64,000 bases of DNA, from positions 1-64,000 of the forward strand of contig JALFVN010000027.1 of NCBI GenBank assembly GCA_022787565.1, written 5' to 3'. Positions 1 through 64,000 of the stretch are shown one piece after another. Source of the DNA: Clostridiales bacterium (GTDB taxonomy: Bacteria; Bacillota; Clostridia; Oscillospirales; Oscillospiraceae). The position numbers and the translations under genes were made by a program. Position 1 is the first letter of the stretch. Every line of letters begins with the position of its first letter. Below the pieces are notes generated by a model. The model saw only the letters and a list, made by a program, of their open reading frames with translations, did not search any database and was not told the DNA's origin.

Positions 1-2022
1 AAGGAAAACTCCACCGTTACCTACTCCGTAGGCGGTCTGATTCTCTCCAACTCCGGCGCCATTACCGCCAACTACTGGCTCAGCGAGATTTACGACGATG
101 AAATTGCAAGGGCCCATAAGGACGGCGACGTTCATATCCACGATCTCTCCATGCTGACGGGATACTGCGCCGGCTGGAGTCTGAAGCAGCTGATCAAGGA
201 AGGTCTGGGCGGCGTGCCCGGCAAGATCACCTCCTCCCCCGCGAGCCACCTGTCCACCCTCTGCAACCAGATGGTCAACTTCCTGGGCATCATGCAGAAC
301 GAGTGGGCCGGCGCCCAGGCTTTCTCCTCCTTCGACACTTATCTGGCCCCCTTTGTCAAGGTGGACAACCTGAGCCAGAAGGAAGTAAAGCAGTGCATCC
401 AGTCCTTTATCTACGGTGTGAACACTCCCTCCCGCTGGGGCACCCAGGCGCCCTTCTCCAACATCACCCTGGACTGGACCGTTCCTGCCGACCTGAAGGA
501 CATGCCCGCCATCGTAGGCGGCAAGGAGCTGGACTTCACCTACGGCGACTGCAAGAAGGAAATGGACATGGTGAACAAAGCCTTCATCGACATCATGATC
601 GAAGGCGACGCCAACGGCCGCGGCTTCCAGTACCCCATTCCCACCTACTCCATCACCCGTGATTTCGACTGGTCCCCCACCGAGAACAACAAGCTGCTGT
701 TCGAGATGACCGCCAAATACGGCACCCCCTATTTCTCCAACTACATCAACTCCGATATGGAGCCCTCCGACGTGCGCTCCATGTGCTGCCGTCTGCGTCT
801 GGATCTGCGGGAGCTGCGCAAGAAATCCGGCGGCTTCTTCGGCTCCGGTGAGAGCACCGGCTCCGTGGGTGTGGTCACCATCAACATGCCCCGCATCGCC
901 TATCTGGCCACGGACGAGACCGATTTCTACAAGCGTCTGGACAAGATGATGGATATCGCGGCCCGCTCTCTGAAGGTCAAGCGCACCGTCATCACCAAGC
1001 TGCTGGACGCCGGCCTTTATCCCTACACCAAGCGCTATCTGGGCACCTTCAACAATCACTTCTCCACCATCGGCCTTGTGGGCATGAACGAGGCCGGCCT
1101 GAACGCCAAGTGGATCCGGGCCGACATGACCAATCCCAAGTGCCAGGAGTTCACCAAGCAGGTGCTGGATCACATGCGCGAGCGGCTCAGCGACTACCAG
1201 GAGATGTACGGCGACCTGTACAACCTGGAGGCCACCCCTGCCGAATCCACCTCCTACCGTCTGGCCAAGCACGATGTGGCGCTCTACCCCGACATCATTA
1301 CCGCGGCGGAGCCCGGCGGAACCCCCTACTACACCAACAGCTCCCACCTGCCGGTGAGCTACACCGACGATATTTTCGAAGCGCTGGATATCCAGGACGA
1401 TCTCCAGACCCGCTACACCTCCGGCACCGTGTTCCACGCCTTCCTGGGCGAGAAGCTGCCCAGCTGGGAGGCGGCAGCCAACCTGGTCCGCAAGATCGCG
1501 GAAAATTACAAGCTGCCCTACTATACCCTCTCTCCCACCTACTCCGTGTGTAAAAACCACGGCTATCTGTCCGGCGAGCAGTTCACCTGCCCCGAGTGCG
1601 GCGAGACTGCTGAGGTTTACAGCCGCATCACCGGCTACTACCGCCCGGTACAGAACTGGAACGCGGGCAAGACCCAGGAGTTCAAGGAGCGCAAGGAGTA
1701 CGATATCGGAAACTCCGTGCTGCGCCACAGCGGCCCCATCCCCGAGGTGAAAGCAGAGCCTGTACAGGAGGCGCCTGTTGTGGAAGAGAGCGGAGAGAAC
1801 CGCGCTATCCTCTTTGCCACGCCCACCTGTCCCAACTGCCGCATTGCCTGCTCCTATCTGGACAAGGCAGGCTTTGCTTATGAGAAGCTGATGGCGGAAG
1901 AGAACGCCGATCTGGCTGTCAAATACGGCGTAAAGCAGGCCCCCACCCTGGTCATTGTGTCCGGCGCAGGTTTTGAAAAGTTCGCCGGCGCAGGCGCCAT
2001 CAAGCAGTTTCTCTCCAAGTAA
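1..2022 (+). CDS. nrdD: Anaerobic ribonucleoside-triphosphate reductase with fused redoxin domain (5' end missing)
   Basis: Class III ribonucleotide reductase, which makes deoxyribonucleotides by glycyl-radical chemistry without oxygen. The frame is open from the first base, so the N-terminus (usual ATP-cone and start) lies outside; 673 residues are visible. Counting from base 1, a zinc-site region has C517, H520, C530 and C533, and the glycyl radical motif RITGYY places the radical glycine at about residue 545. After a short linker comes a thioredoxin/glutaredoxin-like domain with CPNC at 610-613, ending at the stop. Most NrdD proteins stop soon after the glycyl radical loop, so this C-terminal redoxin is an extra domain and probably delivers electrons to the active site. 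A thioredoxin reductase gene follows, which fits. No nrdG activase is visible; it could lie upstream of the window. Confidence 0.95.
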   Translation, partial: KENSTVTYSVGGLILSNSGAITANYWLSEIYDDEIARAHKDGDVHIHDLSMLTGYCAGWSLKQLIKEGLGGVPGKITSSPASHLSTLCNQMVNFLGIMQNEWAGAQAFSSFDTYLAPFVKVDNLSQKEVKQCIQSFIYGVNTPSRWGTQAPFSNITLDWTVPADLKDMPAIVGGKELDFTYGDCKKEMDMVNKAFIDIMIEGDANGRGFQYPIPTYSITRDFDWSPTENNKLLFEMTAKYGTPYFSNYINSDMEPSDVRSMCCRLRLDLRELRKKSGGFFGSGESTGSVGVVTINMPRIAYLATDETDFYKRLDKMMDIAARSLKVKRTVITKLLDAGLYPYTKRYLGTFNNHFSTIGLVGMNEAGLNAKWIRADMTNPKCQEFTKQVLDHMRERLSDYQEMYGDLYNLEATPAESTSYRLAKHDVALYPDIITAAEPGGTPYYTNSSHLPVSYTDDIFEALDIQDDLQTRYTSGTVFHAFLGEKLPSWEAAANLVRKIAENYKLPYYTLSPTYSVCKNHGYLSGEQFTCPECGETAEVYSRITGYYRPVQNWNAGKTQEFKERKEYDIGNSVLRHSGPIPEVKAEPVQEAPVVEESGENRAILFATPTCPNCRIACSYLDKAGFAYEKLMAEENADLAVKYGVKQAPTLVIVSGAGFEKFAGAGAIKQFLSK

Positions 2023-2025
2023 AAA

Positions 2026-2199
2026 TGTCATCCTGAGGAGCGAAGCGACGAGAGGTCCCACTCCTACCTGTCATTCTGAGCCGTGAAAAGGCGAAGAATC
2101 CCGTGAATAGGACGCCATGCGCCGCCGGACGGGATCCTTCGCTCCGCTCAGGATGACAGCGTTTTTTCACAGGAACCTTTTCTATGCTCAGGATGACAA
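2026..2199. repeat. Palindromic dispersed repeat between nrdD and trxB
   Basis: TGTCATCCTGAG at 2026-2037 is mirrored by CTCAGGATGACA at 2147-2158. Related pieces lie between them (CTGTCATTCTGAGC near 2069; GGGATCCTTCGCTCCGCTCAGG near 2131), and a third partial copy of the right arm sits at 2186-2197. A matching fragment occurs 30 kb away at 32407-32436. The copies in both orientations and the strictly intergenic position indicate a short non-coding repeat family of this genome. Confidence 0.7.
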
Positions 2200-2216
2200 A
2201 CACAGAGGTTATGAAA

Positions 2217-3116
2217 ATGTATGATATTATCATTATTGGCGGCGGCCCGGCGGGCTTAACGGCCGCAACATACGCAAGGCGGGCGGGCAAGTCTGTCCTT
2301 GTGATCGAAAAAAATGCCTTCGGCGGCCAGATCACCTGGTCTCCCAAGGTGGAAAACTTCCCTTCTGTGGTCTCCATCAGCGGCACGGAGCTGGGCGACC
2401 GCTTTCTGGAGCAGGCCATGGAGCAGGGCGCAGAGGTGGAGCTGGAGGAAGTTGTTTCCGTCAGCGCCGGGGAAGTTAAAACGGTAAAATGCCTCTCCGG
2501 GGCTGAATTCCAGGCCCGGGCAGTGATCATTGCCGCCGGAGCAAAGCCCCGTATGCTGGGTCTCCCCCGGGAGGAGGAACTGATCGGCAGCGGCGTAGGC
2601 TTTTGTGCCGTGTGCGACGGCGCCTTTTACAAGGGCCGCCCTGTTGCGGTAAACGGCGGGGGAAACAGCGCCCTTCAGGACGCCATGCTTCTCTCCGAGA
2701 TCTGCAGCAAGGTCTATCTCATCCATCGGAGAGACAGCTTCCGGGGCGAGGCAAAGCTGGTGGAAGCCCTGGCGGCGAAAGAAAATGTGGAGTTTATCCT
2801 CAATGCCAAGGTTGCAGAGCTGCTGGGCGGCAAGGAGCTGACCGGCATCGCAGTGGAGCAGCAGGGACAGCGGCGGGAGATTGCCGTTGAAGGGCTCTTT
2901 ATTGCTGTGGGCCACCAGCCGGACGTGAAAGAGTTTGATAATCTGATCAAGCTGGACGCTCAGGGCTATGCTCTTTCCGGCGAAGACTGCCGCACGGAAA
3001 CGCCCGGCGTGTTTGTGGCCGGAGACTGCCGCAGCAAAAGCGTCCATCAGCTGACCACCGCCGTGGCCGACGGCTCCGTAGCAGCCCTGGCCGCCTGCGC
3101 CTATCTGGACGCATAA
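2217..3116 (+). CDS. trxB: Thioredoxin-disulfide reductase
   Basis: FAD- and NAD(P)H-dependent flavoenzyme that reduces thioredoxin-type proteins. It has 299 residues, normal for low-molecular-weight TrxR. The N-terminal FAD motif GGGPAG is at 8-13, the redox-active CAVC at 130-133 is followed by D134, the nucleotide-binding motif GGGNSA follows, and the C-terminal FAD motif GVFVAGDC is present. Two in-frame ATGs lie at 2211 and 2217; the AGAGG at 2204-2208 is 8 bases from the second and only 2 from the first, so 2217 is chosen. Its position next to the nrdD-redoxin fusion suggests it may serve that domain (inference). The gene ends at a strong terminator shared with the convergent HAD gene. 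Confidence 0.93.
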   Translation: MYDIIIIGGGPAGLTAATYARRAGKSVLVIEKNAFGGQITWSPKVENFPSVVSISGTELGDRFLEQAMEQGAEVELEEVVSVSAGEVKTVKCLSGAEFQARAVIIAAGAKPRMLGLPREEELIGSGVGFCAVCDGAFYKGRPVAVNGGGNSALQDAMLLSEICSKVYLIHRRDSFRGEAKLVEALAAKENVEFILNAKVAELLGGKELTGIAVEQQGQRREIAVEGLFIAVGHQPDVKEFDNLIKLDAQGYALSGEDCRTETPGVFVAGDCRSKSVHQLTTAVADGSVAALAACAYLDA

Positions 3117-3126
3117 AATATACATA

Positions 3127-3162
3127 AAATCAGGGGAGAGCCTTTGGCTTTCCCCTGATTTT
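3127..3162. terminator. Bidirectional intrinsic terminator, trxB / HAD phosphatase
   Basis: AAATCAGGGGA pairs with TCCCCTGATTT, with flanking A and T runs on both sides. It lies between two convergent genes and can serve both. Confidence 0.85.
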
Positions 3163-3166
3163 GTTC

Positions 3167-3988
3167 TTATAATATTTCGTTGATGACCTTTGCTACGCCG
3201 GCGTGTTCATTGTCATCCGTCACCCTGTCCGCCGCAGCCTTTACTTCCGGGGCCGCGTTGGCCATGGCTACGCCCAGCCCGGCGGCGCGGAGCATGGTCA
3301 GGTCGTTGGTGCCGTCGCCAAAGGCCACGGTCTCCTCCATTTTCACGCCCAGATGGCGGCACAGCGCCTCCAGCGCCGCGCCCTTGTTGGCGGCAGCCCA
3401 GTTCAGTTCAATATTGTTCCTGACCGAACTTGTCACCGAAAGTTCCGGAAACAGCGTGGGCAGCAGACGCAGCTGTCGGGCGCGCTCCTCCATGTCGGTA
3501 AAATACATCTGGAGCTTCTGTACGCCCGTACCGGAGTCCTGCACATAGCTGCGCAGGCTTTCCACCGGCGTGCGCAGACGCACCAGCAGGTCCAGGATCC
3601 CCTTGTCGGGCATAAATTCCACCGCCCGTTCATAAAAGCGCCGGTCCATATAGCCCCAGTTATCCTTATAGCAGTCGTAGAACAGCCGGTTTTTCTCCAT
3701 ATAGTCAATGACCCGCAAAGTCATCTCCAGAGGAATATCCTCCCGGAAGACCGGGCGGTCCTCCCATGCGTCATATACATAGGCTCCGTTCACCGTAACG
3801 CACCAGCGCAGGAAGGGCAGGGCCTTCAGCGGCTCAGGCAGGCCCGCGTAAATGCGCCCGGTGGCCGGAACGATGATCATCCCCTGCTCTGCCGCGGCTG
3901 TCAGCGCCGCAATATTCTCCGGCGGGATATCCTTTTTCCCATCCAGCAGGGTCCCGTCCAGGTCAAAAGCGATCAGTTTGTATCTCAT
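3167..3988 (-). CDS. Cof-type HAD-superfamily hydrolase
   Basis: Haloacid-dehalogenase-like phosphatase of the Cof/YidA type, which usually dephosphorylates small sugar phosphates or cofactors in the cytoplasm. It has 273 residues. Motif I DLDGTLLDG is near residue 9 (nucleophile and acid aspartates), the lysine AANKG lies near 205, and motif IV FGDGTNDLTML is near 223; the middle is the Cof cap domain. A GGGGTG ribosome binding site precedes the ATG. The gene stands alone between two terminators or promoters, facing trxB. The natural substrate cannot be read from sequence. Confidence 0.88.
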   Translation of the reverse strand: MRYKLIAFDLDGTLLDGKKDIPPENIAALTAAAEQGMIIVPATGRIYAGLPEPLKALPFLRWCVTVNGAYVYDAWEDRPVFREDIPLEMTLRVIDYMEKNRLFYDCYKDNWGYMDRRFYERAVEFMPDKGILDLLVRLRTPVESLRSYVQDSGTGVQKLQMYFTDMEERARQLRLLPTLFPELSVTSSVRNNIELNWAAANKGAALEALCRHLGVKMEETVAFGDGTNDLTMLRAAGLGVAMANAAPEVKAAADRVTDDNEHAGVAKVINEIL

Positions 3989-4064
3989 GTTTTCACCCCA
4001 TTTCTTTTTCTATTAAAGCGTAAAGCTCCGTCTTTGGCAAGTGTTTTCTGGTACTATCCCGGTA

Positions 4065-4093
4065 TTGAAATAACCTCGCTCGGCGTGTATAAT
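4065..4093 (+). promoter_or_regulatory. Sigma-A promoter for the transketolase genes
   Basis: TTGAAA at 4065-4070, 17-base spacer, TATAAT at 4088-4093, about 46 bases before the first transketolase start. Confidence 0.8.
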
Positions 4094-4138
4094 GTTAGCG
4101 ATAAAACTGCTTTATGAGCAGGATCGGAGGTTTGATCA

Positions 4139-4942
4139 ATGACGCTTGAAGAAAAAGCGGCTCAGCTGAGAGTGGATATCATTGAGATGCTCTATAAATC
4201 CCAGTCCGGGCATCCAGGCGGTTCTCTCTCCTGTATTGACGCGCTGGTCGCGCTGTATTACAACGTGATGAATGTTGACCCTGCCAATCCCCGCTGGGAA
4301 GACCGGGATCGTTTTGTGCTCAGCAAGGGTCACTGCTGCCCCGCGCTGTACGCCGTGTTGGCCGACAAGGGCTTCTTCCCCCGGGAAGAGCTGTGGACCC
4401 TGCGCCAACTGGGCAGTCATCTCCAGGGGCACCCGGATATGAGAAAGACTCCCGGTGTGGATGCCAACACCGGCTCTCTGGGTCAGGGTATCTCCATCGC
4501 TATGGGCATGGCGCTGGCTGCAAAGCACGGCGGCAAGGGCTACAAAGTATATACCATGGTAGGTGACGGCGAATGCCAGGAGGGTCTGGTTTGGGAGGCC
4601 GCCATGGCCGCAGCCCACTACAAGCTGGACAATTTCACCGTTATTCTTGATCACAACCGTCTGCAGATCGACGGCGAAAACGACAAGGTCATGTCTCTTG
4701 GCAGCATCTGCGCCAAATTCGCGTCTTTCGGCTTCGATACTTACTCGGTGGACGGGCACAGCATCGACGCCATTACCCTGGCGCTGAACATTCCCTTTAC
4801 TCCCGGCAAGCCCAAGTTCATCTGCTGTGAGACGGTCAAGGGCAAGGGTGTGTCCTTCATGGAAAACAATGCCGGCTGGCATGGCTCGGCAATAAAAACG
4901 GCGGACTATGAAGCCGCCATGAGAGAACTGGAGGTGGGCTGA
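4139..4942 (+). CDS. Transketolase, N-terminal subunit
   Basis: The thiamine-diphosphate-binding half of a split transketolase, which moves two-carbon units between sugars in the non-oxidative pentose phosphate pathway. It has 267 residues. SGHPGGSLS near residue 23 and the ThDP/metal motif GDGECQEGLVWEA near 143 are clear, with HNRLQIDG after it. GGAGG lies about 10 bases before the ATG. It is followed at once by the second half (TGATG overlap), so both are co-translated and form a heteromer. Split transketolases are common in Clostridia and archaea; the full-length enzyme is normally about 650 residues. Confidence 0.95.
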   Translation: MTLEEKAAQLRVDIIEMLYKSQSGHPGGSLSCIDALVALYYNVMNVDPANPRWEDRDRFVLSKGHCCPALYAVLADKGFFPREELWTLRQLGSHLQGHPDMRKTPGVDANTGSLGQGISIAMGMALAAKHGGKGYKVYTMVGDGECQEGLVWEAAMAAAHYKLDNFTVILDHNRLQIDGENDKVMSLGSICAKFASFGFDTYSVDGHSIDAITLALNIPFTPGKPKFICCETVKGKGVSFMENNAGWHGSAIKTADYEAAMRELEVG

Positions 4943-5865
4943 TGGGTAAATCCACAAGAGAGGCCTACGGCGAGGCCCTGGCCGCGCTGGGCGCAGAGAA
5001 CGAAAAGATTGTGGTCATGGACGCGGATCTCTCCGGCTCCACCAAGACCAGCACCTTCCGCAAGGCATTCCCTGACCGTTTCTTCAACTTTGGTATTGCC
5101 GAGGCCGATCTGGTTTGCGCCGCGGCAGGGTTTGCCTTCTCCGGCTATATTCCTTTTGCCAGCACCTTTGCCATCTTCGGTACCGGACGGGCCTATGAGC
5201 AGATCCGCAACACCGTGGCCTATACCGGCGCCAACGTTAAAATTGCCTGCACCCACGCGGGATTAAGCGTCGGCGAAGACGGCGGGTCCCATCAGGCGCT
5301 GGAGGATATCTCCCTTATGCGTGCCCTTCCGGGCATGACCGTATTCGTCCCCTGCGACGCGGCAGAGACCCGGAAAGCCGTCAAGGCCGCAGTGGAGATT
5401 GACGGTCCGGTATACCTGCGCCTCTCCCGGCCAGGTACTGATGATATCACCGATGAGAGCACGCCTTTTGTCCCCGGCAAGGCCAGTGTACTGCGGGAAG
5501 GCACCGACGCTGCCATTTTCGCCACCGGTCTTATGGTCAGCCGCGCGCTGAAAGCGGCGGAGCTTCTGGAGCAGGAGGGCATCAGCGCTGCTGTTTTGAA
5601 CTTCCACACCATCAAGCCCATTGACACCGAAGCGATTCTGAACTACAACGGCAAGGTTCGCGCCATTGTCACTGCCGAAGAGCATTTCACCGTGGGTGGT
5701 CTGGGCTCCGCTGTCGCGGAGGTGCTGGCGGGCCATGCCGGTGCCCGTTTTGACCGTGTTGGCGTAGAAGACCGCTTTGGTCAGTCCGGCAAACCCGACG
5801 ATCTGTTCCGGGAATATGGCCTGACCGCGGAAAATATCGCCGCAAGAGTCAAAGCTTTGCTTTGA
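4942..5865 (+). CDS. Transketolase, C-terminal subunit
   Basis: The pyrimidine-binding and C-terminal half of the split transketolase, 307 residues. It starts in the stop codon of the first half. The central FNFGIAEADLVCAAAGFA segment carries the glutamate that activates the thiamine cofactor of the partner, and HAGLSVGEDGGSHQ is a family signature; the C-terminal part is the transketolase regulatory-type domain. GGAGGTGG just before the ATG supports the start. The two subunits together equal one normal transketolase. The operon ends at a strong terminator. A related enzyme such as DXP synthase is excluded by the split arrangement and motifs. Confidence 0.94.
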   Translation: MGKSTREAYGEALAALGAENEKIVVMDADLSGSTKTSTFRKAFPDRFFNFGIAEADLVCAAAGFAFSGYIPFASTFAIFGTGRAYEQIRNTVAYTGANVKIACTHAGLSVGEDGGSHQALEDISLMRALPGMTVFVPCDAAETRKAVKAAVEIDGPVYLRLSRPGTDDITDESTPFVPGKASVLREGTDAAIFATGLMVSRALKAAELLEQEGISAAVLNFHTIKPIDTEAILNYNGKVRAIVTAEEHFTVGGLGSAVAEVLAGHAGARFDRVGVEDRFGQSGKPDDLFREYGLTAENIAARVKALL

Positions 5866-5884
5866 TACAGCTTAAACGCATATA

Positions 5885-5917
5885 AAAGACCCTCTCCGAA
5901 GCGGAGAGGGTCTTTTT
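5885..5917. terminator. Intrinsic terminator, transketolase / rplL
   Basis: AAGACCCTCTCCG-AAG-CGGAGAGGGTCTT, a 13-bp stem with a T run on the plus strand and an A run opposite, so it can also stop rplL transcription from the other side. Confidence 0.9.
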
Positions 5918-5935
5918 GTGTTTGTAAATGGTAAA

Positions 5936-6307
5936 TTACTTGATTTCGACGGTGGCGCCGACGGCCTCGAGCTGAGCCTTGAGAGCCTCTGCGTCTTCCT
6001 TGGAAACGCCTTCCTTGATCTTTGCGGGAACGCCTTCCACCAGGCCCTTTGCCTCTGCCAGGCCCAGACCGGTGATACCGCGGACTTCCTTGATGACCTT
6101 GATCTTCTCAGCGCCGAAGCTGGTCATGACAACGTCAAACTCGGTCTTCTCTTCAACAACTGCTGCTGCGGCGGCGCCGGCTGCGGGAGCGGCGACGGCT
6201 GCTGCGGAAACGCCGAAGGTCTCCTCGAGAGCGTGAACGAGCTCGCTGAGCTCGAGAACGGAAAGGCCCTTGATCTCTTCGATCATGGCAGTGATTTTTT
6301 CACTCAT
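5936..6307 (-). CDS. rplL: 50S ribosomal protein L7/L12
   Basis: Stalk protein of the large ribosomal subunit that recruits translation factors. It has 123 residues. The N-terminal dimerisation part ([20 protein letters not shown]) is followed by an Ala-rich hinge (residues ~35-50) and the conserved C-terminal domain with [25 protein letters not shown] lies 8 bases before the ATG at 6307; an in-frame ATG 15 bases further up has no such site. It lies downstream of rplJ, the usual order, and is expressed from the rplJ promoter through the L10 leader. Confidence 0.97.
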
Positions 6308-6343
6308 TGTATTTTCCTCCAATTTAAATCTTTGTTTGCTGCA

Positions 6344-6877
6344 TTATTCGGCAGCGTCGGCAGCGGGAGCCTCCAGAGAGCCGCCCTTCTGCTCCAGAAT
6401 CTGACCGAGACATACGGCCAGGCCGGTGATGGGTGCGATCATGGTGCCCAGGACCTTTGCGTACAGAGCGTCCTTGGAAGGAAGCGCGGACATTTCGGCG
6501 ATCTCGGCCTCGTTCAGGACCTTACCGTCCATGAAGGCTGCCTTGATGTTGAAACGCTCGTTCAGCTTCTTGCTGTAGTCGCTGAGGATACGGAAAGGAG
6601 CGATGGGGTCATTATCGGCGGTGGCCAGAGAGGTGGTGCCGTTGAGAACGGAGTCCAGCTCGTTCATTCCCAGCTTGTCCAGAGCCTTTCTGGTCAGGGT
6701 GTTCTTGACGACGGTGTACTCTACGCCTTCCTTGCGCAGTTCGGTACGAAGTGCGGTATCCTCGGCAACAGTGATTCCCTTGTAGTCAACCAGGATGCCT
6801 GCCTCCGCGTTCTTGATGCGCTCAGTCAGAGCCTCGACGATCGCCTGTTTTTCGCTCAGAACCTTTGCGTTTGGCAT
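6344..6877 (-). CDS. rplJ: 50S ribosomal protein L10
   Basis: Base of the ribosomal stalk; binds 23S rRNA and several L7/L12 dimers. It has 177 residues, with an N-terminal RNA-binding domain (VLSEKQAIVEALTERI, then GITVAEDTALR) and a C-terminal helix that anchors L12. GGAGGTG precedes the ATG. It is the first gene after a long 5' leader that matches the L10 autoregulatory leader, so the L10-L12 complex probably represses its own synthesis. The gene order rplJ-rplL is standard; rplK/rplA are not visible here. Confidence 0.96.
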   Translation of the reverse strand: MPNAKVLSEKQAIVEALTERIKNAEAGILVDYKGITVAEDTALRTELRKEGVEYTVVKNTLTRKALDKLGMNELDSVLNGTTSLATADNDPIAPFRILSDYSKKLNERFNIKAAFMDGKVLNEAEIAEMSALPSKDALYAKVLGTMIAPITGLAVCLGQILEQKGGSLEAPAADAAE

Positions 6878-6914
6878 GTGTGTATTTCACCTCCACACGA
6901 ATGATCACGCTCAT

Positions 6915-7023
6915 AAAGAAAACCCCTGCATCAGAAGACGCAGAGGCACAAAAACAATCAAAAATCGAAAAATTGTTGATGTCCTCGGCAGGGTTTACGG
7001 CTTTCACCACCTGCTGTCTTCGG
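6915..7023 (-). promoter_or_regulatory. L10 ribosomal-protein leader with intrinsic terminator
   Basis: Read on the minus strand, GAAGACAGCAGGTG ... CCTGCCGAGG (6982-7020) is the conserved core of the Firmicute L10 leader bound by L10(L12)4. Closer to rplJ, GCCTCTGCGTC-TTCT-GATGCAGGGG followed by TTTTCTTT (6915-6947) is a Rho-independent hairpin. Family knowledge says free L10-L12 binds the leader and lowers expression; the terminator suggests that this happens by premature termination. Confidence 0.85.
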
Positions 7024-7034
7024 AGCGCTCAATT

Positions 7035-7063
7035 AATATACACGAAAAAGCCTTGATTGTCAA
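7035..7063 (-). promoter_or_regulatory. rplJL promoter embedded in the folT terminator
   Basis: On the minus strand TTGACA (7058-7063), 17 bases, TATATT (7035-7040). The -35 box lies inside the stem-loop of the upstream terminator. Confidence 0.85.
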
Positions 7064-7073
7064 GGCTTTTTCG
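7044..7073 (-). terminator. Intrinsic terminator of folT
   Basis: Minus strand: AAAAAGCCTTGA-CAA-TCAAGGCTTTTT, a perfect 12-bp stem ending in T residues, 17 bases after the folT stop. Confidence 0.88.
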
Positions 7074-7089
7074 TAAGATATCCGGATTT

Positions 7090-7617
7090 TTAGGCTTTTT
7101 TCTCTCTTTTCCGGAGCTGTGCCAGCAGAGGCGGCAGGATGAAGGCATAGACCAGCGCCTTTCCCACGCAGAGAACCAGCCGCAGCAGCAGCGCCCCGGT
7201 GATCAGGGTGGGTGTGTAATAGCCGAAGATCTTTGCATCCACCATCAGAGCCACGGTATTGATGCCCGTGACCATCAGCTCAGCCAGGACCACGATGAAA
7301 ACCGTCTGCCACTGGCTCAGCTGGAATTCGTGCCTGCGGGCATATATGCCCACCACCAGGCCACAGAGCACATAGGGCAGGATCCACAGGGGTGTGGTTA
7401 CAGTAAGGCCGTAGCGCAGGAGCTGATAGATCAGCGTGCCCACGGCGCCGATGGCCGCGCCGTCCAGACCGCCGAAGAGCAGGGCGCCGATCAGGATCGG
7501 TACGCTTTCGAAGGTGATCTTCAGGTTGCCGAAGTCCAGGGACAGGTATCCCAGGGCCGCGCACATTGCGGCCAGCACGGCATTCAGGGCTAATTGTCTT
7601 GTTTTTGTGTTTTGCAT
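7090..7617 (-). CDS. folT: ECF transporter S component, folate-type
   Basis: Substrate-binding membrane subunit of an energy-coupling-factor vitamin transporter. It has 175 residues and about six hydrophobic segments, with an N-terminal LALNAVLAAMCAALGYLSL typical of S components. AAAGGAGGA is 6 bases before the ATG at 7617; the ATG is chosen over upstream alternatives for this reason. The assignment to folate rests mainly on the tetrahydrofolate riboswitch directly upstream, which in known cases controls folT or folate-synthesis genes. The shared ECF energising genes (ecfA/A'/T) are elsewhere. Without the riboswitch only a general S-component call would be safe. Confidence 0.85.
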   Translation of the reverse strand: MQNTKTRQLALNAVLAAMCAALGYLSLDFGNLKITFESVPILIGALLFGGLDGAAIGAVGTLIYQLLRYGLTVTTPLWILPYVLCGLVVGIYARRHEFQLSQWQTVFIVVLAELMVTGINTVALMVDAKIFGYYTPTLITGALLLRLVLCVGKALVYAFILPPLLAQLRKREKKA

Positions 7618-7672
7618 AAAAAAATCCTCCTTTCCGCTATCCAACGAAAAAGAGGCCTGCTCATTTCGTGAC

Positions 7673-7763
7673 AGCGGACGCGGTAGGCACCGCAGCGGCT
7701 TTCGCCGCTTTCGTCCGGCAGCAACATCCCGTCTGCCGGCACTTAACGCGCCTTCCCTACTCT
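7673..7763 (-). promoter_or_regulatory. Tetrahydrofolate (THF) riboswitch
   Basis: On the minus strand the conserved blocks of the THF aptamer appear in order: AGAGTAG, GCGTTAAGTGCC, GACGGGATGTTG, CCGGACGAAAG and a GCGGTGCCTACCGC arm. It sits about 55 bases before the folT ribosome binding site, as in known THF riboswitches of Firmicutes. Confidence 0.9.
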
Positions 7764-7783
7764 GTCAAAATTTGTTCCTGGCT

Positions 7784-7812
7784 ATTGTAACCCATCTTTG
7801 TTCTCTTTGCAA
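7784..7812 (-). promoter_or_regulatory. Promoter of the THF riboswitch / folT
   Basis: Minus strand TTGCAA (7807-7812), 17 bases, TACAAT (7784-7789), just upstream of the aptamer. Confidence 0.75.
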
Positions 7813-7826
7813 CAGATAATTGCGCT

Positions 7827-7857
7827 GCGTATCAAATTTCCCGGGCCGGGAAATACT
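7827..7857 (+). promoter_or_regulatory. Possible sigma-F/G-type promoter for sigG
   Basis: GCGTA at 7827-7831, 16 bases, GGGAAATACT at 7848-7857. This resembles the forespore sigma-F pattern (GYWTA, 16, GGnAnAnT), with mismatches. In Bacillus, sigG is read by sigma-F. No good sigma-A promoter was seen in front of sigG. Confidence 0.4.
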
Positions 7858-7918
7858 ATCCACACGCTCAAAGACATGCCCGAAACAGGCAATAGCAGAG
7901 CGCAGATAGGAGAAGTAT

Positions 7919-8695
7919 ATGCAGGCTAAAGTGGAGATTTGCGGCGTAAACACGGCACAGCTTCCTGTATTGAAGAGTTCGGAGACCCGTCTTCTGCTGG
8001 AAAAAGCCCACCGGGGTGACGAGGCCGCCAGAGAGCAGCTCATATCCGGCAACCTCCGGCTGGTGCTTTCCGTCGTTCAGAAATTTGCCAATCGGGGCGA
8101 ATGCATGGACGACCTTTTTCAGGTGGGCTGCATCGGCCTGATCAAGGCCATAGACTGCTTCGATCTGAGCCAAAACGTACAGTTTTCCACCTATGGCGTA
8201 CCCATGATCGCTGGAGAGCTTCGCCGCTTTCTGCGGGATCACAGCGCTATCCGTGTCTCCCGCTCCATGCGGGACACAGCTTATAAAGTTTTGCAGGTCA
8301 AGGAACGTCTCACCGCTGAGCAGGGTCGGGAACCGGAGCTGGAGGCCATCGCCAGAGCGCTGGATATCCCACGACAGGAGGTTGTCTTTGCTCTGGACGC
8401 CATTTGTGATCCGGTTTCCCTCTATGAGCCTGTTTTCAACGACGGGGGCGAGAGCTCCTGCGTCATGGATCAGATCGGCGACATGCGCAACACCGACGAG
8501 CACTGGCTGGAGCAGATCGCCCTGGAAGAGGCCATGCGCCGGCTCAGCTCCAGAGAAAAGCGGATCCTTGCCCTGCGTTTTTACGCTGGGAAGACTCAGG
8601 TGGAGGTAGCAAAAGAGGTAGGCATATCCCAGGCCCAGGTCTCCCGTCTGGAAAAAAACGCCATCAATCAGATCAAGAAAAATATTACGGCATAA
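7919..8695 (+). CDS. sigG: RNA polymerase sporulation-specific sigma factor SigG
   Basis: Late forespore sigma factor. It has 258 residues, the normal length, and closely follows the Bacillus protein: N-terminal KVEICGVNTAQLPVLKSSE, region 2 GNLRLVLSVVQKFANRGE..DDLFQVGCIGLIKAIDCFD, region 3 around IRVSRSMRDTAYK, a conserved VFALDAICDPVSLYEP stretch, and region 4 helix-turn-helix KTQVEVAKEVGISQAQVSRLEK. GGAG precedes the ATG. In many sporulators sigG follows spoIIGA-sigE; here it stands alone beside folT, so its expression must rely on its own promoter. It shows the organism carries core sporulation genes. Confidence 0.96.
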   Translation: MQAKVEICGVNTAQLPVLKSSETRLLLEKAHRGDEAAREQLISGNLRLVLSVVQKFANRGECMDDLFQVGCIGLIKAIDCFDLSQNVQFSTYGVPMIAGELRRFLRDHSAIRVSRSMRDTAYKVLQVKERLTAEQGREPELEAIARALDIPRQEVVFALDAICDPVSLYEPVFNDGGESSCVMDQIGDMRNTDEHWLEQIALEEAMRRLSSREKRILALRFYAGKTQVEVAKEVGISQAQVSRLEKNAINQIKKNITA

Positions 8696-8704
8696 GAACA
8701 CGCC

Positions 8705-8743
8705 ATGTCCGGGAGACCGCAGCCGCGGCCTCCCGGACATTAT
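8705..8743 (+). terminator. Stem-loop after sigG
   Basis: ATGTCCGGGAG pairs with CTCCCGGACAT (11 bp), followed by TATT only. Probably the sigG terminator, with a weak T tract. Confidence 0.6.
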
Positions 8744-8771
8744 TGACAAAAAGACAATTCTTTCCTATACT
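8743..8771 (+). promoter_or_regulatory. Promoter of the zinc-ribbon operon
   Basis: TTGACA (8743-8748), 17 bases, TATACT (8766-8771). Confidence 0.85.
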
Positions 8772-8833
8772 TTAAAACAGAAGTAGCTTTGGTCGAAGGA
8801 AGTGAACCTGTAGCAAGGAGAAAGGAGTATGGT

Positions 8834-9994
8834 ATGAAGCGATCGTTGATGGTATTTTTGATCCTATGCCTGGCTTTCAGCCTGCTTTCCCCAGCCGCAT
8901 TTGCCGCTGGGAGCAGCTATAAGCTGGATGAACTGGGGATGAGCATAGAGCTTCCCCAGGACTATATTGTGTTCACACGGGATATCAAAAGTAATGACCC
9001 AAATCTGAGCGCATACGGACTGACCAGAGATGAACTCTATTCCCTGATGGTTGACGGCTGCATCTACCTCAATGCATGGGACAAAGATTTGAATTACGAG
9101 ATTATTGTCACCATGACCGACAGCCCGGTTGAGGACTTTAACCTGTATAGCGACACTGCTCTGATGGACTTAGCTTCCTCAGCGGAGGATGAATATCGGA
9201 ACTACGGCATCACTTACATAAAGTCAGAACTCTATCAGCACAGTCAGGCTAAATTTATTAAGATATATATTTCTCAGCAGAGAAACGGAAGTACTGTTTA
9301 CGGCTTGGAATATTCCACTGTTTACAACAGCAAGGCCATTAATATTACGCTGCAGTCCTATTCCGGTAAAATCAATTCCAGCAAGGAGGCGATACTGAAG
9401 GAAATCGTGGATTCCGTCCGATTTGATACGGCCCCCAGTGCGGCCTCCCTGGAAAATAATAGTGTCGGGTCGGAAGGCGGCAATATTTTTTCGGCCCCTC
9501 TCAATGTCTTATTTATTGGCGCTATTTTTTCCCTGCCCATCATCATATATCGATATGCCGTGAAAAGGCGGCCGGTTGAGAGGAAGAAAGCCTGGATCGT
9601 TTCGCTTTTGTATAGCATTGTCTCCGCTCTGGCTGTGCTTGCGATCCTTGCTTTTCAGCGCGGATGGCTCCTTGCGGCATTTCTTTTGCTGTGGAGCTGT
9701 GCCAATTACCGCATATTGACCGGCAAGAGGAAAAAGGACGTCCCAGTGGATGGAACTCCGGCTGAATCCGCCGTTGAGGGGCAGAAGAACGCCATACCAT
9801 ATCCCCATATGGTTTCTGAGGGAAGGCCGCCAGAGGAAGATCCTGCGTGCGAAGAAGCTGATTCTATCCGCTTTTGCCATCAATGCGGCAGCGAGCTGGT
9901 AAGCGGCAGCATGTTTTGCAGTAAATGCGGGGCAGAGATACCCGTACTGGAAAAGAAAAATCAACAAGAGAGGAGCAGAAATCATGAGTTATGA
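8834..9994 (+). CDS. Secreted/membrane protein with C-terminal zinc ribbon
   Basis: No specific family recognised. The 386 residues run in order: a signal peptide (1-26, SLLSPAAFAAG cleavage region), an outside domain of about 180 residues that begins with a LDELGMSIELPQDYIVF strand pattern, a hydrophobic segment near 215-235 followed by a basic stop, two more hydrophobic segments (~245-285), a charged linker, and a zinc ribbon CHQCG...CSKCG at ~355-375. AGGAG lies 6 bases before the ATG at 8834. It overlaps the next gene by 11 bases, and both neighbours also carry zinc ribbons, so the three probably act together at the membrane. Function unknown. Confidence 0.8.
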   Translation: MKRSLMVFLILCLAFSLLSPAAFAAGSSYKLDELGMSIELPQDYIVFTRDIKSNDPNLSAYGLTRDELYSLMVDGCIYLNAWDKDLNYEIIVTMTDSPVEDFNLYSDTALMDLASSAEDEYRNYGITYIKSELYQHSQAKFIKIYISQQRNGSTVYGLEYSTVYNSKAINITLQSYSGKINSSKEAILKEIVDSVRFDTAPSAASLENNSVGSEGGNIFSAPLNVLFIGAIFSLPIIIYRYAVKRRPVERKKAWIVSLLYSIVSALAVLAILAFQRGWLLAAFLLLWSCANYRILTGKRKKDVPVDGTPAESAVEGQKNAIPYPHMVSEGRPPEEDPACEEADSIRFCHQCGSELVSGSMFCSKCGAEIPVLEKKNQQERSRNHEL

Positions 9995-10496
9995 AACATT
10001 CCAGCAAGGCCCGGCCGTGTACATCCCTCTTCTTCTTATCTCCCTTTTGGTCACCTTAGTGGCATATGGCGCATTTCCACTGATCTTTGCGCGGGTGCGT
10101 AAGACCAGCATCACAAAGAAAAAGTACAATCTCATTTGTTTTGGCGTCAATCTCCTGATTATGATCCTATTTATCGCCCTGAACGGCAGTTCCTCCGGCG
10201 CACCTTATGTTCTGTGGACCTGGGTGTTTTCCGCCGCCGGGCTGAAGACCCTAGAGAGTAGAGGTGTGCTGGAGAGTCCCCAGCCCAAAAGCGGCCAGAA
10301 GTCCTGCCCGGACCAGACCGTCCAGATCATTGAAACTCCTGGTCACACTGAAGCCACAGAGACCGTTGAAGTGCCGGAAGCTCCCTTGCTCTCCGAAAAA
10401 AAGATACAAATCAGGTTCTGCCGCAAATGCGGATTTGAATTGATCGAGGGCAGTAAATTCTGCAGCAAATGCGGTACCCAAATTACAGAGGAGTAA
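9984..10496 (+). CDS. Small membrane protein with C-terminal zinc ribbon
   Basis: 170 residues. Two or three hydrophobic segments (residues ~10-35, ~50-65, ~70-85) are followed by a polar linker and a C-terminal zinc ribbon, FCRKCGFELIEGSKFCSKCG, much like that of the preceding protein. AGGAG lies about 10 bases before the ATG, inside the previous gene, indicating coupled translation. Its stop overlaps the ATG of the next frame. It is the second gene of the three-gene zinc-ribbon operon. No function can be assigned. Confidence 0.78.
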   Translation: MSYETFQQGPAVYIPLLLISLLVTLVAYGAFPLIFARVRKTSITKKKYNLICFGVNLLIMILFIALNGSSSGAPYVLWTWVFSAAGLKTLESRGVLESPQPKSGQKSCPDQTVQIIETPGHTEATETVEVPEAPLLSEKKIQIRFCRKCGFELIEGSKFCSKCGTQITEE

Positions 10497-10501
10497 TGAA
10501 T

Positions 10502-11422
10502 ATGAAATGTTCCAAGTGCGGCAATCTTCTCCCGGAAGATAGTGAATTTTGCCAGTATTGTGGTGCAAAACTTGATTCTTCAGCGTCTGATGACGTATCC
10601 TTTACGGTTTCTTCACGCAATGAAGCTTCTTTTGTCCTCGAAGCTAAGTCCGACTTTACACCAGGCCATGTTCTCAATGAACAGCAGCAAACAGAGCCGG
10701 AAACAAGTCCCCCTGCTGATTGCCACAGCACAGAAACTCCTGTTGCAGTTCCTGTTGCTGTTTCACCGCAAGAGTCTGAATTAAACAATAAAAAACAGCG
10801 GCGTTGCAAAAAATGCGGAGCAGCAATTGATCCGATAACAAAGAAGTGTTCCAGCTGTGGAAACAAATATTTCCGCGCTAAAACAGCGGTACCTCTTATC
10901 CTATCCACAGTATTGCTCCTTTTCTCTGTTGGATTGAATATCGTGCAATATGTTCAGAGTAGAGGAACTATCAAAACCTTAACCGCAAGTATATCGTCTC
11001 TGAATACGGAAATTGATACCCTTAAGGAAAAAAATTCTTCGCTAAGCACCACAGTTGATGCTCAGAAAAAGCAAATTGCCTCATTTAGCCTGAAAGCTGA
11101 TTATTTTGATAAAATTTGCAAAGAACTTGACACGGGATGCCTCGGATACGCTTCAAAGAACTTCAACGCCAGTGAAAGCATAATCGCAGTAAGTAAGTAT
11201 CAGACAAATCGAAAATTTACACTTACTGCATATTGGAACAGCGGTGGCACAGTTTATGTTGACTATTCCGGCAATTCGGCATACGTTTCTTTCGATAACG
11301 ACACTTGGTATCCTTCAACAACGCTGACTGTTTGCCCGCGTTCTGCGGGTATCACGGTAGTCACTTTCAGCAACAGTGTTGATTCAACAACATTTAAGGT
11401 TCTGATCATCGTTACAGATTGA
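10502..11422 (+). CDS. Double zinc-ribbon, coiled-coil membrane protein
   Basis: 306 residues. An N-terminal zinc ribbon (CSKCG...CQYCG, residues 3-20) and a Ser/Glu/Pro-rich linker lead to a second ribbon (CKKCG...CSSCG, ~103-120). Then come one transmembrane helix (~128-148), a coiled coil (~152-192, heptads in ISSLNTEIDTLKEKNSSL) and a C-terminal beta-rich domain of about 95 residues, presumably outside the cell. GAGGAG at 10488-10493 is 8 bases from the ATG at 10502 and only 2 from the ATG at 10496, so 10502 is preferred. Codon use is AT-richer than the two genes before it. Third gene of the operon, ending at a terminator. Confidence 0.78.
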   Translation: MKCSKCGNLLPEDSEFCQYCGAKLDSSASDDVSFTVSSRNEASFVLEAKSDFTPGHVLNEQQQTEPETSPPADCHSTETPVAVPVAVSPQESELNNKKQRRCKKCGAAIDPITKKCSSCGNKYFRAKTAVPLILSTVLLLFSVGLNIVQYVQSRGTIKTLTASISSLNTEIDTLKEKNSSLSTTVDAQKKQIASFSLKADYFDKICKELDTGCLGYASKNFNASESIIAVSKYQTNRKFTLTAYWNSGGTVYVDYSGNSAYVSFDNDTWYPSTTLTVCPRSAGITVVTFSNSVDSTTFKVLIIVTD

Positions 11423-11485
11423 AGAAGCCTGTACATACACACATTCATAGGATATGCTTTTCCTGCTTTTTATACCGTTACTTAG

Positions 11486-11521
11486 GGGCAATGTCATTTT
11501 CGGCATTGCCCTTTGTTGTTT
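11486..11521 (+). terminator. Terminator of the zinc-ribbon operon
   Basis: GGGCAATG pairs with CATTGCCC, followed by TTTGTTGTTTT. Confidence 0.8.
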
Positions 11522-11559
11522 TAGATGAAATTCTGCTCCGCTGATCGTTCCGACAAAGT

Positions 11560-11594
11560 AAAAGGGTATGTGCCATTTTCTGACACATACCCTT
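11560..11594 (-). terminator. Terminator of the TRAP operon
   Basis: Minus strand AAGGGTATGTG pairs with CACATACCCTT (11 bp), followed by TTAC. It lies just after the permease stop. Confidence 0.75.
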
Positions 11595-11620
11595 ATTGTC
11601 AACAATATTTTCTTCTTTTA

Positions 11621-13600
11621 TCAGGCTGTCGCCGGAGTCCTTTTGGCGGTAAAATACTGCCAGAGCACCGCGGCAAGCAGGATGCACATGCCCACAAGGT
11701 CTGTGATCACCGTGGGGTCCATCATCAAAAGTCCGCCAACGCAGAGCATGATGCGGATGAGCCAGTTCTGCTTTTTGAACAGGAAGCCGTTCATCGCCGC
11801 CGCTACGCCGAAGATGCCCACAATTGAGGTAATAACGATGGTGACAACCTCGACGGCCGTTGATTCAAGAAACAGCATGGCCGGGTTCATGCAGAAGATA
11901 TAGGGCACTACAAAGGCGCCGATGGCCAGCTTTGTGGCGTTCACGCCGGTCTTCATGGGGTTGGACTTGGCAATGGCAGAGCCGGCATAGGCAGCCAGAG
12001 CAACGGGCGGGGTAATATCGGCCACAATGCCGAAGTAGAACACAAAGAAGTGCGCCGCGATCTTGGGCACGCCGATGGTGATCAGGATGGGCGCGCAGGT
12101 AGAGGCCATGATGCAGTAGTTTGCGGTGGTGGGAACGCCCATACCCAGAATGATGCAGCAGATCATGGTCAGGAACAGGGCAACCAGCTTGGGGCTGACG
12201 AAGGGAACAGAATTGCTCAGGGAGATGACCATGCCGATCAGCTTGGAGGCCAGGCCGGTAGCGACGATGCAGCCGGTAATGACGCCGGCCATGGCGCAGG
12301 CCACGGCCACGGTGATGGTGCTCTTGCCGCCGGCTTCCAGCGCCTCCAGGATCTTATTCAGGGTGATGCGGTTGTCCTTGTCGAACAGGCTCACCACAAC
12401 GGTCACCAGAATGGCAATGCTGGCAGAAAACTGCATAGTGCGGGTGTTGGTGGTAACCAGAGCCACCAGCACGATCAGCGGCAGAAGAAGATAGATCTTC
12501 TTAATCAGCTGGCCAAAAACAGGCAGCTGGTCCTTGCTGACGCCTTTCAGTCCCAGTTTCTTGGCCTCCAGATGGACGGCAATGAAAATTCCGGCAAAGT
12601 ACAGCACAGCGGGCAGAATAGCACGAAATGCCACTTCCGCGTAGGTGATGTTCATATATTCCGCCATCAGGAAGGCCGCCGCGCCCATGATGGGGGGCAT
12701 GATCTGGCCGCCGGTGGAGGCTGCCGCTTCCACCGCGCCTGCAAATTCGCCTTTATAGCCGGTCTTTTTCATCATGGGGATGGTAACAGAGCCGGTGGTG
12801 ACGGTGTTGCCCACAGAGGAGCCGGACACCATGCCGCACAGGGCGGAGGAGATGACCGCCACCTTGGCCGGGCCGCCGGAGAAGCGTCCCACCAGAGAGT
12901 TGGCCAGGTTAATAAAAAAGGCGGCGATGCCTGTCCGTTCCAGAAAGGCACCGAAAATGATAAACACCACAATGTACTTGGCGCAGACCTGAACCGGTTT
13001 TCCCATGATGCCGCTGGTGGTGTAGAACAGCTTGTACATGATGCCTTTCACGCCGATTTTCAAACCTTCCTCAGAGAAGAAGGTATAGAGCAGTAGCGCG
13101 CCGGCGACGAACAGTATGGGAAGTCCAACGCAGCGCCGACACAGCTCCATCAGCGTCAGCAGCCCAACTATCGCGATGACCACCTGCAGCGTGTTCATCC
13201 GGGAAAAACTGGTCAGCACCATGACCAGAGAGTCATAGCTGAAGAAGTAATACAGGAAGCAGGAGGCGCCCACCACCATGATGACAAAATCATACCAGGG
13301 GATATAGTTGTGGCGCACATGGTGCTTACTGGCAGGATAGATCAGATAACCCATAATGACCATCAGCGCCAGGAAGGCGGTCAGCCGCTTTTCCAGAGCG
13401 GCCACGCTGAACAGGGTAGACCAGATGCAGTACAGGGAGAAGAAAACCATGACCATGCGCACAACAACGGCCGGAGTGCCTTCCCAGATGCGGGTGTTGG
13501 ACTCTTTATCGTATTTGCGCATCAGGTCCTCTACGTCTTTGGCGGAACCAACTGCTGCAGAGTTCTCCGGCAGTGTGTCTTGCTTAAGCTCAGGGGACAT
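11621..13600 (-). CDS. TRAP transporter fused permease (DctQM type)
   Basis: Membrane part of a tripartite ATP-independent periplasmic-type transporter, driven by an ion gradient. With 659 residues it is a fusion of the small (about 4 helices) and large (about 12 helices) subunits, the form that pairs with TAXI-type binding proteins. Family segments include GAFLERTGIAAFFINLA, a glycine/serine-rich GGPAKVAVISSALCGMVSGSSVGNT reentrant region, and GMGVPTTANYC. AAAGGAG lies before the ATG at 13600. The solute-binding gene is directly upstream, separated by a hairpin. The substrate is unknown. Confidence 0.92.
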   Translation of the reverse strand: MSPELKQDTLPENSAAVGSAKDVEDLMRKYDKESNTRIWEGTPAVVVRMVMVFFSLYCIWSTLFSVAALEKRLTAFLALMVIMGYLIYPASKHHVRHNYIPWYDFVIMVVGASCFLYYFFSYDSLVMVLTSFSRMNTLQVVIAIVGLLTLMELCRRCVGLPILFVAGALLLYTFFSEEGLKIGVKGIMYKLFYTTSGIMGKPVQVCAKYIVVFIIFGAFLERTGIAAFFINLANSLVGRFSGGPAKVAVISSALCGMVSGSSVGNTVTTGSVTIPMMKKTGYKGEFAGAVEAAASTGGQIMPPIMGAAAFLMAEYMNITYAEVAFRAILPAVLYFAGIFIAVHLEAKKLGLKGVSKDQLPVFGQLIKKIYLLLPLIVLVALVTTNTRTMQFSASIAILVTVVVSLFDKDNRITLNKILEALEAGGKSTITVAVACAMAGVITGCIVATGLASKLIGMVISLSNSVPFVSPKLVALFLTMICCIILGMGVPTTANYCIMASTCAPILITIGVPKIAAHFFVFYFGIVADITPPVALAAYAGSAIAKSNPMKTGVNATKLAIGAFVVPYIFCMNPAMLFLESTAVEVVTIVITSIVGIFGVAAAMNGFLFKKQNWLIRIMLCVGGLLMMDPTVITDLVGMCILLAAVLWQYFTAKRTPATA

Positions 13601-13723
13601 TAAGGATGCTCCTTTCGTTAGAATGATCATTAAAACATTGTATCAGAGATTGGAAAAACCGACAAGTTCCTGCAGGGAATTCCCCTGTTAAGATGTGGTA
13701 AAGAAAACTCTTGAAAATGACTG

Positions 13724-13758
13724 AAAAACTACGGCGCGAATAATGCGCCGTAGTTTTT
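13724..13758 (-). terminator. Intercistronic hairpin between TRAP binding protein and permease
   Basis: AAAAACTACGGCGC-GAATAAT-GCGCCGTAGTTTTT, a perfect 14-bp stem with a T run. As an attenuator it would make binding protein mRNA exceed permease mRNA. Confidence 0.7.
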
Positions 13759-13809
13759 CGTCAGTCCTGGACGAATATTTCGCTCGGCAAGCTGTGCTTA
13801 TCCGAAAAT

Positions 13810-14823
13810 TCAGCCCACGTTAATCCCCTTCTCCGCGAAATAACGGACAGCGCCGGGGTGATAGGGAACACTGGAAATGCTGGACGCAAACTCCAGATTC
13901 AGTTCAGCGGCCTTGCCGTGCTGGAGCTGATCGGCATTTTCAAATACCGTGGAGACGAAGGTGTAGATGGCGTCCTCGGAGACATCGTTGCGGGCGATGA
14001 CCATTGCGGCCACGGCGACGGTCTGGGCGTCCTCGGGCATACCGTAGGTATCAGCGGAGACGGTGTACTTGCTGTAGTAGGGAGATGCAGCCAGCAGCTT
14101 GTCGATGTGCTCGTCGTCAATGCTGACCAGGTAGACCTGGCTGCCGGTGCTCAGGTCGGTGATAGCGGTGGTGGGTGCGCCGGCTACGATGAAGGCTGCG
14201 TCGATCTTACCGTCCTTCAGGCTGTCAGCGCTGTCGCCAAAGCTCTGGTAAACGGGGCTGATGTCCTCGATGGTCATGTCGTAGCAGCCCAGAACGTCAA
14301 CGGCGTTGAAGTACACGCCGGAGCCCTGTGCGCCGATGGAAACGCTCTTGCCGCGCAGGTCTTCCACGGTCTTGATGTCAGGATTCATGGTGACGATCTG
14401 CACCTGCTCCATGTACAGAGCGGCAACAGCAGAGAAGCTGTCAACAGCGCCGGTCTCGGCAAAAATGTTGGTGCCGTCGTGAGCATAGCTCATAACGTCA
14501 GACTGGCAGAAGCCCAGCTCATAGGCGCCGGCGTCCATATCTTCCACATTGGCCTTGGAGCCGTTGCCGGAGACTGCGGTAATGGACAGGTTGGTGTTGG
14601 CGGAGACATACTGGGCGATAACGCTGCCGAAGGCATAGTAGGTGCCGGTCTCGCCGCCGGTGACAAAGGTCAGACTCTCGCTGGGGCCGCCGGCCACGGG
14701 TGCTTCAGAAGCAGTCTCTTCTGCGGGAGCCGCAGATTCAGCAGGTGCGGAAGTCTCACCGCAGGCGCAAAGCGCCAGAACCATGCACAGCGCCAGAAGT
14801 ACTGCAACAAATTTTTTCTTCAT
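13810..14823 (-). CDS. TAXI family TRAP transporter solute-binding lipoprotein
   Basis: Extracytoplasmic substrate-binding protein of the TRAP system. It has 337 residues with a lipoprotein signal: basic start MKKK, hydrophobic core, and lipobox LCACG with the modified cysteine near residue 21. An acidic Ala/Glu/Pro linker follows, then a TAXI fold with FVTGGETGTYYAFGSVIAQYV and DLRGKSVSIGAQGSG. TGGAGGT is 8 bases from the ATG at 14823. It precedes the fused permease in one operon. A possible operator (ACCAAT, 12 bases, ATTGGT at 14884-14907) lies upstream. Ligands of the family are usually organic acids or glutamate-like compounds; not resolved here. Confidence 0.9.
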   Translation of the reverse strand: MKKKFVAVLLALCMVLALCACGETSAPAESAAPAEETASEAPVAGGPSESLTFVTGGETGTYYAFGSVIAQYVSANTNLSITAVSGNGSKANVEDMDAGAYELGFCQSDVMSYAHDGTNIFAETGAVDSFSAVAALYMEQVQIVTMNPDIKTVEDLRGKSVSIGAQGSGVYFNAVDVLGCYDMTIEDISPVYQSFGDSADSLKDGKIDAAFIVAGAPTTAITDLSTGSQVYLVSIDDEHIDKLLAASPYYSKYTVSADTYGMPEDAQTVAVAAMVIARNDVSEDAIYTFVSTVFENADQLQHGKAAELNLEFASSISSVPYHPGAVRYFAEKGINVG

Positions 14824-15024
14824 ACATTTTACCTCCAGTAAATATTTTTTACATAACAAAGAATAAATGAATCTTTTCTGTTAACCAATTACTCCAGTGT
14901 TATTGGTAGAATTATTTTACCTGAAAACACAGCGCTTTGCAATAGTAAATTGTCAAATCGTTAAAATGCTGTGTTTTCCCGCCCCTGCTTACAGGAGATT
15001 CTGCGAAAAAGTGAAACACAAATG

Positions 15025-15082
15025 AAAAAGGCCGGAACATGCAAAGAGAATCGGGAGAATCTGCGTCTTTGCATGATCCGGC
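15025..15082 (-). terminator. Terminator after the SorC-like gene
   Basis: Minus strand: a 17-base stem, GCCGGATCATGCAAAGA with TCTTTGCATGTTCCGGC (one mismatch zone), followed by CTTTTTC. Confidence 0.75.
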
Positions 15083-15092
15083 TGGCTTTATT

Positions 15093-15323
15093 CTATTTTT
15101 TCCCTTTCCTGCAGAAACCGTCTGCGGCAAGCACGCAGAGGCCTTCAGCCTGATTGATGGTGATGGTCACAACACCGCAGGCCCTTGCTTCCGTGAGCAA
15201 AATGCTTACCAGGGGGCGGGAGATACCCAGTTTTTTTGCGATCTCGTTCTGGGTCATATTTTCCTCGTAATACAAACGGGCAACATTCACCATTCTCTCA
15301 ATCTTTTTTTCCGGGGGTATCAT
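15093..15323 (-). CDS. HTH-only SorC/DeoR-like regulator, truncated
   Basis: The 76 residues match only the N-terminal DNA-binding part of SorC-type sugar-responsive regulators: MVNVARLYYEENMTQNEIAKKLGISRPLVSILLTEARACGVVTI. Full-length members have about 310-330 residues with a C-terminal effector domain; here it stops about 25 residues after the HTH and is closed by a strong terminator. It has its own promoter and a GGAGG site 7 bases from the ATG, so it is probably expressed. It may be a remnant, or a real one-domain repressor for the TRAP genes or the liv operon on either side (inference). Confidence 0.7.
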   Translation of the reverse strand: MIPPEKKIERMVNVARLYYEENMTQNEIAKKLGISRPLVSILLTEARACGVVTITINQAEGLCVLAADGFCRKGKK

Positions 15324-15348
15324 ATTCGGGCCTCCACTTTTTTAGAGA

Positions 15349-15377
15349 AAGATAACATTGATCTTAACATCTGTCAA
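15349..15377 (-). promoter_or_regulatory. Promoter of the SorC-like gene
   Basis: Minus strand TTGACA (15372-15377), 17 bases, TATCTT (15349-15354). Confidence 0.75.
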
Positions 15378-15423
15378 GCGTGAAAACATACTATTATAAT
15401 ATGAAAATCATATTATCTCCGTA

Positions 15424-16128
15424 TTATCCGCCCAGGTAGGCTTTCCGGACGCTCTCGCTCTCCGCCAGCTCCCTGCCGGTACCGGAGAGGCTGATCTTGC
15501 CCGTCTCCAGCACATAGGCCCGGTCAGCGATGGACAGGGCCATCTGGGCGTTCTGCTCCACCAGCAGGATGGTGGTACCGGCCTCGTGCAGCTCCCGGAT
15601 GATATCAAACACCTGCTCCACCAGAATCGGCGCAAGCCCCATGGAGGGCTCGTCCAGCATCATCAGGCTGGGCTTGGACATCAGCGCCCGGCCCATGGCC
15701 AGCATCTGCTGCTCGCCGCCGGAGAGGGTCCCCGCCGTCTGCTTCCGCCGCTCCTTCAGGCGGGGGAAGCGCTGGAAGACCTGCTCCTTGCCCTCCTCAA
15801 TGGAAGAGCTGGGGGCGGTGAAGGCGCCCATCTCCAGGTTTTCCTCCACGGTCATTCTGGTGAAAATACGCCGCCCTTCAGGGACGTGGGCAATACCCAG
15901 TTCCACGATTTTGTGAGGCGCCGTGCCGCTGATTTTCTTCCCCATAAAGTCCACCTCGCCGCTTTTGGGCTTGAGAAGGCCGGAGACGGTTTTCAGGATG
16001 GTGGATTTCCCGGCGCCGTTTGCCCCGATCAGGGTGACGATCTCGCCCTGGTCTACCGCAAAGCTCACGCCCTTTACCGCGTGAATAGGGCCGTAATATA
16101 CATTCAGGTCTTTTACGCTGAGCATCAT
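15424..16128 (-). CDS. livF: Branched-chain amino acid ABC transporter ATP-binding protein LivF
   Basis: Second ATPase of the Leu/Ile/Val uptake ABC transporter, 234 residues. Walker A GANGAGKST is near 35, the signature LSGGEQQMLAMGRAL near 133, Walker B LMMLDEPSMGLAP near 153, and the H-loop lies after it. The short LivF form lacks the C-terminal extension of LivG. Its ATG overlaps the livG stop by 4 bases (ATGA). It is the last gene of livK-H-M-G-F; no clear hairpin follows before the SorC-like promoter region. Confidence 0.94.
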   Translation of the reverse strand: MMLSVKDLNVYYGPIHAVKGVSFAVDQGEIVTLIGANGAGKSTILKTVSGLLKPKSGEVDFMGKKISGTAPHKIVELGIAHVPEGRRIFTRMTVEENLEMGAFTAPSSSIEEGKEQVFQRFPRLKERRKQTAGTLSGGEQQMLAMGRALMSKPSLMMLDEPSMGLAPILVEQVFDIIRELHEAGTTILLVEQNAQMALSIADRAYVLETGKISLSGTGRELAESESVRKAYLGG

Positions 16129-16961
16129 TTCGCCGCGCCTCCCTTCTTGCCCAGATAGGCCTCAACAACTGCCGGGTTTTCCCTGATCTGGGCCGGGGTG
16201 CCCTTGGCGATGACCTGGCCGTAATTCAGAACGGCAATGCTCTCGCACACGCCCATGACCAGGTTCATATCATGCTCGATCAGAAGAATGGCAATTTTGA
16301 AGGTCTCCCGGATCTTGAGGATGTTTTCCATCAGTTCGGCGGTTTCCGCAGGGTTCATCCCGGCGGCCGGCTCGTCCAGCAGCAAAATAGAGGGATTGGT
16401 GGCAAGGGCACGGGCGATCTCCAGCCGGCGCTGGGCGCCGTAGGGCAGGCTGCCTGCGGTGGCTTCGGCCAGATCTTCCATGCCGAAGATGGAGAGGTAT
16501 TCCATTGCCCTGTTGCGTGCGATCTTTTCCGCCCGCCAGTAGCCGGGGAAGCGTAGGATGGAAGCGGGAATGCCGTAATCCATTTCATTATGCAGTCCGG
16601 TGAGAACATTGTCCAGCACCGTCTGGCTTTTGAACAGGCGGATATTCTGGAAGGTGCGGGCCACACCCATACGGTTGACCTGCCAGGTTTTCAGGCCCTT
16701 GGTAGACTTGCCGTCCAGCAGGATGTCGCCCCGGGTAGGGGTATACACATTGGTCAGCAGGTTAAAGACCGTGGTCTTGCCTGCGCCGTTGGGTCCGATC
16801 AGTCCCGCGATCTCCTCCCGGCCGATGGTGATGGATACATCGTTGACGGCGGTCAGGCCGCCGAAGTCGATGCCCAGATAGTGGGTCTCCAGCACAGGGG
16901 TTTTATCCATGTCCCGCTCCAGCAGAAAAGCGTTGCTGGGCATGGGTTTCAGCTCACTCAT
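16125..16961 (-). CDS. livG: Branched-chain amino acid ABC transporter ATP-binding protein LivG
   Basis: First ATPase of the transporter, 278 residues. Walker A GPNGAGKTT, signature LPYGAQRRLEIARAL (the LivG-type variant of LSGGQ) and Walker B ILLLDEPAAGMNP are present, with the C-terminal LivG tail MNLVMGVCESIAVLNYGQVIAKGTP. AAGGAGGT precedes the ATG. About 20 residues before the ABC fold form a short extra N-terminus. It overlaps livM by 8 bases and livF by 4, so translation is coupled. Confidence 0.94.
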   Translation of the reverse strand: MSELKPMPSNAFLLERDMDKTPVLETHYLGIDFGGLTAVNDVSITIGREEIAGLIGPNGAGKTTVFNLLTNVYTPTRGDILLDGKSTKGLKTWQVNRMGVARTFQNIRLFKSQTVLDNVLTGLHNEMDYGIPASILRFPGYWRAEKIARNRAMEYLSIFGMEDLAEATAGSLPYGAQRRLEIARALATNPSILLLDEPAAGMNPAETAELMENILKIRETFKIAILLIEHDMNLVMGVCESIAVLNYGQVIAKGTPAQIRENPAVVEAYLGKKGGAAK

Positions 16962-17964
16962 CCGGAGCCACCTCCTTCTTCCGGGCGCGGATCGCCTTGA
17001 AATTCATAAAGTATTCAATGGTCCTTGTCATGGAGAAATCCTTGTGGCCCAACAGTCCGGAGGGCTTGAAGATCATTACCGCGATAAGGAGCAGGGAGTA
17101 GATCACCATGCGGTAGCTGTTGAACGACTGCATGATCAGCGGCAGCGCCGTCAGCACCGTGGCCGCGATAATGGAGCCGGTCATGGAGCCCATGCCGCCC
17201 AGCACCACCATGACCAGCACGTTGATGGAGGCCATGAAGTCGAAGGATTTGGGGAACAGAGAGCCCTGAAGGCCCGCGTACACCGCGCCGGCCACTCCGG
17301 CGAAGAAGGCGGACAGAGCGAAGGCAAACACCTTGTATGCCGTCAGATTGATGCCGCAGCAGTCGGCGGCGATCTCATTGTCCCGGATGGCCAGAATGGC
17401 CCGGCCATGGCGGGAGTGCATCAGATTATGCACCACAAAACAGCAGACCACCAGGCACAGGAAGGTGACGGTGAAATTGCTGTATTTGGGGATATTCAGC
17501 AGGCCAGGGGTGCCGCCGGTGATGTCCGGCAGGTTGATGATGGCAATGCGGATGATCTCGCCGAAGCCCAGGGTAATGATGGCCAGATAGTCGCCCTTCA
17601 GTCTCAGAGCGGGGATGCCGATGATCACGCCGAAGAGGGATGCGGCCAGACCCGCCGCAAGGATGCCGAAGAGGATCGCCACCGGCGTGGGCAGGCCGGG
17701 GACCGCTTTCCAGAACAGTGCGCCAGCATAGGCTCCCACAGCCATGAAGCCTGCGTGACCAAGAGGGAGCTGGCCCAGATAGCCGGTACAGATATTCAGG
17801 GACACGGCCATCATGCTGTAAACGCCGCACTGCAAAATGACGGACTTTGTGGCCCGGTTCAGGGTGCCGCCGGCAAAGAGCATGTTGCCCAGTACCAGAA
17901 CGGCAACCAGCACTACCGTATTAATAAGATAGGCATAGGGGGTTTTCAGTCTTTTCAATTCCAT
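16954..17964 (-). CDS. livM: Branched-chain amino acid ABC transporter permease LivM
   Basis: Inner-membrane permease, 336 residues, with about nine or ten hydrophobic segments. The conserved cytoplasmic loop LRLKGDYLAIITLGFGEIIRI, which contacts the ATPase, and the GRAILAIRDNEIAADCCGIN motif are clear. LivM pairs with LivH to form the channel. It lies 8 bases after livH and overlaps livG. Nothing unusual in length or motifs. Confidence 0.94.
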   Translation of the reverse strand: MELKRLKTPYAYLINTVVLVAVLVLGNMLFAGGTLNRATKSVILQCGVYSMMAVSLNICTGYLGQLPLGHAGFMAVGAYAGALFWKAVPGLPTPVAILFGILAAGLAASLFGVIIGIPALRLKGDYLAIITLGFGEIIRIAIINLPDITGGTPGLLNIPKYSNFTVTFLCLVVCCFVVHNLMHSRHGRAILAIRDNEIAADCCGINLTAYKVFAFALSAFFAGVAGAVYAGLQGSLFPKSFDFMASINVLVMVVLGGMGSMTGSIIAATVLTALPLIMQSFNSYRMVIYSLLLIAVMIFKPSGLLGHKDFSMTRTIEYFMNFKAIRARKKEVAPDE

Positions 17965-17972
17965 ATGCCACC

Positions 17973-18851
17973 TCAGACTTTCTCGTTCAGGCTGGCGCCC
18001 ATAAAACCGGTGGGCTTGACCAGCAGCACCACGATCAGGATGGCAAAGACAACCGCGTCGGTCCAGGTGGAATAGCCCAGAGCGGTGACCACTACCTCAG
18101 CAACACCGATGGCCAGGCCGCCCAGCATGGCGCCGGGGATGGAGCCGATGCCGCCAAGCACTGCCGCCACAAAGGCCTTCAGGCCCAGCAGATAGCCGGT
18201 GGTGGGCTTTACCTGAGGGTATTTGCAGCAGTAGAGGATGGCGCCGATACCGGCCAGTACCGCACCGATGGCAAAGGTGAAGGTGATGGTGCTGTTGATA
18301 TTGATGCCCATCATCTGCGCCGCACCCATATCCTCCGACACAGCCCGCATGGCCTTGCCCATTTTGGTTTTCTGTACCAGAACCGTCAGCGCCGCCATGG
18401 AAACAACGGCTACAGACAGCGTGACAAGGGTGGTAAGAGACACGTTCAGTCCGCCGATGTTATAGTTGACTGCGGGGATGACAGCGGTATTGGGAAACAC
18501 TCTGGGATCCGCGCCCAGAATAAGCTGGGCCACATTCTCCAGAAAATAGCTGACACCGATGGCGGTGATCAGCAGGGAAATTCTCGGTGCGGAACGCAGA
18601 GGGGTATAGGCTGCCTTTTCGATCAGGCAGGCCAGCACCGTGCAGCCCGCCACAGAGGCAATAACTGCCACAAGCGGGCTGATGCCCGCGGCGATGATCA
18701 GCAGGGCGATATAACCGCCTACCATAATAATATCTCCGTGGGCGAAGTTCAGCAGCAGGATGATGCCGTATACCATGCTGTAGCCCAGGGCGATCAGCGC
18801 GTAAACAGAGCCAAGCTGCAGGCCGTTTATCAGCTGTTGTAAAACGATCAT
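17973..18851 (-). CDS. livH: Branched-chain amino acid ABC transporter permease LivH
   Basis: Inner-membrane permease, 292 residues, with about eight hydrophobic segments. It starts QQLINGLQLGSVYALIALGYSMVYGIILLLNFAHGDI, the family signature, and has GKAMRAVSEDMGAAQMMGIN as the ATPase contact loop. AAGGAG is about 7 bases before the ATG at 18851; upstream in-frame codons lack a site. It follows livK by 75 bases. Confidence 0.94.
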   Translation of the reverse strand: MIVLQQLINGLQLGSVYALIALGYSMVYGIILLLNFAHGDIIMVGGYIALLIIAAGISPLVAVIASVAGCTVLACLIEKAAYTPLRSAPRISLLITAIGVSYFLENVAQLILGADPRVFPNTAVIPAVNYNIGGLNVSLTTLVTLSVAVVSMAALTVLVQKTKMGKAMRAVSEDMGAAQMMGININSTITFTFAIGAVLAGIGAILYCCKYPQVKPTTGYLLGLKAFVAAVLGGIGSIPGAMLGGLAIGVAEVVVTALGYSTWTDAVVFAILIVVLLVKPTGFMGASLNEKV

Positions 18852-18926
18852 TGATGCTTCTCCTTTACGTGGAGCTGCGGGTGCGGAAAACCGCACCCGC
18901 TGAAATCCGTTTTATCCGTTATTTTT

Positions 18927-20138
18927 TTAGAAGTTGCCCCAGAAGCTCTCGGCGCCGTCAGCGATCTGGATGATAGCGGCAGTCTTCTGCGGGTCGTTGT
19001 GATCGTCAAAGCTGACGTGGCCGGTGACAAACTCGCTGTCGGTGGCGGCCATGGCGTCGATCACAGCCTGCTTGTACTCGGCGGAGCCGTACTCAGCGCC
19101 GGACTCTTCGGCAACAGCGATGGCGTTGCAGAGGATCCATGCTGCGTCATAGCCCTGAGCGCCGAACATGTTGGATACCTTGCCGTCATACTTTGCAGCA
19201 TAGTCGGCCAGGAAGTTTACAACCAGCTCACGGGTGTCTTCCACAGAGTAGCCGGAGCAGTAGTATGCGCCTTCCACCAGAGCGGGGTCGGAAACGCTGT
19301 CCAGAACGGAGCTCCAGCCGTCCACGCCCAGCATGGTGGCGGTGATGCCGGCGTCAGCAGCCTGGGAGGCGATGAGGGCAACATCGTTGTAGTAAACGGG
19401 CAGGAACAGAACGTCGGGATTTGCCGCGGCGATGTTGGTCAGCTGGCCGGAGAAGTCAACGGAGCCGGAAGCGTAGCTCTCGGTGGCTACAACCTTAACG
19501 CCCAGCTCATTGCACTGGTTCACAAAGTACTCATAAACGCCGGTGGAGTAGGTGTCGCCGTTGTCATAGAGAACCGCTGCGGTGGCGGCTCCCAGCTCTT
19601 CCTTGGCAAAGCGGGCCATGGTCACGCCCTGGAAGGAGTCGATAAAGCAGGAGCGGAACATGTTGGTGTAGACCATATCCTGGTCTGCGTTGTAGGTGAC
19701 GTCGATGGCGGTGGCGGAGGCGGTGATCATGGGGGTGTTATCCGCAAAGGCCTCGGTCACGACGGCCACGGTGGGGGCGGTGGTGACGCTGCCAACAACG
19801 GCCACAACGCCGTCGTCCATCAGAGAGTTGTAGCCGGTGACGGCCTTGGTGGCGTCGCCTTCCTCATCGTAGGCAACCAGCTCTACCTGCTTGCCGTTGA
19901 TGCCGCCGGCGGCGTTCAGCTGCTCTACATACAGGTCAACGCCGCTCTTGACCGCTTCGCCGTACTGGGCGACGCCGCCGGTGAGAGGTCCCAGCCAGCC
20001 GATCTTGATGGTGTCGGCAGATGCTGCCCCGGAGCCGCCTTCGGATGCGGGAGCGCTGTCGCCGCAGCCGGCCAAACATGCCATTGCCATAACCACGACA
20101 AGGGCCATACATACGAACTTTTTCATTTTGTTCTTCAT
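18927..20138 (-). CDS. livK: Branched-chain amino acid ABC transporter substrate-binding lipoprotein
   Basis: Captures Leu/Ile/Val-type ligands outside the cell. It has 403 residues; the lipoprotein signal ends at CLAGC (cysteine near residue 24). The Leu-Ile-Val periplasmic-binding fold starts at IKIGWLGPLTGGVAQYGEAVKSGVDLYVEQLNAAGGING. AAGGAG lies 7 bases before the ATG at 20138. First gene of the liv operon. Only a weak promoter (CCGACA, 17 bases, TATACA) lies between it and the terminator of the preceding small gene, so some readthrough is possible. Confidence 0.93.
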   Translation of the reverse strand: MKNKMKKFVCMALVVVMAMACLAGCGDSAPASEGGSGAASADTIKIGWLGPLTGGVAQYGEAVKSGVDLYVEQLNAAGGINGKQVELVAYDEEGDATKAVTGYNSLMDDGVVAVVGSVTTAPTVAVVTEAFADNTPMITASATAIDVTYNADQDMVYTNMFRSCFIDSFQGVTMARFAKEELGAATAAVLYDNGDTYSTGVYEYFVNQCNELGVKVVATESYASGSVDFSGQLTNIAAANPDVLFLPVYYNDVALIASQAADAGITATMLGVDGWSSVLDSVSDPALVEGAYYCSGYSVEDTRELVVNFLADYAAKYDGKVSNMFGAQGYDAAWILCNAIAVAEESGAEYGSAEYKQAVIDAMAATDSEFVTGHVSFDDHNDPQKTAAIIQIADGAESFWGNF

Positions 20139-20192
20139 TTTCGTTCTCCTTGTTATTCTCTTTTTTGCTGGAGTGTGGGGTGTATATATATG

Positions 20193-20226
20193 AAAACCGG
20201 CCCTGTCGGAAAAGACAGAGCCGGTA
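20193..20226 (-). terminator. Terminator before livK
   Basis: Minus strand ACCGGCTCTGTC-TTTTCC-GACAGGGCCGGT then TTTTCAT. It ends transcription of the small membrane gene or acts as an attenuator of livK. Confidence 0.75.
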
Positions 20227-20247
20227 ATCATCTGGTTTGGTAAATGA

Positions 20248-20475
20248 CTATCCAACCGTCCTTCGACAGTGTTTGCATGTACGGACGCCCAGGGCGCCCA
20301 GAATAATGACGACAAGAATCAGGCCCAGAGCCAACAGGCTGTCAAGGCAAATAATAATGGACACCGCAAGAACGATGTCCACAAGAATCAGTATAAGGGC
20401 GAAAGCGCGCGCAGCAAAACCGGCACCGTTTTCCGCGGCGCAGGAGCTGTTCATCTGTGCGTAAGCCTTCGTCAT
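20248..20475 (-). CDS. Small two-helix membrane protein with CxxC tail
   Basis: 75 residues, not recognised. After a polar N-terminus of about 20 residues there are two hydrophobic segments (ALILILVDIVLAVSIIICL and LALGLILVVIILGALGV), then a short basic tail with CKHC. The tail cysteines could bind a metal or form a disulfide. GAGG is 9 bases from the ATG at 20475. It has its own strong promoter and a terminator and lies just upstream of livK on the same strand; a link to that transporter is speculative. Confidence 0.65.
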   Translation of the reverse strand: MTKAYAQMNSSCAAENGAGFAARAFALILILVDIVLAVSIIICLDSLLALGLILVVIILGALGVRTCKHCRRTVG

Positions 20476-20507
20476 GGTTCCATACCTCAATTTCAGGAAG
20501 TGAGCAT

Positions 20508-20536
20508 ATCATACTCTCAGCGTTTTAAATTGTCAA
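20508..20536 (-). promoter_or_regulatory. Promoter of the small membrane gene
   Basis: Minus strand TTGACA (20531-20536), 17 bases, TATGAT (20508-20513). Confidence 0.8.
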
Positions 20537-20564
20537 CGCCCAAAATCATTAAAGTATTTGGAGA

Positions 20565-20605
20565 AAGAAAGACCGGATTTCGTAAAAATTGCACGAAATC
20601 CGGTT
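20565..20605 (-). terminator. Terminator of psuK
   Basis: Minus strand ACCGGATTTCGT pairs with ACGAAATCCGGT, followed by CTTTCTTTC. Confidence 0.8.
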
Positions 20606-20626
20606 TGAATTTACATATGCTGGAAT

Positions 20627-21532
20627 TTACGCATCTCCGTCCATGGTCAGACGCAGATCAGGGCTGTTGGTATCCGGGCAGGCGGCGGTGATGGCTCCGG
20701 CGCGGAGGGCGGCGGCAGCGGCAGAAGCCAGATCAAGTCCGTGAACCCCGGCCCACACAATGGCGGCCGTAGCGGCGTCTCCGGCGCCGGTGGTATTGAC
20801 CACCGGCCGGTTTTCGCAAGGCAGGCGGATGAGGCTTTCCCCCTGGGCGGCCAGAATCCCCTCCGACCCCAGGCTGATAAAGACCTGTTCCACGCCGGCC
20901 TGCAGCAGCGCTCTGGCGGCCCGTTCCGGCTCCTGCTCCCCGGTGAGGGCAGCCGCTTCGATGGCATTGGGCTTGATGGCCCGGAGCCGGGGAAGGATAC
21001 ATTTCAGCTTCATGGCTTTCACCGTGGAGACCGGATCTGCATACATGGGCGCGGTGCAGTTGGCCGCAAGGTATTCTATGCACCCGGCAGAGAGATTTGC
21101 GTCGATCACCACAGCCTCAGCCCGGTTGATCCGGGCGATATGCCCGCTCAGCCACTCCGGCGTGATGCACGTCGTCACATCCATGTCGGAGACAGCCAGC
21201 CGCATATCCCCCGTCTCGTCGGTAATGTAGAGATAGGTGGAGCCGCGGCGCTCGGGCAGGCAGCGGGTCATGCTCGTATCCATGCCCAGGGCACGGCAGC
21301 TGTCTATCAGTCCGGCGGAGAACATGTCCCCGCCCAGGGCCGTGACAAGGCTGACTTCCAGGCCCAGCAGGCACAGATTATGGGCAATATTCCGCCCCAC
21401 GCCCCCCGGCTTGACAGAAACGACGCCGGGGTTGGAGTCCTCCGCGATCAAAATCCCGCAAGGGCTGCCGCAGATGTCCATATTGGCCCCGCCGATGACC
21501 ACGGCGGCGTGTTTTTTCACTTCAGGTTCCAT
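20627..21532 (-). CDS. psuK: PfkB-family pseudouridine kinase
   Basis: Sugar/nucleoside kinase of the ribokinase fold, 301 residues. The N-terminal VIGGANMDICG and SNPGVVSVKPGGVGRNIAHNLCLLG match the pseudouridine kinase branch (E. coli YeiC/PsuK) better than ribokinase. The catalytic PfkB signature NTTGAGDAATAAIV near residue 246 holds the base aspartate. It phosphorylates pseudouridine to the 5'-phosphate. The usual partner psuG (glycosidase) is not adjacent; instead the gene overlaps the end of glgP by 16 bases. Close relatives such as inosine or fructokinases cannot be fully excluded. Confidence 0.82.
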   Translation of the reverse strand: MEPEVKKHAAVVIGGANMDICGSPCGILIAEDSNPGVVSVKPGGVGRNIAHNLCLLGLEVSLVTALGGDMFSAGLIDSCRALGMDTSMTRCLPERRGSTYLYITDETGDMRLAVSDMDVTTCITPEWLSGHIARINRAEAVVIDANLSAGCIEYLAANCTAPMYADPVSTVKAMKLKCILPRLRAIKPNAIEAAALTGEQEPERAARALLQAGVEQVFISLGSEGILAAQGESLIRLPCENRPVVNTTGAGDAATAAIVWAGVHGLDLASAAAAALRAGAITAACPDTNSPDLRLTMDGDA

Positions 21533-23919
21533 ATATTGCGGGCATATTCCTCAATAGCGCGGTCAGCCGCGAAAACGCCGCTTTCCGCGGTGTTCATGAT
21601 GGCAAGGCGGGCAAGCTCGCCGGGATCGGATATGCGCTGGTACAGCTTCTTCTGGCAGTCGGCATAGGCCCGGTAGTCCGCCAGCAGCATGTACTGGTCG
21701 CCGCCGTAGAGCAGTTGGGAAACCAGGTCGGAATAACTCTTCCCGTCGGAGAAGCCCTGGCTGAAGCGGTTGAAGATGCGCTGGATCTCCGGGTCGGCCC
21801 GGTGGATGGCGGCAGGGTCGTAGCCCTTGCGGCGCAGCGCCTCGATCTCGTCGGTGTGCAGGCCGAAAAGGAACATGTTCTCGTCGCCCAGGCGCTCGTA
21901 CATCTCCACGTTGGCGCCGTCCAGGGTACCGATGGTCACCGCGCCGTTCATCATCAGCTTCATGCAGCCGGTGCCGCTGGCTTCCTTACCGGCCGTGGAG
22001 ATCTGTTCGGACACCTGCGCTGCGGGGATGATTGCCTCTGCCGCGGAGACGCGGTAGTTTTCCACAAAGTAGACCTGGAGCTTATCCTTGCAGAGGGGGT
22101 CGTTGTTGATATCCCTGGCCATGGACAGCAGCAGCTCAATGATACGCTTGGCAGTCTTGTAGCCTGCGGCGGCCTTTGCGCCGAAGACGAAGGTACGGGG
22201 CAAAAAGTCCATATTGGGGTCATCGTGGAGCTGAAGCTGGAGAGAGGCAATGCTCATTGCGCACAGAAGCTGGCGCTTGTACTCGTGCAGACGCTTTACC
22301 TGTACGTCCACGATGGCGTCGGTATTCAGGGTGAAGCCGTCGTTTCTCACGGCAAAGTCCGCGAAGCGGCGCTTGTTATCGTGCTTGATCTCCTGCATAC
22401 GGCGGCGCACTTCACTGTCGGAGGCGTATGCGCGCAGCTCGCCCAGGCGTTCGGGCTTGGTCAGATAATCGTCGCTGCCCAGCAGCTCGCAGATCAGGCC
22501 GTGGAGGCCGGGGTTGATCTGGGCCAGCCAGCGGCGGTGGTCAATGCCGTTGGTGACATGGGTAAAGCGCTCGGGCCGGATGGAGCAGATGTCCTTGAAC
22601 AGGTCGTTTTTCAGGATCTCACCGTGGAGACGGGAGACGCCGTTGACCTTGTAGCAGGCGGCAAGGCACATGTTGGCCATGTGCACCTGGCCGTCCCGGA
22701 TAATCAGGTTGCGGCCAACCTTCTCGCCCTGGCCGAAGCTGGCAACCAGGTAATCGCACCAGCGGCGGTTGATCTCGCACATGATCTCCCACAGGCGGGG
22801 CAGCAGATTCTGCACCAGATCCTGGGGCCACTTCTCCAGCGCTTCGCTCATGACGGTGTGGTTGGTATAGGCCACGCTGTTGCGCACAATGTCCCAGGCC
22901 TCGTCCCAGCCCAGGCCGTGCTCGTCCATGAAAAGGCGCATCAGCTCGGGGATGATCATGGTGGGATGGGTATCGTTGATCTGTATGGTGTGGTGCTGGG
23001 CAAAATTGCGGATATCGCCCCACTTCTTCAGGTGCTTGCGCACGATATCCTGGGCGGTGGCGGAGACCAGGAAATACTGCTGCTTTAAGCGCAGGGTCTT
23101 GCCCTCGGTATGGTCGTCCGCAGGATAGAGCACCTTGGTGATGACCTCGGCCATGGAGCGCTGCTCAAGACTCTCCACATACTTGCCGGAGGAGAAGCGA
23201 TACATGTCCAGATCATTGGTGCTGTGGGCCTCCCACAGTCTCAGGGTGTTGACGTCATTGCCGCCGTAGCCCACGATGAGCATATCCCGGGGCACGGCGA
23301 TGACGGCGGTGTAGCCGGTGTGCTCCGCGTGGTAATGGCCCACGGCATCCCAGCGGGGGGAGATGTGGCCGCCGAAGCGGACCTCCACCGCTTCGTCGTG
23401 CTTGGAGACCAGCCAACTCTCTGCCGCGCTGCGCCAGTTGTCGGCGCTCTCGGTCTGCTGGCCGTTTTCAAACTTCTGGCGGAACATGCCCAGCTCATAG
23501 CAGATAGAATAGCCCGTGGCCTCCAGACCCAGGGTAGCCATGCTGTCCATGTAGCAGGCGGCAAGACGGCCGAGACCGCCGTTGCCCAGGCCCGCGTCGG
23601 GCTCGCACTCGAAAATGTCGGTGGCGTTGCGGCCCATGTCCTCCAGCGCGCCGGTCACGGCCTCGGAAATGCCCAGGTTGAAAGCGTTCTTCATCAGGCT
23701 GCGGCCCATGAGGAACTCCATGGACATGTAATGGACCTCTTTCTCGGCACGGGTGGGATTCTCCGCCGCTAAAAGGCGGCTCATGATCTCGCGGATAACG
23801 ATAGCGGTGGCCTGGAATATCTGATCGTCGGCGGCGTTCTCTCCGGTTACGCCGAAATGGGCGCACAGCTTGTCCTCAATGGCGCTGCGCACTTCGTCGC
23901 GTGAAATCTGACCTATCAT
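21517..23919 (-). CDS. glgP: Glycogen/starch/alpha-glucan phosphorylase
   Basis: Releases glucose-1-phosphate from stored glycogen, using pyridoxal phosphate. At 800 residues it is the normal bacterial length. N-terminal KEVHYMSMEFLMGRSLMKNAFNLG, the active-site region DAGLGNGGLGRLAACYMDSMATL, and the PLP motif EASGTGCMK (lysine near residue 654) are all present. GGAGGT lies about 12 bases before the ATG, rather long. It ends inside the start of psuK. The biosynthetic genes glgC and glgD lie upstream on the same strand across a 343-base gap, so synthesis and breakdown are clustered. Confidence 0.95.
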   Translation of the reverse strand: MIGQISRDEVRSAIEDKLCAHFGVTGENAADDQIFQATAIVIREIMSRLLAAENPTRAEKEVHYMSMEFLMGRSLMKNAFNLGISEAVTGALEDMGRNATDIFECEPDAGLGNGGLGRLAACYMDSMATLGLEATGYSICYELGMFRQKFENGQQTESADNWRSAAESWLVSKHDEAVEVRFGGHISPRWDAVGHYHAEHTGYTAVIAVPRDMLIVGYGGNDVNTLRLWEAHSTNDLDMYRFSSGKYVESLEQRSMAEVITKVLYPADDHTEGKTLRLKQQYFLVSATAQDIVRKHLKKWGDIRNFAQHHTIQINDTHPTMIIPELMRLFMDEHGLGWDEAWDIVRNSVAYTNHTVMSEALEKWPQDLVQNLLPRLWEIMCEINRRWCDYLVASFGQGEKVGRNLIIRDGQVHMANMCLAACYKVNGVSRLHGEILKNDLFKDICSIRPERFTHVTNGIDHRRWLAQINPGLHGLICELLGSDDYLTKPERLGELRAYASDSEVRRRMQEIKHDNKRRFADFAVRNDGFTLNTDAIVDVQVKRLHEYKRQLLCAMSIASLQLQLHDDPNMDFLPRTFVFGAKAAAGYKTAKRIIELLLSMARDINNDPLCKDKLQVYFVENYRVSAAEAIIPAAQVSEQISTAGKEASGTGCMKLMMNGAVTIGTLDGANVEMYERLGDENMFLFGLHTDEIEALRRKGYDPAAIHRADPEIQRIFNRFSQGFSDGKSYSDLVSQLLYGGDQYMLLADYRAYADCQKKLYQRISDPGELARLAIMNTAESGVFAADRAIEEYARNIWNLK

Positions 23920-24262
23920 ACGGGTAGTTATACCTCCAAAAAAAGGATTTTTATACTATTCTCCAAAAAACGCTTTAGCATTTCAGCGAGGCAGAATTGT
24001 GTCAGGCGAGGCGCTTTCCGCAGCGAATAAGGGAGAGATATTTGCAGGGAAAGTACCGATGGCCGGCGCAATTCTGGCCGCTAAAAAATAAATGGCTTTA
24101 TGGCGGAATAGTATCAATATATAACCAAATTGTCGCACCGGGGGTAAGCCGGCGCGGCAAGATAATTATCCGATTCAGACGTGTTTCCCGCTCCTTTCCG
24201 GGCAGCAGGGAGCGCAGGGGCGGCGCAAGGTCCGCCCCTGCGAATGCTCAAAGCTTATGCGT
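23920..24262. other. glgD-glgP intergenic region
   Basis: 343 bases without a convincing gene. A stem-loop at 24213-24242 (GCAGGGGCGG / CCGCCCCTGC) has no T tract on either strand; it may be a processing or stabilising structure after glgD. AT-rich sequence near 24085-24130 could hold the glgP promoter, but no clear -35/-10 pair was found. Confidence 0.5.
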
Positions 24263-25375
24263 TCAGACGGTGGAGCGCTTGGGCACCACGATGGGCAGTC
24301 TTTCGTTGCCGGTGAGCACGGTCCCGGCGGAGTAAGTGCAGGCCTTGTCGGAAATGACATGGCTCAGCTGGCAGTTGTCGCCAACCACACAGCGGCGCAT
24401 CAGGATGCTGTCCTTCACCTTTGCGCCCTTTCCGATGCGCACACCGGAGAATACGATGCAATTTTCGATCTCGCCTTCGATAATGCAGTTATCCGCCACC
24501 AGACTTCTGCGGGAGACGGCGTTCACCCCGTAATAGGTGCTGACGCCCTCGTGGTTTTTGGTGCGGACAGGCCGGTCAGCGGGGAAGAGCTGGCTGCGTC
24601 TGGCGCTGCACAGCATGTCCCGGTTTGCCTGATAGTAGGCGTTCACGGTGCGGATCACGGAGGCGTAGCCCTCATGGACAAACACGCTCATCCTTCCGCC
24701 CTCGTTGAGGTACATGGAAAGTCCGTCTTTATGGAAGCGGTACAGATTCAGGGCCTTGCAGCGGTCCATCAGGCTCAGCAGCAGGTCCTTGTCGATGATA
24801 TAGCCTTCCAGAGAGGGCAGGCCCTCGCCGTCGCCCACACGGTCAAACAGGACAGTCTTTACATAGCCGTCCTCGCCCAGAACATAGCGATGGTGCAGGC
24901 CGTCGGGCGTATGGTCGGCGCAGATGGCGGTGATGGGAGCGCCGGAGCGCAGATGGTGGAGCTTTGCCTTGGTCAGGTCGATATTGGCGCAGAGATTGCC
25001 CAGCAGCAGGATAATGTGCTTCTGCGGGATGTCTCTGATATACTCGCCCACGGCGTTGAGTGCCTCCATGGTGCCGGCGTAGTTGCCGGTGTGCAGCTCG
25101 GGCAGGCCGAAGGGAGGCAGGATGCGCAGGCCGCCGTCCTTGCGGCTCATATCCCAGGCTTTGCCGCTGCCGATATGGTCAAGCAGAGACTGGTAATCCC
25201 GCTGCATGATCACGCCCACGTCGCGGAGACCGGCATTCATCATGGAGGAGAGGGCAAAGTCGATCAGACGATAGCGCCCACAGAAGGGCAGGGACGCGGC
25301 GGTGCGCACGCTCACCAGCTCGCGGAGCTCAGGGGATGCGTGATAGGCAAAGATAATTCCGTGAAAATCCTTCAT
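24263..25375 (-). CDS. glgD: Glucose-1-phosphate adenylyltransferase subunit GlgD
   Basis: Regulatory/second subunit of ADP-glucose pyrophosphorylase, 370 residues. It has the nucleotidyltransferase fold, but the N-terminal pyrophosphorylase motif seen in GlgC ([10 protein letters not shown]) is replaced by FAYHASPELRELVSVRTAASLPF, as usual for GlgD, which is catalytically weak and tunes GlgC. The C-terminal half is a left-handed beta-helix with hexapeptide repeats. Its ribosome binding site (GAGGAGGT) lies within the last codons of glgC, 3 bases away. Confidence 0.93.
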   Translation of the reverse strand: MKDFHGIIFAYHASPELRELVSVRTAASLPFCGRYRLIDFALSSMMNAGLRDVGVIMQRDYQSLLDHIGSGKAWDMSRKDGGLRILPPFGLPELHTGNYAGTMEALNAVGEYIRDIPQKHIILLLGNLCANIDLTKAKLHHLRSGAPITAICADHTPDGLHHRYVLGEDGYVKTVLFDRVGDGEGLPSLEGYIIDKDLLLSLMDRCKALNLYRFHKDGLSMYLNEGGRMSVFVHEGYASVIRTVNAYYQANRDMLCSARRSQLFPADRPVRTKNHEGVSTYYGVNAVSRRSLVADNCIIEGEIENCIVFSGVRIGKGAKVKDSILMRRCVVGDNCQLSHVISDKACTYSAGTVLTGNERLPIVVPKRSTV

Positions 25376-25378
25376 TGC

Positions 25379-26572
25379 TCAAACCTCCTCGCTCTTGTAG
25401 ATCATGGCTCCGGCAGGCACCTGTGCGCCCTCCCGGATCTCGATGTTGGGGCCGCAGGTGGCCACGCCCCAGGCGTCGGTCCCGTCAGGAGGTGTGCCCA
25501 CATGCGCGCCCTTATGCACAACGGTATTCTCGCCCACAATGGCATACTCCACCGTGGCGCCCTCTTCCACCACAGCGCCGGGCATAAGCACGCTGTAAAC
25601 CACGTTGGCGCCGGTGCCCACCTTGACGGCGGAGGACAGGACGGAGTTTTCCACCGTGCCGTCGATCTCGCAGCCCTCGGTGACGATGGAGTGGACAATG
25701 CTGGCATTCTCGCCGGTGAAGTGGGGCGGGCAGATAGGGCTTCTGGAGCTGATGGGCCAGGCAGGGTCATAGAGGTTGATAAGTGTTGTGGAGAGCATGT
25801 CCATATTGGCGTCCCACAGGCTGGTGATGGTGCCCACGTCGCGCCAGTAGCCGTCGAAACGGTAGGGCCAGAGCTTCTCCCCGGCCTTGAGCATGTTGGG
25901 GATGATGTTCTTGCCAAAGTCCTTGCTGGAGTTGGGGTCGTTCTCGTCGGCGATCAGATACTCCCGCAGCTTCTTCCAGTTGAAGATATAGATGCCCATG
26001 GAGGCAAGATCGCTCTTGGGCTGCTTGGGCTTCTCCTCAAACTCGCAGACATAGCCGTCCTCGCCCAGGTTCATGATGCCGAAGCGGGTGGCTTCCTCCA
26101 TGGAGACCTGGAGCACGGAGATGGTGCAGGCCGCGTCATGCTCCAGATGCTCTCTGAGCATGTCGGCGTAGTCCATTTTATAGATATGGTCGCCGGAGAG
26201 GATCAGCACGTTCTCCGGGTCGTAGTTTTCGATAAAGCCGATGTTCTGGTAGATGGCGTTGGCCGTGCCGGAGAACCAGGAGCCCTTCTCCCCTGCGCTC
26301 TGATAGGGGGGCAGGATATATACGCCGCCGTCGGCTACGTCCAGGTCCCAGGGCTGGCCGCTGCCGATGTAGCTGTTAAGCTGCAGGGGACGGTACTGGG
26401 TCAGGACGCCGACCGTGTCGATGCCGGAGTTGGCGCAGTTGGACAGGGGAAAGTCGATGATGCGGTACTTGCCGCCGAAGGGGACGCTGGGCTTTGCCAC
26501 GTTCTGTGTAAGAGCGTAGAGGCGCGAGCCCTGTCCGCCTGCCAGCAGCATGGCTATACAGTTTTTCTTCAT
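25379..26572 (-). CDS. glgC: Glucose-1-phosphate adenylyltransferase catalytic subunit
   Basis: Makes ADP-glucose from ATP and glucose-1-phosphate, the first committed step of glycogen synthesis. It has 397 residues. [14 protein letters not shown] near residue 9, the substrate loop [12 protein letters not shown], and the metal-binding [10 protein letters not shown] are intact; the C-terminus is a beta-helix. AAGGAGG is 6 bases before the ATG at 26572. It follows pth on the same strand by 78 bases, so the two may be co-transcribed, and precedes glgD. glgA and glgB are not in the window. Confidence 0.95.
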
Positions 26573-26650
26573 TTGCAGCCTCCTTGGATAGTGATATATT
26601 TCTGTAAACGCAGCCACGGGGGGCCGCGCCTTATCCGGGAATAGGGTGCA

Positions 26651-27238
26651 TCAGTTGTACAGGTTCATGGTTTTGTCCGGGCCGTGGAGAATATAGCACT
26701 CCACTGCCTCCGCCGCTTTTTCCGCCGCGGCGCGCATGTCCTCCGCGTCCTGGTTTTTGAAGGTGGAGAGGACCCAGTCGGCCATGTCGTAATCCGGGTG
26801 GGGCGGCGCGCCCACGCCCAGGCGGATGCGGGGAAACTGATCCGTGCCCAGGCAGGCGATGATGCTTTTCAGGCCATTGTGACCGCCGGCGGAGCCTTTT
26901 TTCCGCACGCGCAGCTTGCCGATGGGCAGGGAGATCTCGTCGGAGACGACGATCACATGGTCCGGCGGGATTTTATAAAATTTTACAGCCTGTGCCGCCG
27001 CTTCGCCGGACAGGTTCATAAAGGTCTGGGGCTTCATCAGCAGCACGCTCTCCCCGCCGATATCGCAGGTGGCGGTGAGGGCCTTGAAGCGGGCGCGGTT
27101 GATGGAAAGGCCCCTGGCTTTGGCCATAGCGTCGGCAGCCATAAAGCCCGCGTTGTGGCGGGTGCCCTCGTAGCGCAGCCCGGGATTGCCCAGGAACACC
27201 ACGAGCCATTTCACCCCGCCGGTGGTTTTAAATATCAT
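26651..27238 (-). CDS. pth: Peptidyl-tRNA hydrolase
   Basis: Recycles tRNA from stalled peptidyl-tRNA. It has 195 residues with the chosen start. GNPGLRYEGTRHNAGF carries the catalytic histidine, FMNLSG the asparagine, and VVSDEISLPIGKLRVRKKGSAGGHNGLKSI the aspartate and the glycine-rich loop. The family normally begins a few residues before LVVFLGNPG; the ATG at 27238 gives a 9-residue extra N-terminus, and a GTG nine codons in is an alternative. The only ribosome-binding-like sequence (AAGGAA) lies in the last unit of the 60-bp repeat array that abuts the gene. Confidence 0.9.
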   Translation of the reverse strand: MIFKTTGGVKWLVVFLGNPGLRYEGTRHNAGFMAADAMAKARGLSINRARFKALTATCDIGGESVLLMKPQTFMNLSGEAAAQAVKFYKIPPDHVIVVSDEISLPIGKLRVRKKGSAGGHNGLKSIIACLGTDQFPRIRLGVGAPPHPDYDMADWVLSTFKNQDAEDMRAAAEKAAEAVECYILHGPDKTMNLYN

Positions 27239-27240
27239 AC

Positions 27241-27500
27241 AAATCAATATTCCTTATAGGCTCCCCTTTCAGGGGAGCTGGCCGCAAAGCGGCCTGAAGG
27301 GTTCCAATATTCCTTATAGGCTCCCCTTTCAGGGGAGCTGGCCGCGAAGTGGCCTGAAGGGTCCCAATATTCCTTATAGGCTCCCCTTTCAGGGGAGCTG
27401 GCCGCGAAGCGGCCTGAAGGGTTCCAATATTCCTTATAGGCTCCCCTTTCAGGGGAGCTGGCCGCGAAGCGGCCTGAAGGGTCTCATTTTCCTTGTAGGC
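27241..27500. repeat. 60-bp tandem repeat array between prs and pth
   Basis: Four nearly identical 60-base units (27244-27483) plus a degenerate fifth (27484 onward). Each unit holds ATTCCTTATAGG, then the hairpin CTCCCC-TTTCA-GGGGAG, then GGCCGC-GAA-GCGGCC and TGAAGGG. Units differ at only a few positions, so the expansion is recent. Because 60 is divisible by 3, it leaves a spurious open frame. The array fills the space downstream of prs and reaches the pth start. Confidence 0.95.
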
Positions 27501-27523
27501 TCCCTCTTCAAAGGCTGACGCTC

Positions 27524-28486
27524 TCAGTCAAACAGGTTGGAGATGGAGACTTCCTCGTAGATCCTGCGGATGGCCTCGGCGAAAACGGAGGCGGTGGACA
27601 GGTAGTGGATCTTGTCGCTCTTGGGGGCGTCCTTGGGGTAGGGGATGGTGTCCAAAAACAGCAGCTCCTTGATGCAGCTGTCCTCAATACGCTGCAGCGC
27701 GGGGCCGGACAGAACGCCGTGGGTAGCGCAGGCGTAAACTTCCTTGGCGCCGCCCTTTTCCTTGATGGCCTTGGCCGCTCCGCAGAGAGAGCCGGCAGTG
27801 TCCACGATATCGTCCAGCAGAATGCAGGTCTTACCCTCCACATTGCCGATGATGTTCATGACCTCGGACTGGTTGGCCTTTTCCCGGCGCTTGTCCACAA
27901 TGGCCATATTCATGCCCAGCTTCATGGAGAAGGCCCGGGCGCGGGCGGTGCTGCCCACGTCGGGGGAGACCACCATAACGTCCTCATTGCCTTTGCCGAA
28001 GAGGTTGATATAGTGTCTGACAAACAGGTGTGCGCCCATGAGATTGTCCACAGGGATGTCGAAAAATCCCTGGATCTGGGCGGCGTGCAGGTCCATGGTC
28101 AAAACCCGGTCCGCGCCTGCGGCGGTGATCAGGTTTGCGACAAGCTTTGCGGAGATAGGATCGCGGCTCTTGGCCTTGCGGTCCTGACGGGCATAGCCGA
28201 AGTAGGGCATAACGGCGGTAATACGGCCTGCGGAAGCGCGGCGCATGGCGTCGATCATGATCAGCAGTTCCATAAGATGATCGTTTACAGGGCCGCAGGT
28301 GGACTGTACAATGAACACATCCTTGCCGCGGACGGGCTCATGCACGGAGATGGAGCACTCCCCGTCCGCAAACTGCGTAACGGTGGCTTCGCCCAGCCTC
28401 ATATAGAGCTGACTGCAGATGTCCTGTGCAAGTGCGGGATTAGAGTTGCCGGTAAAAACCTTGATCTCTTTGCCGTGAGCAATCAT
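27524..28486 (-). CDS. prs: Ribose-phosphate pyrophosphokinase
   Basis: Makes PRPP from ribose-5-phosphate and ATP for nucleotide, histidine and tryptophan synthesis. It has 320 residues. The ATP flexible loop GYARQDRKAKSRDPISAKLVANL, metal histidine in DLHAAQIQGFFDIPVDN, and the PRPP-binding signature CILLDDIVDTAGSL are intact. GAGGAG lies before the ATG. A weak promoter (TTCCCA, 17 bases, TATGAT) lies about 90 bases upstream. prs-pth adjacency is frequent in Firmicutes, but here the repeat array separates them. Confidence 0.96.
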   Translation of the reverse strand: MIAHGKEIKVFTGNSNPALAQDICSQLYMRLGEATVTQFADGECSISVHEPVRGKDVFIVQSTCGPVNDHLMELLIMIDAMRRASAGRITAVMPYFGYARQDRKAKSRDPISAKLVANLITAAGADRVLTMDLHAAQIQGFFDIPVDNLMGAHLFVRHYINLFGKGNEDVMVVSPDVGSTARARAFSMKLGMNMAIVDKRREKANQSEVMNIIGNVEGKTCILLDDIVDTAGSLCGAAKAIKEKGGAKEVYACATHGVLSGPALQRIEDSCIKELLFLDTIPYPKDAPKSDKIHYLSTASVFAEAIRRIYEEVSISNLFD

Positions 28487-28645
28487 TTTTTAATCTCCTC
28501 TTAAGCTTGTATTCTCTTTTACCTCAAGCCGCGGTTCTTCCGTCCGGGCATGCATTGGGCGTACGGGGTTATCATATCACAAAAAGGGCTTTATGGGAAG
28601 AGTTCCCTTTAAAATATTGAAACAAAAAGCCGATAAAAAAACACA

Positions 28646-28674
28646 TTTACAAGAAGCCCGTTTTTGTTTATAAT
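28646..28674 (+). promoter_or_regulatory. Promoter of prfB
   Basis: TTTACA (28646-28651), 17 bases, TATAAT (28669-28674). Confidence 0.8.
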
Positions 28675-28741
28675 ATCATGTTGACGGGTTGAAGGCGCGA
28701 AAAGGCCCTTGGCTGCATAATTGGTAATATAAGGAAAGTAG

Positions 28742-29857
28742 TTGATTAAAATGCTTGAATTTGAAGAATATAAGGTAAAGCTGAACAATGTAAAGCCCAC
28801 TCTGGACGTGCTCCGCGGGGCGCTGAAGCTGGACGCGGCCCAGAAGGAGATCGAGGAGCTGGAGGCCGCCAGTGAGCGCGAGGGCTTCTGGAACGATGTG
28901 GAGCGGTCGCAGAAGGTGCAGAAGCGCCTGAAGGTTTTAAAGACCAAGAAGGAGAGCTTTGAAAAGCTCTGCTCCGCCTGGGATGACATGTACACCATGT
29001 GTGAGATGGCCATTGAGGAAAACGACGACTCCATGCTGGAGGAGCTGCAGAGCGAGTTTTCTTCCTTCACCGAAAAGGCGGAGGCCATGCGGCTGAGCAC
29101 GCTGCTCACCGGGGAGTACGACGCCAACAACGCCATTCTCACCTTCCACGCCGGTGCAGGCGGCACCGAGGCCCAGGACTGGGCTTCCATGCTCTACCGC
29201 ATGTACAACATGTGGGCCGACCGCCACGGCTACAAGGTTAAGGTCATGGACTATCTGGACGGCGACGAGGCCGGCATTAAGAGCGCCACCATCATGATCG
29301 AGGGTGAGAACGCCTACGGCTTCCTCAAGAGCGAGCACGGCATCCACCGTCTGGTCCGCGTCTCCCCCTTTGACGCGGCAGGCCGGCGGCACACCTCCTT
29401 TGCGGCCGTGGAGGTCATGCCCGAAATCAGCGACGACAACGAGATCGAGCTGCGGGACGAGGACATCAAGATGGATGTCTACCGTTCCTCCGGCGCCGGC
29501 GGCCAGAAGGTCAACAAGACCTCCTCCGCAGTGCGTCTGACCCATATCCCCACTGGCATCGTGGTGGCCAGCCAGGTGGAGCGCAGCCACTTCCAGAACC
29601 TTGAAAACTGCAAAAATATGCTCCGCGCCCGCCTGGCCGAGATCAAGGAGCGGGAGCATCTGGAAAAAATCAGCGACATCAAGGGCGTACAGATGAAGAT
29701 CGAATGGGGCAGCCAGATCCGTTCCTACGTTTTTATGCCTTACCAGCTGGTGAAGGACCACCGCACCGAGTATGAAAACGGCAACATCCAGAATGTTATG
29801 GACGGTGATCTGGACGGCTTCATCAACGCCTTTCTGTCCATGCGGGCGGAGAGCTGA
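28742..29857 (+). CDS. prfB: Peptide chain release factor 2 (no programmed frameshift)
   Basis: Reads UGA and UAA stop codons and releases the finished protein. It has 371 residues. The UGA-specific SPF tripeptide (VRVSPFDAAGRRHTSF) and the catalytic GGQ (SSGAGGQKVNKTSSAVRLTH) are both present. The frame is continuous: the CTTTGA frameshift site normally near codon 25 is absent, and DVLRGALKLDAAQ is read straight through. AAGGA at 28731-28735 is 6 bases from a TTG at 28742 but 15 from the first ATG at 28751; TTG is therefore preferred, with the ATG as alternative. Confidence 0.94.
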   Translation: MIKMLEFEEYKVKLNNVKPTLDVLRGALKLDAAQKEIEELEAASEREGFWNDVERSQKVQKRLKVLKTKKESFEKLCSAWDDMYTMCEMAIEENDDSMLEELQSEFSSFTEKAEAMRLSTLLTGEYDANNAILTFHAGAGGTEAQDWASMLYRMYNMWADRHGYKVKVMDYLDGDEAGIKSATIMIEGENAYGFLKSEHGIHRLVRVSPFDAAGRRHTSFAAVEVMPEISDDNEIELRDEDIKMDVYRSSGAGGQKVNKTSSAVRLTHIPTGIVVASQVERSHFQNLENCKNMLRARLAEIKEREHLEKISDIKGVQMKIEWGSQIRSYVFMPYQLVKDHRTEYENGNIQNVMDGDLDGFINAFLSMRAES

Positions 29858-29902
29858 TTTTCCGGCTTACCTAAATTTTATTCCGCAGCAAATGCTGCAA
29901 TA

Positions 29903-29950
29903 AAACGGCGCAGTCTCTCGTCATGAGGCTGTGCCGTTATTCCGTTTTGT
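29903..29950 (+). terminator. Terminator of prfB
   Basis: AACGGCGCAG pairs with CTGTGCCGTT (one mismatch) around a 15-base loop, followed by ATTCCGTTTTGTTT. Confidence 0.65.
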
Positions 29951-29976
29951 TTATTTTTTAGAAAGGATCTGTTAAA

Positions 29977-30573
29977 TTGTTTTCCCGTATCAAGACGAAA
30001 AATGTCGCCTTCTCCCTGCTTGGCAGCGCCATTCTGGCCTTTGGCCTGTACAACATCCACTCCTTCTCCGGCGTGACCGAGGGCGGCCTGCTAGGGCTGA
30101 CGCTTCTGCTGCACCACTGGGCCGGCCTCTCCCCAGCAGTCTCCGGGCTGGTGCTGAACCTGTGCTGCTACTTTTTGGGCTGGCGGGTCATCGGCGGGGA
30201 CTTTGTGGCCTATTCCCTGGTCTCCGGCGGCGGTTTTTCCCTGTTTTACGCCATTTTTGAATGTTTCCCGCCCCTGTTTCCCGGCATCGCGGAGCTGCCG
30301 CTTCTGGCCAGCATCCTGGGCGCGGCCTTTGTGGGCGTGGGCGCGGGTCTCTGCGTGCGTATGGGCGGCGCCCCCGGCGGGGACGACGCGCTGGCCATGA
30401 GCCTTTCCAAGCTCACCGGCGCCAGCATCCAGTGGATCTATCTTGCCAGCGACCTTGTGGTGCTGCTTCTGTCCCTGAGCTATATCCCCGTGAAAAAAAT
30501 CGTCTATTCCCTGCTGACCGTGGTCCTCTCCGGGCAGATCGTCGGTCTTATCGCCCCCAAAAAGGCGGAGTAA
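29977..30573 (+). CDS. YitT-family membrane protein
   Basis: 198 residues with five or six hydrophobic segments and the YitT-type pattern NVAFSLLGSAILAFGLYNIHSFSGVTEGGLLGLTLLLHHW and MGGAPGGDDALAMSLSKLTG. It lacks the C-terminal cytoplasmic DUF2179 domain of longer YitT proteins. Its role is unknown; relatives are integral membrane proteins of possible transport function. The start is TTG with AAAGGAT 8 bases before it. It lies 120 bases after prfB, beyond that gene's terminator, and ends at a shared terminator. Confidence 0.8.
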   Translation: MFSRIKTKNVAFSLLGSAILAFGLYNIHSFSGVTEGGLLGLTLLLHHWAGLSPAVSGLVLNLCCYFLGWRVIGGDFVAYSLVSGGGFSLFYAIFECFPPLFPGIAELPLLASILGAAFVGVGAGLCVRMGGAPGGDDALAMSLSKLTGASIQWIYLASDLVVLLLSLSYIPVKKIVYSLLTVVLSGQIVGLIAPKKAE

Positions 30574-30583
30574 TCGTATATAT

Positions 30584-30617
30584 AAAAGGTGAGCCTGCCT
30601 GTGCAAGCTCACCTTTT
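30584..30617. terminator. Bidirectional terminator after yitT-like gene
   Basis: AAAAGGTGAGC pairs with GCTCACCTTTT (11 bp). It overlaps the last codons of the short minus-strand ORF 30609-30671, on which strand it is followed by TTTTATATA. Confidence 0.85.
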
Positions 30618-30671
30618 GCTGGGACCCGGATCGTAATCACCGAAGATCAGGTCGTCAATATCTCTTTCCAT
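30609..30671 (-). CDS. Candidate 20-residue small protein
   Basis: ATG at 30671 preceded by a near-perfect ribosome binding site AGGAGGTG 5 bases away, then an acidic 20-residue frame (start MERDIDDLIFGDYD, end PSKR) and TGA. It lies 54 bases after the phosphoesterase gene on the same strand, and its stop is inside an intrinsic terminator stem, so it would be the last gene of that transcript. The quality of the binding site is the main argument; no family is known to me. Confidence 0.45.
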   Translation of the reverse strand: MERDIDDLIFGDYDPGPSKR

Positions 30672-30725
30672 TCGCGCACCTCCTGTAAAGCAACATACCT
30701 TCAGTATATGCGCGCCGGGATCGGG

Positions 30726-31562
30726 TTATGACTGTCCGCAGTGCAGAATAATTTTAACGACCTCGGGCCGGTTCAGAAAGCGGGGCACAGGGATGGAATT
30801 ACCCAGCCCCCGGGAGACCACCATTTTAAATGTCTCTCCCTGATACACCCCGGACTCGTACTCGGCCCCGAAGCTGTGATTCACATTCAAAAGTCCGCCG
30901 ATGCCCGGCAGACGCACGATGCCTCCGTGGGCATGGCCGGAGAGGATCAGATCCACCGGCAGGTCCGGGTATTTCTCCGCCCAGTAATTTCTGTGTCCCA
31001 GCCAGAGCACGAAATCCTCCGGATACTCCTCCCGCAGCATTTCCGCCAGGGCGTCCGGCTTGATCATGTCCGCATAGCCGTTGGGATCCTCCGCCCCGGC
31101 CACAACGATCTGGGCACCGCCGCGTGAAAGGGGCAGATAACCGTTTTCCAGGCGGACAACACCGCAGGAATCCAGCAGCTCCCGCAGCGCGGGCAGCACG
31201 CCCTTCACCCACTCGTGGTTGCCGTTTACCCAGTATATGGGCGCGCAGCCCGAAATGCCCTCCAGCAGGCCCCGGGTGGCGGCCAGCTGGCTCTCGTCTT
31301 CCACAAAATCCCCGGTCAGGGCGATCATATCCGGCTCCTGTTCCCGCACCAGCGCGGCAAGGCGGCTGTTGTCCCTGCCAAAGGATGAGCCGTGCAGATC
31401 GGACAGCTGGACAATGCAGCAGCCCTCGAACCCGGCCGGAAGCGAATCGAAATACAGGTTGTATTCCGTAACCTGGAGGCCGTAGCGGCTGTCCAGCACA
31501 AGCCCCGCACCGGTCAGCACAAGCGCCAGCGCGGCACAGACAAATAGGGTCTTTTTCTTCAA
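30726..31562 (-). CDS. Metallophosphoesterase, membrane-anchored (YkuE-like)
   Basis: 278 residues. An N-terminal hydrophobic anchor (5-23) leads to a calcineurin-like phosphoesterase fold with all metal motifs: SDLHG (D55, H57), TGDFVED (D85), GNHE (N115, H116), GHRNYW and SGHAHGG. Two metal ions in the site hydrolyse phosphate esters; family members act on lipids, nucleotides or proteins, and the substrate is not predictable. The start is TTG at 31562 with GGAGGTG about 6 bases upstream. It is followed by the 20-residue ORF. Confidence 0.88.
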   Translation of the reverse strand: MKKKTLFVCAALALVLTGAGLVLDSRYGLQVTEYNLYFDSLPAGFEGCCIVQLSDLHGSSFGRDNSRLAALVREQEPDMIALTGDFVEDESQLAATRGLLEGISGCAPIYWVNGNHEWVKGVLPALRELLDSCGVVRLENGYLPLSRGGAQIVVAGAEDPNGYADMIKPDALAEMLREEYPEDFVLWLGHRNYWAEKYPDLPVDLILSGHAHGGIVRLPGIGGLLNVNHSFGAEYESGVYQGETFKMVVSRGLGNSIPVPRFLNRPEVVKIILHCGQS

Positions 31563-31661
31563 CGTACACCTCCCAGGTGTAATTTTTCCGCTATGATATC
31601 ACAAAAGGCCGCACAAAACAAGAGAACGGGGACGCTTCTGCGTCCGGGAAATTTTCTCCTG

Positions 31662-31690
31662 TTGATAAGTTCTTTCCTTTCTGGTATAAT
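31662..31690 (+). promoter_or_regulatory. Promoter of the DivIVA gene
   Basis: TTGATA (31662-31667), 17 bases, TATAAT (31685-31690). Confidence 0.85.
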
Positions 31691-31731
31691 TCACCTGAAC
31701 AAACGTTTTTCCCCCAAACAGGAGGCCCGTT

Positions 31732-32247
31732 ATGGCACTGGACAAGGAGTATTTCGACGCGATACACATCGACGTTGTCAAGAAAAAATACTATAATGCC
31801 AACAAGGTGGAGGCCGTGCTGCAGGATATCCGGCAGCAGGCGCTGGCCCTCAGCGAGGAAAACGCTCTGCTCCACCGTCAGCTGGCGCTGCTGAACGGCC
31901 AGAAAAATGAGATCGGCGACGCGCTGCTTTCCGCCAAAACCATCTCCCAGCAGATGATCATGGACGCCCAGACCCGGGCGGAGGAGATCATCGCCGAGGC
32001 CCGGGAGCAGAGTGGAGAGCTGCTGGCCGAAGCGCAGCGCCGTCAGGATTACGCTGTGGAGCAGGTAGAGGCATGCTATTCCCGGATGAAGGAGCAGCAT
32101 CTGGCCTGTATCGAGGCGTTGAACGACGACTGGCAGGATTTCCTTTGCGGTTTGTACCCGGAGGAGACGCACAAAGCGCCGGATGATCTGAGCCAGAAGG
32201 TGGACGCCATCGCAAAAGAGCTGTTTTCCATAGAAAAAGAACAATAA
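31732..32247 (+). CDS. DivIVA-domain protein
   Basis: 171 residues, mostly coiled coil from residue 25 to 130 (AEEIIAEAREQSGELLAEAQRR). DivIVA-type proteins sense negative membrane curvature and recruit division, cell wall or sporulation factors to poles and septa. The N-terminal DivIVA lipid-binding motif is only partly recognisable (DKEYFDAIHIDVVKKKYYNANKVEAVLQDI), so this may be a paralogue with a different partner rather than the main DivIVA. GGAGG lies 5 bases before the ATG. Single gene with its own promoter and terminator. Confidence 0.75.
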   Translation: MALDKEYFDAIHIDVVKKKYYNANKVEAVLQDIRQQALALSEENALLHRQLALLNGQKNEIGDALLSAKTISQQMIMDAQTRAEEIIAEAREQSGELLAEAQRRQDYAVEQVEACYSRMKEQHLACIEALNDDWQDFLCGLYPEETHKAPDDLSQKVDAIAKELFSIEKEQ

Positions 32248-32321
32248 GAGAAAGGGCATGCAAGATCGGGAGGCGGCAGCTTTTGAGCGGACCCTTTCCA
32301 CCCATGCTTCACGAAAACACG

Positions 32322-32366
32322 AAAAATTGCGGAAATACATGCAAGTATTCCCGCAATTTTTTATTT
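32322..32366 (+). terminator. Terminator of the DivIVA gene
   Basis: AAAATTGCGGAAATAC pairs imperfectly with GTATTCCCGCAATTTT, followed by TTATTTT. Confidence 0.75.
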
Positions 32367-32406
32367 TAAAGGAGCCCGTGAAAGGAACTGCGCAGTGTAA
32401 CCATAC

Positions 32407-32436
32407 GGGATCCTTCGCTAACGCTCAGGATGACAG
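32407..32436. repeat. Fragment of the dispersed ATCCT...AGGATGACA repeat
   Basis: GGGATCCTTCG and CTCAGGATGACAG match the right half of the element at 2131-2158. Confidence 0.6.
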
Positions 32437-32455
32437 AAAACTTGCGGCCCCGGAA

Positions 32456-34246
32456 TTATATCGCATACTGGCTGGTATAGAGCTGATAGTAAAAGCCCTT
32501 TCTGTCCAGCAGTTCCTGATGCTTTCCGGTTTCCACGATCTGCCCGTCACGCAGGACCAGGATCAGATCCGCGTCCACGATGGTGGAGAGCCGGTGGGCA
32601 ATGACAAAGCAGGTCTTTCCCCGCATCAGCTTGTCCATGGCTTTCTGGATCAGGATCTCCGTGCGGGTGTCCACGTTGGAGGTGGCCTCGTCCAGAATCA
32701 GCAGCCGCCGGTCGGCCAGCAGGGCGCGTGCAATGGTGAGAAGCTGCTTCTGACCGCCGGAGATGCTGACCGTGTCCTCGCTGACCTGGGTGTCGTAGCC
32801 CTGGGGCAGGGTGCGGATAAAGTGGTGGCAGTAGGCCTCGTCGCAGGCTTTGATGATCTCCTCCCGGCTGGCGTCGGGACGACCATAGGCCACGTTGTCG
32901 GCAATGCTGCCGCTGAACAGCCAGGTATCCTGGAGCACCATGCCGAAAAGGGAGCGCAGCTCATCCCGGCACACATTGGCCACATCCTGGCCGTCAATGG
33001 TTATTTTGCCGCTGTCGATGTCGTAAAAGCGCATGAGCAGATTGACAATGGTAGTTTTGCCGGCGCCGGTGGGGCCGACGATGGCCACCTTCTGCCCCTG
33101 CTTTACGTCAATGTTCAGATCGCGGATCAGGGGTGCGTCCTTGCTGTAGGAAAAATCCACATGTTCAAAGCAGACGTCGCCACGGACGGTCTCAGGCAGA
33201 TGTCCGGTCAAGGGTTGCTCCTCCGGCTCATCCAGCACCGCGAACACCCGCTTCCCTGCGGCTTTGGTTCGCTGCATGGAGCTGAGCCCTTCGGCGATCT
33301 GCTCCAGCGGAGCGGAAAATTGCTTGGCAAACAGAACGATGGTCACTACCACGCCCACAGACACGCCGTAATTGACAATAAGGATGCCGCCCACCACGTT
33401 GATGATGATGTAGGCCAGAGCGTTGGTGAAGGCAATGCAGGGCCGTACCATGGCGCCCAGGAAGTTGGCGGTGGTCTCCGCCTTTTGCTGCCGCTGGTTG
33501 ACCTGCCGGTGAGCGCAGATGGTGTCCTCCTCAAAATTGTAGGCCTTGCTGGTCTGGTAGTTGGCGTAGCTCTCCTCCACAACGGAGTACAGCTTGCCGC
33601 TCTCCTCAAACATCTGGTCGAAATGCTTCTCGCTGAGAGAGGAGATACGGGCGGAGAGCCAGATGGAGAGGGGCATGAAGATCAGAACGATCAGCGCCAG
33701 CCGCCAGTCCTCCAGCAGCATTACCACCGAAAGAGTAAGAACCTGAAGAAAGCCCACCATGAGGGTATCCACGATGTTGTGAATGGAGTTGCCCATATGG
33801 GAGATATCGTCGTTCATGCGCTCCAGAATCTGTCCGGCCGGGGTGTTGTCGATATAGCGCACGGGCAGACGGCTGATCTTGTCTGAGATGCGGATGCGCA
33901 GAGCACAGGTAAAATAGCGGCTGACCACGTTGTTCAGCAGGAACATTTTCAGCCAGTTCATGCCGCTCTGGAGCAGATATACCGCTGCCAGCACGCAGCA
34001 GCCGGGGAGCAGCGCCCGCGTCAGGCTTGGGCCCTGAAAAGTCCCGGCCCAGAAGTCATACAGGAGCTGTACACAGCTGCCCAGTATTTTGGGGGAGACC
34101 ACCGCACAGGCGATGATCACGCAGCTGATCAGACAGGCCAGCGCCAGCCAGCCGTAGATCGGTTTGGCCTCCCGGATGATTCGCAGGATTATCTGCTTAT
34201 CCTCCCGGCGCTGTGCCCGGGTCTTTTTTTCGGCCTTCTTTTTCAT
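32456..34246 (-). CDS. ABC exporter half, consensus ATPase site
   Basis: 596 residues: a six-helix transmembrane domain (about 20-320) fused to an ATPase domain. Walker A GPTGAGKTT, signature SGGQKQLLTIARAL and Walker B LLILDEATSNVD with the catalytic glutamate are all canonical. It is encoded directly after, and overlapping by 4 bases, another half exporter whose Walker B is degenerate. This pairing is typical of heterodimeric exporters such as BmrCD, LmrCD and TM287/288, which move drugs or lipophilic compounds out of the cell. The charged N-terminus KKKAEKKTRAQRREDK is cytoplasmic. Substrate unknown. Confidence 0.9.
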   Translation of the reverse strand: MKKKAEKKTRAQRREDKQIILRIIREAKPIYGWLALACLISCVIIACAVVSPKILGSCVQLLYDFWAGTFQGPSLTRALLPGCCVLAAVYLLQSGMNWLKMFLLNNVVSRYFTCALRIRISDKISRLPVRYIDNTPAGQILERMNDDISHMGNSIHNIVDTLMVGFLQVLTLSVVMLLEDWRLALIVLIFMPLSIWLSARISSLSEKHFDQMFEESGKLYSVVEESYANYQTSKAYNFEEDTICAHRQVNQRQQKAETTANFLGAMVRPCIAFTNALAYIIINVVGGILIVNYGVSVGVVVTIVLFAKQFSAPLEQIAEGLSSMQRTKAAGKRVFAVLDEPEEQPLTGHLPETVRGDVCFEHVDFSYSKDAPLIRDLNIDVKQGQKVAIVGPTGAGKTTIVNLLMRFYDIDSGKITIDGQDVANVCRDELRSLFGMVLQDTWLFSGSIADNVAYGRPDASREEIIKACDEAYCHHFIRTLPQGYDTQVSEDTVSISGGQKQLLTIARALLADRRLLILDEATSNVDTRTEILIQKAMDKLMRGKTCFVIAHRLSTIVDADLILVLRDGQIVETGKHQELLDRKGFYYQLYTSQYAI

Positions 34247-35964
34247 CTGCGCTCACCTCCCGTCTGGGAGACATAGATCTCCTGATAAATTTTACAGCGC
34301 TCCAGCAGCTCCTGATGGCTTCCGGCGTCCACAAGGCGGCCCTTGTCCATGACGAAGATGCAGTCGCAGCTCATGGCGGAGCTGACCCGCTGGGTGATAA
34401 CAATGCGGGTTTTGCCGGCGGTGCGCTCAGAGAGGGCACGGCGCAGTCTGGCCTCGGTGAGAAAGTCCAGCGCGGAAAAGCTGTCATCAAAAATATAAAT
34501 GGGTGCGTTTTTCAAAACCGCCCGGGCAATGCAGACCCGCTGCTTCTGTCCGCCGGACAGGTTTTTGCCCGCCTGCGTCAGCTCGTGGTCCAGCCCGTCA
34601 GGCAGGGAGGCCAGATACTCCCCCATCTGGGCAATTTCCGCCGCGGCCAGCAGCTCCTCTTCGGTGGCTCCGGGCTTGCCCATGGCGATGTTTTTGCGGA
34701 TGGTTCCGGAGTAGATGGCGGCCTTCTGCAGCACGCAGCTGATATTTGCACGGATGGTTTTCGGGCTGATGCTCATGCTGTCCCGCCCGTCAAAATAGAT
34801 ATGTCCGTCAGAAGGCCGGCGAAAGCCCATCAGCAGCTGGACCAGCGTGGATTTGCCGCTGCCGGTGCCGCCGATGATCGCCGCCTGCTGTCCGGGTTCG
34901 ATATGCAGGTTGATATTGCTGACCGCGTTTTCCGCCGCGCCCTCATAGCCGAAGCTCAGGTTTTCCAGGCGGATATCCCCGGAAAATTGCAGCGCCTCTT
35001 CCTCCGGCTCCGCCGGGGACTCCACCTCCAGCACCTCGCCGATGCGCTTGGCCGCCACCTTGGCGTGGGGGTACATGACAATGGAGAAGGCCGCCATGAC
35101 CACGCCGTTCATAATCAGGGTGATGTACTGGATCACGGCGAAAATATCGCCGCCGCTGGCGGAGCTGATGCCCCGCTCCATGCGAAAGCCCCCCAGATAT
35201 ACGATCAGCACCACGGCCATATTCATCAGGGCAATGGTCAGCGGCGAGATGACGCCCATGCTCACGTTGGCGCGGATAATGTTTTCCGCCATGACCTGCG
35301 TGGCATCCTCAATACGCTTGTGCTCCCGTGCCTCGCTGTTGAAGGCCCGGATGACCCGGATGCCGTGGAGACGTTCCCGGACGATGTCGTTCTGCTTGTC
35401 CATGTATTTATCGGAAGTCTCCCACAGGGGTTCGATCTTCTTTCCCACGTTTACCACAACGGCAAATACCAGGGGGATGAACAGCAGCAGCACAAGAGAC
35501 AGCACCGCGTCCTTGCCCAGCGCCAGCACAACGCCGCCGATGAACAGCACCGGAATGGTGATGATGCTGCCGGACAGCATGGAGGCCACCCAGGACAAAG
35601 TGCCCACATCATGGGTGGAGCGGGTCAGCAGCGCAGAGCTGCCCATGCGGCTGATATCCTCAAAGCGCATGGTGTTCACCTTGCGGAAAACGCCCAGCCT
35701 CAGATCCGCGCAGAAGCCGGCTACCACCCCGGAACTGATGTACCAGCCCCCCAGCACGGAGCCCAGACTGACAAGGGCCACCAGCAGCATCTTTGCGCAG
35801 CAGCGGAAGATGTAGGGCAGATCCGCGTTGTATACGCCGGTATTCAGAATGTCGCTCATAATATTGGGCAGCAGCAGCTCACATACCGTGGAAATGGCCA
35901 TAAGCAGCATACCCAGCAGCAGTCGGAGGCGGTAGGGTTTTAAATAAACAAAAATTTTTTTCAT
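34243..35964 (-). CDS. ABC exporter half, degenerate ATPase site
   Basis: 573 residues: six transmembrane helices, then an ATPase domain with Walker A GGTGSGKST, signature LSGGQKQR and Walker B IYIFDDSFSALD, where aspartate replaces the catalytic glutamate. This is the mark of the degenerate subunit of heterodimeric exporters. AAGGAG is 5 bases before the ATG at 35964; the upstream in-frame codons have no site. It is the first gene of the exporter operon. About 190-300 bases upstream lie a terminator, a short ORF and a promoter that may control it. Confidence 0.9.
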   Translation of the reverse strand: MKKIFVYLKPYRLRLLLGMLLMAISTVCELLLPNIMSDILNTGVYNADLPYIFRCCAKMLLVALVSLGSVLGGWYISSGVVAGFCADLRLGVFRKVNTMRFEDISRMGSSALLTRSTHDVGTLSWVASMLSGSIITIPVLFIGGVVLALGKDAVLSLVLLLFIPLVFAVVVNVGKKIEPLWETSDKYMDKQNDIVRERLHGIRVIRAFNSEAREHKRIEDATQVMAENIIRANVSMGVISPLTIALMNMAVVLIVYLGGFRMERGISSASGGDIFAVIQYITLIMNGVVMAAFSIVMYPHAKVAAKRIGEVLEVESPAEPEEEALQFSGDIRLENLSFGYEGAAENAVSNINLHIEPGQQAAIIGGTGSGKSTLVQLLMGFRRPSDGHIYFDGRDSMSISPKTIRANISCVLQKAAIYSGTIRKNIAMGKPGATEEELLAAAEIAQMGEYLASLPDGLDHELTQAGKNLSGGQKQRVCIARAVLKNAPIYIFDDSFSALDFLTEARLRRALSERTAGKTRIVITQRVSSAMSCDCIFVMDKGRLVDAGSHQELLERCKIYQEIYVSQTGGERR

Positions 35965-36062
35965 GGATTCTCCTTTTTCTGCGCAGCTTTTCTTCCGCCT
36001 CATTTTATCGGCGAGGCTGGGGAAAAACCATAACGCAGTCGTTGAACCGCCGGAACAATGGC

Positions 36063-36077
36063 TCAACCGGCGGTTGA
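36063..36077. promoter_or_regulatory. 15-base palindrome upstream of the ABC exporter
   Basis: TCAACCG-G-CGGTTGA, a perfect palindrome around one base. A partial copy of one half (AACCGCCGG, 36045-36053) also forms a 9-bp stem with it. Candidate repressor operator about 100 bases before the exporter start. Confidence 0.45.
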
Positions 36078-36151
36078 AGTCTGTTTCGGCCTCGGTTTTG
36101 GCTCTCCTTCAGTGTTTGCTATGCTCCTGTACCGGGGAATTTGCGCGCAAA

Positions 36152-36182
36152 AATGCCCGGAAGAGCAGTTCTCCCGGGCATG
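36152..36182 (-). terminator. Intrinsic terminator upstream of the ABC exporter
   Basis: Minus strand ATGCCCGG-...-CCGGGCAT followed by TTTTT. It lies 24 bases after the stop of the short ORF 36206-36268 and about 190 bases before the exporter, so it could be an attenuator; it could also be the old terminator of the gene upstream before the element inserted. Confidence 0.8.
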
Positions 36183-36205
36183 ATAACATACCTATCCGTG
36201 GAAAA

Positions 36206-36268
36206 TCACATGGAGAGCCGCCTGCATATCAAGTTGGTGTTCACAAAATTCATGGTGGTGATGGACAT
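36206..36268 (-). CDS. Short ORF (20 residues) between element and exporter
   Basis: ATG at 36268, AAAGGAG 8 bases upstream, a 20-residue frame ending ICRRLSM, stop TGA. A perfect promoter lies upstream (36303-36331) and an intrinsic terminator downstream, which together resemble a leader peptide. The ribosome binding site is probably part of the mobile element and the codons part of the chromosome (see the attachment site proposal), so translation may be a product of integration. No known family. Confidence 0.45.
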   Translation of the reverse strand: MSITTMNFVNTNLICRRLSM

Positions 36269-36272
36269 TTTG
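36266..36272. other. Proposed left attachment core of the mobile element
   Basis: CATTTTG here (CAAAATG on the minus strand) is repeated exactly at 50106-50112. With the flanking bases, CGSCAAAATG matches at 9 of 10 positions. Both copies overlap an ATG. Large serine recombinases often leave only a few shared bases at the two ends. Confidence 0.45.
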
Positions 36273-36302
36273 GCGACTCCTTTCTTAAAAATTACCTTTG
36301 TT

Positions 36303-36331
36303 ATTATAACAGGCAGATATAGGTTTTGCAA
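36303..36331 (-). promoter_or_regulatory. Outward-reading promoter at the recombinase end
   Basis: Minus strand TTGCAA (36326-36331), 17 bases, TATAAT (36303-36308), with TG one base before the -10 box (extended -10). It overlaps the last codons and the stop of the recombinase gene and points out of the element toward the ABC exporter. Confidence 0.8.
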
Positions 36332-38136
36332 CACTCATCTGAATCACACACAGATAAAACGGATGTGACAGTTCCGGTTTCCTGTGTGTTTTCTATGTAA
36401 CCGGTTGCCCGGAAGAAGTCATCATAATCTTCTTTCGAGCAACCTTTAATGAAGATATGACAGTGACGCTCATCATTTTCATCGGTGATATAAATGCGCT
36501 CCACAAAGGTCTGTATCAGTGTTACAAGCACGACGGGTGCGGCGTTTTCAGCATACTTTCCGAAGGAGAGCAGCCGTTCTTTTATTTCTTCAATATCTCG
36601 GATAGCATACATCTGACTTTGTCTGCTGTCCTCTAATTTTTGCAGTAGCGTTTCTGTTTCGGAAAGCTCATCGGTCAGCGCCTTTACATCCTCCTGAATA
36701 AAGCGTTTCAGGCTGTTATCCGCTTCCCGAAGATTTTTCACCTGATTGGCTATTGCCGTTTCAAGCTGTGCCTTCTTCTTTCTGAGGTCGGACAGCTCTT
36801 TTTCATTCTGCGACGAACTAAAAATATCGGACGCTTTCTGGTTGAGAAGCTTTTCAAAGTATTCGCTGTCCTCATCGGCAAGGTGGGATAACTGTTGCAC
36901 AACAAATTCATCAAGCAAAACGCCGTCTACAGCCCGAAAAGTACATTCGCCTACACGGTAGCCGGGACAAACATACTTGAATCTCGGTTTGCCGTTAGTC
37001 CAGCGGTTGGATTCGGAGATAACCCGCAGGCGTTTCCCGCAATGCGGGCAGTAGACCAGTCCTGCAAGCAAGGCGTTGGTCTTTCGGTGCGGGCGGTTGT
37101 ATTTCTTGGCAATATCGTCCAGCATATTCTGCGTGTCGATCCATTTCTGACTTGAAATAAAGCCCTCGTGTCTGCCGACCGAGATAATCCATTCGGAAAG
37201 CGGCTTTGTTGACATTAACTGCACAAATTTCGGTGAAATAAAGGTGCTGTCGGCATCCTCGAATTTCTCCTGATCGGTCTTGTTGTAGGCGGAGATACCG
37301 TGCTGACCGTCAAAGTCTGAAATATCCCCGCACAAACCGCCATTGTGCTCCAAGAAATAATTGTATGCACTTTCGTCGGCGGTGCAGTAAACGGGATTTT
37401 TCAATAGCAGTCTTGTTGTGGAGCTGTTAAACTTACTCCCAACCTTTGTACGGTATCCAAGCTCGTTCATTTTGTCTGCGGTTTTTTTGATAGACCGAGT
37501 GGCTGCAAATATCTCATAGAGCTTTTGTATCATCGCTTTTTCCTCGGGAATGCTCTCCAAATAGCTGTAAGCGGACTTGTTTTTGCCACTGCCGGTTTTC
37601 ACACGCTTCACCGTAAAGCCTGTTGGGGTATTGCCGCCCAGCCAGCGCCCGTCTTTGGCAAGCTCCATCATATTATCGGTGATACGCTCGGTTAAGGTAT
37701 CACGCTCAAATTCGGCAACGACGGCGAATATTTGAATAAATATCTTTGATACGCCGGAAGCTGTATTGATATTGTTGGAGCAGATCAGCAAATTCACCTT
37801 GTGCTTTTCAAGAAAGTCAAGCAGCCGAAGCAGGTCACTGGTTTTTCTGCCGATACGGTCTAATTTGTAGCAAACAACGGCACGGATCTTGCCCATTTCA
37901 ATATCGTGAAGCATACGCTGAAAGTCGGGGCGGTCGGAATAGTAGCCGGAAAGCCCTTTATCCTCATATTCGAGAAAAGTGTAATCTTCATCAAGGTGCA
38001 ATTCCCGTTTGGCATATTCCGCACATTGTTTGAACTGTACGCCGATACTGTCTCCCTTGTTGGTGATGCGGGATTTCCGGGCGTAGATGGCTACGCCCCG
38101 GTTATCCTCAGTATTGTATTTTTGTTTCTTTGTCAT
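36304..38136 (-). CDS. Large serine recombinase (TnpX/TndX-like)
   Basis: Site-specific recombinase that integrates and excises the element. It has 610 residues. The N-terminal resolvase domain starts VAIYARKSRITNKGDS with catalytic Ser22, and continues DKGLSGYYSDRPDFQRMLHDI and CYKLDRIGRKTSDLLRLLDFL. A recombinase domain (about 190-290), a zinc ribbon (YCPHCGKRL...KYVCPGYR..EC) and a long coiled coil (about 440-540) follow. AGGAGG is 9 bases before the ATG. It lies at the end of the element, as is typical. Its 3' end carries the outward promoter. Confidence 0.93.
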   Translation of the reverse strand: MTKKQKYNTEDNRGVAIYARKSRITNKGDSIGVQFKQCAEYAKRELHLDEDYTFLEYEDKGLSGYYSDRPDFQRMLHDIEMGKIRAVVCYKLDRIGRKTSDLLRLLDFLEKHKVNLLICSNNINTASGVSKIFIQIFAVVAEFERDTLTERITDNMMELAKDGRWLGGNTPTGFTVKRVKTGSGKNKSAYSYLESIPEEKAMIQKLYEIFAATRSIKKTADKMNELGYRTKVGSKFNSSTTRLLLKNPVYCTADESAYNYFLEHNGGLCGDISDFDGQHGISAYNKTDQEKFEDADSTFISPKFVQLMSTKPLSEWIISVGRHEGFISSQKWIDTQNMLDDIAKKYNRPHRKTNALLAGLVYCPHCGKRLRVISESNRWTNGKPRFKYVCPGYRVGECTFRAVDGVLLDEFVVQQLSHLADEDSEYFEKLLNQKASDIFSSSQNEKELSDLRKKKAQLETAIANQVKNLREADNSLKRFIQEDVKALTDELSETETLLQKLEDSRQSQMYAIRDIEEIKERLLSFGKYAENAAPVVLVTLIQTFVERIYITDENDERHCHIFIKGCSKEDYDDFFRATGYIENTQETGTVTSVLSVCDSDECCKTYICLL

Positions 38137-38160
38137 AATATCAGTCCTCCTGTTTTTTCA

Positions 38161-38355
38161 TTATACAGCCAGCCCCGTGACGCTTTCCAATGTGCGGCCG
38201 TTTTTGCAAAGCTGGCGTAAGAGTAACCACAGCGTTTCGCTGTCAAGCGCTCGGATTTCCTGTTCCAGAAATTCCATTCGCTTGTGCTGAAAAGAACGGA
38301 GGGCGTTATTGTAGTTGTTGCCACGGTGAATGACAGCATTCATCTTAAAATCCAT
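38161..38355 (-). CDS. Conserved-looking 64-residue element protein
   Basis: 64 residues, helical and charged (RSFQHKRMEFLEQEIRALDSETLWLLLRQLC), no family recognised. AGGAGGTG lies 5 bases before the ATG. It sits between parB and the recombinase gene, 11 bases after parB and 24 before the recombinase, in one apparent transcript. In this position it might be an excision helper or directionality factor, but that is a guess from location only. Confidence 0.6.
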   Translation of the reverse strand: MDFKMNAVIHRGNNYNNALRSFQHKRMEFLEQEIRALDSETLWLLLRQLCKNGRTLESVTGLAV

Positions 38356-38366
38356 AAGCGCACCTC

Positions 38367-39209
38367 CTATCTCGAATCTCGGTCACGGTTGCGAAGATAC
38401 TTACGGTAATGTTCGCAAGCCCGGATAATGAAATCTTCCGTATTTTGTGAATCCATTCCTTTTGGAAGAACAGCTCGCAGACGCTCGGCAGAAACTTTGA
38501 TCGTTTCTTTTTGATTTGCTTTTACCTCGCACATAATACCTTCAATACAGGCTTTGGTGAGCAGTCCTTCACGGTCTGCCTTGTGCATACGGAAAGCCTG
38601 CGAATAGGACGGCGTGCAGTCATTGATTTCACATTGTTCCAACACATCGTATTGACTTTGTTCGTCGAGAAACGAAAGCTCCACACCAACGGACAGTGCC
38701 ATTTTACCTTCATCCATAAATTCAAGAAGTTCGGGAATAAGGTTTGTTAGGCGAATATAGCGCTGAACGGTACGACCACTTTCTGTATCTGAAACATTGT
38801 CACGAGACTTGTGGCCAACTTGTCCATAAGTGATACCTTGATGATTCAATGCCTCCATTTTTAACTTGTACGCAAATGCCTTTTCGCTTGGCAGAATATG
38901 CTCCCGGTGGAGGTTGCTGTCCACCACCGCAATGGCGGCAGCATCCCGGTCGAGGGCATAAATCAAGGCAGGGACCTCGGTAATCCCCGCCTTTTGTGCG
39001 GCGTGTAAACGGCGGTGGCCGCTTACGACTTCATATTCATCTGTATTTTCTATCGGTCGGACGATCAGCGGCGAGAGAACACCTTGCGTCTGTATGCTTT
39101 CGATCAGCGTATTCATTTCCTCATCGTCCTTGACCTTGAACGGGTGTCCGGCAAAGGGGCGCAATTTTTCTACCGGAATTGCCACCGGCTTTTTCATCGT
39201 ATTCTTCAT
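38367..39209 (-). CDS. parB: ParB/Spo0J-like partition protein
   Basis: 280 residues. The N-terminal ParB nuclease-like/CTPase domain has EVVSGHRRLHAAQKAGITEVPALI, and SNLHREHILPSEKAFAYKLKMEAL is the arginine patch and linker to the HTH domain. Such ParB homologues without ParA are common in clostridial mobile elements next to relaxase genes, where they may aid maintenance or regulate genes. It lies 2 bases after the relaxase stop on the same strand. Confidence 0.88.
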   Translation of the reverse strand: MKNTMKKPVAIPVEKLRPFAGHPFKVKDDEEMNTLIESIQTQGVLSPLIVRPIENTDEYEVVSGHRRLHAAQKAGITEVPALIYALDRDAAAIAVVDSNLHREHILPSEKAFAYKLKMEALNHQGITYGQVGHKSRDNVSDTESGRTVQRYIRLTNLIPELLEFMDEGKMALSVGVELSFLDEQSQYDVLEQCEINDCTPSYSQAFRMHKADREGLLTKACIEGIMCEVKANQKETIKVSAERLRAVLPKGMDSQNTEDFIIRACEHYRKYLRNRDRDSR

Positions 39210-39211
39210 TT

Positions 39212-40579
39212 TTATCTCCCTCTTTCTTTGTACCTTGCACGGGCTTTTTTCTCCAACTCGTGCTCTTGCTTTAACAGTTCATACAGGTGCGGAGATTTTT
39301 CTAAAATCCGTTCCGCACGGTGCAGACGCTCCCTTACGGGCTTCATCTGCTTGGATACTGCCTTGCGCTGTTTCTTGTTTTGCACTTGCTCCTCCGGCGA
39401 CTTGGGGCGGCGTATGCGGTTGCTGATGCCGCTGCGCTCACGCTCCAAAGTGGAAAGTTCTGCCTTGGATTGCTCAATACTGGCTTGGAGGTCGGCTACC
39501 GTATGGATACCGCGCTCCTGCAAGAAGTGATAGTCGGCAACCAGCTCCTTCAAATCCTTTTCCGCCGCTCGCAGATCCGGCGACAGCAGCATCACATCGG
39601 CAAGCTCGGCTACGATTTGAATCGCCGTTATGACAAGATAAAACACCGCATCTACCAAAACGGCGGCGGTGTCACAGCTGTGTTCAATGGAGAACCCCAG
39701 CTTTCGCAGCTCGTCCTCTAATGGAAATTTCTTCGGCTTGTACGGCGGTCGGTATTCCAAGGTAAATAGCCGATACCGATTTTCGGCGTTCTGTCGTAGT
39801 TGTTCATTGACGCGATCTTTGGAAAAGCCGATGCCGCTCAGCCGCACGGCACGCTCCCAATGCTTCGCTTTAACCGAAAAGCGCACAGGGTCAAGGGTAT
39901 ACCCGAGCGCAAAGAGCTGACTTTCAAATTCTCTTGGACTGGTCGCAAAGGACAGGCAGTATTCCACATCTTCCCGCAGATAGTCTCGATGCGTTTTCTT
40001 GCCGGCCTTGTGAACCCAATATTCTTTCTTCTTGCCCTTGGAGTAGAAATCGCTGTTTTCCAGCACAGACAACTCGTGCTCCCGGCAGATCTCATCGGAG
40101 ATTTTACGCAGCTCCTTGTGGTCGCCGATTTTGTTTTTGAACTTTGCGCCGTCCCTGAAGGACACGGGATTCACAACAAAGTGGCAATGCACATTGTCGG
40201 TGTTCAGGTGGACGGTGACCAGCACCTGATACCGGTCGCCCCACATCCTTCTTGCGGTTTCCTTGCCAATGGCAAACGCCTGCTCCGGCGTGACCTCGCC
40301 CTTGCGAAAGCTCTGAATACCGTGGTAGCCCACCACCTTGCCACGCAGCCCAAATCGCCGCTGGACGGCGATCATCTCGGCATAGGCGTTCTGCGCCGAG
40401 CAGTTGATGCCGCCCACAAACATTTTGCGGTCGGTCTTGTTATCGTTCTCTGCATAGCGCAGAGCGGCGTATAGATCCTCGTCGAGATATTCCGGGGCGG
40501 TAGTCTTGTCGGGATTGTCGGCGTAGTCCAGCGTGGCTTTCAGGTTTTTGAACACAGGCCAAAAGCCTGTTACGGCCAT
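39212..40579 (-). CDS. MOBP-type relaxase
   Basis: Nicks DNA at oriT and pilots the strand during mobilization. It has 455 residues. The N-terminal relaxase domain has a tyrosine candidate near residue 19 (TLDYADNPDKT) and the metal-binding histidines in VLVTVHLNTDNVHCHFVVNPVSF. The C-terminal third is a charged coiled coil. It is preceded by mobC with 6 bases between, and the inverted-repeat-rich region lies beyond mobC, the usual oriT-mobC-mobA order. Confidence 0.9.
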   Translation of the reverse strand: MAVTGFWPVFKNLKATLDYADNPDKTTAPEYLDEDLYAALRYAENDNKTDRKMFVGGINCSAQNAYAEMIAVQRRFGLRGKVVGYHGIQSFRKGEVTPEQAFAIGKETARRMWGDRYQVLVTVHLNTDNVHCHFVVNPVSFRDGAKFKNKIGDHKELRKISDEICREHELSVLENSDFYSKGKKKEYWVHKAGKKTHRDYLREDVEYCLSFATSPREFESQLFALGYTLDPVRFSVKAKHWERAVRLSGIGFSKDRVNEQLRQNAENRYRLFTLEYRPPYKPKKFPLEDELRKLGFSIEHSCDTAAVLVDAVFYLVITAIQIVAELADVMLLSPDLRAAEKDLKELVADYHFLQERGIHTVADLQASIEQSKAELSTLERERSGISNRIRRPKSPEEQVQNKKQRKAVSKQMKPVRERLHRAERILEKSPHLYELLKQEHELEKKARARYKERGR

Positions 40580-40585
40580 ACCGCA

Positions 40586-40864
40586 TCACCCCTTTCCAGG
40601 CAGCAGGAATTCTGCTGTGATGTGTTTCAGCACCGTGCAAATTTCTTTGTCCAACTCCGGTGAACTCGCCTTGCCCGCAAGCTCGCCCAGCTTTTCAAGG
40701 CAAGCAAAAAGAGCGTCAGGCGGAACCGCTCTCGGCTCATACCCTAACGCTCTTTGCTTGACATATTCGGTTGTTGAAAGCCCGCATCTTCGGGCTTTTG
40801 ATTGTATTTTCTCTTTTTCTTTTGCCGTGACTCGCACGGCAATTCGTATATCTTTCATATACAT
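40586..40864 (-). CDS. mobC: MobC-like relaxosome accessory protein
   Basis: 92 residues. The N-terminal IRIAVRVTAKEKEKIQSKARRCGLSTTEYVKQRALG is a ribbon-helix-helix pattern typical of MobC proteins, which bind oriT and help the relaxase open it. AAGGA is 4 bases before the ATG at 40864 and 10 before the next at 40858; either may be used. It is directly upstream of the relaxase gene and next to the inverted repeats at 40899-41006. Confidence 0.82.
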   Translation of the reverse strand: MYMKDIRIAVRVTAKEKEKIQSKARRCGLSTTEYVKQRALGYEPRAVPPDALFACLEKLGELAGKASSPELDKEICTVLKHITAEFLLPGKG

Positions 40865-41230
40865 TATTCCTTCTTTCATTCTTTTTTTCGGGGGGATTGG
40901 GGGCAGTAAGCCCCCAAAGAGCAAAGCCGCAAGAAAATCTGCGGCTTTTGATTGGGACTTTGGCACACAAAGTCCCTGCTTGTTACGGTGTAAGACACAC
41001 ACCGTAGGTGATATTCATCTGTTCTCAGTGGATTGCACCGTGAGGGAGCGACCTCATACCGTTCTTATTGGTGCAAATCGTGCTTTTATTCCATTTTTCT
41101 GCGGTATTGTCATCACTTTTTAAGAGAGTGCCGTCAGTATTGCAGAATAGTGAAACCATTGGGTATTGTGGGGACAATTCTTTTCTGTATTGCCATCACA
41201 GGACCGTCAAAAGCAGGAATAAGTGACACC
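40865..41230. other. Probable oriT region
   Basis: 366 bases with no gene. Four consecutive inverted repeats lie here: GGGGGC/GCCCCC (40899-40915), AAAGCCGCA/TGCGGCTTT (40923-40948), GGGACTTTG/CAAAGTCCC (40954-40976), TACGGTGT/ACACCGTA (40984-41006). A further stem follows at about 41033-41075 (TTGCACC/GGTGCAA, enclosing TGAGG/CCTCA). This density directly upstream of mobC and the relaxase is typical of an origin of transfer. Confidence 0.65.
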
Positions 41231-41557
41231 TTAGAAGCTGTCAAGAAAATCGAGCATTGCTTCTTCGGATTCTGCCTTGCTTTCCTTTTCGGCGGGTGTT
41301 TGTGCAACAGGCTGTTGCACCAGTTGTAATAAGCCACCAAGGGGATTGACTTTTGCGGTTTCTTCTCGGATTGTTGAGATAACCCTTTCGAGGAAAGCTT
41401 CTTCATCTGCTTTAGTTTTGGACAGCTCCACATATCCGCAGATAGCAGAAATGACCGCCTTGCTGTATGAAACCTCTGCGTTTTGCAGATACTCGTAAGC
41501 CTTGCGGTCATTTTCTTTACTCAGATTTAAGCGGACTTTTACATTCTTAACGCTCAT
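41231..41557 (-). CDS. ParR-like adaptor protein
   Basis: 108 residues. The N-terminus (VRLNLSKENDRKAYEYLQNAEVSYSKAVISAICGYVEL) fits a ribbon-helix-helix DNA-binding domain as in ParR; the C-terminus is acidic with EEAMLDFLDSF, similar to the short tail by which ParR contacts the filament end. Its ATG overlaps the stop of the ParM-like gene by 4 bases. It probably binds a centromere-like site on the element. ParR is inferred mainly from the gene pair. Confidence 0.7.
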   Translation of the reverse strand: MSVKNVKVRLNLSKENDRKAYEYLQNAEVSYSKAVISAICGYVELSKTKADEEAFLERVISTIREETAKVNPLGGLLQLVQQPVAQTPAEKESKAESEEAMLDFLDSF

Positions 41558-42480
41558 GACACACCACCTTTTCTATTAAGGGTAACAAGTGCCATATATT
41601 CATAGCCTTTGGCGGTGGCACAAATATCCTCGTTGATAATCACTCGGCTTGCATCATACTCAGCAAAGTTGCGAATCAGGCACCCACCGCCGCCGACCAC
41701 ATAGAGTTTCATCAGCTTGGAATCGTATTCGTGTTCACGCAGGCGGCGGAAGATACCGGCGCTGTATTCCTTGGCGATCTTGACAACCGTATCAAGATAC
41801 TGTCCGTCAATATCTGCCGTGCCCTTTTTGAGAATTTCCGTGATTATCGCATCATCAAGGGTTGTATGGTGGTGCTTCATCATCTGCTCACGGATAAGCA
41901 GAGCACATTGATGGGTGCCGTACTTCTCGGTAAACATACGCTGGGCATCAGGTTTCTTGTTTACAATCCGAAGCAGGTTCATTGTACCGTTGCCAATATC
42001 GCAGAGCATATTGACGCCCTTAAAATCACCGAGCCGTTCCGCAACGGCAGCGAACCCCTGTGGGTAGATTTCCGCACCAACAATTTTAACGCGGTATTCG
42101 GTGTTTCGGAAAGTAAAACTGACCTCGCCGTGCTGAAGCAAATACTTATTAAACTCCGCTTTCTGTTCGCTTACCCAAGTAAGGGGAAGTCCTGCGGCGA
42201 TAAATACAGAAGCCTCGGTGATGCGTTCTCTCCGTAACTCCCGTGCGATAGCGGCAAGGGTGAGTACATAATAGTCCTCGTCAGTAAACTTGTCTGCCAT
42301 AAATTCTTTGTGACCGACGCCGATAGAATAGTATTTGCCGTCCCATTGGAGCAGGTCGCTGACAAAGGTGGGTTCGGTATCAGTTTTCATCACACCTGTA
42401 GAGAAACAGCAATTTGCTGTTTTCATATTCCCATAACCGTGGTCGATACCGATAACGTACATTTCATTAAATTTTCTCAT
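41554..42480 (-). CDS. ParM/StbA-like actin ATPase
   Basis: 308 residues with the actin-fold phosphate motifs: IGIDHGYGNMKTA (phosphate 1), LCDIGNGTMNLLRI (phosphate 2) and LYVVGGGGCLIRNF (adenosine). ParM-type proteins form filaments that push plasmid copies apart. Presence on an integrated element suggests it replicates or is segregated as a circle at some stage (inference). AAAAGGAG is 10 bases before the ATG. Upstream comes the Cys-rich VLP gene, downstream the ParR-like gene. Confidence 0.85.
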   Translation of the reverse strand: MRKFNEMYVIGIDHGYGNMKTANCCFSTGVMKTDTEPTFVSDLLQWDGKYYSIGVGHKEFMADKFTDEDYYVLTLAAIARELRRERITEASVFIAAGLPLTWVSEQKAEFNKYLLQHGEVSFTFRNTEYRVKIVGAEIYPQGFAAVAERLGDFKGVNMLCDIGNGTMNLLRIVNKKPDAQRMFTEKYGTHQCALLIREQMMKHHHTTLDDAIITEILKKGTADIDGQYLDTVVKIAKEYSAGIFRRLREHEYDSKLMKLYVVGGGGCLIRNFAEYDASRVIINEDICATAKGYEYMALVTLNRKGGVS

Positions 42481-42499
42481 AATTTCATTTCTCCTTTTC

Positions 42500-42730
42500 T
42501 TACTTCAATTTGTTGTGCTTTTTGATTTGTTCGTACAGCTCTTTATCGGCGGGTAATACTGCTTTTTTGAAATAGTTGCAGTAAATCCCGTAGATAGAGA
42601 TAAGTTGCACGCAGCGGTGTGCTTCGCCATCGTCAAGCAGGATGCAGTTGCCGTCCTTATCACAGTTGGCGCACAGCGAATTAACAAGACGGTGAACCTT
42701 CTCCGCCTGCTTTGGTGTAGTCTTCATCAT
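42500..42730 (-). CDS. Cysteine-rich VLP-domain protein
   Basis: 76 residues with the pattern of this small domain, which is common in clostridial mobile elements: VHRLVNSLCANCDKDGNCILLDDGEAHRCVQ, then Cys and AVLPADKELYEQI near the end. The cysteines suggest a metal-binding or structural role; function is unknown. GGAGG is 8 bases before the ATG at 42730. First gene of the parM-parR unit. Confidence 0.82.
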   Translation of the reverse strand: MMKTTPKQAEKVHRLVNSLCANCDKDGNCILLDDGEAHRCVQLISIYGIYCNYFKKAVLPADKELYEQIKKHNKLK

Positions 42731-42766
42731 AGACCTTTCCTCCTTTCCATTTTCGGGCAGCAAAAA

Positions 42767-42788
42767 AGCCGCCGGCTTCCCGACGGCT
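42767..42788 (-). terminator. Terminator hairpin in the leader of the VLP-parM-parR genes
   Basis: Minus strand AGCCGTCGG-GAAG-CCGGCGGCT then TTTTTT. No gene lies upstream on this strand, so it would stop transcription before the VLP gene; a likely promoter (TTGCTG, 17 bases, TATTCT) lies about 50 bases further up. Possible attenuation. Confidence 0.65.
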
Positions 42789-43058
42789 GTGCCCGTGTAT
42801 TTGTGAGGTTTTCGCTCCCTCTACTTTATAGAATACGGAGATAAAGGTCTAACAGCAAGTATTACGCAACTCAAATTAAACGATTGGCGCAACTGTTCAT
42901 AAAGCATTGAAAATACTGTATTATTATGATATACTATATTGAAATCAAACTTTCTAAATGGTGTTGCAACTGAAAAATTCAAAACTTTTTTGATTTTTTG
43001 CAAAGGGATATTTATTGGACACTTGATATGTTAGAATTAGGATGGAGGGCAAGAAGCT
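42789..43058. other. Divergent promoter region between the VLP and DUF6076 genes
   Basis: AT-rich and without genes. It holds the minus-strand promoter candidate for the VLP-parM-parR genes and the plus-strand promoter at 42907-42935. Confidence 0.6.
42907..42935 (+). promoter_or_regulatory. Promoter of the DUF6076/sigma operon
   Basis: TTGAAA (42907-42912), 17 bases, TATACT (42930-42935). Confidence 0.75.
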
Positions 43059-44201
43059 ATGCGTGAAAAGGTTGACTATTTTACCGCAGACTACCGTGAC
43101 GGCAGAGTACATATCGGCGGCAAGGTATATCAGGCAGGGTATTTCGCCACCCATCTGCTGAATCAATTTTACGAAAATGACACCGCCGCCCGTATTTCCG
43201 TGTTCACAACGGATAATTGGCATTTAGAGCAAACGCTTGAAATCGGGTATATGGATAAGAAAGATTTTCTCGAAACCGGCGAGCGTATGCTGAACATCTT
43301 TAAGGCACTCCCATGGCTCGGCCCCTTTAATATGCTCGACACCAAAGCGGAACGGGAACGTGTGGCAAATCTCTTTACCGAAGAAATCTATACAAAGATA
43401 ACGGAATATTGGAAATGTAAAGCAGAAATCTATTCTATGACCGATGAGCAGGCGTTTCTTGACCTTGTCCCCAAGTCCTACAATAAGGAATTTATGACAG
43501 AAGCACGGGACTTGCTTAATGAGGTTTTCTTCACATTGGATTTCTATAATGATCTGACAGAGGATATGCGTAGCGCTTTTTACGCCCTGCGGAAATTTGT
43601 TTCCCGTACAGACGAGGCAGAGCGATTTGACGAGGAACATCTGCTCCCCATAGCGTTAGAGGTATTCGGTAAAGCTCCTTTCCCTGTGCAAACGGAATAT
43701 GTAGGTATCAAGAAATCCAGCCGCAGTAAAACGGCAACGGTGGCACGGCGGTTATATTTTGAAAGTTATTTCAGTTTTATCATAACAGATTTCTTTGAAG
43801 GTCTGCATCATGGACATTATCCGAGGCAATGCGAAATCTGCAAAAAGTATTTCCTTATGACCTCTGCCCGAAAGCAAAAATACTGTAACGGTATTTCTCC
43901 CTATGAGTATAACGGCGAAAAGAAAACTTGCAGACAATATGCCGTTATAATGGGCAAAAAGGAAAAAGTGGATGCACACCCGGTTCTGAGCATTCATAAA
44001 AAGCGTTGTAACTGCATCCGAGCCGAACTGTCCAAAGGTACGATAACAAGACAATTTGCAACGGCGGCGAAAGAAATTGCGGATGAGCTGAAAACATTGG
44101 CGATACACGGGGATGAATACACCGCCGAACAGTTCAAAAAGGATATGACACGGGAAGCGTTATATGCGCTGACCGACAAACGATTGAAGGAGCGGCAGTA
44201 A
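43059..44201 (+). CDS. DUF6076-like protein with zinc finger
   Basis: 380 residues. I recognise the general DUF6076-type of clostridial elements, without known function. The central to C-terminal zinc-finger-like segment CEICKKYFLMTSARKQKYC near residue 265-285 resembles CGNR-type fingers, and further cysteines follow (CRQY, CNCIR). GGAGGGC precedes the ATG by about 9 bases. It is followed 21 bases later by the sigma-like gene in the same transcript, suggesting a joint regulatory role. Confidence 0.7.
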   Translation: MREKVDYFTADYRDGRVHIGGKVYQAGYFATHLLNQFYENDTAARISVFTTDNWHLEQTLEIGYMDKKDFLETGERMLNIFKALPWLGPFNMLDTKAERERVANLFTEEIYTKITEYWKCKAEIYSMTDEQAFLDLVPKSYNKEFMTEARDLLNEVFFTLDFYNDLTEDMRSAFYALRKFVSRTDEAERFDEEHLLPIALEVFGKAPFPVQTEYVGIKKSSRSKTATVARRLYFESYFSFIITDFFEGLHHGHYPRQCEICKKYFLMTSARKQKYCNGISPYEYNGEKKTCRQYAVIMGKKEKVDAHPVLSIHKKRCNCIRAELSKGTITRQFATAAKEIADELKTLAIHGDEYTAEQFKKDMTREALYALTDKRLKERQ

Positions 44202-44222
44202 AACAGATGGGAGGTGAGTGCC

Positions 44223-45092
44223 GTGAAGGAATGGCAAAAGGAATTATATATCTACCGTCTTTCACCGGCGCCGCCGAAAAAAGACGATTTACAGGAGTAT
44301 ATTGATTTATACCTTGCCGAAAAAGACGAAACATATCTGTCTTGGTTTCTGCATTACTATGAGCCTACACTGAATACCACCGTTATGGGTATCGTACAGC
44401 GGTATTCGATGTTCGGGCATTTTCTTGATATAAAGGAAGCGTGTGTGCTCGGCATTCTGCGGGCGTTGGAGGACTATCCGAAAGATTGGGATGCACCTTT
44501 TATAACCTACAAAACCCGTATTATGTGGGAGGAAATTCACAGTTATATCCGTACAATGCGGACAGGCTTTACGGTGCAGAGTGACGATGAGTACCGCAAC
44601 CTGAGAAACATTATGCGGCTATATACCGCCTACAACAGCAAAGGTGATCCCGACACCTTAAAGAAGATTTCCGACGAGGTAGGTTTGTCCGGAAAGACTG
44701 TAAATGAGATTCTGCGAAGCGGCTTTCACAATATGCAGTTCATTGACTTTTACCGCAGTTATGCTGATGAGGACAGCGAAGAAAGCCGTGAAGATGTAAC
44801 CTGCGATTATACCTTTGAACCTTGCCGTGAGCTGATGCGTGCAGAACAGACCCATGCGGTATTCGGTGCATTAGACGAGCTTTCTTACCGTGAGCGTGAG
44901 GTCATACGCTCACACATCGGTTTTTGCCCCGATTGCCACAGTATGAAAAGTCCCAAGTTCAGACCGCACACATTCCAAGAGATTGCTTACAAAAACGAGC
45001 TATCCTCCGCAGAAGCGGCGGAGAACATCTACCACAAGGGTCTTGCGAAGATGAAAGACAAACTGCAAAAGAAAGGTATATTCCATCCATAA
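44223..45092 (+). CDS. Sigma-70-like factor with CPDC insertion
   Basis: 289 residues. A region-2-like core (NTTVMGIVQRYSMFGHFLDIKEACVLGILRALEDYP...FITYKTRIMWEEIHSYIR), a region-3-like helix (PDTLKKISDEVGLSGKTVNEIL) and a region-4-like end (GALDELSYREREVIRSH...TFQEIAYKNELSSAEAAENIYHKGLAKMKDKL) are visible. Region 4 is interrupted by about 20 residues with CPDC. GGGAGGTG is 7 bases from a GTG at 44223, preferred over the GTG at 44214. It may direct RNA polymerase to element genes. Confidence 0.75.
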   Translation: MKEWQKELYIYRLSPAPPKKDDLQEYIDLYLAEKDETYLSWFLHYYEPTLNTTVMGIVQRYSMFGHFLDIKEACVLGILRALEDYPKDWDAPFITYKTRIMWEEIHSYIRTMRTGFTVQSDDEYRNLRNIMRLYTAYNSKGDPDTLKKISDEVGLSGKTVNEILRSGFHNMQFIDFYRSYADEDSEESREDVTCDYTFEPCRELMRAEQTHAVFGALDELSYREREVIRSHIGFCPDCHSMKSPKFRPHTFQEIAYKNELSSAEAAENIYHKGLAKMKDKLQKKGIFHP

Positions 45093-45098
45093 AGCACG

Positions 45099-45127
45099 AA
45101 AGGCGCCGCATTTTTGCGACGCCTTTT
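45099..45127 (+). terminator. Terminator of the DUF6076/sigma operon
   Basis: AAAGGCGCCGC-ATTTTT-GCGACGCCTTT, then T residues. Confidence 0.85.
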
Positions 45128-45136
45128 CAGTATTCC

Positions 45137-45418
45137 TTATAATTTGCGAATATGTTCTTCGATCTGCTTTATAACTTCAATTAACACTGCATCGCTTTGT
45201 CCTGTTGGGTCTTGAAGTTTCCGATTATTATCAAAAGATATGCCGCTGTACAAACATCCGACATCACAGCCAATTGAGATTACAATATCCGTAGCAGGAA
45301 TTTTATTAAAGGTTTTACTGTGTTGAGTTTGTTCCATATCTATAGAGATATGCGGTGTATCCGTTATCGCTTTCTTTAAAATCCGCATCAATTTCATACA
45401 AGGGTGCAAAGATAACAA
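45137..45418 (-). pseudogene. Arsenate reductase (ArsC, LMW-PTP type), C-terminal fragment
   Basis: 93 residues are open. From about residue 25 the frame fits the C-terminal two thirds of thioredoxin-coupled arsenate reductases: SKTFNKIPATDIVISIGCDVGC and LQDPTGQSDAVLIEVIKQIEEHIRKL. The N-terminal catalytic loop (Cys-X5-Arg) is missing and no matching frame is found upstream, so it is most likely a broken gene. No other arsenic resistance genes are near. Its location between the element core and the cargo suggests a remnant of older cargo. Confidence 0.55.
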
Positions 45419-45534
45419 GAGTCTGCTCTATGACACATATACAAAGAGCAATAGGTCCGAAAAGGCTAAAGCAATACGGACTTTTTCAATGTTATATTAC
45501 TACGGCGAAAGGAGTATTACTTGTTAAGTTTATT

Positions 45535-45614
45535 GAACCACTGTGTACCAAATGGTATGCACGGTAGTGTGAGAGAGAGAATTTCTCAAGTAAGAAAAAT
45601 TCCTCCTACTCGAT
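45535..45614 (+). other. Relic of a group II intron 3' end (domains V-VI like)
   Basis: GAACCACTGTGTACC-AAAT-GGTATGCACGG forms a domain-V-like hairpin (GTG/CAC and TACC/GGTA with a TG bulge), followed by TAGTGTGAGAG and a second weak hairpin ending CTACTCGATT, as at the 3' ends of many bacterial group II introns. No reverse transcriptase frame is present. From memory of such sequences only. Confidence 0.4.
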
Positions 45615-45851
45615 TGGGAAGTATGCAAAACTTAAAAAGTTTGTGAGTAATCGGAGAAAACGTCTTCGCTCAGTATGGATGTTGCCGTGAGTATGCATTT
45701 TGACAAGAATGGGAGTAAAAAACGGGTACGACTTTTGCCTTATCTATCTGCAACGCCGGAGCCAGTCGTAACCCCAAAACGCGGTTTGCAAAAGTCACAC
45801 CAACAGATGACATTAAAAATCAAAAAATTTACGAATATCGTAAAATTATTC

Positions 45852-45880
45852 TTGACATGTCTTAGCTACGGTGATATACT
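45852..45880 (+). promoter_or_regulatory. Promoter of the CPBP cargo operon
   Basis: TTGACA (45852-45857), 17 bases, TATACT (45875-45880). Confidence 0.85.
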
Positions 45881-45936
45881 TTGTTTAACGATTTTCATTA
45901 AATAATTAACGCTAACAGCACTTGGAGGTAGTTTGT

Positions 45937-47211
45937 ATGGAAAAGTTCGTAAAGCACAGATTTCTAAACAGCGTGTTGTTTACTGCGCTGTTTGTTCCGC
46001 TGGGCTTTTTTCTTCTGCGCGATACCATTGCAGCAATAACCGGAATCATGTTTGAGTCCATTGGCGGAAAAGAGTCGTTTCTGTATCAGATTAACGAAGA
46101 CATTGCAAGGCTGATCATCGCCGGCCTGTTAATACTTATCATGCCGCTCTTTTTCAGGGGAAAATGCAATTTTGGATTCAAGGGCGGGAAGCTGGCACTG
46201 GGTATTTGTCTTGCCCTGCCGGAACTTATCGTTCCTGTATGGAACCTGTTGCAGATCAAGGTTTATGAGGCTCCTCTTGTTACCGGAGTCGCTGCCGTGG
46301 CTGCCGCGATCATGCACGGAATCGGGCCGGGCGTGTCTGAGGAGGTCTTTTGCCGGGGCTTCACCGTATCCAATCTAATGCGTATTTGGAAGGATAAGCC
46401 GAACAGGATCTTTCGCTGTATGCTGGTTTCCGGGGTTTCTTTCGGTCTTCTACATGCACTCAATGCCATCGCCACAGGCGATGTTTTTGCGGCGCTGATT
46501 CAAGTTATCTATACCGCCTCTATTGGCATGTTGGACGGTGCTATCTACCTTCGCTCACGAAACCTGTGGGGCGTGATCCTCATGCACACCCTGACTGATG
46601 TTTCCGCTTTCCTTGCTGTATTTGAAAGCAATGCCACCGGCATGGATATTATATTCTGTGTCTTCGGCTCGCTGCTGTTTATTGCCCTTGCCCTTTATTT
46701 GATTCGGCCTGCAAAACGGGCGGAGATCGACGAACTGTGGGCGGAGGACTGGTCCTTTGGGGATGAAGACGGAAAAAAGCGCATTAGTGCAAAGGTGGCT
46801 GCAATTCTGACCGCCGTTCTGGTTGTTACTTTTGCCGCATCCCTCGGTGTTACAATCTATCAGGCAAAAATGGGATATGATATTCCGTTTTTCCCCGCAT
46901 CTGAAAATGCACTCGATAAAGATGTGCAGTATCAGATTGGCGGAGACGGAAAAGAACTCACCATTTTGCTTCCTTATGAATTCGGCGGAAAATACGACTT
47001 GGAAAACTCCGATCCGGAATCATTTGTTTTGAAAGAGAGCCGGGAAAACGGAGACACCTATCTATTTGTGTTTTCCCACGAAGGCACCAGCACGGAAAAG
47101 GTCAAGATTACCTTCGGGTTGAGGTTAGGTGATATGTCCACCTCTATCAAAAACTATTCGGTATCCGTCAGCTTTAAGGACGATGGAAGTATTTCTACCG
47201 TCGGAGGGTAA
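45937..47211 (+). CDS. CPBP-family intramembrane metalloprotease
   Basis: 424 residues with about eight hydrophobic segments. The CPBP (Abi/CAAX-like) motifs are intact: EEVFCR (E135, E136, R140), FGLLH (H173) and HTLTD (H217, D221). After the membrane core there is a ninth helix (~285-305) and a C-terminal outside domain of about 115 residues rich in beta strands, unusual for this family. Members cleave prenylated or bacteriocin-type peptides or give self-immunity; some act in phage defence. GGAGGT is 8 bases from the ATG at 45937. First of four genes. Confidence 0.85.
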   Translation: MEKFVKHRFLNSVLFTALFVPLGFFLLRDTIAAITGIMFESIGGKESFLYQINEDIARLIIAGLLILIMPLFFRGKCNFGFKGGKLALGICLALPELIVPVWNLLQIKVYEAPLVTGVAAVAAAIMHGIGPGVSEEVFCRGFTVSNLMRIWKDKPNRIFRCMLVSGVSFGLLHALNAIATGDVFAALIQVIYTASIGMLDGAIYLRSRNLWGVILMHTLTDVSAFLAVFESNATGMDIIFCVFGSLLFIALALYLIRPAKRAEIDELWAEDWSFGDEDGKKRISAKVAAILTAVLVVTFAASLGVTIYQAKMGYDIPFFPASENALDKDVQYQIGGDGKELTILLPYEFGGKYDLENSDPESFVLKESRENGDTYLFVFSHEGTSTEKVKITFGLRLGDMSTSIKNYSVSVSFKDDGSISTVGG

Positions 47212-47214
47212 GCT

Positions 47215-47844
47215 ATGAAGAAATTATCCGCTGCGTTCGGAACCCTCCCCATGACATGGCCTGTTGTGTGCGTTTCTGCGGCAATCATCGGGATTTATGT
47301 GGGTGTCATCAATCAAATTCCGATACTTTATGATACTTCTTTTCGGGATATTGCCGTTACATATGAGTGGTGGGTGCTGTTTGCGCTTTTGATCGTGTCA
47401 AACTGCAAGAGCGCCCGTGAGGCAGGCATGAAATGCCTTGTGTTTTTTCTCATCAGTCAACCGATCATTTACCTCGTGGAGCTGCCCATGCTCGGATGGG
47501 ACAAGGCGATGTACTATTACTTGCGCATTTGGCTGCCAATTTCTTTGCTCACACTCCCGGGCGGAGCAGTCGCTTTCTTTGCCAAAAAGCAGAATGTGTT
47601 GGGTGCGGTAATTCTCGGTATCGGCAATACCATTGTTGCCCTGATGGGAGTAAGCTATTTTCTGAAATTGTACAGTGCGTTCCCTCGGCACTTGCTGACG
47701 GTCGTTTCCTGTGCTGCGATCATTGCCGTTCTTCTTATGGGGATGCAGCAGAAGTGGAAGACAAGATTTCTGTCGGCGGCAACGACTGTACTGCTGACAG
47801 CAGGTGTTATTATTTGGGCTGTGCTCAATGAACGAGTGATCTAA
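47215..47844 (+). CDS. Unrecognised six-helix membrane protein
   Basis: 209 residues with about six hydrophobic segments, a basic cytoplasmic C-terminal loop and no recognised motif. It starts 3 bases after the CPBP protease gene, with GGAGGGT just before the ATG, so the two are made together and may interact. It could be the substrate, a partner, or an immunity component for the protease (inference). No family assigned. Confidence 0.7.
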   Translation: MKKLSAAFGTLPMTWPVVCVSAAIIGIYVGVINQIPILYDTSFRDIAVTYEWWVLFALLIVSNCKSAREAGMKCLVFFLISQPIIYLVELPMLGWDKAMYYYLRIWLPISLLTLPGGAVAFFAKKQNVLGAVILGIGNTIVALMGVSYFLKLYSAFPRHLLTVVSCAAIIAVLLMGMQQKWKTRFLSAATTVLLTAGVIIWAVLNERVI

Positions 47845-47875
47845 CAATCGAAATCTAAAAATTAGGAGGAGTAAT

Positions 47876-48637
47876 ATGAATTCCAACACTATTGCAAAAT
47901 TCCACCTGTTCGGCAAGGTGGGAAAAATCGTTATGACAGTTTTATCCGTAATCGCAGCGCTTATAACAGTTAGCTGCTGCATTGCGACTGCTTTTGTAGC
48001 AACGCTCCCGAAGGATGCTCTGACGGTTCGTGTGGTCGAGCACGCTGAATTCCGCTTTAACAAAGCAAGCTTTGATACGCTGTGGAGCATCCTCGGCGGA
48101 AGCTTTACCTATTCGGGAAAAGAGTTCCCGGAGTATATGCTTGAGGATAGCGAAAAGAAAGCCATCCCACCCGAAAATCAGGAGTTCCAAGCCGAACTGA
48201 AGATTTTCAACCAGTCATACGCCTCGGCGGAAATACACTCTGACGAAACCGCCAAAGTCATGGAGGCGGATACGTCCCCTGAGGAATATAATGTAAAAGA
48301 TTTGGTAACGGTATTTATTTTTCTGACGGTGTTTTCGGCATCTGCAGCTGCTGCGCTTTGGATGCTGAGAAGGCTGTTCGCGGTGCTGACGAAGTGTGAA
48401 TCGCCCTTTTGCTGTGAAGTTGTAAATAGAATGAGAAGCTTTGGTTTTTCTCTTCTTCCTGTTGCAGTGTTCGCCTCTATCGGTGAAACGATGCTGGAAA
48501 GCTTCTTGACCGCCGGAAAAAGCACAAATGTCAGTATTCAATGGGGCATTTTGATTGCTTTTGTTGTAACTATGGCCTTGGTGGCTGTTTTCAAGTATGG
48601 TGTTCAGTTGCAGAAAGAATCGGATGAGACCCTGTAA
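47876..48637 (+). CDS. DUF2975-family membrane protein
   Basis: 253 residues: a hydrophobic segment at 20-42, an outside region of about 90 residues, then three helices (~140-165, ~190-212, ~222-243) with the conserved loop LFAVLTKCESPFCCEVVNRMRSFGFSLL. DUF2975 proteins are almost always followed by a YozG-type Cro/CI regulator, as here. AGGAGG lies before the ATG. The pair is thought to be a membrane-linked regulatory unit; the signal is unknown. Confidence 0.8.
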   Translation: MNSNTIAKFHLFGKVGKIVMTVLSVIAALITVSCCIATAFVATLPKDALTVRVVEHAEFRFNKASFDTLWSILGGSFTYSGKEFPEYMLEDSEKKAIPPENQEFQAELKIFNQSYASAEIHSDETAKVMEADTSPEEYNVKDLVTVFIFLTVFSASAAAALWMLRRLFAVLTKCESPFCCEVVNRMRSFGFSLLPVAVFASIGETMLESFLTAGKSTNVSIQWGILIAFVVTMALVAVFKYGVQLQKESDETL

Positions 48638-48649
48638 GGAGGCGGAGAG

Positions 48650-48871
48650 ATGGGACACATCATTTTGCGGTTAGACCGTGTCATGGCTGACAGAAAAATG
48701 AGCCTGAATGAATTATCGGCAAGAGTTGGCGTTGCCAATGTGAATTTATCCAAGATGAAGAACGGCCATATCAGCGCCATCCGCTTTTCCACACTGGCGG
48801 CTATCTGTGATGTCCTAAAATGCCAGCCGGGAGACATCTTGGAATACAGCCCTGAAGAAAAAAATAACTAA
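48650..48871 (+). CDS. YozG-like Cro/CI-family regulator
   Basis: 73 residues, a single helix-turn-helix: MADRKMSLNELSARVGVANVNLSKMKNGHISAIRFSTLAAICDVLKCQPGDILEY. It is the usual partner of DUF2975 proteins. AGGAGG lies 6 bases before the ATG. Last gene of the cargo operon; it may repress the operon's own promoter. Confidence 0.88.
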   Translation: MGHIILRLDRVMADRKMSLNELSARVGVANVNLSKMKNGHISAIRFSTLAAICDVLKCQPGDILEYSPEEKNN

Positions 48872-48886
48872 ATTCTAAAAAGCTAA

Positions 48887-48923
48887 AGGCCGCCAGACTC
48901 AAATGAGACTTGACGGTCTTTTT
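48887..48923 (+). terminator. Terminator of the CPBP cargo operon
   Basis: AAAGGCCGCCAGACTC pairs with GAGACTTGACGGTCTTT with mismatches, then TTTTGT. Confidence 0.7.
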
Positions 48924-49006
48924 GTCAAACTGATAAAGCAAGCAAACTGAATTTGGTATAATTTAACAGTATAGACGGCAAAGATTTCCCTGACGCCATT
49001 TCTGCT

Positions 49007-49384
49007 TTAGGTGTAAATCAAATCGTTGTTTACAATTTCTGCGGCTCTGCTGCGGATGTTATTCATTTGAACAACCCATTTCATTTGATTATCCGCTTTG
49101 AGTTTCTCGGTAACACCTTCATGCTCTGCCATCTGTTTTATTAGTCGAGAAAACATTTCTTCTGCCTGCTTGTCAATGTCAACAAGGTAACCATTCAGCT
49201 TACCGCTTGTCAGGAGATTGATGTAAAGCACCTTGCGGTGTTGCCTGATGTACCGCAAATGTCGCTGTCCCCATACACCGATAGGATGTTGTTCTTCCTC
49301 CGGCAACTTCAAGCAGGGAATGTAATAGTCGCCTTGAAGTTCATACCAAAGACCGTTCTTTTCATCATAAATAACCTTTTCCAT
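49007..49384 (-). CDS. TnpV-family transposon protein
   Basis: 125 residues. YDEKNGLWYELQGDYYIPCLKLPEEEQHPIGVWGQRHLRYIRQHRKVLYINLLTSGKL matches TnpV, first described on Tn4451; its function in transposition is not settled. AAGGAGG is 7 bases before the ATG at 49384. It follows a 60-residue gene by 2 bases on the same strand. A family marker for Tn4451-like elements. Confidence 0.85.
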   Translation of the reverse strand: MEKVIYDEKNGLWYELQGDYYIPCLKLPEEEQHPIGVWGQRHLRYIRQHRKVLYINLLTSGKLNGYLVDIDKQAEEMFSRLIKQMAEHEGVTEKLKADNQMKWVVQMNNIRSRAAEIVNNDLIYT

Positions 49385-49386
49385 AA

Positions 49387-49569
49387 TCACGCCTCCTTGT
49401 AAATTACTTTGAATTTCTTTTGTTTTGCACCAATGATTTTAAGCAGAACCTCGTCCACCGCATCGGTATACTTACCGTCAGCAATAAGCTTGTTTCTTAA
49501 TTTGTTCAGGCTCTCAATCATAAGCCGATGTTCTTGAGCGTTTAGTGCAAGATAGTATTTTTGCTTCAT
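49387..49569 (-). CDS. Small 60-residue element protein
   Basis: 60 residues, helical and charged (KYYLALNAQEHRLMIESLNKLRNKLIADGKYTDAVDEVLLKII). GAGGAGG lies 7 bases before the ATG at 49569. It lies 2 bases upstream of tnpV and is probably co-transcribed. No function known. Confidence 0.7.
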   Translation of the reverse strand: MKQKYYLALNAQEHRLMIESLNKLRNKLIADGKYTDAVDEVLLKIIGAKQKKFKVIYKEA

Positions 49570-49679
49570 AACCGGTCCTCCTCTCATTTCTGCAATTATT
49601 GTAGTATAGGAAATCACAAAAATCGAATGTGCGGATAAAAAATGAGCGTACCCACCGTTTTATGTGAGTACGCTCAATG

Positions 49680-50108
49680 CTATATTTCGGGATAAATAGT
49701 TTTTAGTTGCTGATACATTTTTCTTGACGGTCTGCGGCTACCCGACTCCCATTTCATGTAGATACTCGGAGAAATACCGGCACTTTCGGCAAAATCACCT
49801 TGGTTAAGTCCATGACGCTTTCTGACCGTATGTAATATTTCCGTATATGGTGCGCTTATGAAAATGCAGAAATCGTCAAATAGCAGGGACTCGGGTATTT
49901 GCAATTCCTTAGCGAGTAAAACAGCAATATCGTACGGAATCGGGAAACGCCTCTGTTCATAGCCGAGAACTGTTGCCGGTACAATGTTTAACTTCTCTGC
50001 AAGTTGCCTTGTGGTAAGCCCCCTCAGTTGGCGATAGTACCGCATATATTCTCCGGGACTGTTTAATGTGTTCAATGATTCAAAGGTAAATCTCAAGTGC
50101 ATCAGCAT
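49680..50108 (-). CDS. Two-domain HTH regulator at the element end
   Basis: 142 residues with two Cro/CI helix-turn-helix units: RGLTTRQLAEKLNIVPATVLGYEQRRFPIP and HGLNQGDFAESAGISPSIYMKWESGSRRPS. In the integrated state there is no ribosome binding site upstream of the ATG at 50108. If the element circularises at the CAAAATG cores, the recombinase end would place AAAGGAG 8 bases before this ATG and a full sigma-A promoter upstream. It may thus be expressed only from the circle. Confidence 0.8.
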   Translation of the reverse strand: MLMHLRFTFESLNTLNSPGEYMRYYRQLRGLTTRQLAEKLNIVPATVLGYEQRRFPIPYDIAVLLAKELQIPESLLFDDFCIFISAPYTEILHTVRKRHGLNQGDFAESAGISPSIYMKWESGSRRPSRKMYQQLKTIYPEI

Positions 50109-50112
50109 TTTG
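50106..50112. other. Proposed right attachment core of the mobile element
   Basis: CATTTTG identical to 36266-36272. It contains the ATG (complement) of the terminal HTH gene. Chromosomal GC-rich sequence resumes beyond it. Confidence 0.45.
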
Positions 50113-50169
50113 CCGTGCCGGTATTCATATAGCCCTGTGTGATTGAGAACAGTATCGCATTGGCAACAA

Positions 50170-50874
50170 TTATTTTACTGTTTCAAAAGAAACTCCGGCT
50201 TCCCGGAAAATATCGCAGATGCTGTCGGCATAGGAAGCGATGTCGCTTTCCGCGTCTGGCAGGGTGATGATAAAATGCTTGCCCTTGTATGGCAGGCCGG
50301 TCAGCACATCCCACAGCGCATCCAGATTGTTGCCGTACCACTTTTGCCAATCCATCTTTTCCCGCAGTTCATCGAAAAGCTGGGGCTTTTCCGTGCAGCG
50401 GGAGAAGTCCAGCTCCACCGGTTCGGCCAGCAGCGCAAACAGGCCCAGGCAGCCGGCCTCCACATCCCGCCAGGTGGCCTCAAAATCCCGGGTATACCAG
50501 GGATCTGCCACAGCCTCTCCGGGACGTCCCGCAAATTCCAGCAGCAGATGGAGCTTTCGGCCCGGATCGCCGGCGAACAGGCGGCGCATATTGCGCATGT
50601 TCTCCCCGTCCATGCCGATGAGCATGTCAAAGTTCCGGTAATCCTCCGGGCGCAGCCGCCGGGCAGTCTTGCCCGCGCAGCCGATGCCGTGCTCGGCCAG
50701 CTTCCGGGCGGCAGGCGGGTAAACCGGGTTGCCCAGTTCCTCGCTGCTGGTGGCGGCGGACGCAATGGCAAACTCATCCGCCATCCCCGCCGTATTCACG
50801 ATGTCTTTCATCACAAATTCCGCCATCGGACTGCGGCAGATATTGCCGTGGCAAACAAATAATATCTTAATCAT
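50170..50874 (-). CDS. Low-molecular-weight protein tyrosine phosphatase fused to a barstar domain
   Basis: 234 residues. Residues 1-150 are a LMW phosphatase: the P-loop CHGNICRS gives the C8-X5-R14 site, and the acid D124 lies in DPWY. Residues 153-230 match barstar, the RNase inhibitor fold, with the signature YGNNLDALWDVLTG (180-193) and final helix YADSICDIFREAG. LMW phosphatases normally end near 150, so the fusion is unusual. The phosphatase acts on phosphotyrosine (or on arginine phosphate in Bacillus YwlE). The barstar part may bind an RNase or serve as a scaffold; no barnase is visible nearby. GGAAGGA precedes the ATG. Confidence 0.85.
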   Translation of the reverse strand: MIKILFVCHGNICRSPMAEFVMKDIVNTAGMADEFAIASAATSSEELGNPVYPPAARKLAEHGIGCAGKTARRLRPEDYRNFDMLIGMDGENMRNMRRLFAGDPGRKLHLLLEFAGRPGEAVADPWYTRDFEATWRDVEAGCLGLFALLAEPVELDFSRCTEKPQLFDELREKMDWQKWYGNNLDALWDVLTGLPYKGKHFIITLPDAESDIASYADSICDIFREAGVSFETVK

Positions 50875-51176
50875 ATGAATTTTCCTTCCTGCAATGCCTC
50901 AAAGTGCCGTATTTTGCGCTGTTTTGCGACGCATGCCGCGATTTGCACGATGCACAGAATTCTGTCAAATTTCAGTTTTCAGCGCAAAATGAGGCAAATC
51001 AGTGCAAGCAAACGTAGTCGAATTTGCGAAAACAGACTACTGCGGTTTTGGGCAGGTACTATTTGTTATTCTACCACATCCGTCAATATCTCGCTACAGG
51101 AAAACCCTGCTGACCATCACGCTCGTTCTATTTCCTACATAGGGCAATTGATAAATTGCATTCGTTTCCTCTCTGA
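50875..51176. other. Intergenic region before the phosphatase-barstar gene
   Basis: 302 bases without a gene. It contains several copies of short GC/TTTGC-type words but no convincing -35/-10 pair or terminator. Confidence 0.4.
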
Positions 51177-51680
51177 TTATTGTAAAGACGTCGCTGCCAT
51201 CTGATCCAAAGTCATCACTATACAATTTTTGCTTTTATAATATTCCAGCATTACAGGAATCTTTTTCTTATCATAGCTGGTCACGCAGTCAGATAGAACG
51301 GTAACGGCATATCCTGCTTTCGTCATGTTATAGCAGGTAGACTTCACACAAGCGGTTGCATCAGCGCCGGTAATCACAAACTCCGTAATCCTGTTTTCCT
51401 CAATAAATGCACAGAATGCTTCGCTGGTAAGGGCATTTGCTTTGGTCTTGATGAAAATGTGGTCACTCGCGACATGAAGCTCCGGAACGATTTCTGCGCC
51501 TTTTGTACCAGGAAGGAAATTCTTTGCAGAAGGGGTAATGTTGTTCTGGCAGATGTATACCACATACATTTCTTGTTCAATAGCCCAGTCTATGGCTTTA
51601 TTGAGGTTCTCAACGATTTCACGGTAATTCTTTGTAATGTCATTTTGTATGTCAATGACAACAAGTGCTTTATTTTTCAT
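51177..51680 (-). CDS. Isochorismatase-family cysteine hydrolase
   Basis: 167 residues. The catalytic triad is visible: D9 in VVIDIQND, K in FIKTKANALTSEAF and C in TGADATACVKSTCYNMTKAGY. Such enzymes hydrolyse small amides (nicotinamide, peroxyureidoacrylate and others); the substrate is not readable. It is the last gene of a WYL regulator-GyrI-hydrolase group, 13 bases after the GyrI gene. Confidence 0.88.
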   Translation of the reverse strand: MKNKALVVIDIQNDITKNYREIVENLNKAIDWAIEQEMYVVYICQNNITPSAKNFLPGTKGAEIVPELHVASDHIFIKTKANALTSEAFCAFIEENRITEFVITGADATACVKSTCYNMTKAGYAVTVLSDCVTSYDKKKIPVMLEYYKSKNCIVMTLDQMAATSLQ

Positions 51681-51693
51681 ATAGCGATCTCCT

Positions 51694-52326
51694 TTATCGT
51701 TTTCTGATCGGATGGCGAATTATGGTTTTCCATTTCTCCGGCGCTGCTTTCCGTGCATCCGATAAATATATCTCGTGGTGGAGCCTGTTTTCGTTCATAT
51801 CGTTCGCATATCCGTTTTCTGCAATATACTGATCCATCAATGCGACAGTTGACGGCTCATGATCAAACGGTCCTGTATGCATGATCTGAACGCATAGTCC
51901 CTCTTCAATCGTGAGAAACTCTGCCAGAGAACAGTCCAGCTTCTTTTTACGAGCAGCTTCTTCCACCGCCCAGTCAAAATCCTTCTTTGTAACAAACTCC
52001 GGAAGGCGAATCACAGAAATCCAATGAAAGGTAGATTTATCCCCATAATCTATACCATCAACACCCTCCTGCCACCAAAACCCTTCTAATGGCGGAACAA
52101 CATAATCAAAAAATCCTTCGATGCGATAATCTGTTTTATAACTCATCTTCAGTGTATACGCCACCGCATACAAAATGCTGACCGCGCTCTGGTAAGCGCC
52201 TCCTTCCTGGTTTGGATCACCCATCCCCCTAACGGCAATATAATTTGCTTTGGGAACTGTTACGATCTCCGGCACACGTTTAGACCTATAGAATTCTTTA
52301 TATTCTTTCTTAAAATCAAATGCCAT
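51694..52326 (-). CDS. GyrI-like small-molecule-binding protein
   Basis: 210 residues with the GyrI/AraC effector-binding pattern: PKANYIAVRGMGDPNQEGGAYQSAVSILYAVAYTLKM and HTGPFDHEPSTVALMDQYIAENGY. Proteins of this stand-alone type bind or hydrolyse small toxic compounds. It lies 14 bases after the WYL regulator, which frequently controls such genes. Function in this cell unknown. Confidence 0.85.
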   Translation of the reverse strand: MAFDFKKEYKEFYRSKRVPEIVTVPKANYIAVRGMGDPNQEGGAYQSAVSILYAVAYTLKMSYKTDYRIEGFFDYVVPPLEGFWWQEGVDGIDYGDKSTFHWISVIRLPEFVTKKDFDWAVEEAARKKKLDCSLAEFLTIEEGLCVQIMHTGPFDHEPSTVALMDQYIAENGYANDMNENRLHHEIYLSDARKAAPEKWKTIIRHPIRKR

Positions 52327-52340
52327 AATTATTTCCGTCC

Positions 52341-53246
52341 TTATTCTTGATATTTTGATGCAATTGCAGAAGCTGCTTGAAGCATTTTCTTCTTAACAGA
52401 CTGTGGCTCCAATACCGTAACCTTATCCCCGCAGGAAAGAAGCCAGGCGATAACGCCATTTTCATCCATATCCATCTCAAACAACAGGGAATCATCTTCC
52501 TGAATGGTGAACGACGACGACCCATAGTTTTCAATCAGATGCCATTTCATAGAGGGGGCGAATGCTGCCTTCAGGTGGACATTTTCCGGGAAGAAAGTCT
52601 TTGTCTCAAATTCCGGAAAACGAATCTCCCGATTGGCTATCGGCTCAGCAGACAGCGCCAGTCTGTCCATACGGTTCAGCTTAAACATTCGGAAATCCTG
52701 TTTACCCCTGCAAAATCCCCAAACATACCAACTGCTCCACTTAAAGATCAGATAATATGGATCTATCCATCTTGTGCTTTCTGCCTTGGGAGAATAATAA
52801 TCAAAACAGATTGCCCGCTTCGTGTCGATTGCAGTCTGTATCAGCGTAATCTTTTCCGATATTGACTCCTTATCCCAGGAAGAGAGGTCGATCAAAATCG
52901 TATCATTTCCACCGATGAAATCAGAAGAACCTGCCTTGATTTTTTCCATAAGCTGGCTGTAATAATGACTTCCACTGACACTATCGAGACTTCGCAGCCC
53001 TGCCATGATCATCTGCATATCCTTCGAGGTTAGAACAGTACGGTCCATTCGATATCCATCCATGATGCGGATGCCGCCACCAGTTCCCTGCGTCGTACAT
53101 ATTGGTATTCCGGCCTGACACAGAGCATCAATATCCCTTATGATGGTCCTTTTGGACACTTCAAAATGCTCTGCCAGTTCAGGCGTTGTGACCTTTTCTC
53201 TTTGCAGCAGCAGGGATAAGATTCCTATCATTCTGTCTATTTTCAT
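52341..53246 (-). CDS. YafY-type HTH-WYL transcriptional regulator
   Basis: 301 residues. The N-terminal winged helix (MIGILSLLLQREKVTTPELAEHFEVSKRTIIRDIDALCQAGIPI) is followed by a WYL-type ligand domain at 135-215 (IDTKRAICFDYYSPKAESTRWIDPYYLIFKWSSWYVWGFCRGKQDFRMFKLNRM) and a C-terminal WCX domain. The ATG at 53246 has GGAAGTG 5-6 bases upstream. It probably regulates the GyrI and isochorismatase genes that follow in response to a small ligand. Confidence 0.88.
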   Translation of the reverse strand: MKIDRMIGILSLLLQREKVTTPELAEHFEVSKRTIIRDIDALCQAGIPICTTQGTGGGIRIMDGYRMDRTVLTSKDMQMIMAGLRSLDSVSGSHYYSQLMEKIKAGSSDFIGGNDTILIDLSSWDKESISEKITLIQTAIDTKRAICFDYYSPKAESTRWIDPYYLIFKWSSWYVWGFCRGKQDFRMFKLNRMDRLALSAEPIANREIRFPEFETKTFFPENVHLKAAFAPSMKWHLIENYGSSSFTIQEDDSLLFEMDMDENGVIAWLLSCGDKVTVLEPQSVKKKMLQAASAIASKYQE

Positions 53247-53377
53247 GCTTTTCACTTCCATCTATATGATACAACGTATAACATGACATCTGTATGTCAC
53301 CTTTATTTTACTACAAGCAAAAAAAGATGGGAACAGCAATCTATGCATGCATCCCCGTTGTCCGTCATAACATCAGC

Positions 53378-53418
53378 AAAAGCGCCCCACTGACCATCAC
53401 ATGATCAGCGAGGCGCTC
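53378..53418 (-). terminator. Terminator of the 41-residue gene
   Basis: Minus strand AGCGCC...CTGATCA-TGTGA-TGGTCAG...GGGCGCT then TTT; a long interrupted stem. Confidence 0.65.
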
Positions 53419-53435
53419 GTTCTTCCTCTTCCGTA

Positions 53436-53561
53436 TTAAACTGCTCTGAAGCTTCTCTGGGTTACCGGCCTCTGTTCACCGGCGGCTTTTGCGGCTTCTT
53501 CTTTTGCTTTGTTCAATTCTACCAGGCGGACCATCTCATTCCGGGCGTATTCCAGCCCCAT
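53436..53561 (-). CDS. Candidate 41-residue protein
   Basis: Frame from ATG 53561 to TAA 53436, a charged helical peptide (GLEYARNEMVRLVELNKAKEEAAKAAGEQ). The codon use looks like that of real genes of this genome and a terminator follows directly, but there is no clear ribosome binding site (only AGAGCAA). It may be a genuine small gene or the C-terminal end of a decayed one. Confidence 0.4.
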   Translation of the reverse strand: MGLEYARNEMVRLVELNKAKEEAAKAAGEQRPVTQRSFRAV

Positions 53562-53630
53562 TTGCTCTCAGGAGCCTGTATCGCCTGTTATGTGGAGGGG
53601 AGGAGTGTTTTCCTGGGTGTTCCCACAGAA

Positions 53631-53749
53631 AAATCTGCCGTTAAAAATACCGGGAGCAAGAATGGACTCTGCGGCTTTGCGGGCTTTACCTGCTGAAGTG
53701 CGGCCATCGGCCGGAGAATTTCTTCTCCCGGCATTTTTAACGGCAAATT
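53631..53749. repeat. 119-base imperfect inverted-repeat element
   Basis: The arm 53631-53656 (AATCTGCCGTTAAAAATACCGG...) is mirrored at 53725-53749 (CTCCCGGCATTTTTAACGGC...), about 22 of 25 positions paired, with a 68-base centre. It resembles a small MITE-like or structured RNA element. No gene is visible from 53562 to 54009. Confidence 0.5.
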
Positions 53750-53865
53750 CATGTTAAATGTAAGATTATACCTTTACAAGAGACAAATAATGGTATAAAA
53801 TTACGTTGTCTGAATCAATATGCACAAACATAATAACATTTTTCTCCGCAATTTTTCGAAAGCCA

Positions 53866-53898
53866 GCATAATTTGCAGATTTAGAGGCATAATTTGCA
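53866..53898 (+). promoter_or_regulatory. Direct-repeat operator for the LytTR regulator
   Basis: GCATAATTTGCA at 53866-53877 and again at 53887-53898, 21 bases start to start (two helical turns). LytTR-domain regulators bind paired direct repeats with this spacing. A third partial copy, GCATAATTT, is at 53975-53983, just before the regulator gene. Confidence 0.65.
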
Positions 53899-54009
53899 CC
53901 GTGTGTGCCGCACCGGCGCCATCCCCGCGGAAAAAATGAAGGCTGCTGAATCGGAAGGAAAAAGACTGGTCCCTGCATAATTTATCTTTAAACTTGGGGC
54001 GGATATTCA

Positions 54010-54729
54010 ATGATACATATCGCCATATGTGATGATGACAGTGTGCAACTAAAACGGGCCGAAAAGCTGATACAGAAAAAAGCGGCGCGCTTCTGCCCGG
54101 AGATCGACCTGTTTTCCGACGGAGCAGAGCTGATCAAAGCGGTCAAAAGCACGGATTACACTCCTGACCTGGCCATGCTGGATATCCACATGCCCGGAAA
54201 CAGCGGGATAGAAGTGGCAAAAGCCCTGAATCTGCTTGCTCCGGAATGCAGGATCATCTTTCTCACCAGCTTTCTGGGTTATGCCACAGAGGTATATGAG
54301 ACCCGCCACAGCTATTTCATTTTAAAGTCGGAGCTGGATGACAGAATTGACGCCGCGCTGTCAAAGGCGCTGGAGAATAAGGCACAGGAGCCGCGTGTCC
54401 GTTTCCGCGAGGGGCGCACCATGCAGACCGTGACGGTCTCAGAGCTTTTGTATCTGGAGCGGAACCTGAAGAAGACCGCCATTGTGCTGTGCGGCGGAAA
54501 AAAACATTTTACGACCGCAAAGGCGGAGGAGCTGCTGAAGGATGTGCCGCCGGGCTGCTTCATCCACTGCCATCAGAGTTTTTGGGTAAACCTGGATAAG
54601 ATCACAGGCATGAAAGCAGAAAGCTTTGTTCTTGACACCGGAGAGGAGATTCCCATAAGCCGCAGCCGGAAAAAAGAGGCTAAAGAGGCCTTTTTCGCCC
54701 GGCTTGAACGGCAGATGGAACAACGATAA
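54010..54729 (+). CDS. LytTR-family response regulator (AgrA-like)
   Basis: 239 residues. The receiver domain has acidic D8-D10, the phosphoacceptor D58 in LAMLDIHMPG, and a lysine in YFILKSELD. The LytTR DNA-binding domain (130-235) has VSELLYLERNLKKTAIVL, FIHCHQSFWVNLDKI and IPISRSRKKEAKEAF. No histidine kinase gene is adjacent, so it is an orphan here. Paired direct repeats lie 110-140 bases upstream, suggesting autoregulation. A strong terminator follows. Confidence 0.92.
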   Translation: MIHIAICDDDSVQLKRAEKLIQKKAARFCPEIDLFSDGAELIKAVKSTDYTPDLAMLDIHMPGNSGIEVAKALNLLAPECRIIFLTSFLGYATEVYETRHSYFILKSELDDRIDAALSKALENKAQEPRVRFREGRTMQTVTVSELLYLERNLKKTAIVLCGGKKHFTTAKAEELLKDVPPGCFIHCHQSFWVNLDKITGMKAESFVLDTGEEIPISRSRKKEAKEAFFARLERQMEQR

Positions 54730-54733
54730 CAAA

Positions 54734-54772
54734 AAAGGAACCGCTTCACTATTGTGAGGCGGTTCCTTTTCT
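54734..54772 (+). terminator. Terminator after the LytTR gene
   Basis: AAAGGAACCGC...TATT...GCGGTTCCTTT, A and T runs on both sides, so it also can end the convergent ppx transcript. Confidence 0.88.
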
Positions 54773-54780
54773 GTGTTGGG

Positions 54781-55683
54781 TTATAAAGCCGGCTGTATCC
54801 GGCGGCGCAGATAGCCTTCCCGGACGCCGTAATGGCTGACGGTGACCTGGGACACCTGGTAGCGCTCCAGCATATACCGCAGAAGCATAAGTCCCGGGAT
54901 CAGTGTGTGAATTCGCTCCGGTTCATAGCGCAGGATCAGGTCGGCGGCGTCCTTGTCCGCTTTACAAAGCTGCTCTGCCAGCAGCTCCAGCTGTGCCCTC
55001 GTGAAGCTGCGGCTGTTTTCCGGCAGACCGAAAAGGCTCTTGCACAGCCGCAGGGCTGCCCGCGCAGTCCCGCCGACGCAGACCAGACGTTCCATGGGCG
55101 GGATGTCTTTCAGCGAACCGCCGTCAAAGGCAGCCTGGACCGCGGCCATGATGCGCTGCTGGGAGCCTTTTCCCGGCAGAATCTTTTTTACGCAGTCTCT
55201 GTACAGCTTCAGCGAGCCCACCGGCACACTTCCGGCCTTTTGCAGCTGTCCGCCCGTGAGCAGGGCCAGCTCCGTGCTGGCGCCGCCGATATCCGCAAAC
55301 AACCCGTCGGCCATTTCAACGTCGCAGGCGGCCCCAAAGAAGCCGCACTCCGCCTCCGCTTCGCCGGAGAGCACCTCCACCTCCACGCTGGTCTCCATAC
55401 GGATCTGTTCGACTGCCTGCCTGGTGTTGGAGACGTTTCGCAGAGAAGCCGTGGCAAACACGGCCAGATTGTCAATGTGGAGAAGGGCAAGGGTGGTCTG
55501 AAATTGCCGGAGACTGTGGCAGGCGCAGTCGATCCCGTCCTGCGTCAGCCTGCCCAGCTCCACATAGCCCGCCAGCCCTGCCATGATCTTTTCCTTGAAC
55601 AGGATCTTGAAGCTGTTTTTGTCCAGATCATAGACGGTGAGGCGGATGCTGTTGGATCCCATGTCGATCAACGCGTATTTCAT
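54781..55683 (-). CDS. ppx: Exopolyphosphatase (Ppx/GppA family)
   Basis: Removes terminal phosphate from polyphosphate, or pppGpp in GppA-type relatives. It has 300 residues, the short two-domain form of the actin-like ASKHA fold: IDMGSNSIRLTVYDL near residue 6 and FADIGGASTELALL near 125 (phosphate loops). It starts in the ppk stop codon (TAATG), so both enzymes of polyphosphate turnover are made from one mRNA. Confidence 0.92.
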   Translation of the reverse strand: MKYALIDMGSNSIRLTVYDLDKNSFKILFKEKIMAGLAGYVELGRLTQDGIDCACHSLRQFQTTLALLHIDNLAVFATASLRNVSNTRQAVEQIRMETSVEVEVLSGEAEAECGFFGAACDVEMADGLFADIGGASTELALLTGGQLQKAGSVPVGSLKLYRDCVKKILPGKGSQQRIMAAVQAAFDGGSLKDIPPMERLVCVGGTARAALRLCKSLFGLPENSRSFTRAQLELLAEQLCKADKDAADLILRYEPERIHTLIPGLMLLRYMLERYQVSQVTVSHYGVREGYLRRRIQPAL

Positions 55684-57830
55684 TACTGTCGCTCCGTTGT
55701 ACCCATTATTTTTCCCCTCCGGAAGGCTGAATTCAGCCAGCGTCGCAGCGGATGGGGCTTCTCCGGGGCAGCGGTCCCGGGCGCTGATTGCTCTGCCGCC
55801 TGCAGATAGGCCTGTTGGTAGAAAAGCTCCTGGGAATTGAGCGGCGCGCAGTCGTTTTGTACGCGTACATATTCCCCGGTGTTTCGCAGCTCCCTGGCCT
55901 GTTGGTTATCCTCCAGCAGGGTACGGAACATCCCGGTCAGCCGCCGGCGCAGACCGGCGTCCAGGATCGGAGCTGCCACCTCCACCCGGCACAGGGTGTT
56001 GCGGGTCATAAAATCGGCGGAGGCGATATAAACGCTCTGCCGCTCCTCGGGTCCGAAAATATAGATGCGGGAGTGCTCCAAAAAGCGGCCCACGATGCTG
56101 AAGACCCGGATATTTTCCGTCTCCCCCGGCACGCCGGGCAGCAGACAGCAGATACCGCGTACCACAAGGTCGATCTTTACTCCCTCCTGAGACGCCCGGA
56201 TCAGCCGGTCAATGATGGTCTTGTCGGTGAGGGAGTTGATTTTTATGCCGATGAAGGCAGGCTTGCCCTGCCGGGCAAAGCCGATCTCCCGGTCGATCAG
56301 GGCCAGCACCCGGTTTTGCAGACATCTGGGTGCTACCAGCAGCTGCTGGGCGCTCTCGATGACTTCCCCCTTGGCCAGGGCCTGAAATACCGCGGCGGCC
56401 TCCATTCCGATGGCCGGATCCGCCGTCATCAGGGAGAGGTCGGTGTAGAGCCGGGCCGTTTTTTCATTGTAGTTTCCGGTGCCCACCTGGGTATAGTATT
56501 CCGTCTGCCCCTCGGACCGGCGGGTGACAAGGCACAGTTTGCAATGTACCTTATAGCCATCCAGTCCATAGATGACCTGGCAGCCGGCCTCTTCCAGACG
56601 GCGGGACCATTCAATATTGTTTTCCTCGTCAAAACGGGCTTTCAGCTCCACCAGCACCAGGACGTTTTTCCCATTCTCCGCCGCTTCGATCAGGCTTTCC
56701 ACAATCTTGCTGTGCCGGGCTACCCGGTACAGGGTCATTTTAATGGACACCACCTTGGGGTCAGTGGCTGCCTCCTGCAGGAAATCCAGAAAAGGCTTCA
56801 TGCTTTCAAAAGGATAGGAGAGCATCTTGTCCCCCTCCCTGATCTGGGGCATCACGGCGCAGTGGGAGCGAAACTGGGCAGAACGCTGGGGAAAGCGCTT
56901 TTCATAGAACAGCTCCGGGTTCTGCCGCAGAGCATCCTGGATCTGGGACAGGAAGGACAGATCCAGCGGTGAGCGGCTGCGAAAGACGGCCTCCGGCTTC
57001 AGGTCGGTATAGGAGCACAGTGCTTCCACAATATCGCCGTCCAGCTCACGGGACAGCTCCAGCCGCACCGGCGCCAGCCGACGGCGGCGTTTGATGAGCT
57101 GGGCCATAAACTCCCGGTAGTCCAGGTCCTCGTCATAAAGGGCGTCGGCGTCGATATCCGCATTCCGCGTCACCCGCAGCAGCGATTTGGAGACAACACG
57201 GTAGCCGCCGAACACCTTGGGCAAAAAGTGGAGGATGAGTTCCTCCGAAAGCATCATTGCACCCGGCTGCCCGGGGACCCGGATCAGCCGGGGGAAAACC
57301 CCTGTGCCGCAGGGAATAATGCCCAGCTTCTCCCCGCCGTTTTTCCCTGCCAGCACAGCTACGGCGTAGATCTCCTTGTTTTGGAGAAAGGGGAAAGGCT
57401 GGCGCTTGCTCACCACCGTGGGAGAGAGCAGCGGCGCGATCTCCTCGTCAAAATACCGCTCCAGCTCGCCGCTCTCCCGCTGCCCCAGCTTTTGAAAATC
57501 CACCAGACGGATACCCTGTTCCTCCAACTGGCCCATCAGCGCGGAATAGGCCGCGTCCTTTCTCCGGTTCAGCCGTGCAACCTCTTTCAATACGGCTTTG
57601 ATCTGCTCGGCGGCCGTCATCCGGGTCTTGTTGTCCCGCAGATCACGGGAAACCAGCATCTGGTCCTCCAGGGAACCTACCCGCACCATGAAAAATTCAT
57701 CCAGATTGCTCTGATAGATCGAGGCAAAGTTCAGCCGCTCGCACAGCGGCACGCTTTCGCTCTCCGCCTCCTCAAGGACCCGCTCGTTGAATTTCAGCCA
57801 GGACAGCTCCCGGTTTATATATGTGTTCAT
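55683..57830 (-). CDS. ppk: Polyphosphate kinase 1
   Basis: Builds inorganic polyphosphate from ATP. It has 715 residues, the typical length. The N-terminal INRELSWLKFNERVLEEA is a family hallmark, and the C-terminal PLD-like domains hold ARFDEENNIEWSRRLEEAGCQVIYGLDGYKVHCKLCLV with the phospho-accepting histidine, and HSRIYIFGPEERQSVYIASADFMTRN. It precedes ppx with a one-base overlap. No Pho-box-like site was recognised upstream. Confidence 0.95.
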   Translation of the reverse strand: MNTYINRELSWLKFNERVLEEAESESVPLCERLNFASIYQSNLDEFFMVRVGSLEDQMLVSRDLRDNKTRMTAAEQIKAVLKEVARLNRRKDAAYSALMGQLEEQGIRLVDFQKLGQRESGELERYFDEEIAPLLSPTVVSKRQPFPFLQNKEIYAVAVLAGKNGGEKLGIIPCGTGVFPRLIRVPGQPGAMMLSEELILHFLPKVFGGYRVVSKSLLRVTRNADIDADALYDEDLDYREFMAQLIKRRRRLAPVRLELSRELDGDIVEALCSYTDLKPEAVFRSRSPLDLSFLSQIQDALRQNPELFYEKRFPQRSAQFRSHCAVMPQIREGDKMLSYPFESMKPFLDFLQEAATDPKVVSIKMTLYRVARHSKIVESLIEAAENGKNVLVLVELKARFDEENNIEWSRRLEEAGCQVIYGLDGYKVHCKLCLVTRRSEGQTEYYTQVGTGNYNEKTARLYTDLSLMTADPAIGMEAAAVFQALAKGEVIESAQQLLVAPRCLQNRVLALIDREIGFARQGKPAFIGIKINSLTDKTIIDRLIRASQEGVKIDLVVRGICCLLPGVPGETENIRVFSIVGRFLEHSRIYIFGPEERQSVYIASADFMTRNTLCRVEVAAPILDAGLRRRLTGMFRTLLEDNQQARELRNTGEYVRVQNDCAPLNSQELFYQQAYLQAAEQSAPGTAAPEKPHPLRRWLNSAFRRGKIMGTTERQ

Positions 57831-57961
57831 CCCGTGCCCACTCTTTTCCTGTTATTCACTGTCAGTATACGGGAAAGCAAATTTGCCGGATACCGCTCTG
57901 ATGTAAACTCTCTGTCAAATGGCGGTAAACTATTTTTCCCGGATGGGGCCGTCGAAATACA

Positions 57962-57997
57962 AAAACACCCGGTCTTTTTCCAGACCGGGTGTTTTCC
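57962..57997. terminator. Bidirectional terminator upstream of ppk / after the serine hydrolase
   Basis: AAAACACCCGGTCT-TTTTCC-AGACCGGGTGTTTT, a 14-bp stem. On the minus strand it ends the beta-lactamase-like gene. Confidence 0.88.
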
Positions 57998-58003
57998 GAA
58001 GGT

Positions 58004-58762
58004 TTATGCCTTATACAGGTCCAGCGCCAGTTGCCGGAGGGCGCGTTCCGCCCGGGGCACATCGGGGCCGTTATAGGCAAAGCAGAGCACAAAAGGCACT
58101 TTGGCAAATACGATGCCCACATCGTTGGTGATGCCGTCGTCCTCGCCGGTTTTGTGCGCTACCGGCGTACCCTCGGGCAGATAACCGGGGATCTTGTGGT
58201 TGATCTGCTGTTCCAGAAGCAGCTTTTCCATTTCGGCGCTTACCGCTTCGGAGACGAAACGCCTTTGGGCGATCTGCTCAAGGAGGGCGCCGATCTCCTC
58301 CGGGACGATCCTGTTCTCCAGTCCGCGTGCAGCTGCCTCACTGTCAAAGAGCAGACGCTCCAGGTGGGTACCTTTCAGGCCGATCTGCCGGAACTGTTCG
58401 TTGAGAAAATCCAGACCGAAACGGCGCAGCAGCAGATTGGTGGCCGCATTGTCGGACAGGGAGATCATCAGTCCGCACAGGGTGCGGATATCCACAGAGA
58501 CCTCTCCGGTGAAGAAATACAGTGCGCCGCAGGGCGGCAGCTTATCTTCCTCCCGGCAGAGGAGCTTTTCCGAAAGATCCGCTTTTCCCTCTGCCGCAAG
58601 CTTCATGATTACGGCGTAGACCGGAAGCTTGATAACGCTGGCCGCCAGGAATTCCTCCTCCTGATGAAGGCCAAAGCTCTCGCCGGTATGCAGATTCTTA
58701 TAGAAGAAGCCGACGCGGCCGGGAAGCTCCTCAAGGCGGGATAATATCTCTTTCTTATCCAT
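58004..58762 (-). CDS. Class A beta-lactamase-like serine hydrolase, no signal peptide
   Basis: 252 residues. All three penicillin-recognising motifs are present: S42-V-I-K45, S103-D-N105 and K204-T-G206; the Glu166 region is RGLENRIVP (E149). The N-terminus MDKKEILSRLEELPGRVGFFYKN has no secretion signal or lipobox, so the protein should stay in the cytoplasm, where it cannot protect the cell wall in the usual way. It lies 6 bases after the APC permease on the same strand, so it is probably part of the lysine-riboswitch operon; a peptidase or esterase role is possible. Confidence 0.85.
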   Translation of the reverse strand: MDKKEILSRLEELPGRVGFFYKNLHTGESFGLHQEEEFLAASVIKLPVYAVIMKLAAEGKADLSEKLLCREEDKLPPCGALYFFTGEVSVDIRTLCGLMISLSDNAATNLLLRRFGLDFLNEQFRQIGLKGTHLERLLFDSEAAARGLENRIVPEEIGALLEQIAQRRFVSEAVSAEMEKLLLEQQINHKIPGYLPEGTPVAHKTGEDDGITNDVGIVFAKVPFVLCFAYNGPDVPRAERALRQLALDLYKA

Positions 58763-58768
58763 AGCCGC

Positions 58769-60166
58769 TCAGTTGTCGATCTTATCCGTGTCGTACTCCA
58801 CGCCGCCGTTGACCTTGCGGAAGATGAAGTAGAAGGGGATGCAGACGGCGATAATGATCAGACCCTTGAGAGAGGGGATGGGATCGGAGACAAAGTTGTT
58901 CACCAGCAGGATGACAAAGAGAATGATGGTCACAACGATGGTGGGAATACCGCCCCAGACCTTGTAGGGGCGCTCCATATCCGGGTACTTCTTGCGGAAG
59001 ATCAGCACGGCGATGATGCCCAGCAGGTTGATGAGCGCGCTGACCGTGATGAGCCAGTCGGTCAGCTCCTGAAGGCTCTGGAACAGAACCAGTACGATGG
59101 ACAGGGCAGAGGAGGCCAGAATGGCGTTGGCGGGCACGCCCCTTTCGTTGACCTTGCCCATAGCCTTGAAGAAGTAGCCACCCTTGGACATGGCGTAGTA
59201 GGTGCGGGGGAAGACCAGGCAGTCGCCGTTGACGGTGCCGATAATGCCGATAAACATGCCGATGAGCACGATCCACTTGCCCACATTGCCCATCAGACGG
59301 AAAGCGGTCTCGCGGCCCAGATAGATGTTGCCGGAGGCGACCATGGAATTGACCTCGGCCTGGGGGATAACCCGGTAGATTGCCAGATTGAAGAGGGTGT
59401 AGATCAGGGTGATGGCGCCCATGGAGATAATGATGGCCAGGGGGATATCCCGCTTGGGCTTCTTCATCTCACCGGCCACGGTGTTCAGGTTGGTCCAGCC
59501 CTCATAGGCCCAGAGGCTGGCAAAGGTGGCATAGCCGATGAGCTTGATGGTGCCGGAGAACGTTGCGGCGCTGCCGTCAACATAGGCGGTGGCCGGGTTC
59601 AGGTTGGGGGACTGCTTGCCGAAGAACAGGCCCACAACGATGATCAGTGCCAGAGGCACTACGCGGGCCACCATGGAAAAGTTCTGGAACGCGGCGGCGC
59701 CCTTGACGCCCCGCAGATTCAGCAGCGTGAAAATGACGATGATGGCGATGGCGATGACCTTTGTTATCATGGGACTGAACTGAAATTCCTCGGCAAAAGG
59801 CGTCACCGCAGCCAGAGACAGCGCCGCGATGGAGCCGGAGCAGGTGATCAAAAAGCCCGAAAAGCCGTTGATAAAGCCGAAGATGGGGTGATATGCCTTG
59901 GAGAGATAGGTGGTGAGGCCGCCGGTCACCGGCATTTCAGCGCCCAGCTCGGCAAAGCAAATGCCGCCCAGAATGCTGATGATACCGCCGACGATCCAGC
60001 AGATCAGCGCCATGCCCATGGACATGTTGACCCGCTCCAGCACATAGCTGCCCAGATAGTAGATACCGGAGCCGATGGTCATACCTGCCACCAGACTCAC
60101 GCCGGAGAAAAGCCCCAGTTCCTTATGGAGCCTTCCGCCTCCGCTGTTGTTTCCGTTTTCCTGCAT
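58769..60166 (-). CDS. APC-family amino acid permease
   Basis: 465 residues with 12 hydrophobic segments, starting KELGLFSGVSLVAGMTIGSGIYYLGSYV, the APC signature in helix 1 that binds the amino acid backbone. It resembles the LAT/SteT-type exchangers (FASLWAYEGWTNLNTVAGEMKKPKRDIPLA). It lies 35 bases after the deacylase gene in an operon behind a lysine riboswitch, so lysine or a lysine derivative is a likely substrate (inference). Confidence 0.9.
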   Translation of the reverse strand: MQENGNNSGGGRLHKELGLFSGVSLVAGMTIGSGIYYLGSYVLERVNMSMGMALICWIVGGIISILGGICFAELGAEMPVTGGLTTYLSKAYHPIFGFINGFSGFLITCSGSIAALSLAAVTPFAEEFQFSPMITKVIAIAIIVIFTLLNLRGVKGAAAFQNFSMVARVVPLALIIVVGLFFGKQSPNLNPATAYVDGSAATFSGTIKLIGYATFASLWAYEGWTNLNTVAGEMKKPKRDIPLAIIISMGAITLIYTLFNLAIYRVIPQAEVNSMVASGNIYLGRETAFRLMGNVGKWIVLIGMFIGIIGTVNGDCLVFPRTYYAMSKGGYFFKAMGKVNERGVPANAILASSALSIVLVLFQSLQELTDWLITVSALINLLGIIAVLIFRKKYPDMERPYKVWGGIPTIVVTIILFVILLVNNFVSDPIPSLKGLIIIAVCIPFYFIFRKVNGGVEYDTDKIDN

Positions 60167-60201
60167 TGTTTTTTCCTCCTTTTCTTATATGGAAGCCGGG
60201 A

Positions 60202-61575
60202 TCAGGTCCTTACAGACCTGCCCGCCCGGTCAAAAATCATTTTTCCGTCTTTGGCCGCCGCCACGCCGTTGACAAACACCCAGTCGATACCCCGGGGCGG
60301 CGAAAGCGGGTCTTCAAAGCTGGCCGTATCCCGGATCTTCTCCGGGTCAAAGATCACAATGTCCGCGTCTTTTCCCACGCTCAGGCTGCCTTTGCCCGAG
60401 AGCCCAAGCTGTTTGGCCGGCATGGCGGTCATGCGCTCTATGGCATCATAGAGGCTGAGCTTCCCGCCGCCAACATAGCGGGACAGTACCCGGGGGAAGG
60501 CACCGGAGGCACGGGGATGGCCCTGGCCTGTGCTTAAGGTTCCGTCGCTGCCGACCATAACGCCCGGGTGGCTGTAGGCCAGGTCGACCTCCTCCTGCCG
60601 CATCACATAGCAGATGGTCATACACTCCGGGAAATCCCGGCGGGTCTCATCGAAGATCTCTTTGGTGCAGCGCCGGCCTTTGTATTTCCCCTCGGCCAGC
60701 TCCACCACATCGTAGCCGCAGTGGTAGCGCTCCCGCCAGCCCTCATCATAGGTGGCAGAACCCAGATTGGTGGAGAACGCAGCGTAGGGGTAGCAGTCGC
60801 AGCCGATGCGCGGCTCCAAAAGGCGGTAGCTGTCGATCAGGCGGAGAAACGCCTCCATCTGGCCGAAGCCGGCCATACTTCCGATATGGGATACCTCCAT
60901 GGGCACACCCAGATGCAGGCCCGCGTCCAGAAATTCCCGCGCCGCGTCGAAAACGAATTCCGCGTCGTCCCGGATGTGTGCGGCTACCAGCTTGCCGCTT
61001 TTTGCCGCGCCCACCGCCGTCTCCAGCAGCTCCTGAATATCCATGCCCGGCACATAGCGGATGCCGTAGGACACGCCCACGCAGCCCCGCTCCAGGCTTT
61101 TTTCAATCTCCCGGGCCATTTCCGCCTTTTGCGCTTTTGTGGCGTGGGCGTAATTGTCCGGGCAGCCTGCCTGATAGCGGAAATATTCATGCCCCGCCAG
61201 CATGGCCAGGTTGACCGGCACACCGTCCCGGTCTGCAAGATCCAGATAGTCCGCCGGGTGATACTTGTTTTCTCCGCAGTTTCCCGCCACGGCCGTGGTG
61301 ACGCCCATACGCAGCATACAGGGGAAAATGGAGTGCTCGCTGTACGCGTCGATAGTCCCGTCACTCATCACCGGGTCCTCATGCATGTGGATGTCAATGA
61401 AGCCGGGGCATACGACTTTGCCCTCTGCGTCAATGACCTGTTCGGCGCTGCTTTCCGCAGCGCCGGCCCCGGGACCTGCGGCCGCCACATGGCCGTTCTC
61501 AATCAGCAGATCCTGCCGGGAATCCACCTTCGCCGCCGGGTCGATCACATGGCCGTTTTTGATCAGAATCCTCAT
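60202..61575 (-). CDS. N-acyl-D-amino-acid deacylase / D-aminoacylase-like amidohydrolase
   Basis: 457 residues of the amidohydrolase superfamily. The metal histidines H63 and H65 are in PGFIDIHMHEDP, further ligands lie in AHIRDDAEF, MEVSHIGSM and GSDGTLSTGQGHPRASGAF, the D-aminoacylase pattern. It removes acyl groups from N-acyl amino acids, often the D form, or acts on related dipeptides. ATG 61575 is taken as start (GTGAGG about 10 bases before). It is the first gene behind the lysine riboswitch, unusual company for that regulator. Confidence 0.85.
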   Translation of the reverse strand: MRILIKNGHVIDPAAKVDSRQDLLIENGHVAAAGPGAGAAESSAEQVIDAEGKVVCPGFIDIHMHEDPVMSDGTIDAYSEHSIFPCMLRMGVTTAVAGNCGENKYHPADYLDLADRDGVPVNLAMLAGHEYFRYQAGCPDNYAHATKAQKAEMAREIEKSLERGCVGVSYGIRYVPGMDIQELLETAVGAAKSGKLVAAHIRDDAEFVFDAAREFLDAGLHLGVPMEVSHIGSMAGFGQMEAFLRLIDSYRLLEPRIGCDCYPYAAFSTNLGSATYDEGWRERYHCGYDVVELAEGKYKGRRCTKEIFDETRRDFPECMTICYVMRQEEVDLAYSHPGVMVGSDGTLSTGQGHPRASGAFPRVLSRYVGGGKLSLYDAIERMTAMPAKQLGLSGKGSLSVGKDADIVIFDPEKIRDTASFEDPLSPPRGIDWVFVNGVAAAKDGKMIFDRAGRSVRT

Positions 61576-61599
61576 TGCCTTCAAACCTCACCATAAACA

Positions 61600-61622
61600 A
61601 AAAGAACCGCTTTGAAGCGGTC
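61600..61622 (-). terminator. Expression-platform terminator of the lysine riboswitch
   Basis: Minus strand GACCGCTT-CAA-AGCGGTTC followed by TTTTTGTTT, 25 bases before the deacylase start. Confidence 0.88.
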
Positions 61623-61657
61623 CTGCATACGGGAAAAATTCTTCTCCCGGTATATTC

Positions 61658-61815
61658 AGTAGCGCTCCACAAAATGTGACAGTCCTGCGGATTTTCTCCG
61701 CAGGCCCAGCATTGAACACACGGACATACGTTCAACACTTCGGCGATGGCCCCTTTCGCTTATTACGGCTGTCCGGCCTTGTCAATAAGCTACTGATGGA
61801 CATCGCGCCTCTACT
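61658..61815 (-). promoter_or_regulatory. Lysine riboswitch (L box)
   Basis: On the minus strand the conserved L-box blocks occur in order: GTAGAGGCGCG, AGTA, a GCGAAAGGGGCC / ATCGCCGAAGTG module, a GGGCCTGCGG hairpin, GGACTGTCAC and TGGAGCGCTAC that closes the outer stem. An intrinsic terminator follows, as expected for an OFF switch that stops transcription when lysine is plentiful. Confidence 0.9.
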
Positions 61816-61824
61816 TTATGCTAA

Positions 61825-61971
61825 TTCTTGAAAAAAATCTTTAATCTCAGCTTGGTCTATTGGCGCAAACCTGCGTTATCGTCACTTGCCATACACAAAG
61901 TATGGCGGCGTTCCTCTGCCTTGTCTTGCACCAATATCCCTGTGCTGCCGATTCAAGCTTTCTATCAAGAA
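61825..61971. repeat. Nested palindromic element between promoter and lysine aptamer
   Basis: Outer arms TTCTTGA/TCAAGAA (61825/61965), inner AGCTTG/CAAGCT, ATTGGCGCAA/TTGCACCAAT (61859/61926) and core CCATAC/GTATGG enclose each other over 147 bases. It is not part of the riboswitch consensus and looks like an inserted palindromic element or an extra structured RNA. Confidence 0.6.
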
Positions 61972-61997
61972 TCAGTATCATGTGTGAAATTGGGCAT

Positions 61998-62026
61998 ATA
62001 TTAGCACGCTAAATCATGCTTGTCAA
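61998..62026 (-). promoter_or_regulatory. Promoter of the lysine riboswitch operon
   Basis: Minus strand TTGACA (62021-62026), 17 bases, TAATAT (61998-62003), giving a leader of about 415 bases. Confidence 0.8.
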
Positions 62027-62088
62027 TCAAAACATTTTGTTTCCGGAAAAATTCCGGGATTATTTTGCGAAAACCTCCATAAAGAGGC

Positions 62089-62126
62089 AAAAACCGCAGG
62101 GCGGAAGGATCCAACCTGCGGTTTTA
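62089..62126 (-). terminator. Terminator of the lipoprotein gene
   Basis: Minus strand AAAACCGCAGG pairs with CCTGCGGTTTT, then T. It separates the gene from the riboswitch promoter. Confidence 0.85.
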
Positions 62127-62131
62127 GGTCT

Positions 62132-63238
62132 TTATTGAGAAAGCTTCAGGCGCCACACATGGTCCGTGCGGAATTTGCCGTCCTTGTACGCCATGGCGCC
62201 GGACTCGAACAGGACAAGCACATTGCCGTCAGGGCCGGTGGTCAGACCCTCGGTCATGGGCATGGCGGTGATCGCCTCCCGCAGAACAAGGCTGTCCAAA
62301 AAATACACCGGAACCTGGCTGCCGCCCACCGGGACGGAGCCGTCAGGCTGATCCAGATCCAGATCATAGCGCAGCAGCGTGGAGTTGTTCTTGCGGCCAT
62401 AGGACTGGCTCAGCAGTACGGTGCCGTCATCGCAGAAGACCATGCCCTGAATCCGGTCCGGGGCGGCAAGAACATAGTCCGGGACAGGCGCCGTACCGCT
62501 TCCGCTCCCCAGAACTTCACCCCGCAGATCATAGCCCAGGATATAGCAGCCGTATTCGCCATCCGCCGTTTCTGTGGTGAAATCCATCCCGCGGGACAGA
62601 CCGTAGTCCGCAGAGGGGTGATAGAAATTGCCCACCCAGAGAATGTCTCCCGAATAATTCAGGAAAGAGGGCGAGACCGGCAGGGCAACCGTGCTTTCGA
62701 TCACCAGGTCGTGGCTGCCCTCTGCCGGGAGCCGGTCAAGGGGGATGACCGCCACGCTGTAGCTTCCGTCATTATCCAGCTTCGCAGAGACATACAGCTT
62801 GTCTCCCGCGGCGGCAAGGCCGCCCACATGGCTGGAAAAGGGACTGCCGTCGCTGTTGTAGAGCCGGTATTCCGCCGCAAAGTTTCCGCTCTGCGCATCA
62901 AGGGCCACGATCACGGAGGGAACAGCGTCTGCCTTGAAGTATGCGGAGATATAGATCAGGCCGTTTTCCCCGCAATAGTCCATGCCCTGGGGGATAGCCG
63001 CCTCATTCAGCCCGGGGATTAAATATGCTTTTTCCGCCCGGGAGAGAAACGGAGCAAACTCATCCTGGCCCAGGTATTTTTCCGTGGAGACGGCCTGCGT
63101 CTGGGTAAGTGCAAGTCCGTTTCCGGCCTTATCTTCAGCTGCCGGGAGCTCCTCGTCAGGCTGAGCCGCAGCGCCGCAGCCGCAGAGGAGGCAGAGGCAC
63201 AGGCATAAGGTGAAGATAGGAATAAAGCTTTTTCTCAT
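62132..63238 (-). CDS. Putative lipoprotein, beta-propeller-like
   Basis: 368 residues. The lipoprotein signal MRKSFIPIFTLCLCLCLLCGC gives a lipidated cysteine near residue 21, then an acidic linker. The rest is beta-rich with repeated blades of the type GLIYISAYF, DKLYVSAKL, ILWVGNFY, YILGYDLRGEVL, suggesting a WD40- or NHL-like propeller for ligand or protein binding outside the cell. GAGGAG is 6 bases before the ATG at 63238. It follows the PHP gene by 19 bases on the same strand. Function unknown. Confidence 0.7.
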   Translation of the reverse strand: MRKSFIPIFTLCLCLCLLCGCGAAAQPDEELPAAEDKAGNGLALTQTQAVSTEKYLGQDEFAPFLSRAEKAYLIPGLNEAAIPQGMDYCGENGLIYISAYFKADAVPSVIVALDAQSGNFAAEYRLYNSDGSPFSSHVGGLAAAGDKLYVSAKLDNDGSYSVAVIPLDRLPAEGSHDLVIESTVALPVSPSFLNYSGDILWVGNFYHPSADYGLSRGMDFTTETADGEYGCYILGYDLRGEVLGSGSGTAPVPDYVLAAPDRIQGMVFCDDGTVLLSQSYGRKNNSTLLRYDLDLDQPDGSVPVGGSQVPVYFLDSLVLREAITAMPMTEGLTTGPDGNVLVLFESGAMAYKDGKFRTDHVWRLKLSQ

Positions 63239-63257
63239 TTTTTCTCCTCTTTTTCCG

Positions 63258-64000
63258 TCAAATCCCCAGTTCATCCCGGGTGAAGGCGCGGGTATGTGCC
63301 TCTGTTCCGTCAGGACTAAACACGGAGAAATATACATAGGGAGCATAGTCGGGGATGGTGAATTCCGCGCAGTCCACGGTTTCGCCCGGGCGGGCGCAGA
63401 CATTCTGGGTGCGCTTGGGGCTCATGTGCATCGTAATGCGCAGAGCGTCGGAGCATTGCAGGAAAACATGGCTGTCCTCAATGCTCAGCCGATGGATCCC
63501 GGGCCCGGTACTGGCGTAAAAATCGCCCCTTTCCAGCGCCCGGATGACAGCCGGATAGCTCAGCTCCGGCGCGAGGATCATGGTCCAGGCACCGAAGGAG
63601 TCGCAGCGCGGGTCGCCGAAGGGCTGCTTGTTGTGGTTGTCGTCCGCGCCGTGGACAAAGGGGAATTTGCCGTGCCGCAGAAGCCGGTCATACAGGCCCA
63701 GGTTATTCTCGTGGCCGTTGATCACCATGGAACCGGTGTTGAAGATCTCCAGACTGAAAAAGCCGTCGTAATGCAGGATTTCCTCCGGCTCCTCCATGGA
63801 CCAGTTGGGGTGGTTATAGGTGACCAGGTATCCGGCTTTTTTCGCCTCCCGGATGAAGCGCCGGATATATTCCCGCTCATAGCGGCGGGGGCCGATGTCC
63901 CCGGCCTGTGCTCTGGATTCCGCCAGTGCGTGGGGCATATACTTGCAGAAATTGGGGTCATAGGCCACAAAGCAGGTGTTGTGGGGCTCCTTTGCCAGCA
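63258..64000 (-). CDS. PHP-domain phosphoesterase-like protein (5' end missing)
   Basis: The frame stays open to the edge of the window, so the N-terminus (with the first HxH metal motif) is outside; 246 residues are visible (LAKEPHNTCFVAYDPNF at the start of the visible part). TYNHPNWSMEEPEEI and HGADDNHNKQPFGD supply histidines and aspartates expected of PHP metal sites. PHP proteins hydrolyse phosphate esters. The C-terminal ~70 residues form a beta domain. It is upstream of the lipoprotein gene in a likely operon. Confidence 0.75.
   Translation of the reverse strand, partial: LAKEPHNTCFVAYDPNFCKYMPHALAESRAQAGDIGPRRYEREYIRRFIREAKKAGYLVTYNHPNWSMEEPEEILHYDGFFSLEIFNTGSMVINGHENNLGLYDRLLRHGKFPFVHGADDNHNKQPFGDPRCDSFGAWTMILAPELSYPAVIRALERGDFYASTGPGIHRLSIEDSHVFLQCSDALRITMHMSPKRTQNVCARPGETVDCAEFTIPDYAPYVYFSVFSPDGTEAHTRAFTRDELGI

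Follow-up and report, generated by a model that had tools for sequence, protein, structure and literature searches.

The question raised by this locus is what becomes of the genes at the two ends of a mobile element when these ends are joined in the excised circle. In the window, a stretch of 64,000 nucleotides from a Clostridiales bacterium (contig JALFVN010000027.1), two minus-strand copies of the word CAAAATG, at 36266-36272 and 50106-50112, each contain an ATG. The first copy is preceded by TGTTATAAT and AAAGGAG, and by eye no ribosome-binding site stands before the ATG at 50108. The initial annotation had taken the two words for the attachment cores at the element ends; joining them was proposed to move a promoter and ribosome-binding site to an HTH gene, with the regulator formed from the excised circle only. 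In Tn4451, the precedent cited there, circle formation makes a promoter for the recombinase.

The empty site was identified in two genomes of the same genus, G080 (= L003) and G098 (= L004/L024). In both, the promoter, AAAGGAGTCGCCAAAATGTCC and then the short ORF lie on an unbroken chromosome, with TTGCCA as -35 box versus TTGCAA in the window. Thus, the promoter, AAAGGAG and the CAAAATG at 36266 are chromosomal; the ABC-exporter genes have promoter and AAAGGAG in their leader region, and the element is inserted at the -35 box of this promoter. The chromosomal features at the two ends are as follows.

34243..36066, minus strand: ABC exporter gene past the recombinase end; flank matches both empty-site genomes
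36206..36283, minus strand: AAAGGAG (36277-36283) and 20-codon leader ORF (36206-36268), present in both empty sites; translated by eye
36303..36331, minus strand: promoter with -35 TTGCAA (36326-36331), 17 bp, -10 TATAAT (36303-36308); assigned by consensus, by eye
50170..50874, minus strand: phosphatase-barstar gene past the HTH end (Pfam LMWPc and Barstar); flank matches both empty-site genomes

Both empty sites place the crossover elsewhere than in CAAAATG and refute the promoter-swap mechanism, as neither promoter nor ribosome-binding site leaves the chromosome.

The crossover was assigned to the dinucleotide AA at 36325-36326 and 50160-50161, the centre of the dyad TGTGTGATT-15-AA-15-AATCACACA, 53 bp from the first CAAAATG toward the recombinase gene and 48 bp outside the second. 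Dyad symmetry at this core amounts to 19 of 26 positions; 6 of 360,000 cut pairs, among them the proposed one, score this high, and relatives keep the same arms and spacing with AA or TT as core. The parts of the element are listed below.

36327..50161, no strand: integrated element, 13,835 bp core to core, delimited by the two empty sites; core set by the dyad and by divergence in relatives
36325..36350, minus strand: recombinase-side attachment half; arm TGTGTGATT (36342-36350), 15-bp spacer, core AA (36325-36326)
50136..50161, minus strand: HTH-side attachment half; core AA (50160-50161), 15-bp spacer, arm AATCACACA (50136-50144)
36304..38136, minus strand: large serine recombinase, 610 codons as integrated; Pfam Resolvase 15-165, Recombinase 197-340, Zn_ribbon_recom 356-416
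38367..39209, minus strand: ParB-like gene (Pfam ParB_N)
39212..40579, minus strand: MobA/VirD2-type relaxase (Pfam Relaxase)
40586..41002, minus strand: NikA-like mobilization protein (Pfam NikA-like)
41554..42480, minus strand: actin-like (ParM-type) protein (Pfam ALP_N)
49007..49390, minus strand: TnpV family protein (Pfam TnpV)
49680..50162, minus strand: HTH half, an open frame from the core to the stop at 49680, with 18 codons before the ATG at 50108; Pfam HTH_3, two stretches

A serine recombinase and a relaxase occurring together (Pfam), insertion in a chromosome with an empty site elsewhere (G080, G098) and a 2-bp core point to a probable integrative mobilizable element.

Closing the circle at the AA core would run the recombinase frame into the HTH frame with no stop, giving a single protein of 763 aa. 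Read from the sequence and the predicted circle, the reading frame of the recombinase contains attP and is split by integration. The Pfam domains of the recombinase (residues 15-416) all precede the core, and the part removed is the tandem HTH domain of about 160 residues. The recombinase sequence below the core at 36325, comprising the last codons and the stop, is chromosomal according to the empty sites, and these tails vary from site to site. All 27 recombinase ends with a recognizable core share one phase and take their stop from the target, and the phase matches at all 27 HTH ends that have an arm. The fused frame measures 761, 765 and 768 aa in three other whole elements with an intact recombinase; among the six whole elements, L153 and L154 carry decayed recombinases. 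L101 has a stop inside the HTH half, and at the HTH ends of L087 and L146 no arm was found. The HTH end of G040 was unreadable because the contig ends there, and an arm found in it had a different dinucleotide and was taken as chance.

With a probability of roughly 0.75, we propose that a single gene of some 763 codons on the element encodes a large serine recombinase whose C-terminus is a tandem HTH domain, with attP inside the gene, so that the circle would make the fusion and integration would cut the HTH off. The crossover point, the in-frame junction free of stops and the chromosomal stop codon of the integrated recombinase are, as sequence features, established.

The same layout was observed in the far relatives L060 and L063, whose recombinases are 29-30% identical and whose elements have other arms and are inserted in a sigma-factor gene. 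Joining the flanks restores the sigma-factor ORF, and the frames, measured from the stop that precedes the recombinase, comprise 764 and 770 codons. The layout is not intact in three further far relatives: the HTH half is broken in L062, and no HTH follows the best dyad in L067 and L069. A dyad search in L059, L061, L064, L065, L068, L070-L072 and L080, with L082 and L037-L040 left out, gave no pair above loose background. Targets across the carriers of this layout include IS200-type transposase genes, an isochorismatase-domain gene, the sigma-factor gene and a promoter; those at L103, L035 and L144 we take, by eye, to be macro-domain-like, and a Pfam scan of the L103 target half returned no family.

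Alternatively, the HTH gene may be an ordinary separate regulator with its own start, either the ATG at 50108 or one at codon 40, made in both states, with the read-through in the circle being incidental. ATG is present at codon 19 in many close relatives, and in the window GGAG precedes an internal ATG at codon 40, from which a short HTH protein could therefore arise in the integrated state. However, neither start is conserved. The ATG at 50108, assumed at first to be the HTH start, is replaced by ATA, TTG, CTG or CCG in some relatives, and between attP and this position there is no conserved start codon at all; within 45 codons, L092 and L093 have only ATG 39, L097 only TTG 11 and L096 only TTG 25. 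Moreover, codons 10-18 of the HTH half, which the dyad does not cover and which precede the supposed start, gave a pN/pS of 0.13 versus 1.10 and 2.54 in the shifted frames, from pairs that are not independent. This analysis used 16 of the 27 HTH ends, the other 11 being duplicates, partial, decayed or too divergent for gap-free alignment. ATG, GTG and TTG are all absent ahead of codon 65 or 41 in the HTH halves of L060 and L063. Even so, changes between the two in the codons preceding the first start are mostly synonymous, with a ratio of 9 to 4 in frame against 2 to 9 and 1 to 11 when the frame is shifted. These values indicate purifying selection at the protein level on codons upstream of any conserved start, and a separate regulator is considered unlikely.

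It is more improbable still that conservation across the core reflects a DNA constraint of attP only and that the in-frame join is accidental. The attP arms and spacers are strongly conserved as DNA, so codons 1-9 are weak proof of a fused protein; codons 10-18, however, lie outside the dyad and show the synonymous excess in the HTH frame only, and in L060 and L063, with different arms, the frame stays open over a comparable total length. An exchange at CAAAATG that sets promoter and ribosome-binding site ahead of the HTH gene has next to no probability left and is ruled out as the core, for although the word stands at both places with good spacing to AAAGGAG, the first copy lies with the promoter and AAAGGAG inside two empty sites, the symmetry score is 6-12 of 26 versus 19 at the AA core, and the word is common by chance (18 copies in the window versus a mean of 14.5, with at least 18 in 22 of 100 shuffles), so its presence at both ends carries little weight.

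The initial annotation was thus partly confirmed in what it observed and partly supported in its interpretation. Its consequence, an HTH regulator made from the excised circle only, is supported by another route than the promoter swap: the recombinase frame continues across attP into that of the HTH half, so that the regulator probably arises from the circle alone, as a part of the recombinase protein. As the recombinase gene is read outward through the joint, its start does not lie next to the joint. On the minus strand, the circle junction predicted from the AA core would read TGTGTGATTCAGATGAGTGTTGCAAATGCGATACTGTTCTCAATCACACA; a junction reading AAAGGAGTCGCCAAAATGCT would be contrary to this prediction.

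A circle junction or fused copy was found in none of the collections searched. The exact 18-base junction pattern had 0 matches in viral_contigs; the dyad pattern matched none of 391 class genomes and two IMG/VR contigs, neither of which carries a credible recombinase or HTH relative. For the fused protein, there was no match in plasmids, four phage records matched in the HTH part only, and matches in the 391 class genomes were separate halves. A 408-codon open frame in G542, considered as a natural fusion, turned out to be an HTH half that contains several HTH-like repeats and follows half of a foreign gene.

In the proposed switch, the excised circle would produce the recombinase-HTH fusion, and recombination with attB would sever the HTH domain. 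With the joining site apparently inside one long gene, insertion would separate a DNA-binding regulator from its own recombinase. The latter would keep the three recognized domains and end in a short tail specific to the site, the HTH half, now headless, would be silent, and the protein form would report the integration state of the element. As to the role of such a switch, we infer that its likeliest uses are an integrating form with HTH and a post-integration form without it, or a circle-only regulator. Somewhat below even odds, and hence tentatively, the recombinase may carry a built-in record of its state, with the integrating and the later enzyme differing by the HTH.

Switches with attP inside a gene are known already; the variant with a serine recombinase in bacteria is new here. 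In the available text of PMC8371274, self-disrupting recombinases are stated to be exclusive to archaea (SSV1, pTN3, pT26-2); these suicidal integrases likewise have attP inside a gene split by integration, but are tyrosine recombinases in which the split detaches the catalytic part, presumably inactivating the enzyme. Here, by contrast, a bacterial serine recombinase keeps its recognized domains whole and loses the HTH. In mycobacteriophage BPs, integration strips a degradation tag and renders the repressor active (PMC4557955, as far as accessible). In both cases attP lies in a regulatory ORF and integration alters the C-terminus and activity of the protein, but here the recombinase would lose a whole regulator domain, the tandem HTH, instead of a tag. 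Tn4451-type elements, in the portion of PMC5704250 available, share the relaxase, serine recombinase, 2-bp core and TnpV family gene, whereas the present recombinase gene points out of the element and crosses attP. In ICEKp1, gene output also depends on the integrated or excised state, but the switch is transcriptional and acts on the integrase gene, whereas here the coding sequence is cut (PMC13023037, excerpt). Engineered serine integrase-RDF fusions demonstrate that a fused domain can change recombination direction, with an engineered RDF partner as opposed to a natural HTH of putative effect (PMC5737554, accessible part). Among the literature titles matched, a coverage leaving most subscription papers and preprints outside, there was no bacterial self-splitting serine recombinase.

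For annotation, the C-terminus of the recombinase in an integrated copy has to be regarded as a chimera and the N-terminus of the HTH protein as a guess. The layout is kept between recombinases of about 29-30% identity despite different attP arms and targets. If the state record is true, no separate directionality factor would be needed for HTH loss to set the direction or to terminate a programme confined to the circle, and the domain lost upon integration is a concrete candidate for this control. The element would represent a bacterial, serine-type counterpart of the self-disrupting recombinases in which the enzyme domains survive.

A query with the flank at the HTH end of the mobile element gave some match in 82 of 101 same-genus genomes (that of the window included), and two of the 101 (G080 and G098) matched it at 88–89% across ~700 bases. 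Both also matched the flank at the recombinase end at 89–90% in the adjoining place (seven chosen genomes queried), and thus represent empty sites. There, the phosphatase–barstar gene is followed after a few bases by TTGCCAAACC, TGTTATAATAAC and AAGAAAGGAGTCGCCAAAATGTCC, and onward by the exporter genes. The –10 element, AAAGGAG, CAAAATG and the short ORF run uninterrupted in both empty sites, and these signals are therefore chromosomal. The initial annotation had taken CAAAATG as the crossover core at both ends and proposed that joining the ends would place the promoter and AAAGGAG before the HTH gene. The letters are present as described; the two empty sites carry the promoter, AAAGGAG and the recombinase-end CAAAATG as chromosome, so that neither proposal held, and the crossover was placed elsewhere, at an AA dinucleotide.

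36325–36326 and 50160–50161: core AA, placed by arms, dyad and divergence in relatives
45922–48871, plus strand: cargo block with a CAAX-protease-like protein, a 209-aa unknown, a DUF2975-like protein (call under the Pfam cut-off) and a small HTH protein
50170–50874: low-molecular-weight phosphatase fused to a barstar domain; two weaker copies lie elsewhere in the same genome (contigs C52 and C54)

Homology by itself narrowed the crossover to TGTTGC[C/A]AA; on the recombinase side relatives mostly read TTGCA|AA and diverge after it. At both ends exactly 15 bp separate a 9-bp arm and the shared dinucleotide (TGTGTGATT-15-AA and AA-15-AATCACACA), and in a sister family TT replaces AA at both ends. 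The AA cut gave 19 of 26 symmetric positions, a value reached by six of 360,000 cut pairs, the proposed pair among them, versus 6–12 of 26 for CAAAATG, a commonplace word (18 copies in the window, mean of 14.5 in shuffles). The resulting element is 13,835 bp long. As read by eye, the empty-site promoter has a –35 TTGCCA 17 bp from TATAAT; the insertion point lies inside this –35, which the element end restores as TTGCAA with unchanged spacing. A 20-codon leader ORF with AAAGGAG (region 36149–36283, minus strand), by eye kept in both empty-site genomes, is separated from the ABC exporter gene by a GC-rich hairpin (36155–36179) and a T run. From their sequence the three together look like an attenuator; the fold of 36149–36283 is ordinary (matched by 12 of 200 shuffles).

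On the joined ends, the recombinase frame passes the core into the HTH frame without a stop (763 aa). Six elements had both ends on one stretch, and fused frames of 761–768 aa were found in four of them, including that of the window; the remaining two have decayed recombinases (L153, frameshift; L154, early stop). Most relatives come from metagenome assemblies; ends were tallied singly, those on separate contigs being left unjoined. The core was in reach in 27 of 29 recombinase ends (not in L054 and L056), in identical phase in all 27. Two of these, L066 and L136, probably represent a single place, and in six of the 27 the aligned part contains a stop somewhere upstream of the core. Past the core, the recombinase frame reads 2 to 56 more codons before a stop in target sequence, except in L043, where it reaches the contig end. 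The arm was likewise found in 27 of 29 HTH ends (not in L087 and L146), always in matching phase; 22 of these frames meet their first stop only after more than 100 codons, four reach the contig end and one (L101) stops prematurely. In L106 (G516:C108) the HTH start passes straight into the middle of recombinase sequence, which would be either a mini-element left by a deletion or a misassembly. The HTH half of L144 (G542:C18) comprises ~409 codons with several HTH-like repeats, and its target resembles a macro-domain gene by eye.

The ATG initially taken as the HTH start is ATA, TTG, CTG or CCG in some relatives and is not conserved. Codons 1–9 of the HTH half lie within attP, the joined site of the inferred circle, so their conservation is little proof. 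For codons 10–18, between attP and that ATG, pN/pS within groups was 0.13 in frame versus 1.10 and 2.54 when the frame was shifted (37 non-independent pairs from 16 HTH ends; HTH domain, 0.25 in frame), and between groups 0.27 versus 1.43 and 1.44 (83 pairs, likewise not independent). Since the host sequence upstream varies from site to site, translation in the closed circle best accounts for selection on these codons.

Two far relatives (L060 and L063), with recombinases 29–30% identical to that of the window and different arms, have best dyads (18 and 17 of 26) of which one cut falls where the recombinase frame ends; neighbouring or other cuts score equally, and the background is loose. The predicted circle frames comprise 764 and 770 codons, respectively, counted from the stop preceding the recombinase, and the HTH half offers an ATG, GTG or TTG no earlier than codon 65 in L060 and codon 41 in L063. 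Codons 10–49 differ between the two by nine synonymous to four nonsynonymous changes in frame (the shifted frames give 2 to 9 and 1 to 11). Other far relatives speak against a general layout: L062 has a stop in the HTH half, and no HTH follows the best dyad in L067 or L069. Both insertions (L060 2721, L063 4823) are skin-like and split a sporulation-type sigma-factor ORF, presumably sigK, which in silico joining of the flanks at the AA cut restored (Sigma70_r2 and r4 by Pfam, run on that of L060).

Close recombinases are scarce in the window's own group and scattered in Firmicutes records: 400 family genomes yielded the window's own copy only at E 1e-150, a cut-off of 1e-60 gave matches in 7 of the 102 genus genomes, and 39 loci, close and far, were found in scattered Firmicutes records. 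An IS200-type transposase (Y1_Tnp) was matched by the flanks of L151 and L155 when joined and by that of L092 on the HTH side, and flanks at L083, L085, L089, L093, L100 and L105 appeared similarly transposase-like by eye; the target of L152 is an isochorismatase-domain gene. Many relatives share one insertion point in the transposase genes, where AA-core and TT-core elements lie in opposite orientation, as the core dinucleotide would predict.

At the level of sequence, the comparisons establish the crossover, the phase, the missing stop, the missing conserved start and the selection. Among the matches listed in a literature search there was no bacterial serine recombinase of this self-split kind, and neither a circle junction nor a fused copy was seen in viral contigs, plasmids, phages and 391 class genomes. 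Archaeal suicidal integrases (PMC8371274) and mycobacteriophage integration-dependent immunity (PMC4557955) also have attP within a gene, but in arrangements that differ from that of the element. The excised circle would make a recombinase–HTH fusion, and integration would strip the HTH domain but leave the recombinase profiles (residues 15–416) intact. Engineered integrase–RDF fusions favour the reverse reaction (PMC5737554), and by this analogy it is plausible that HTH loss upon integration acts as a direction switch; alternatively, the HTH half may be a regulator present in the circle only.
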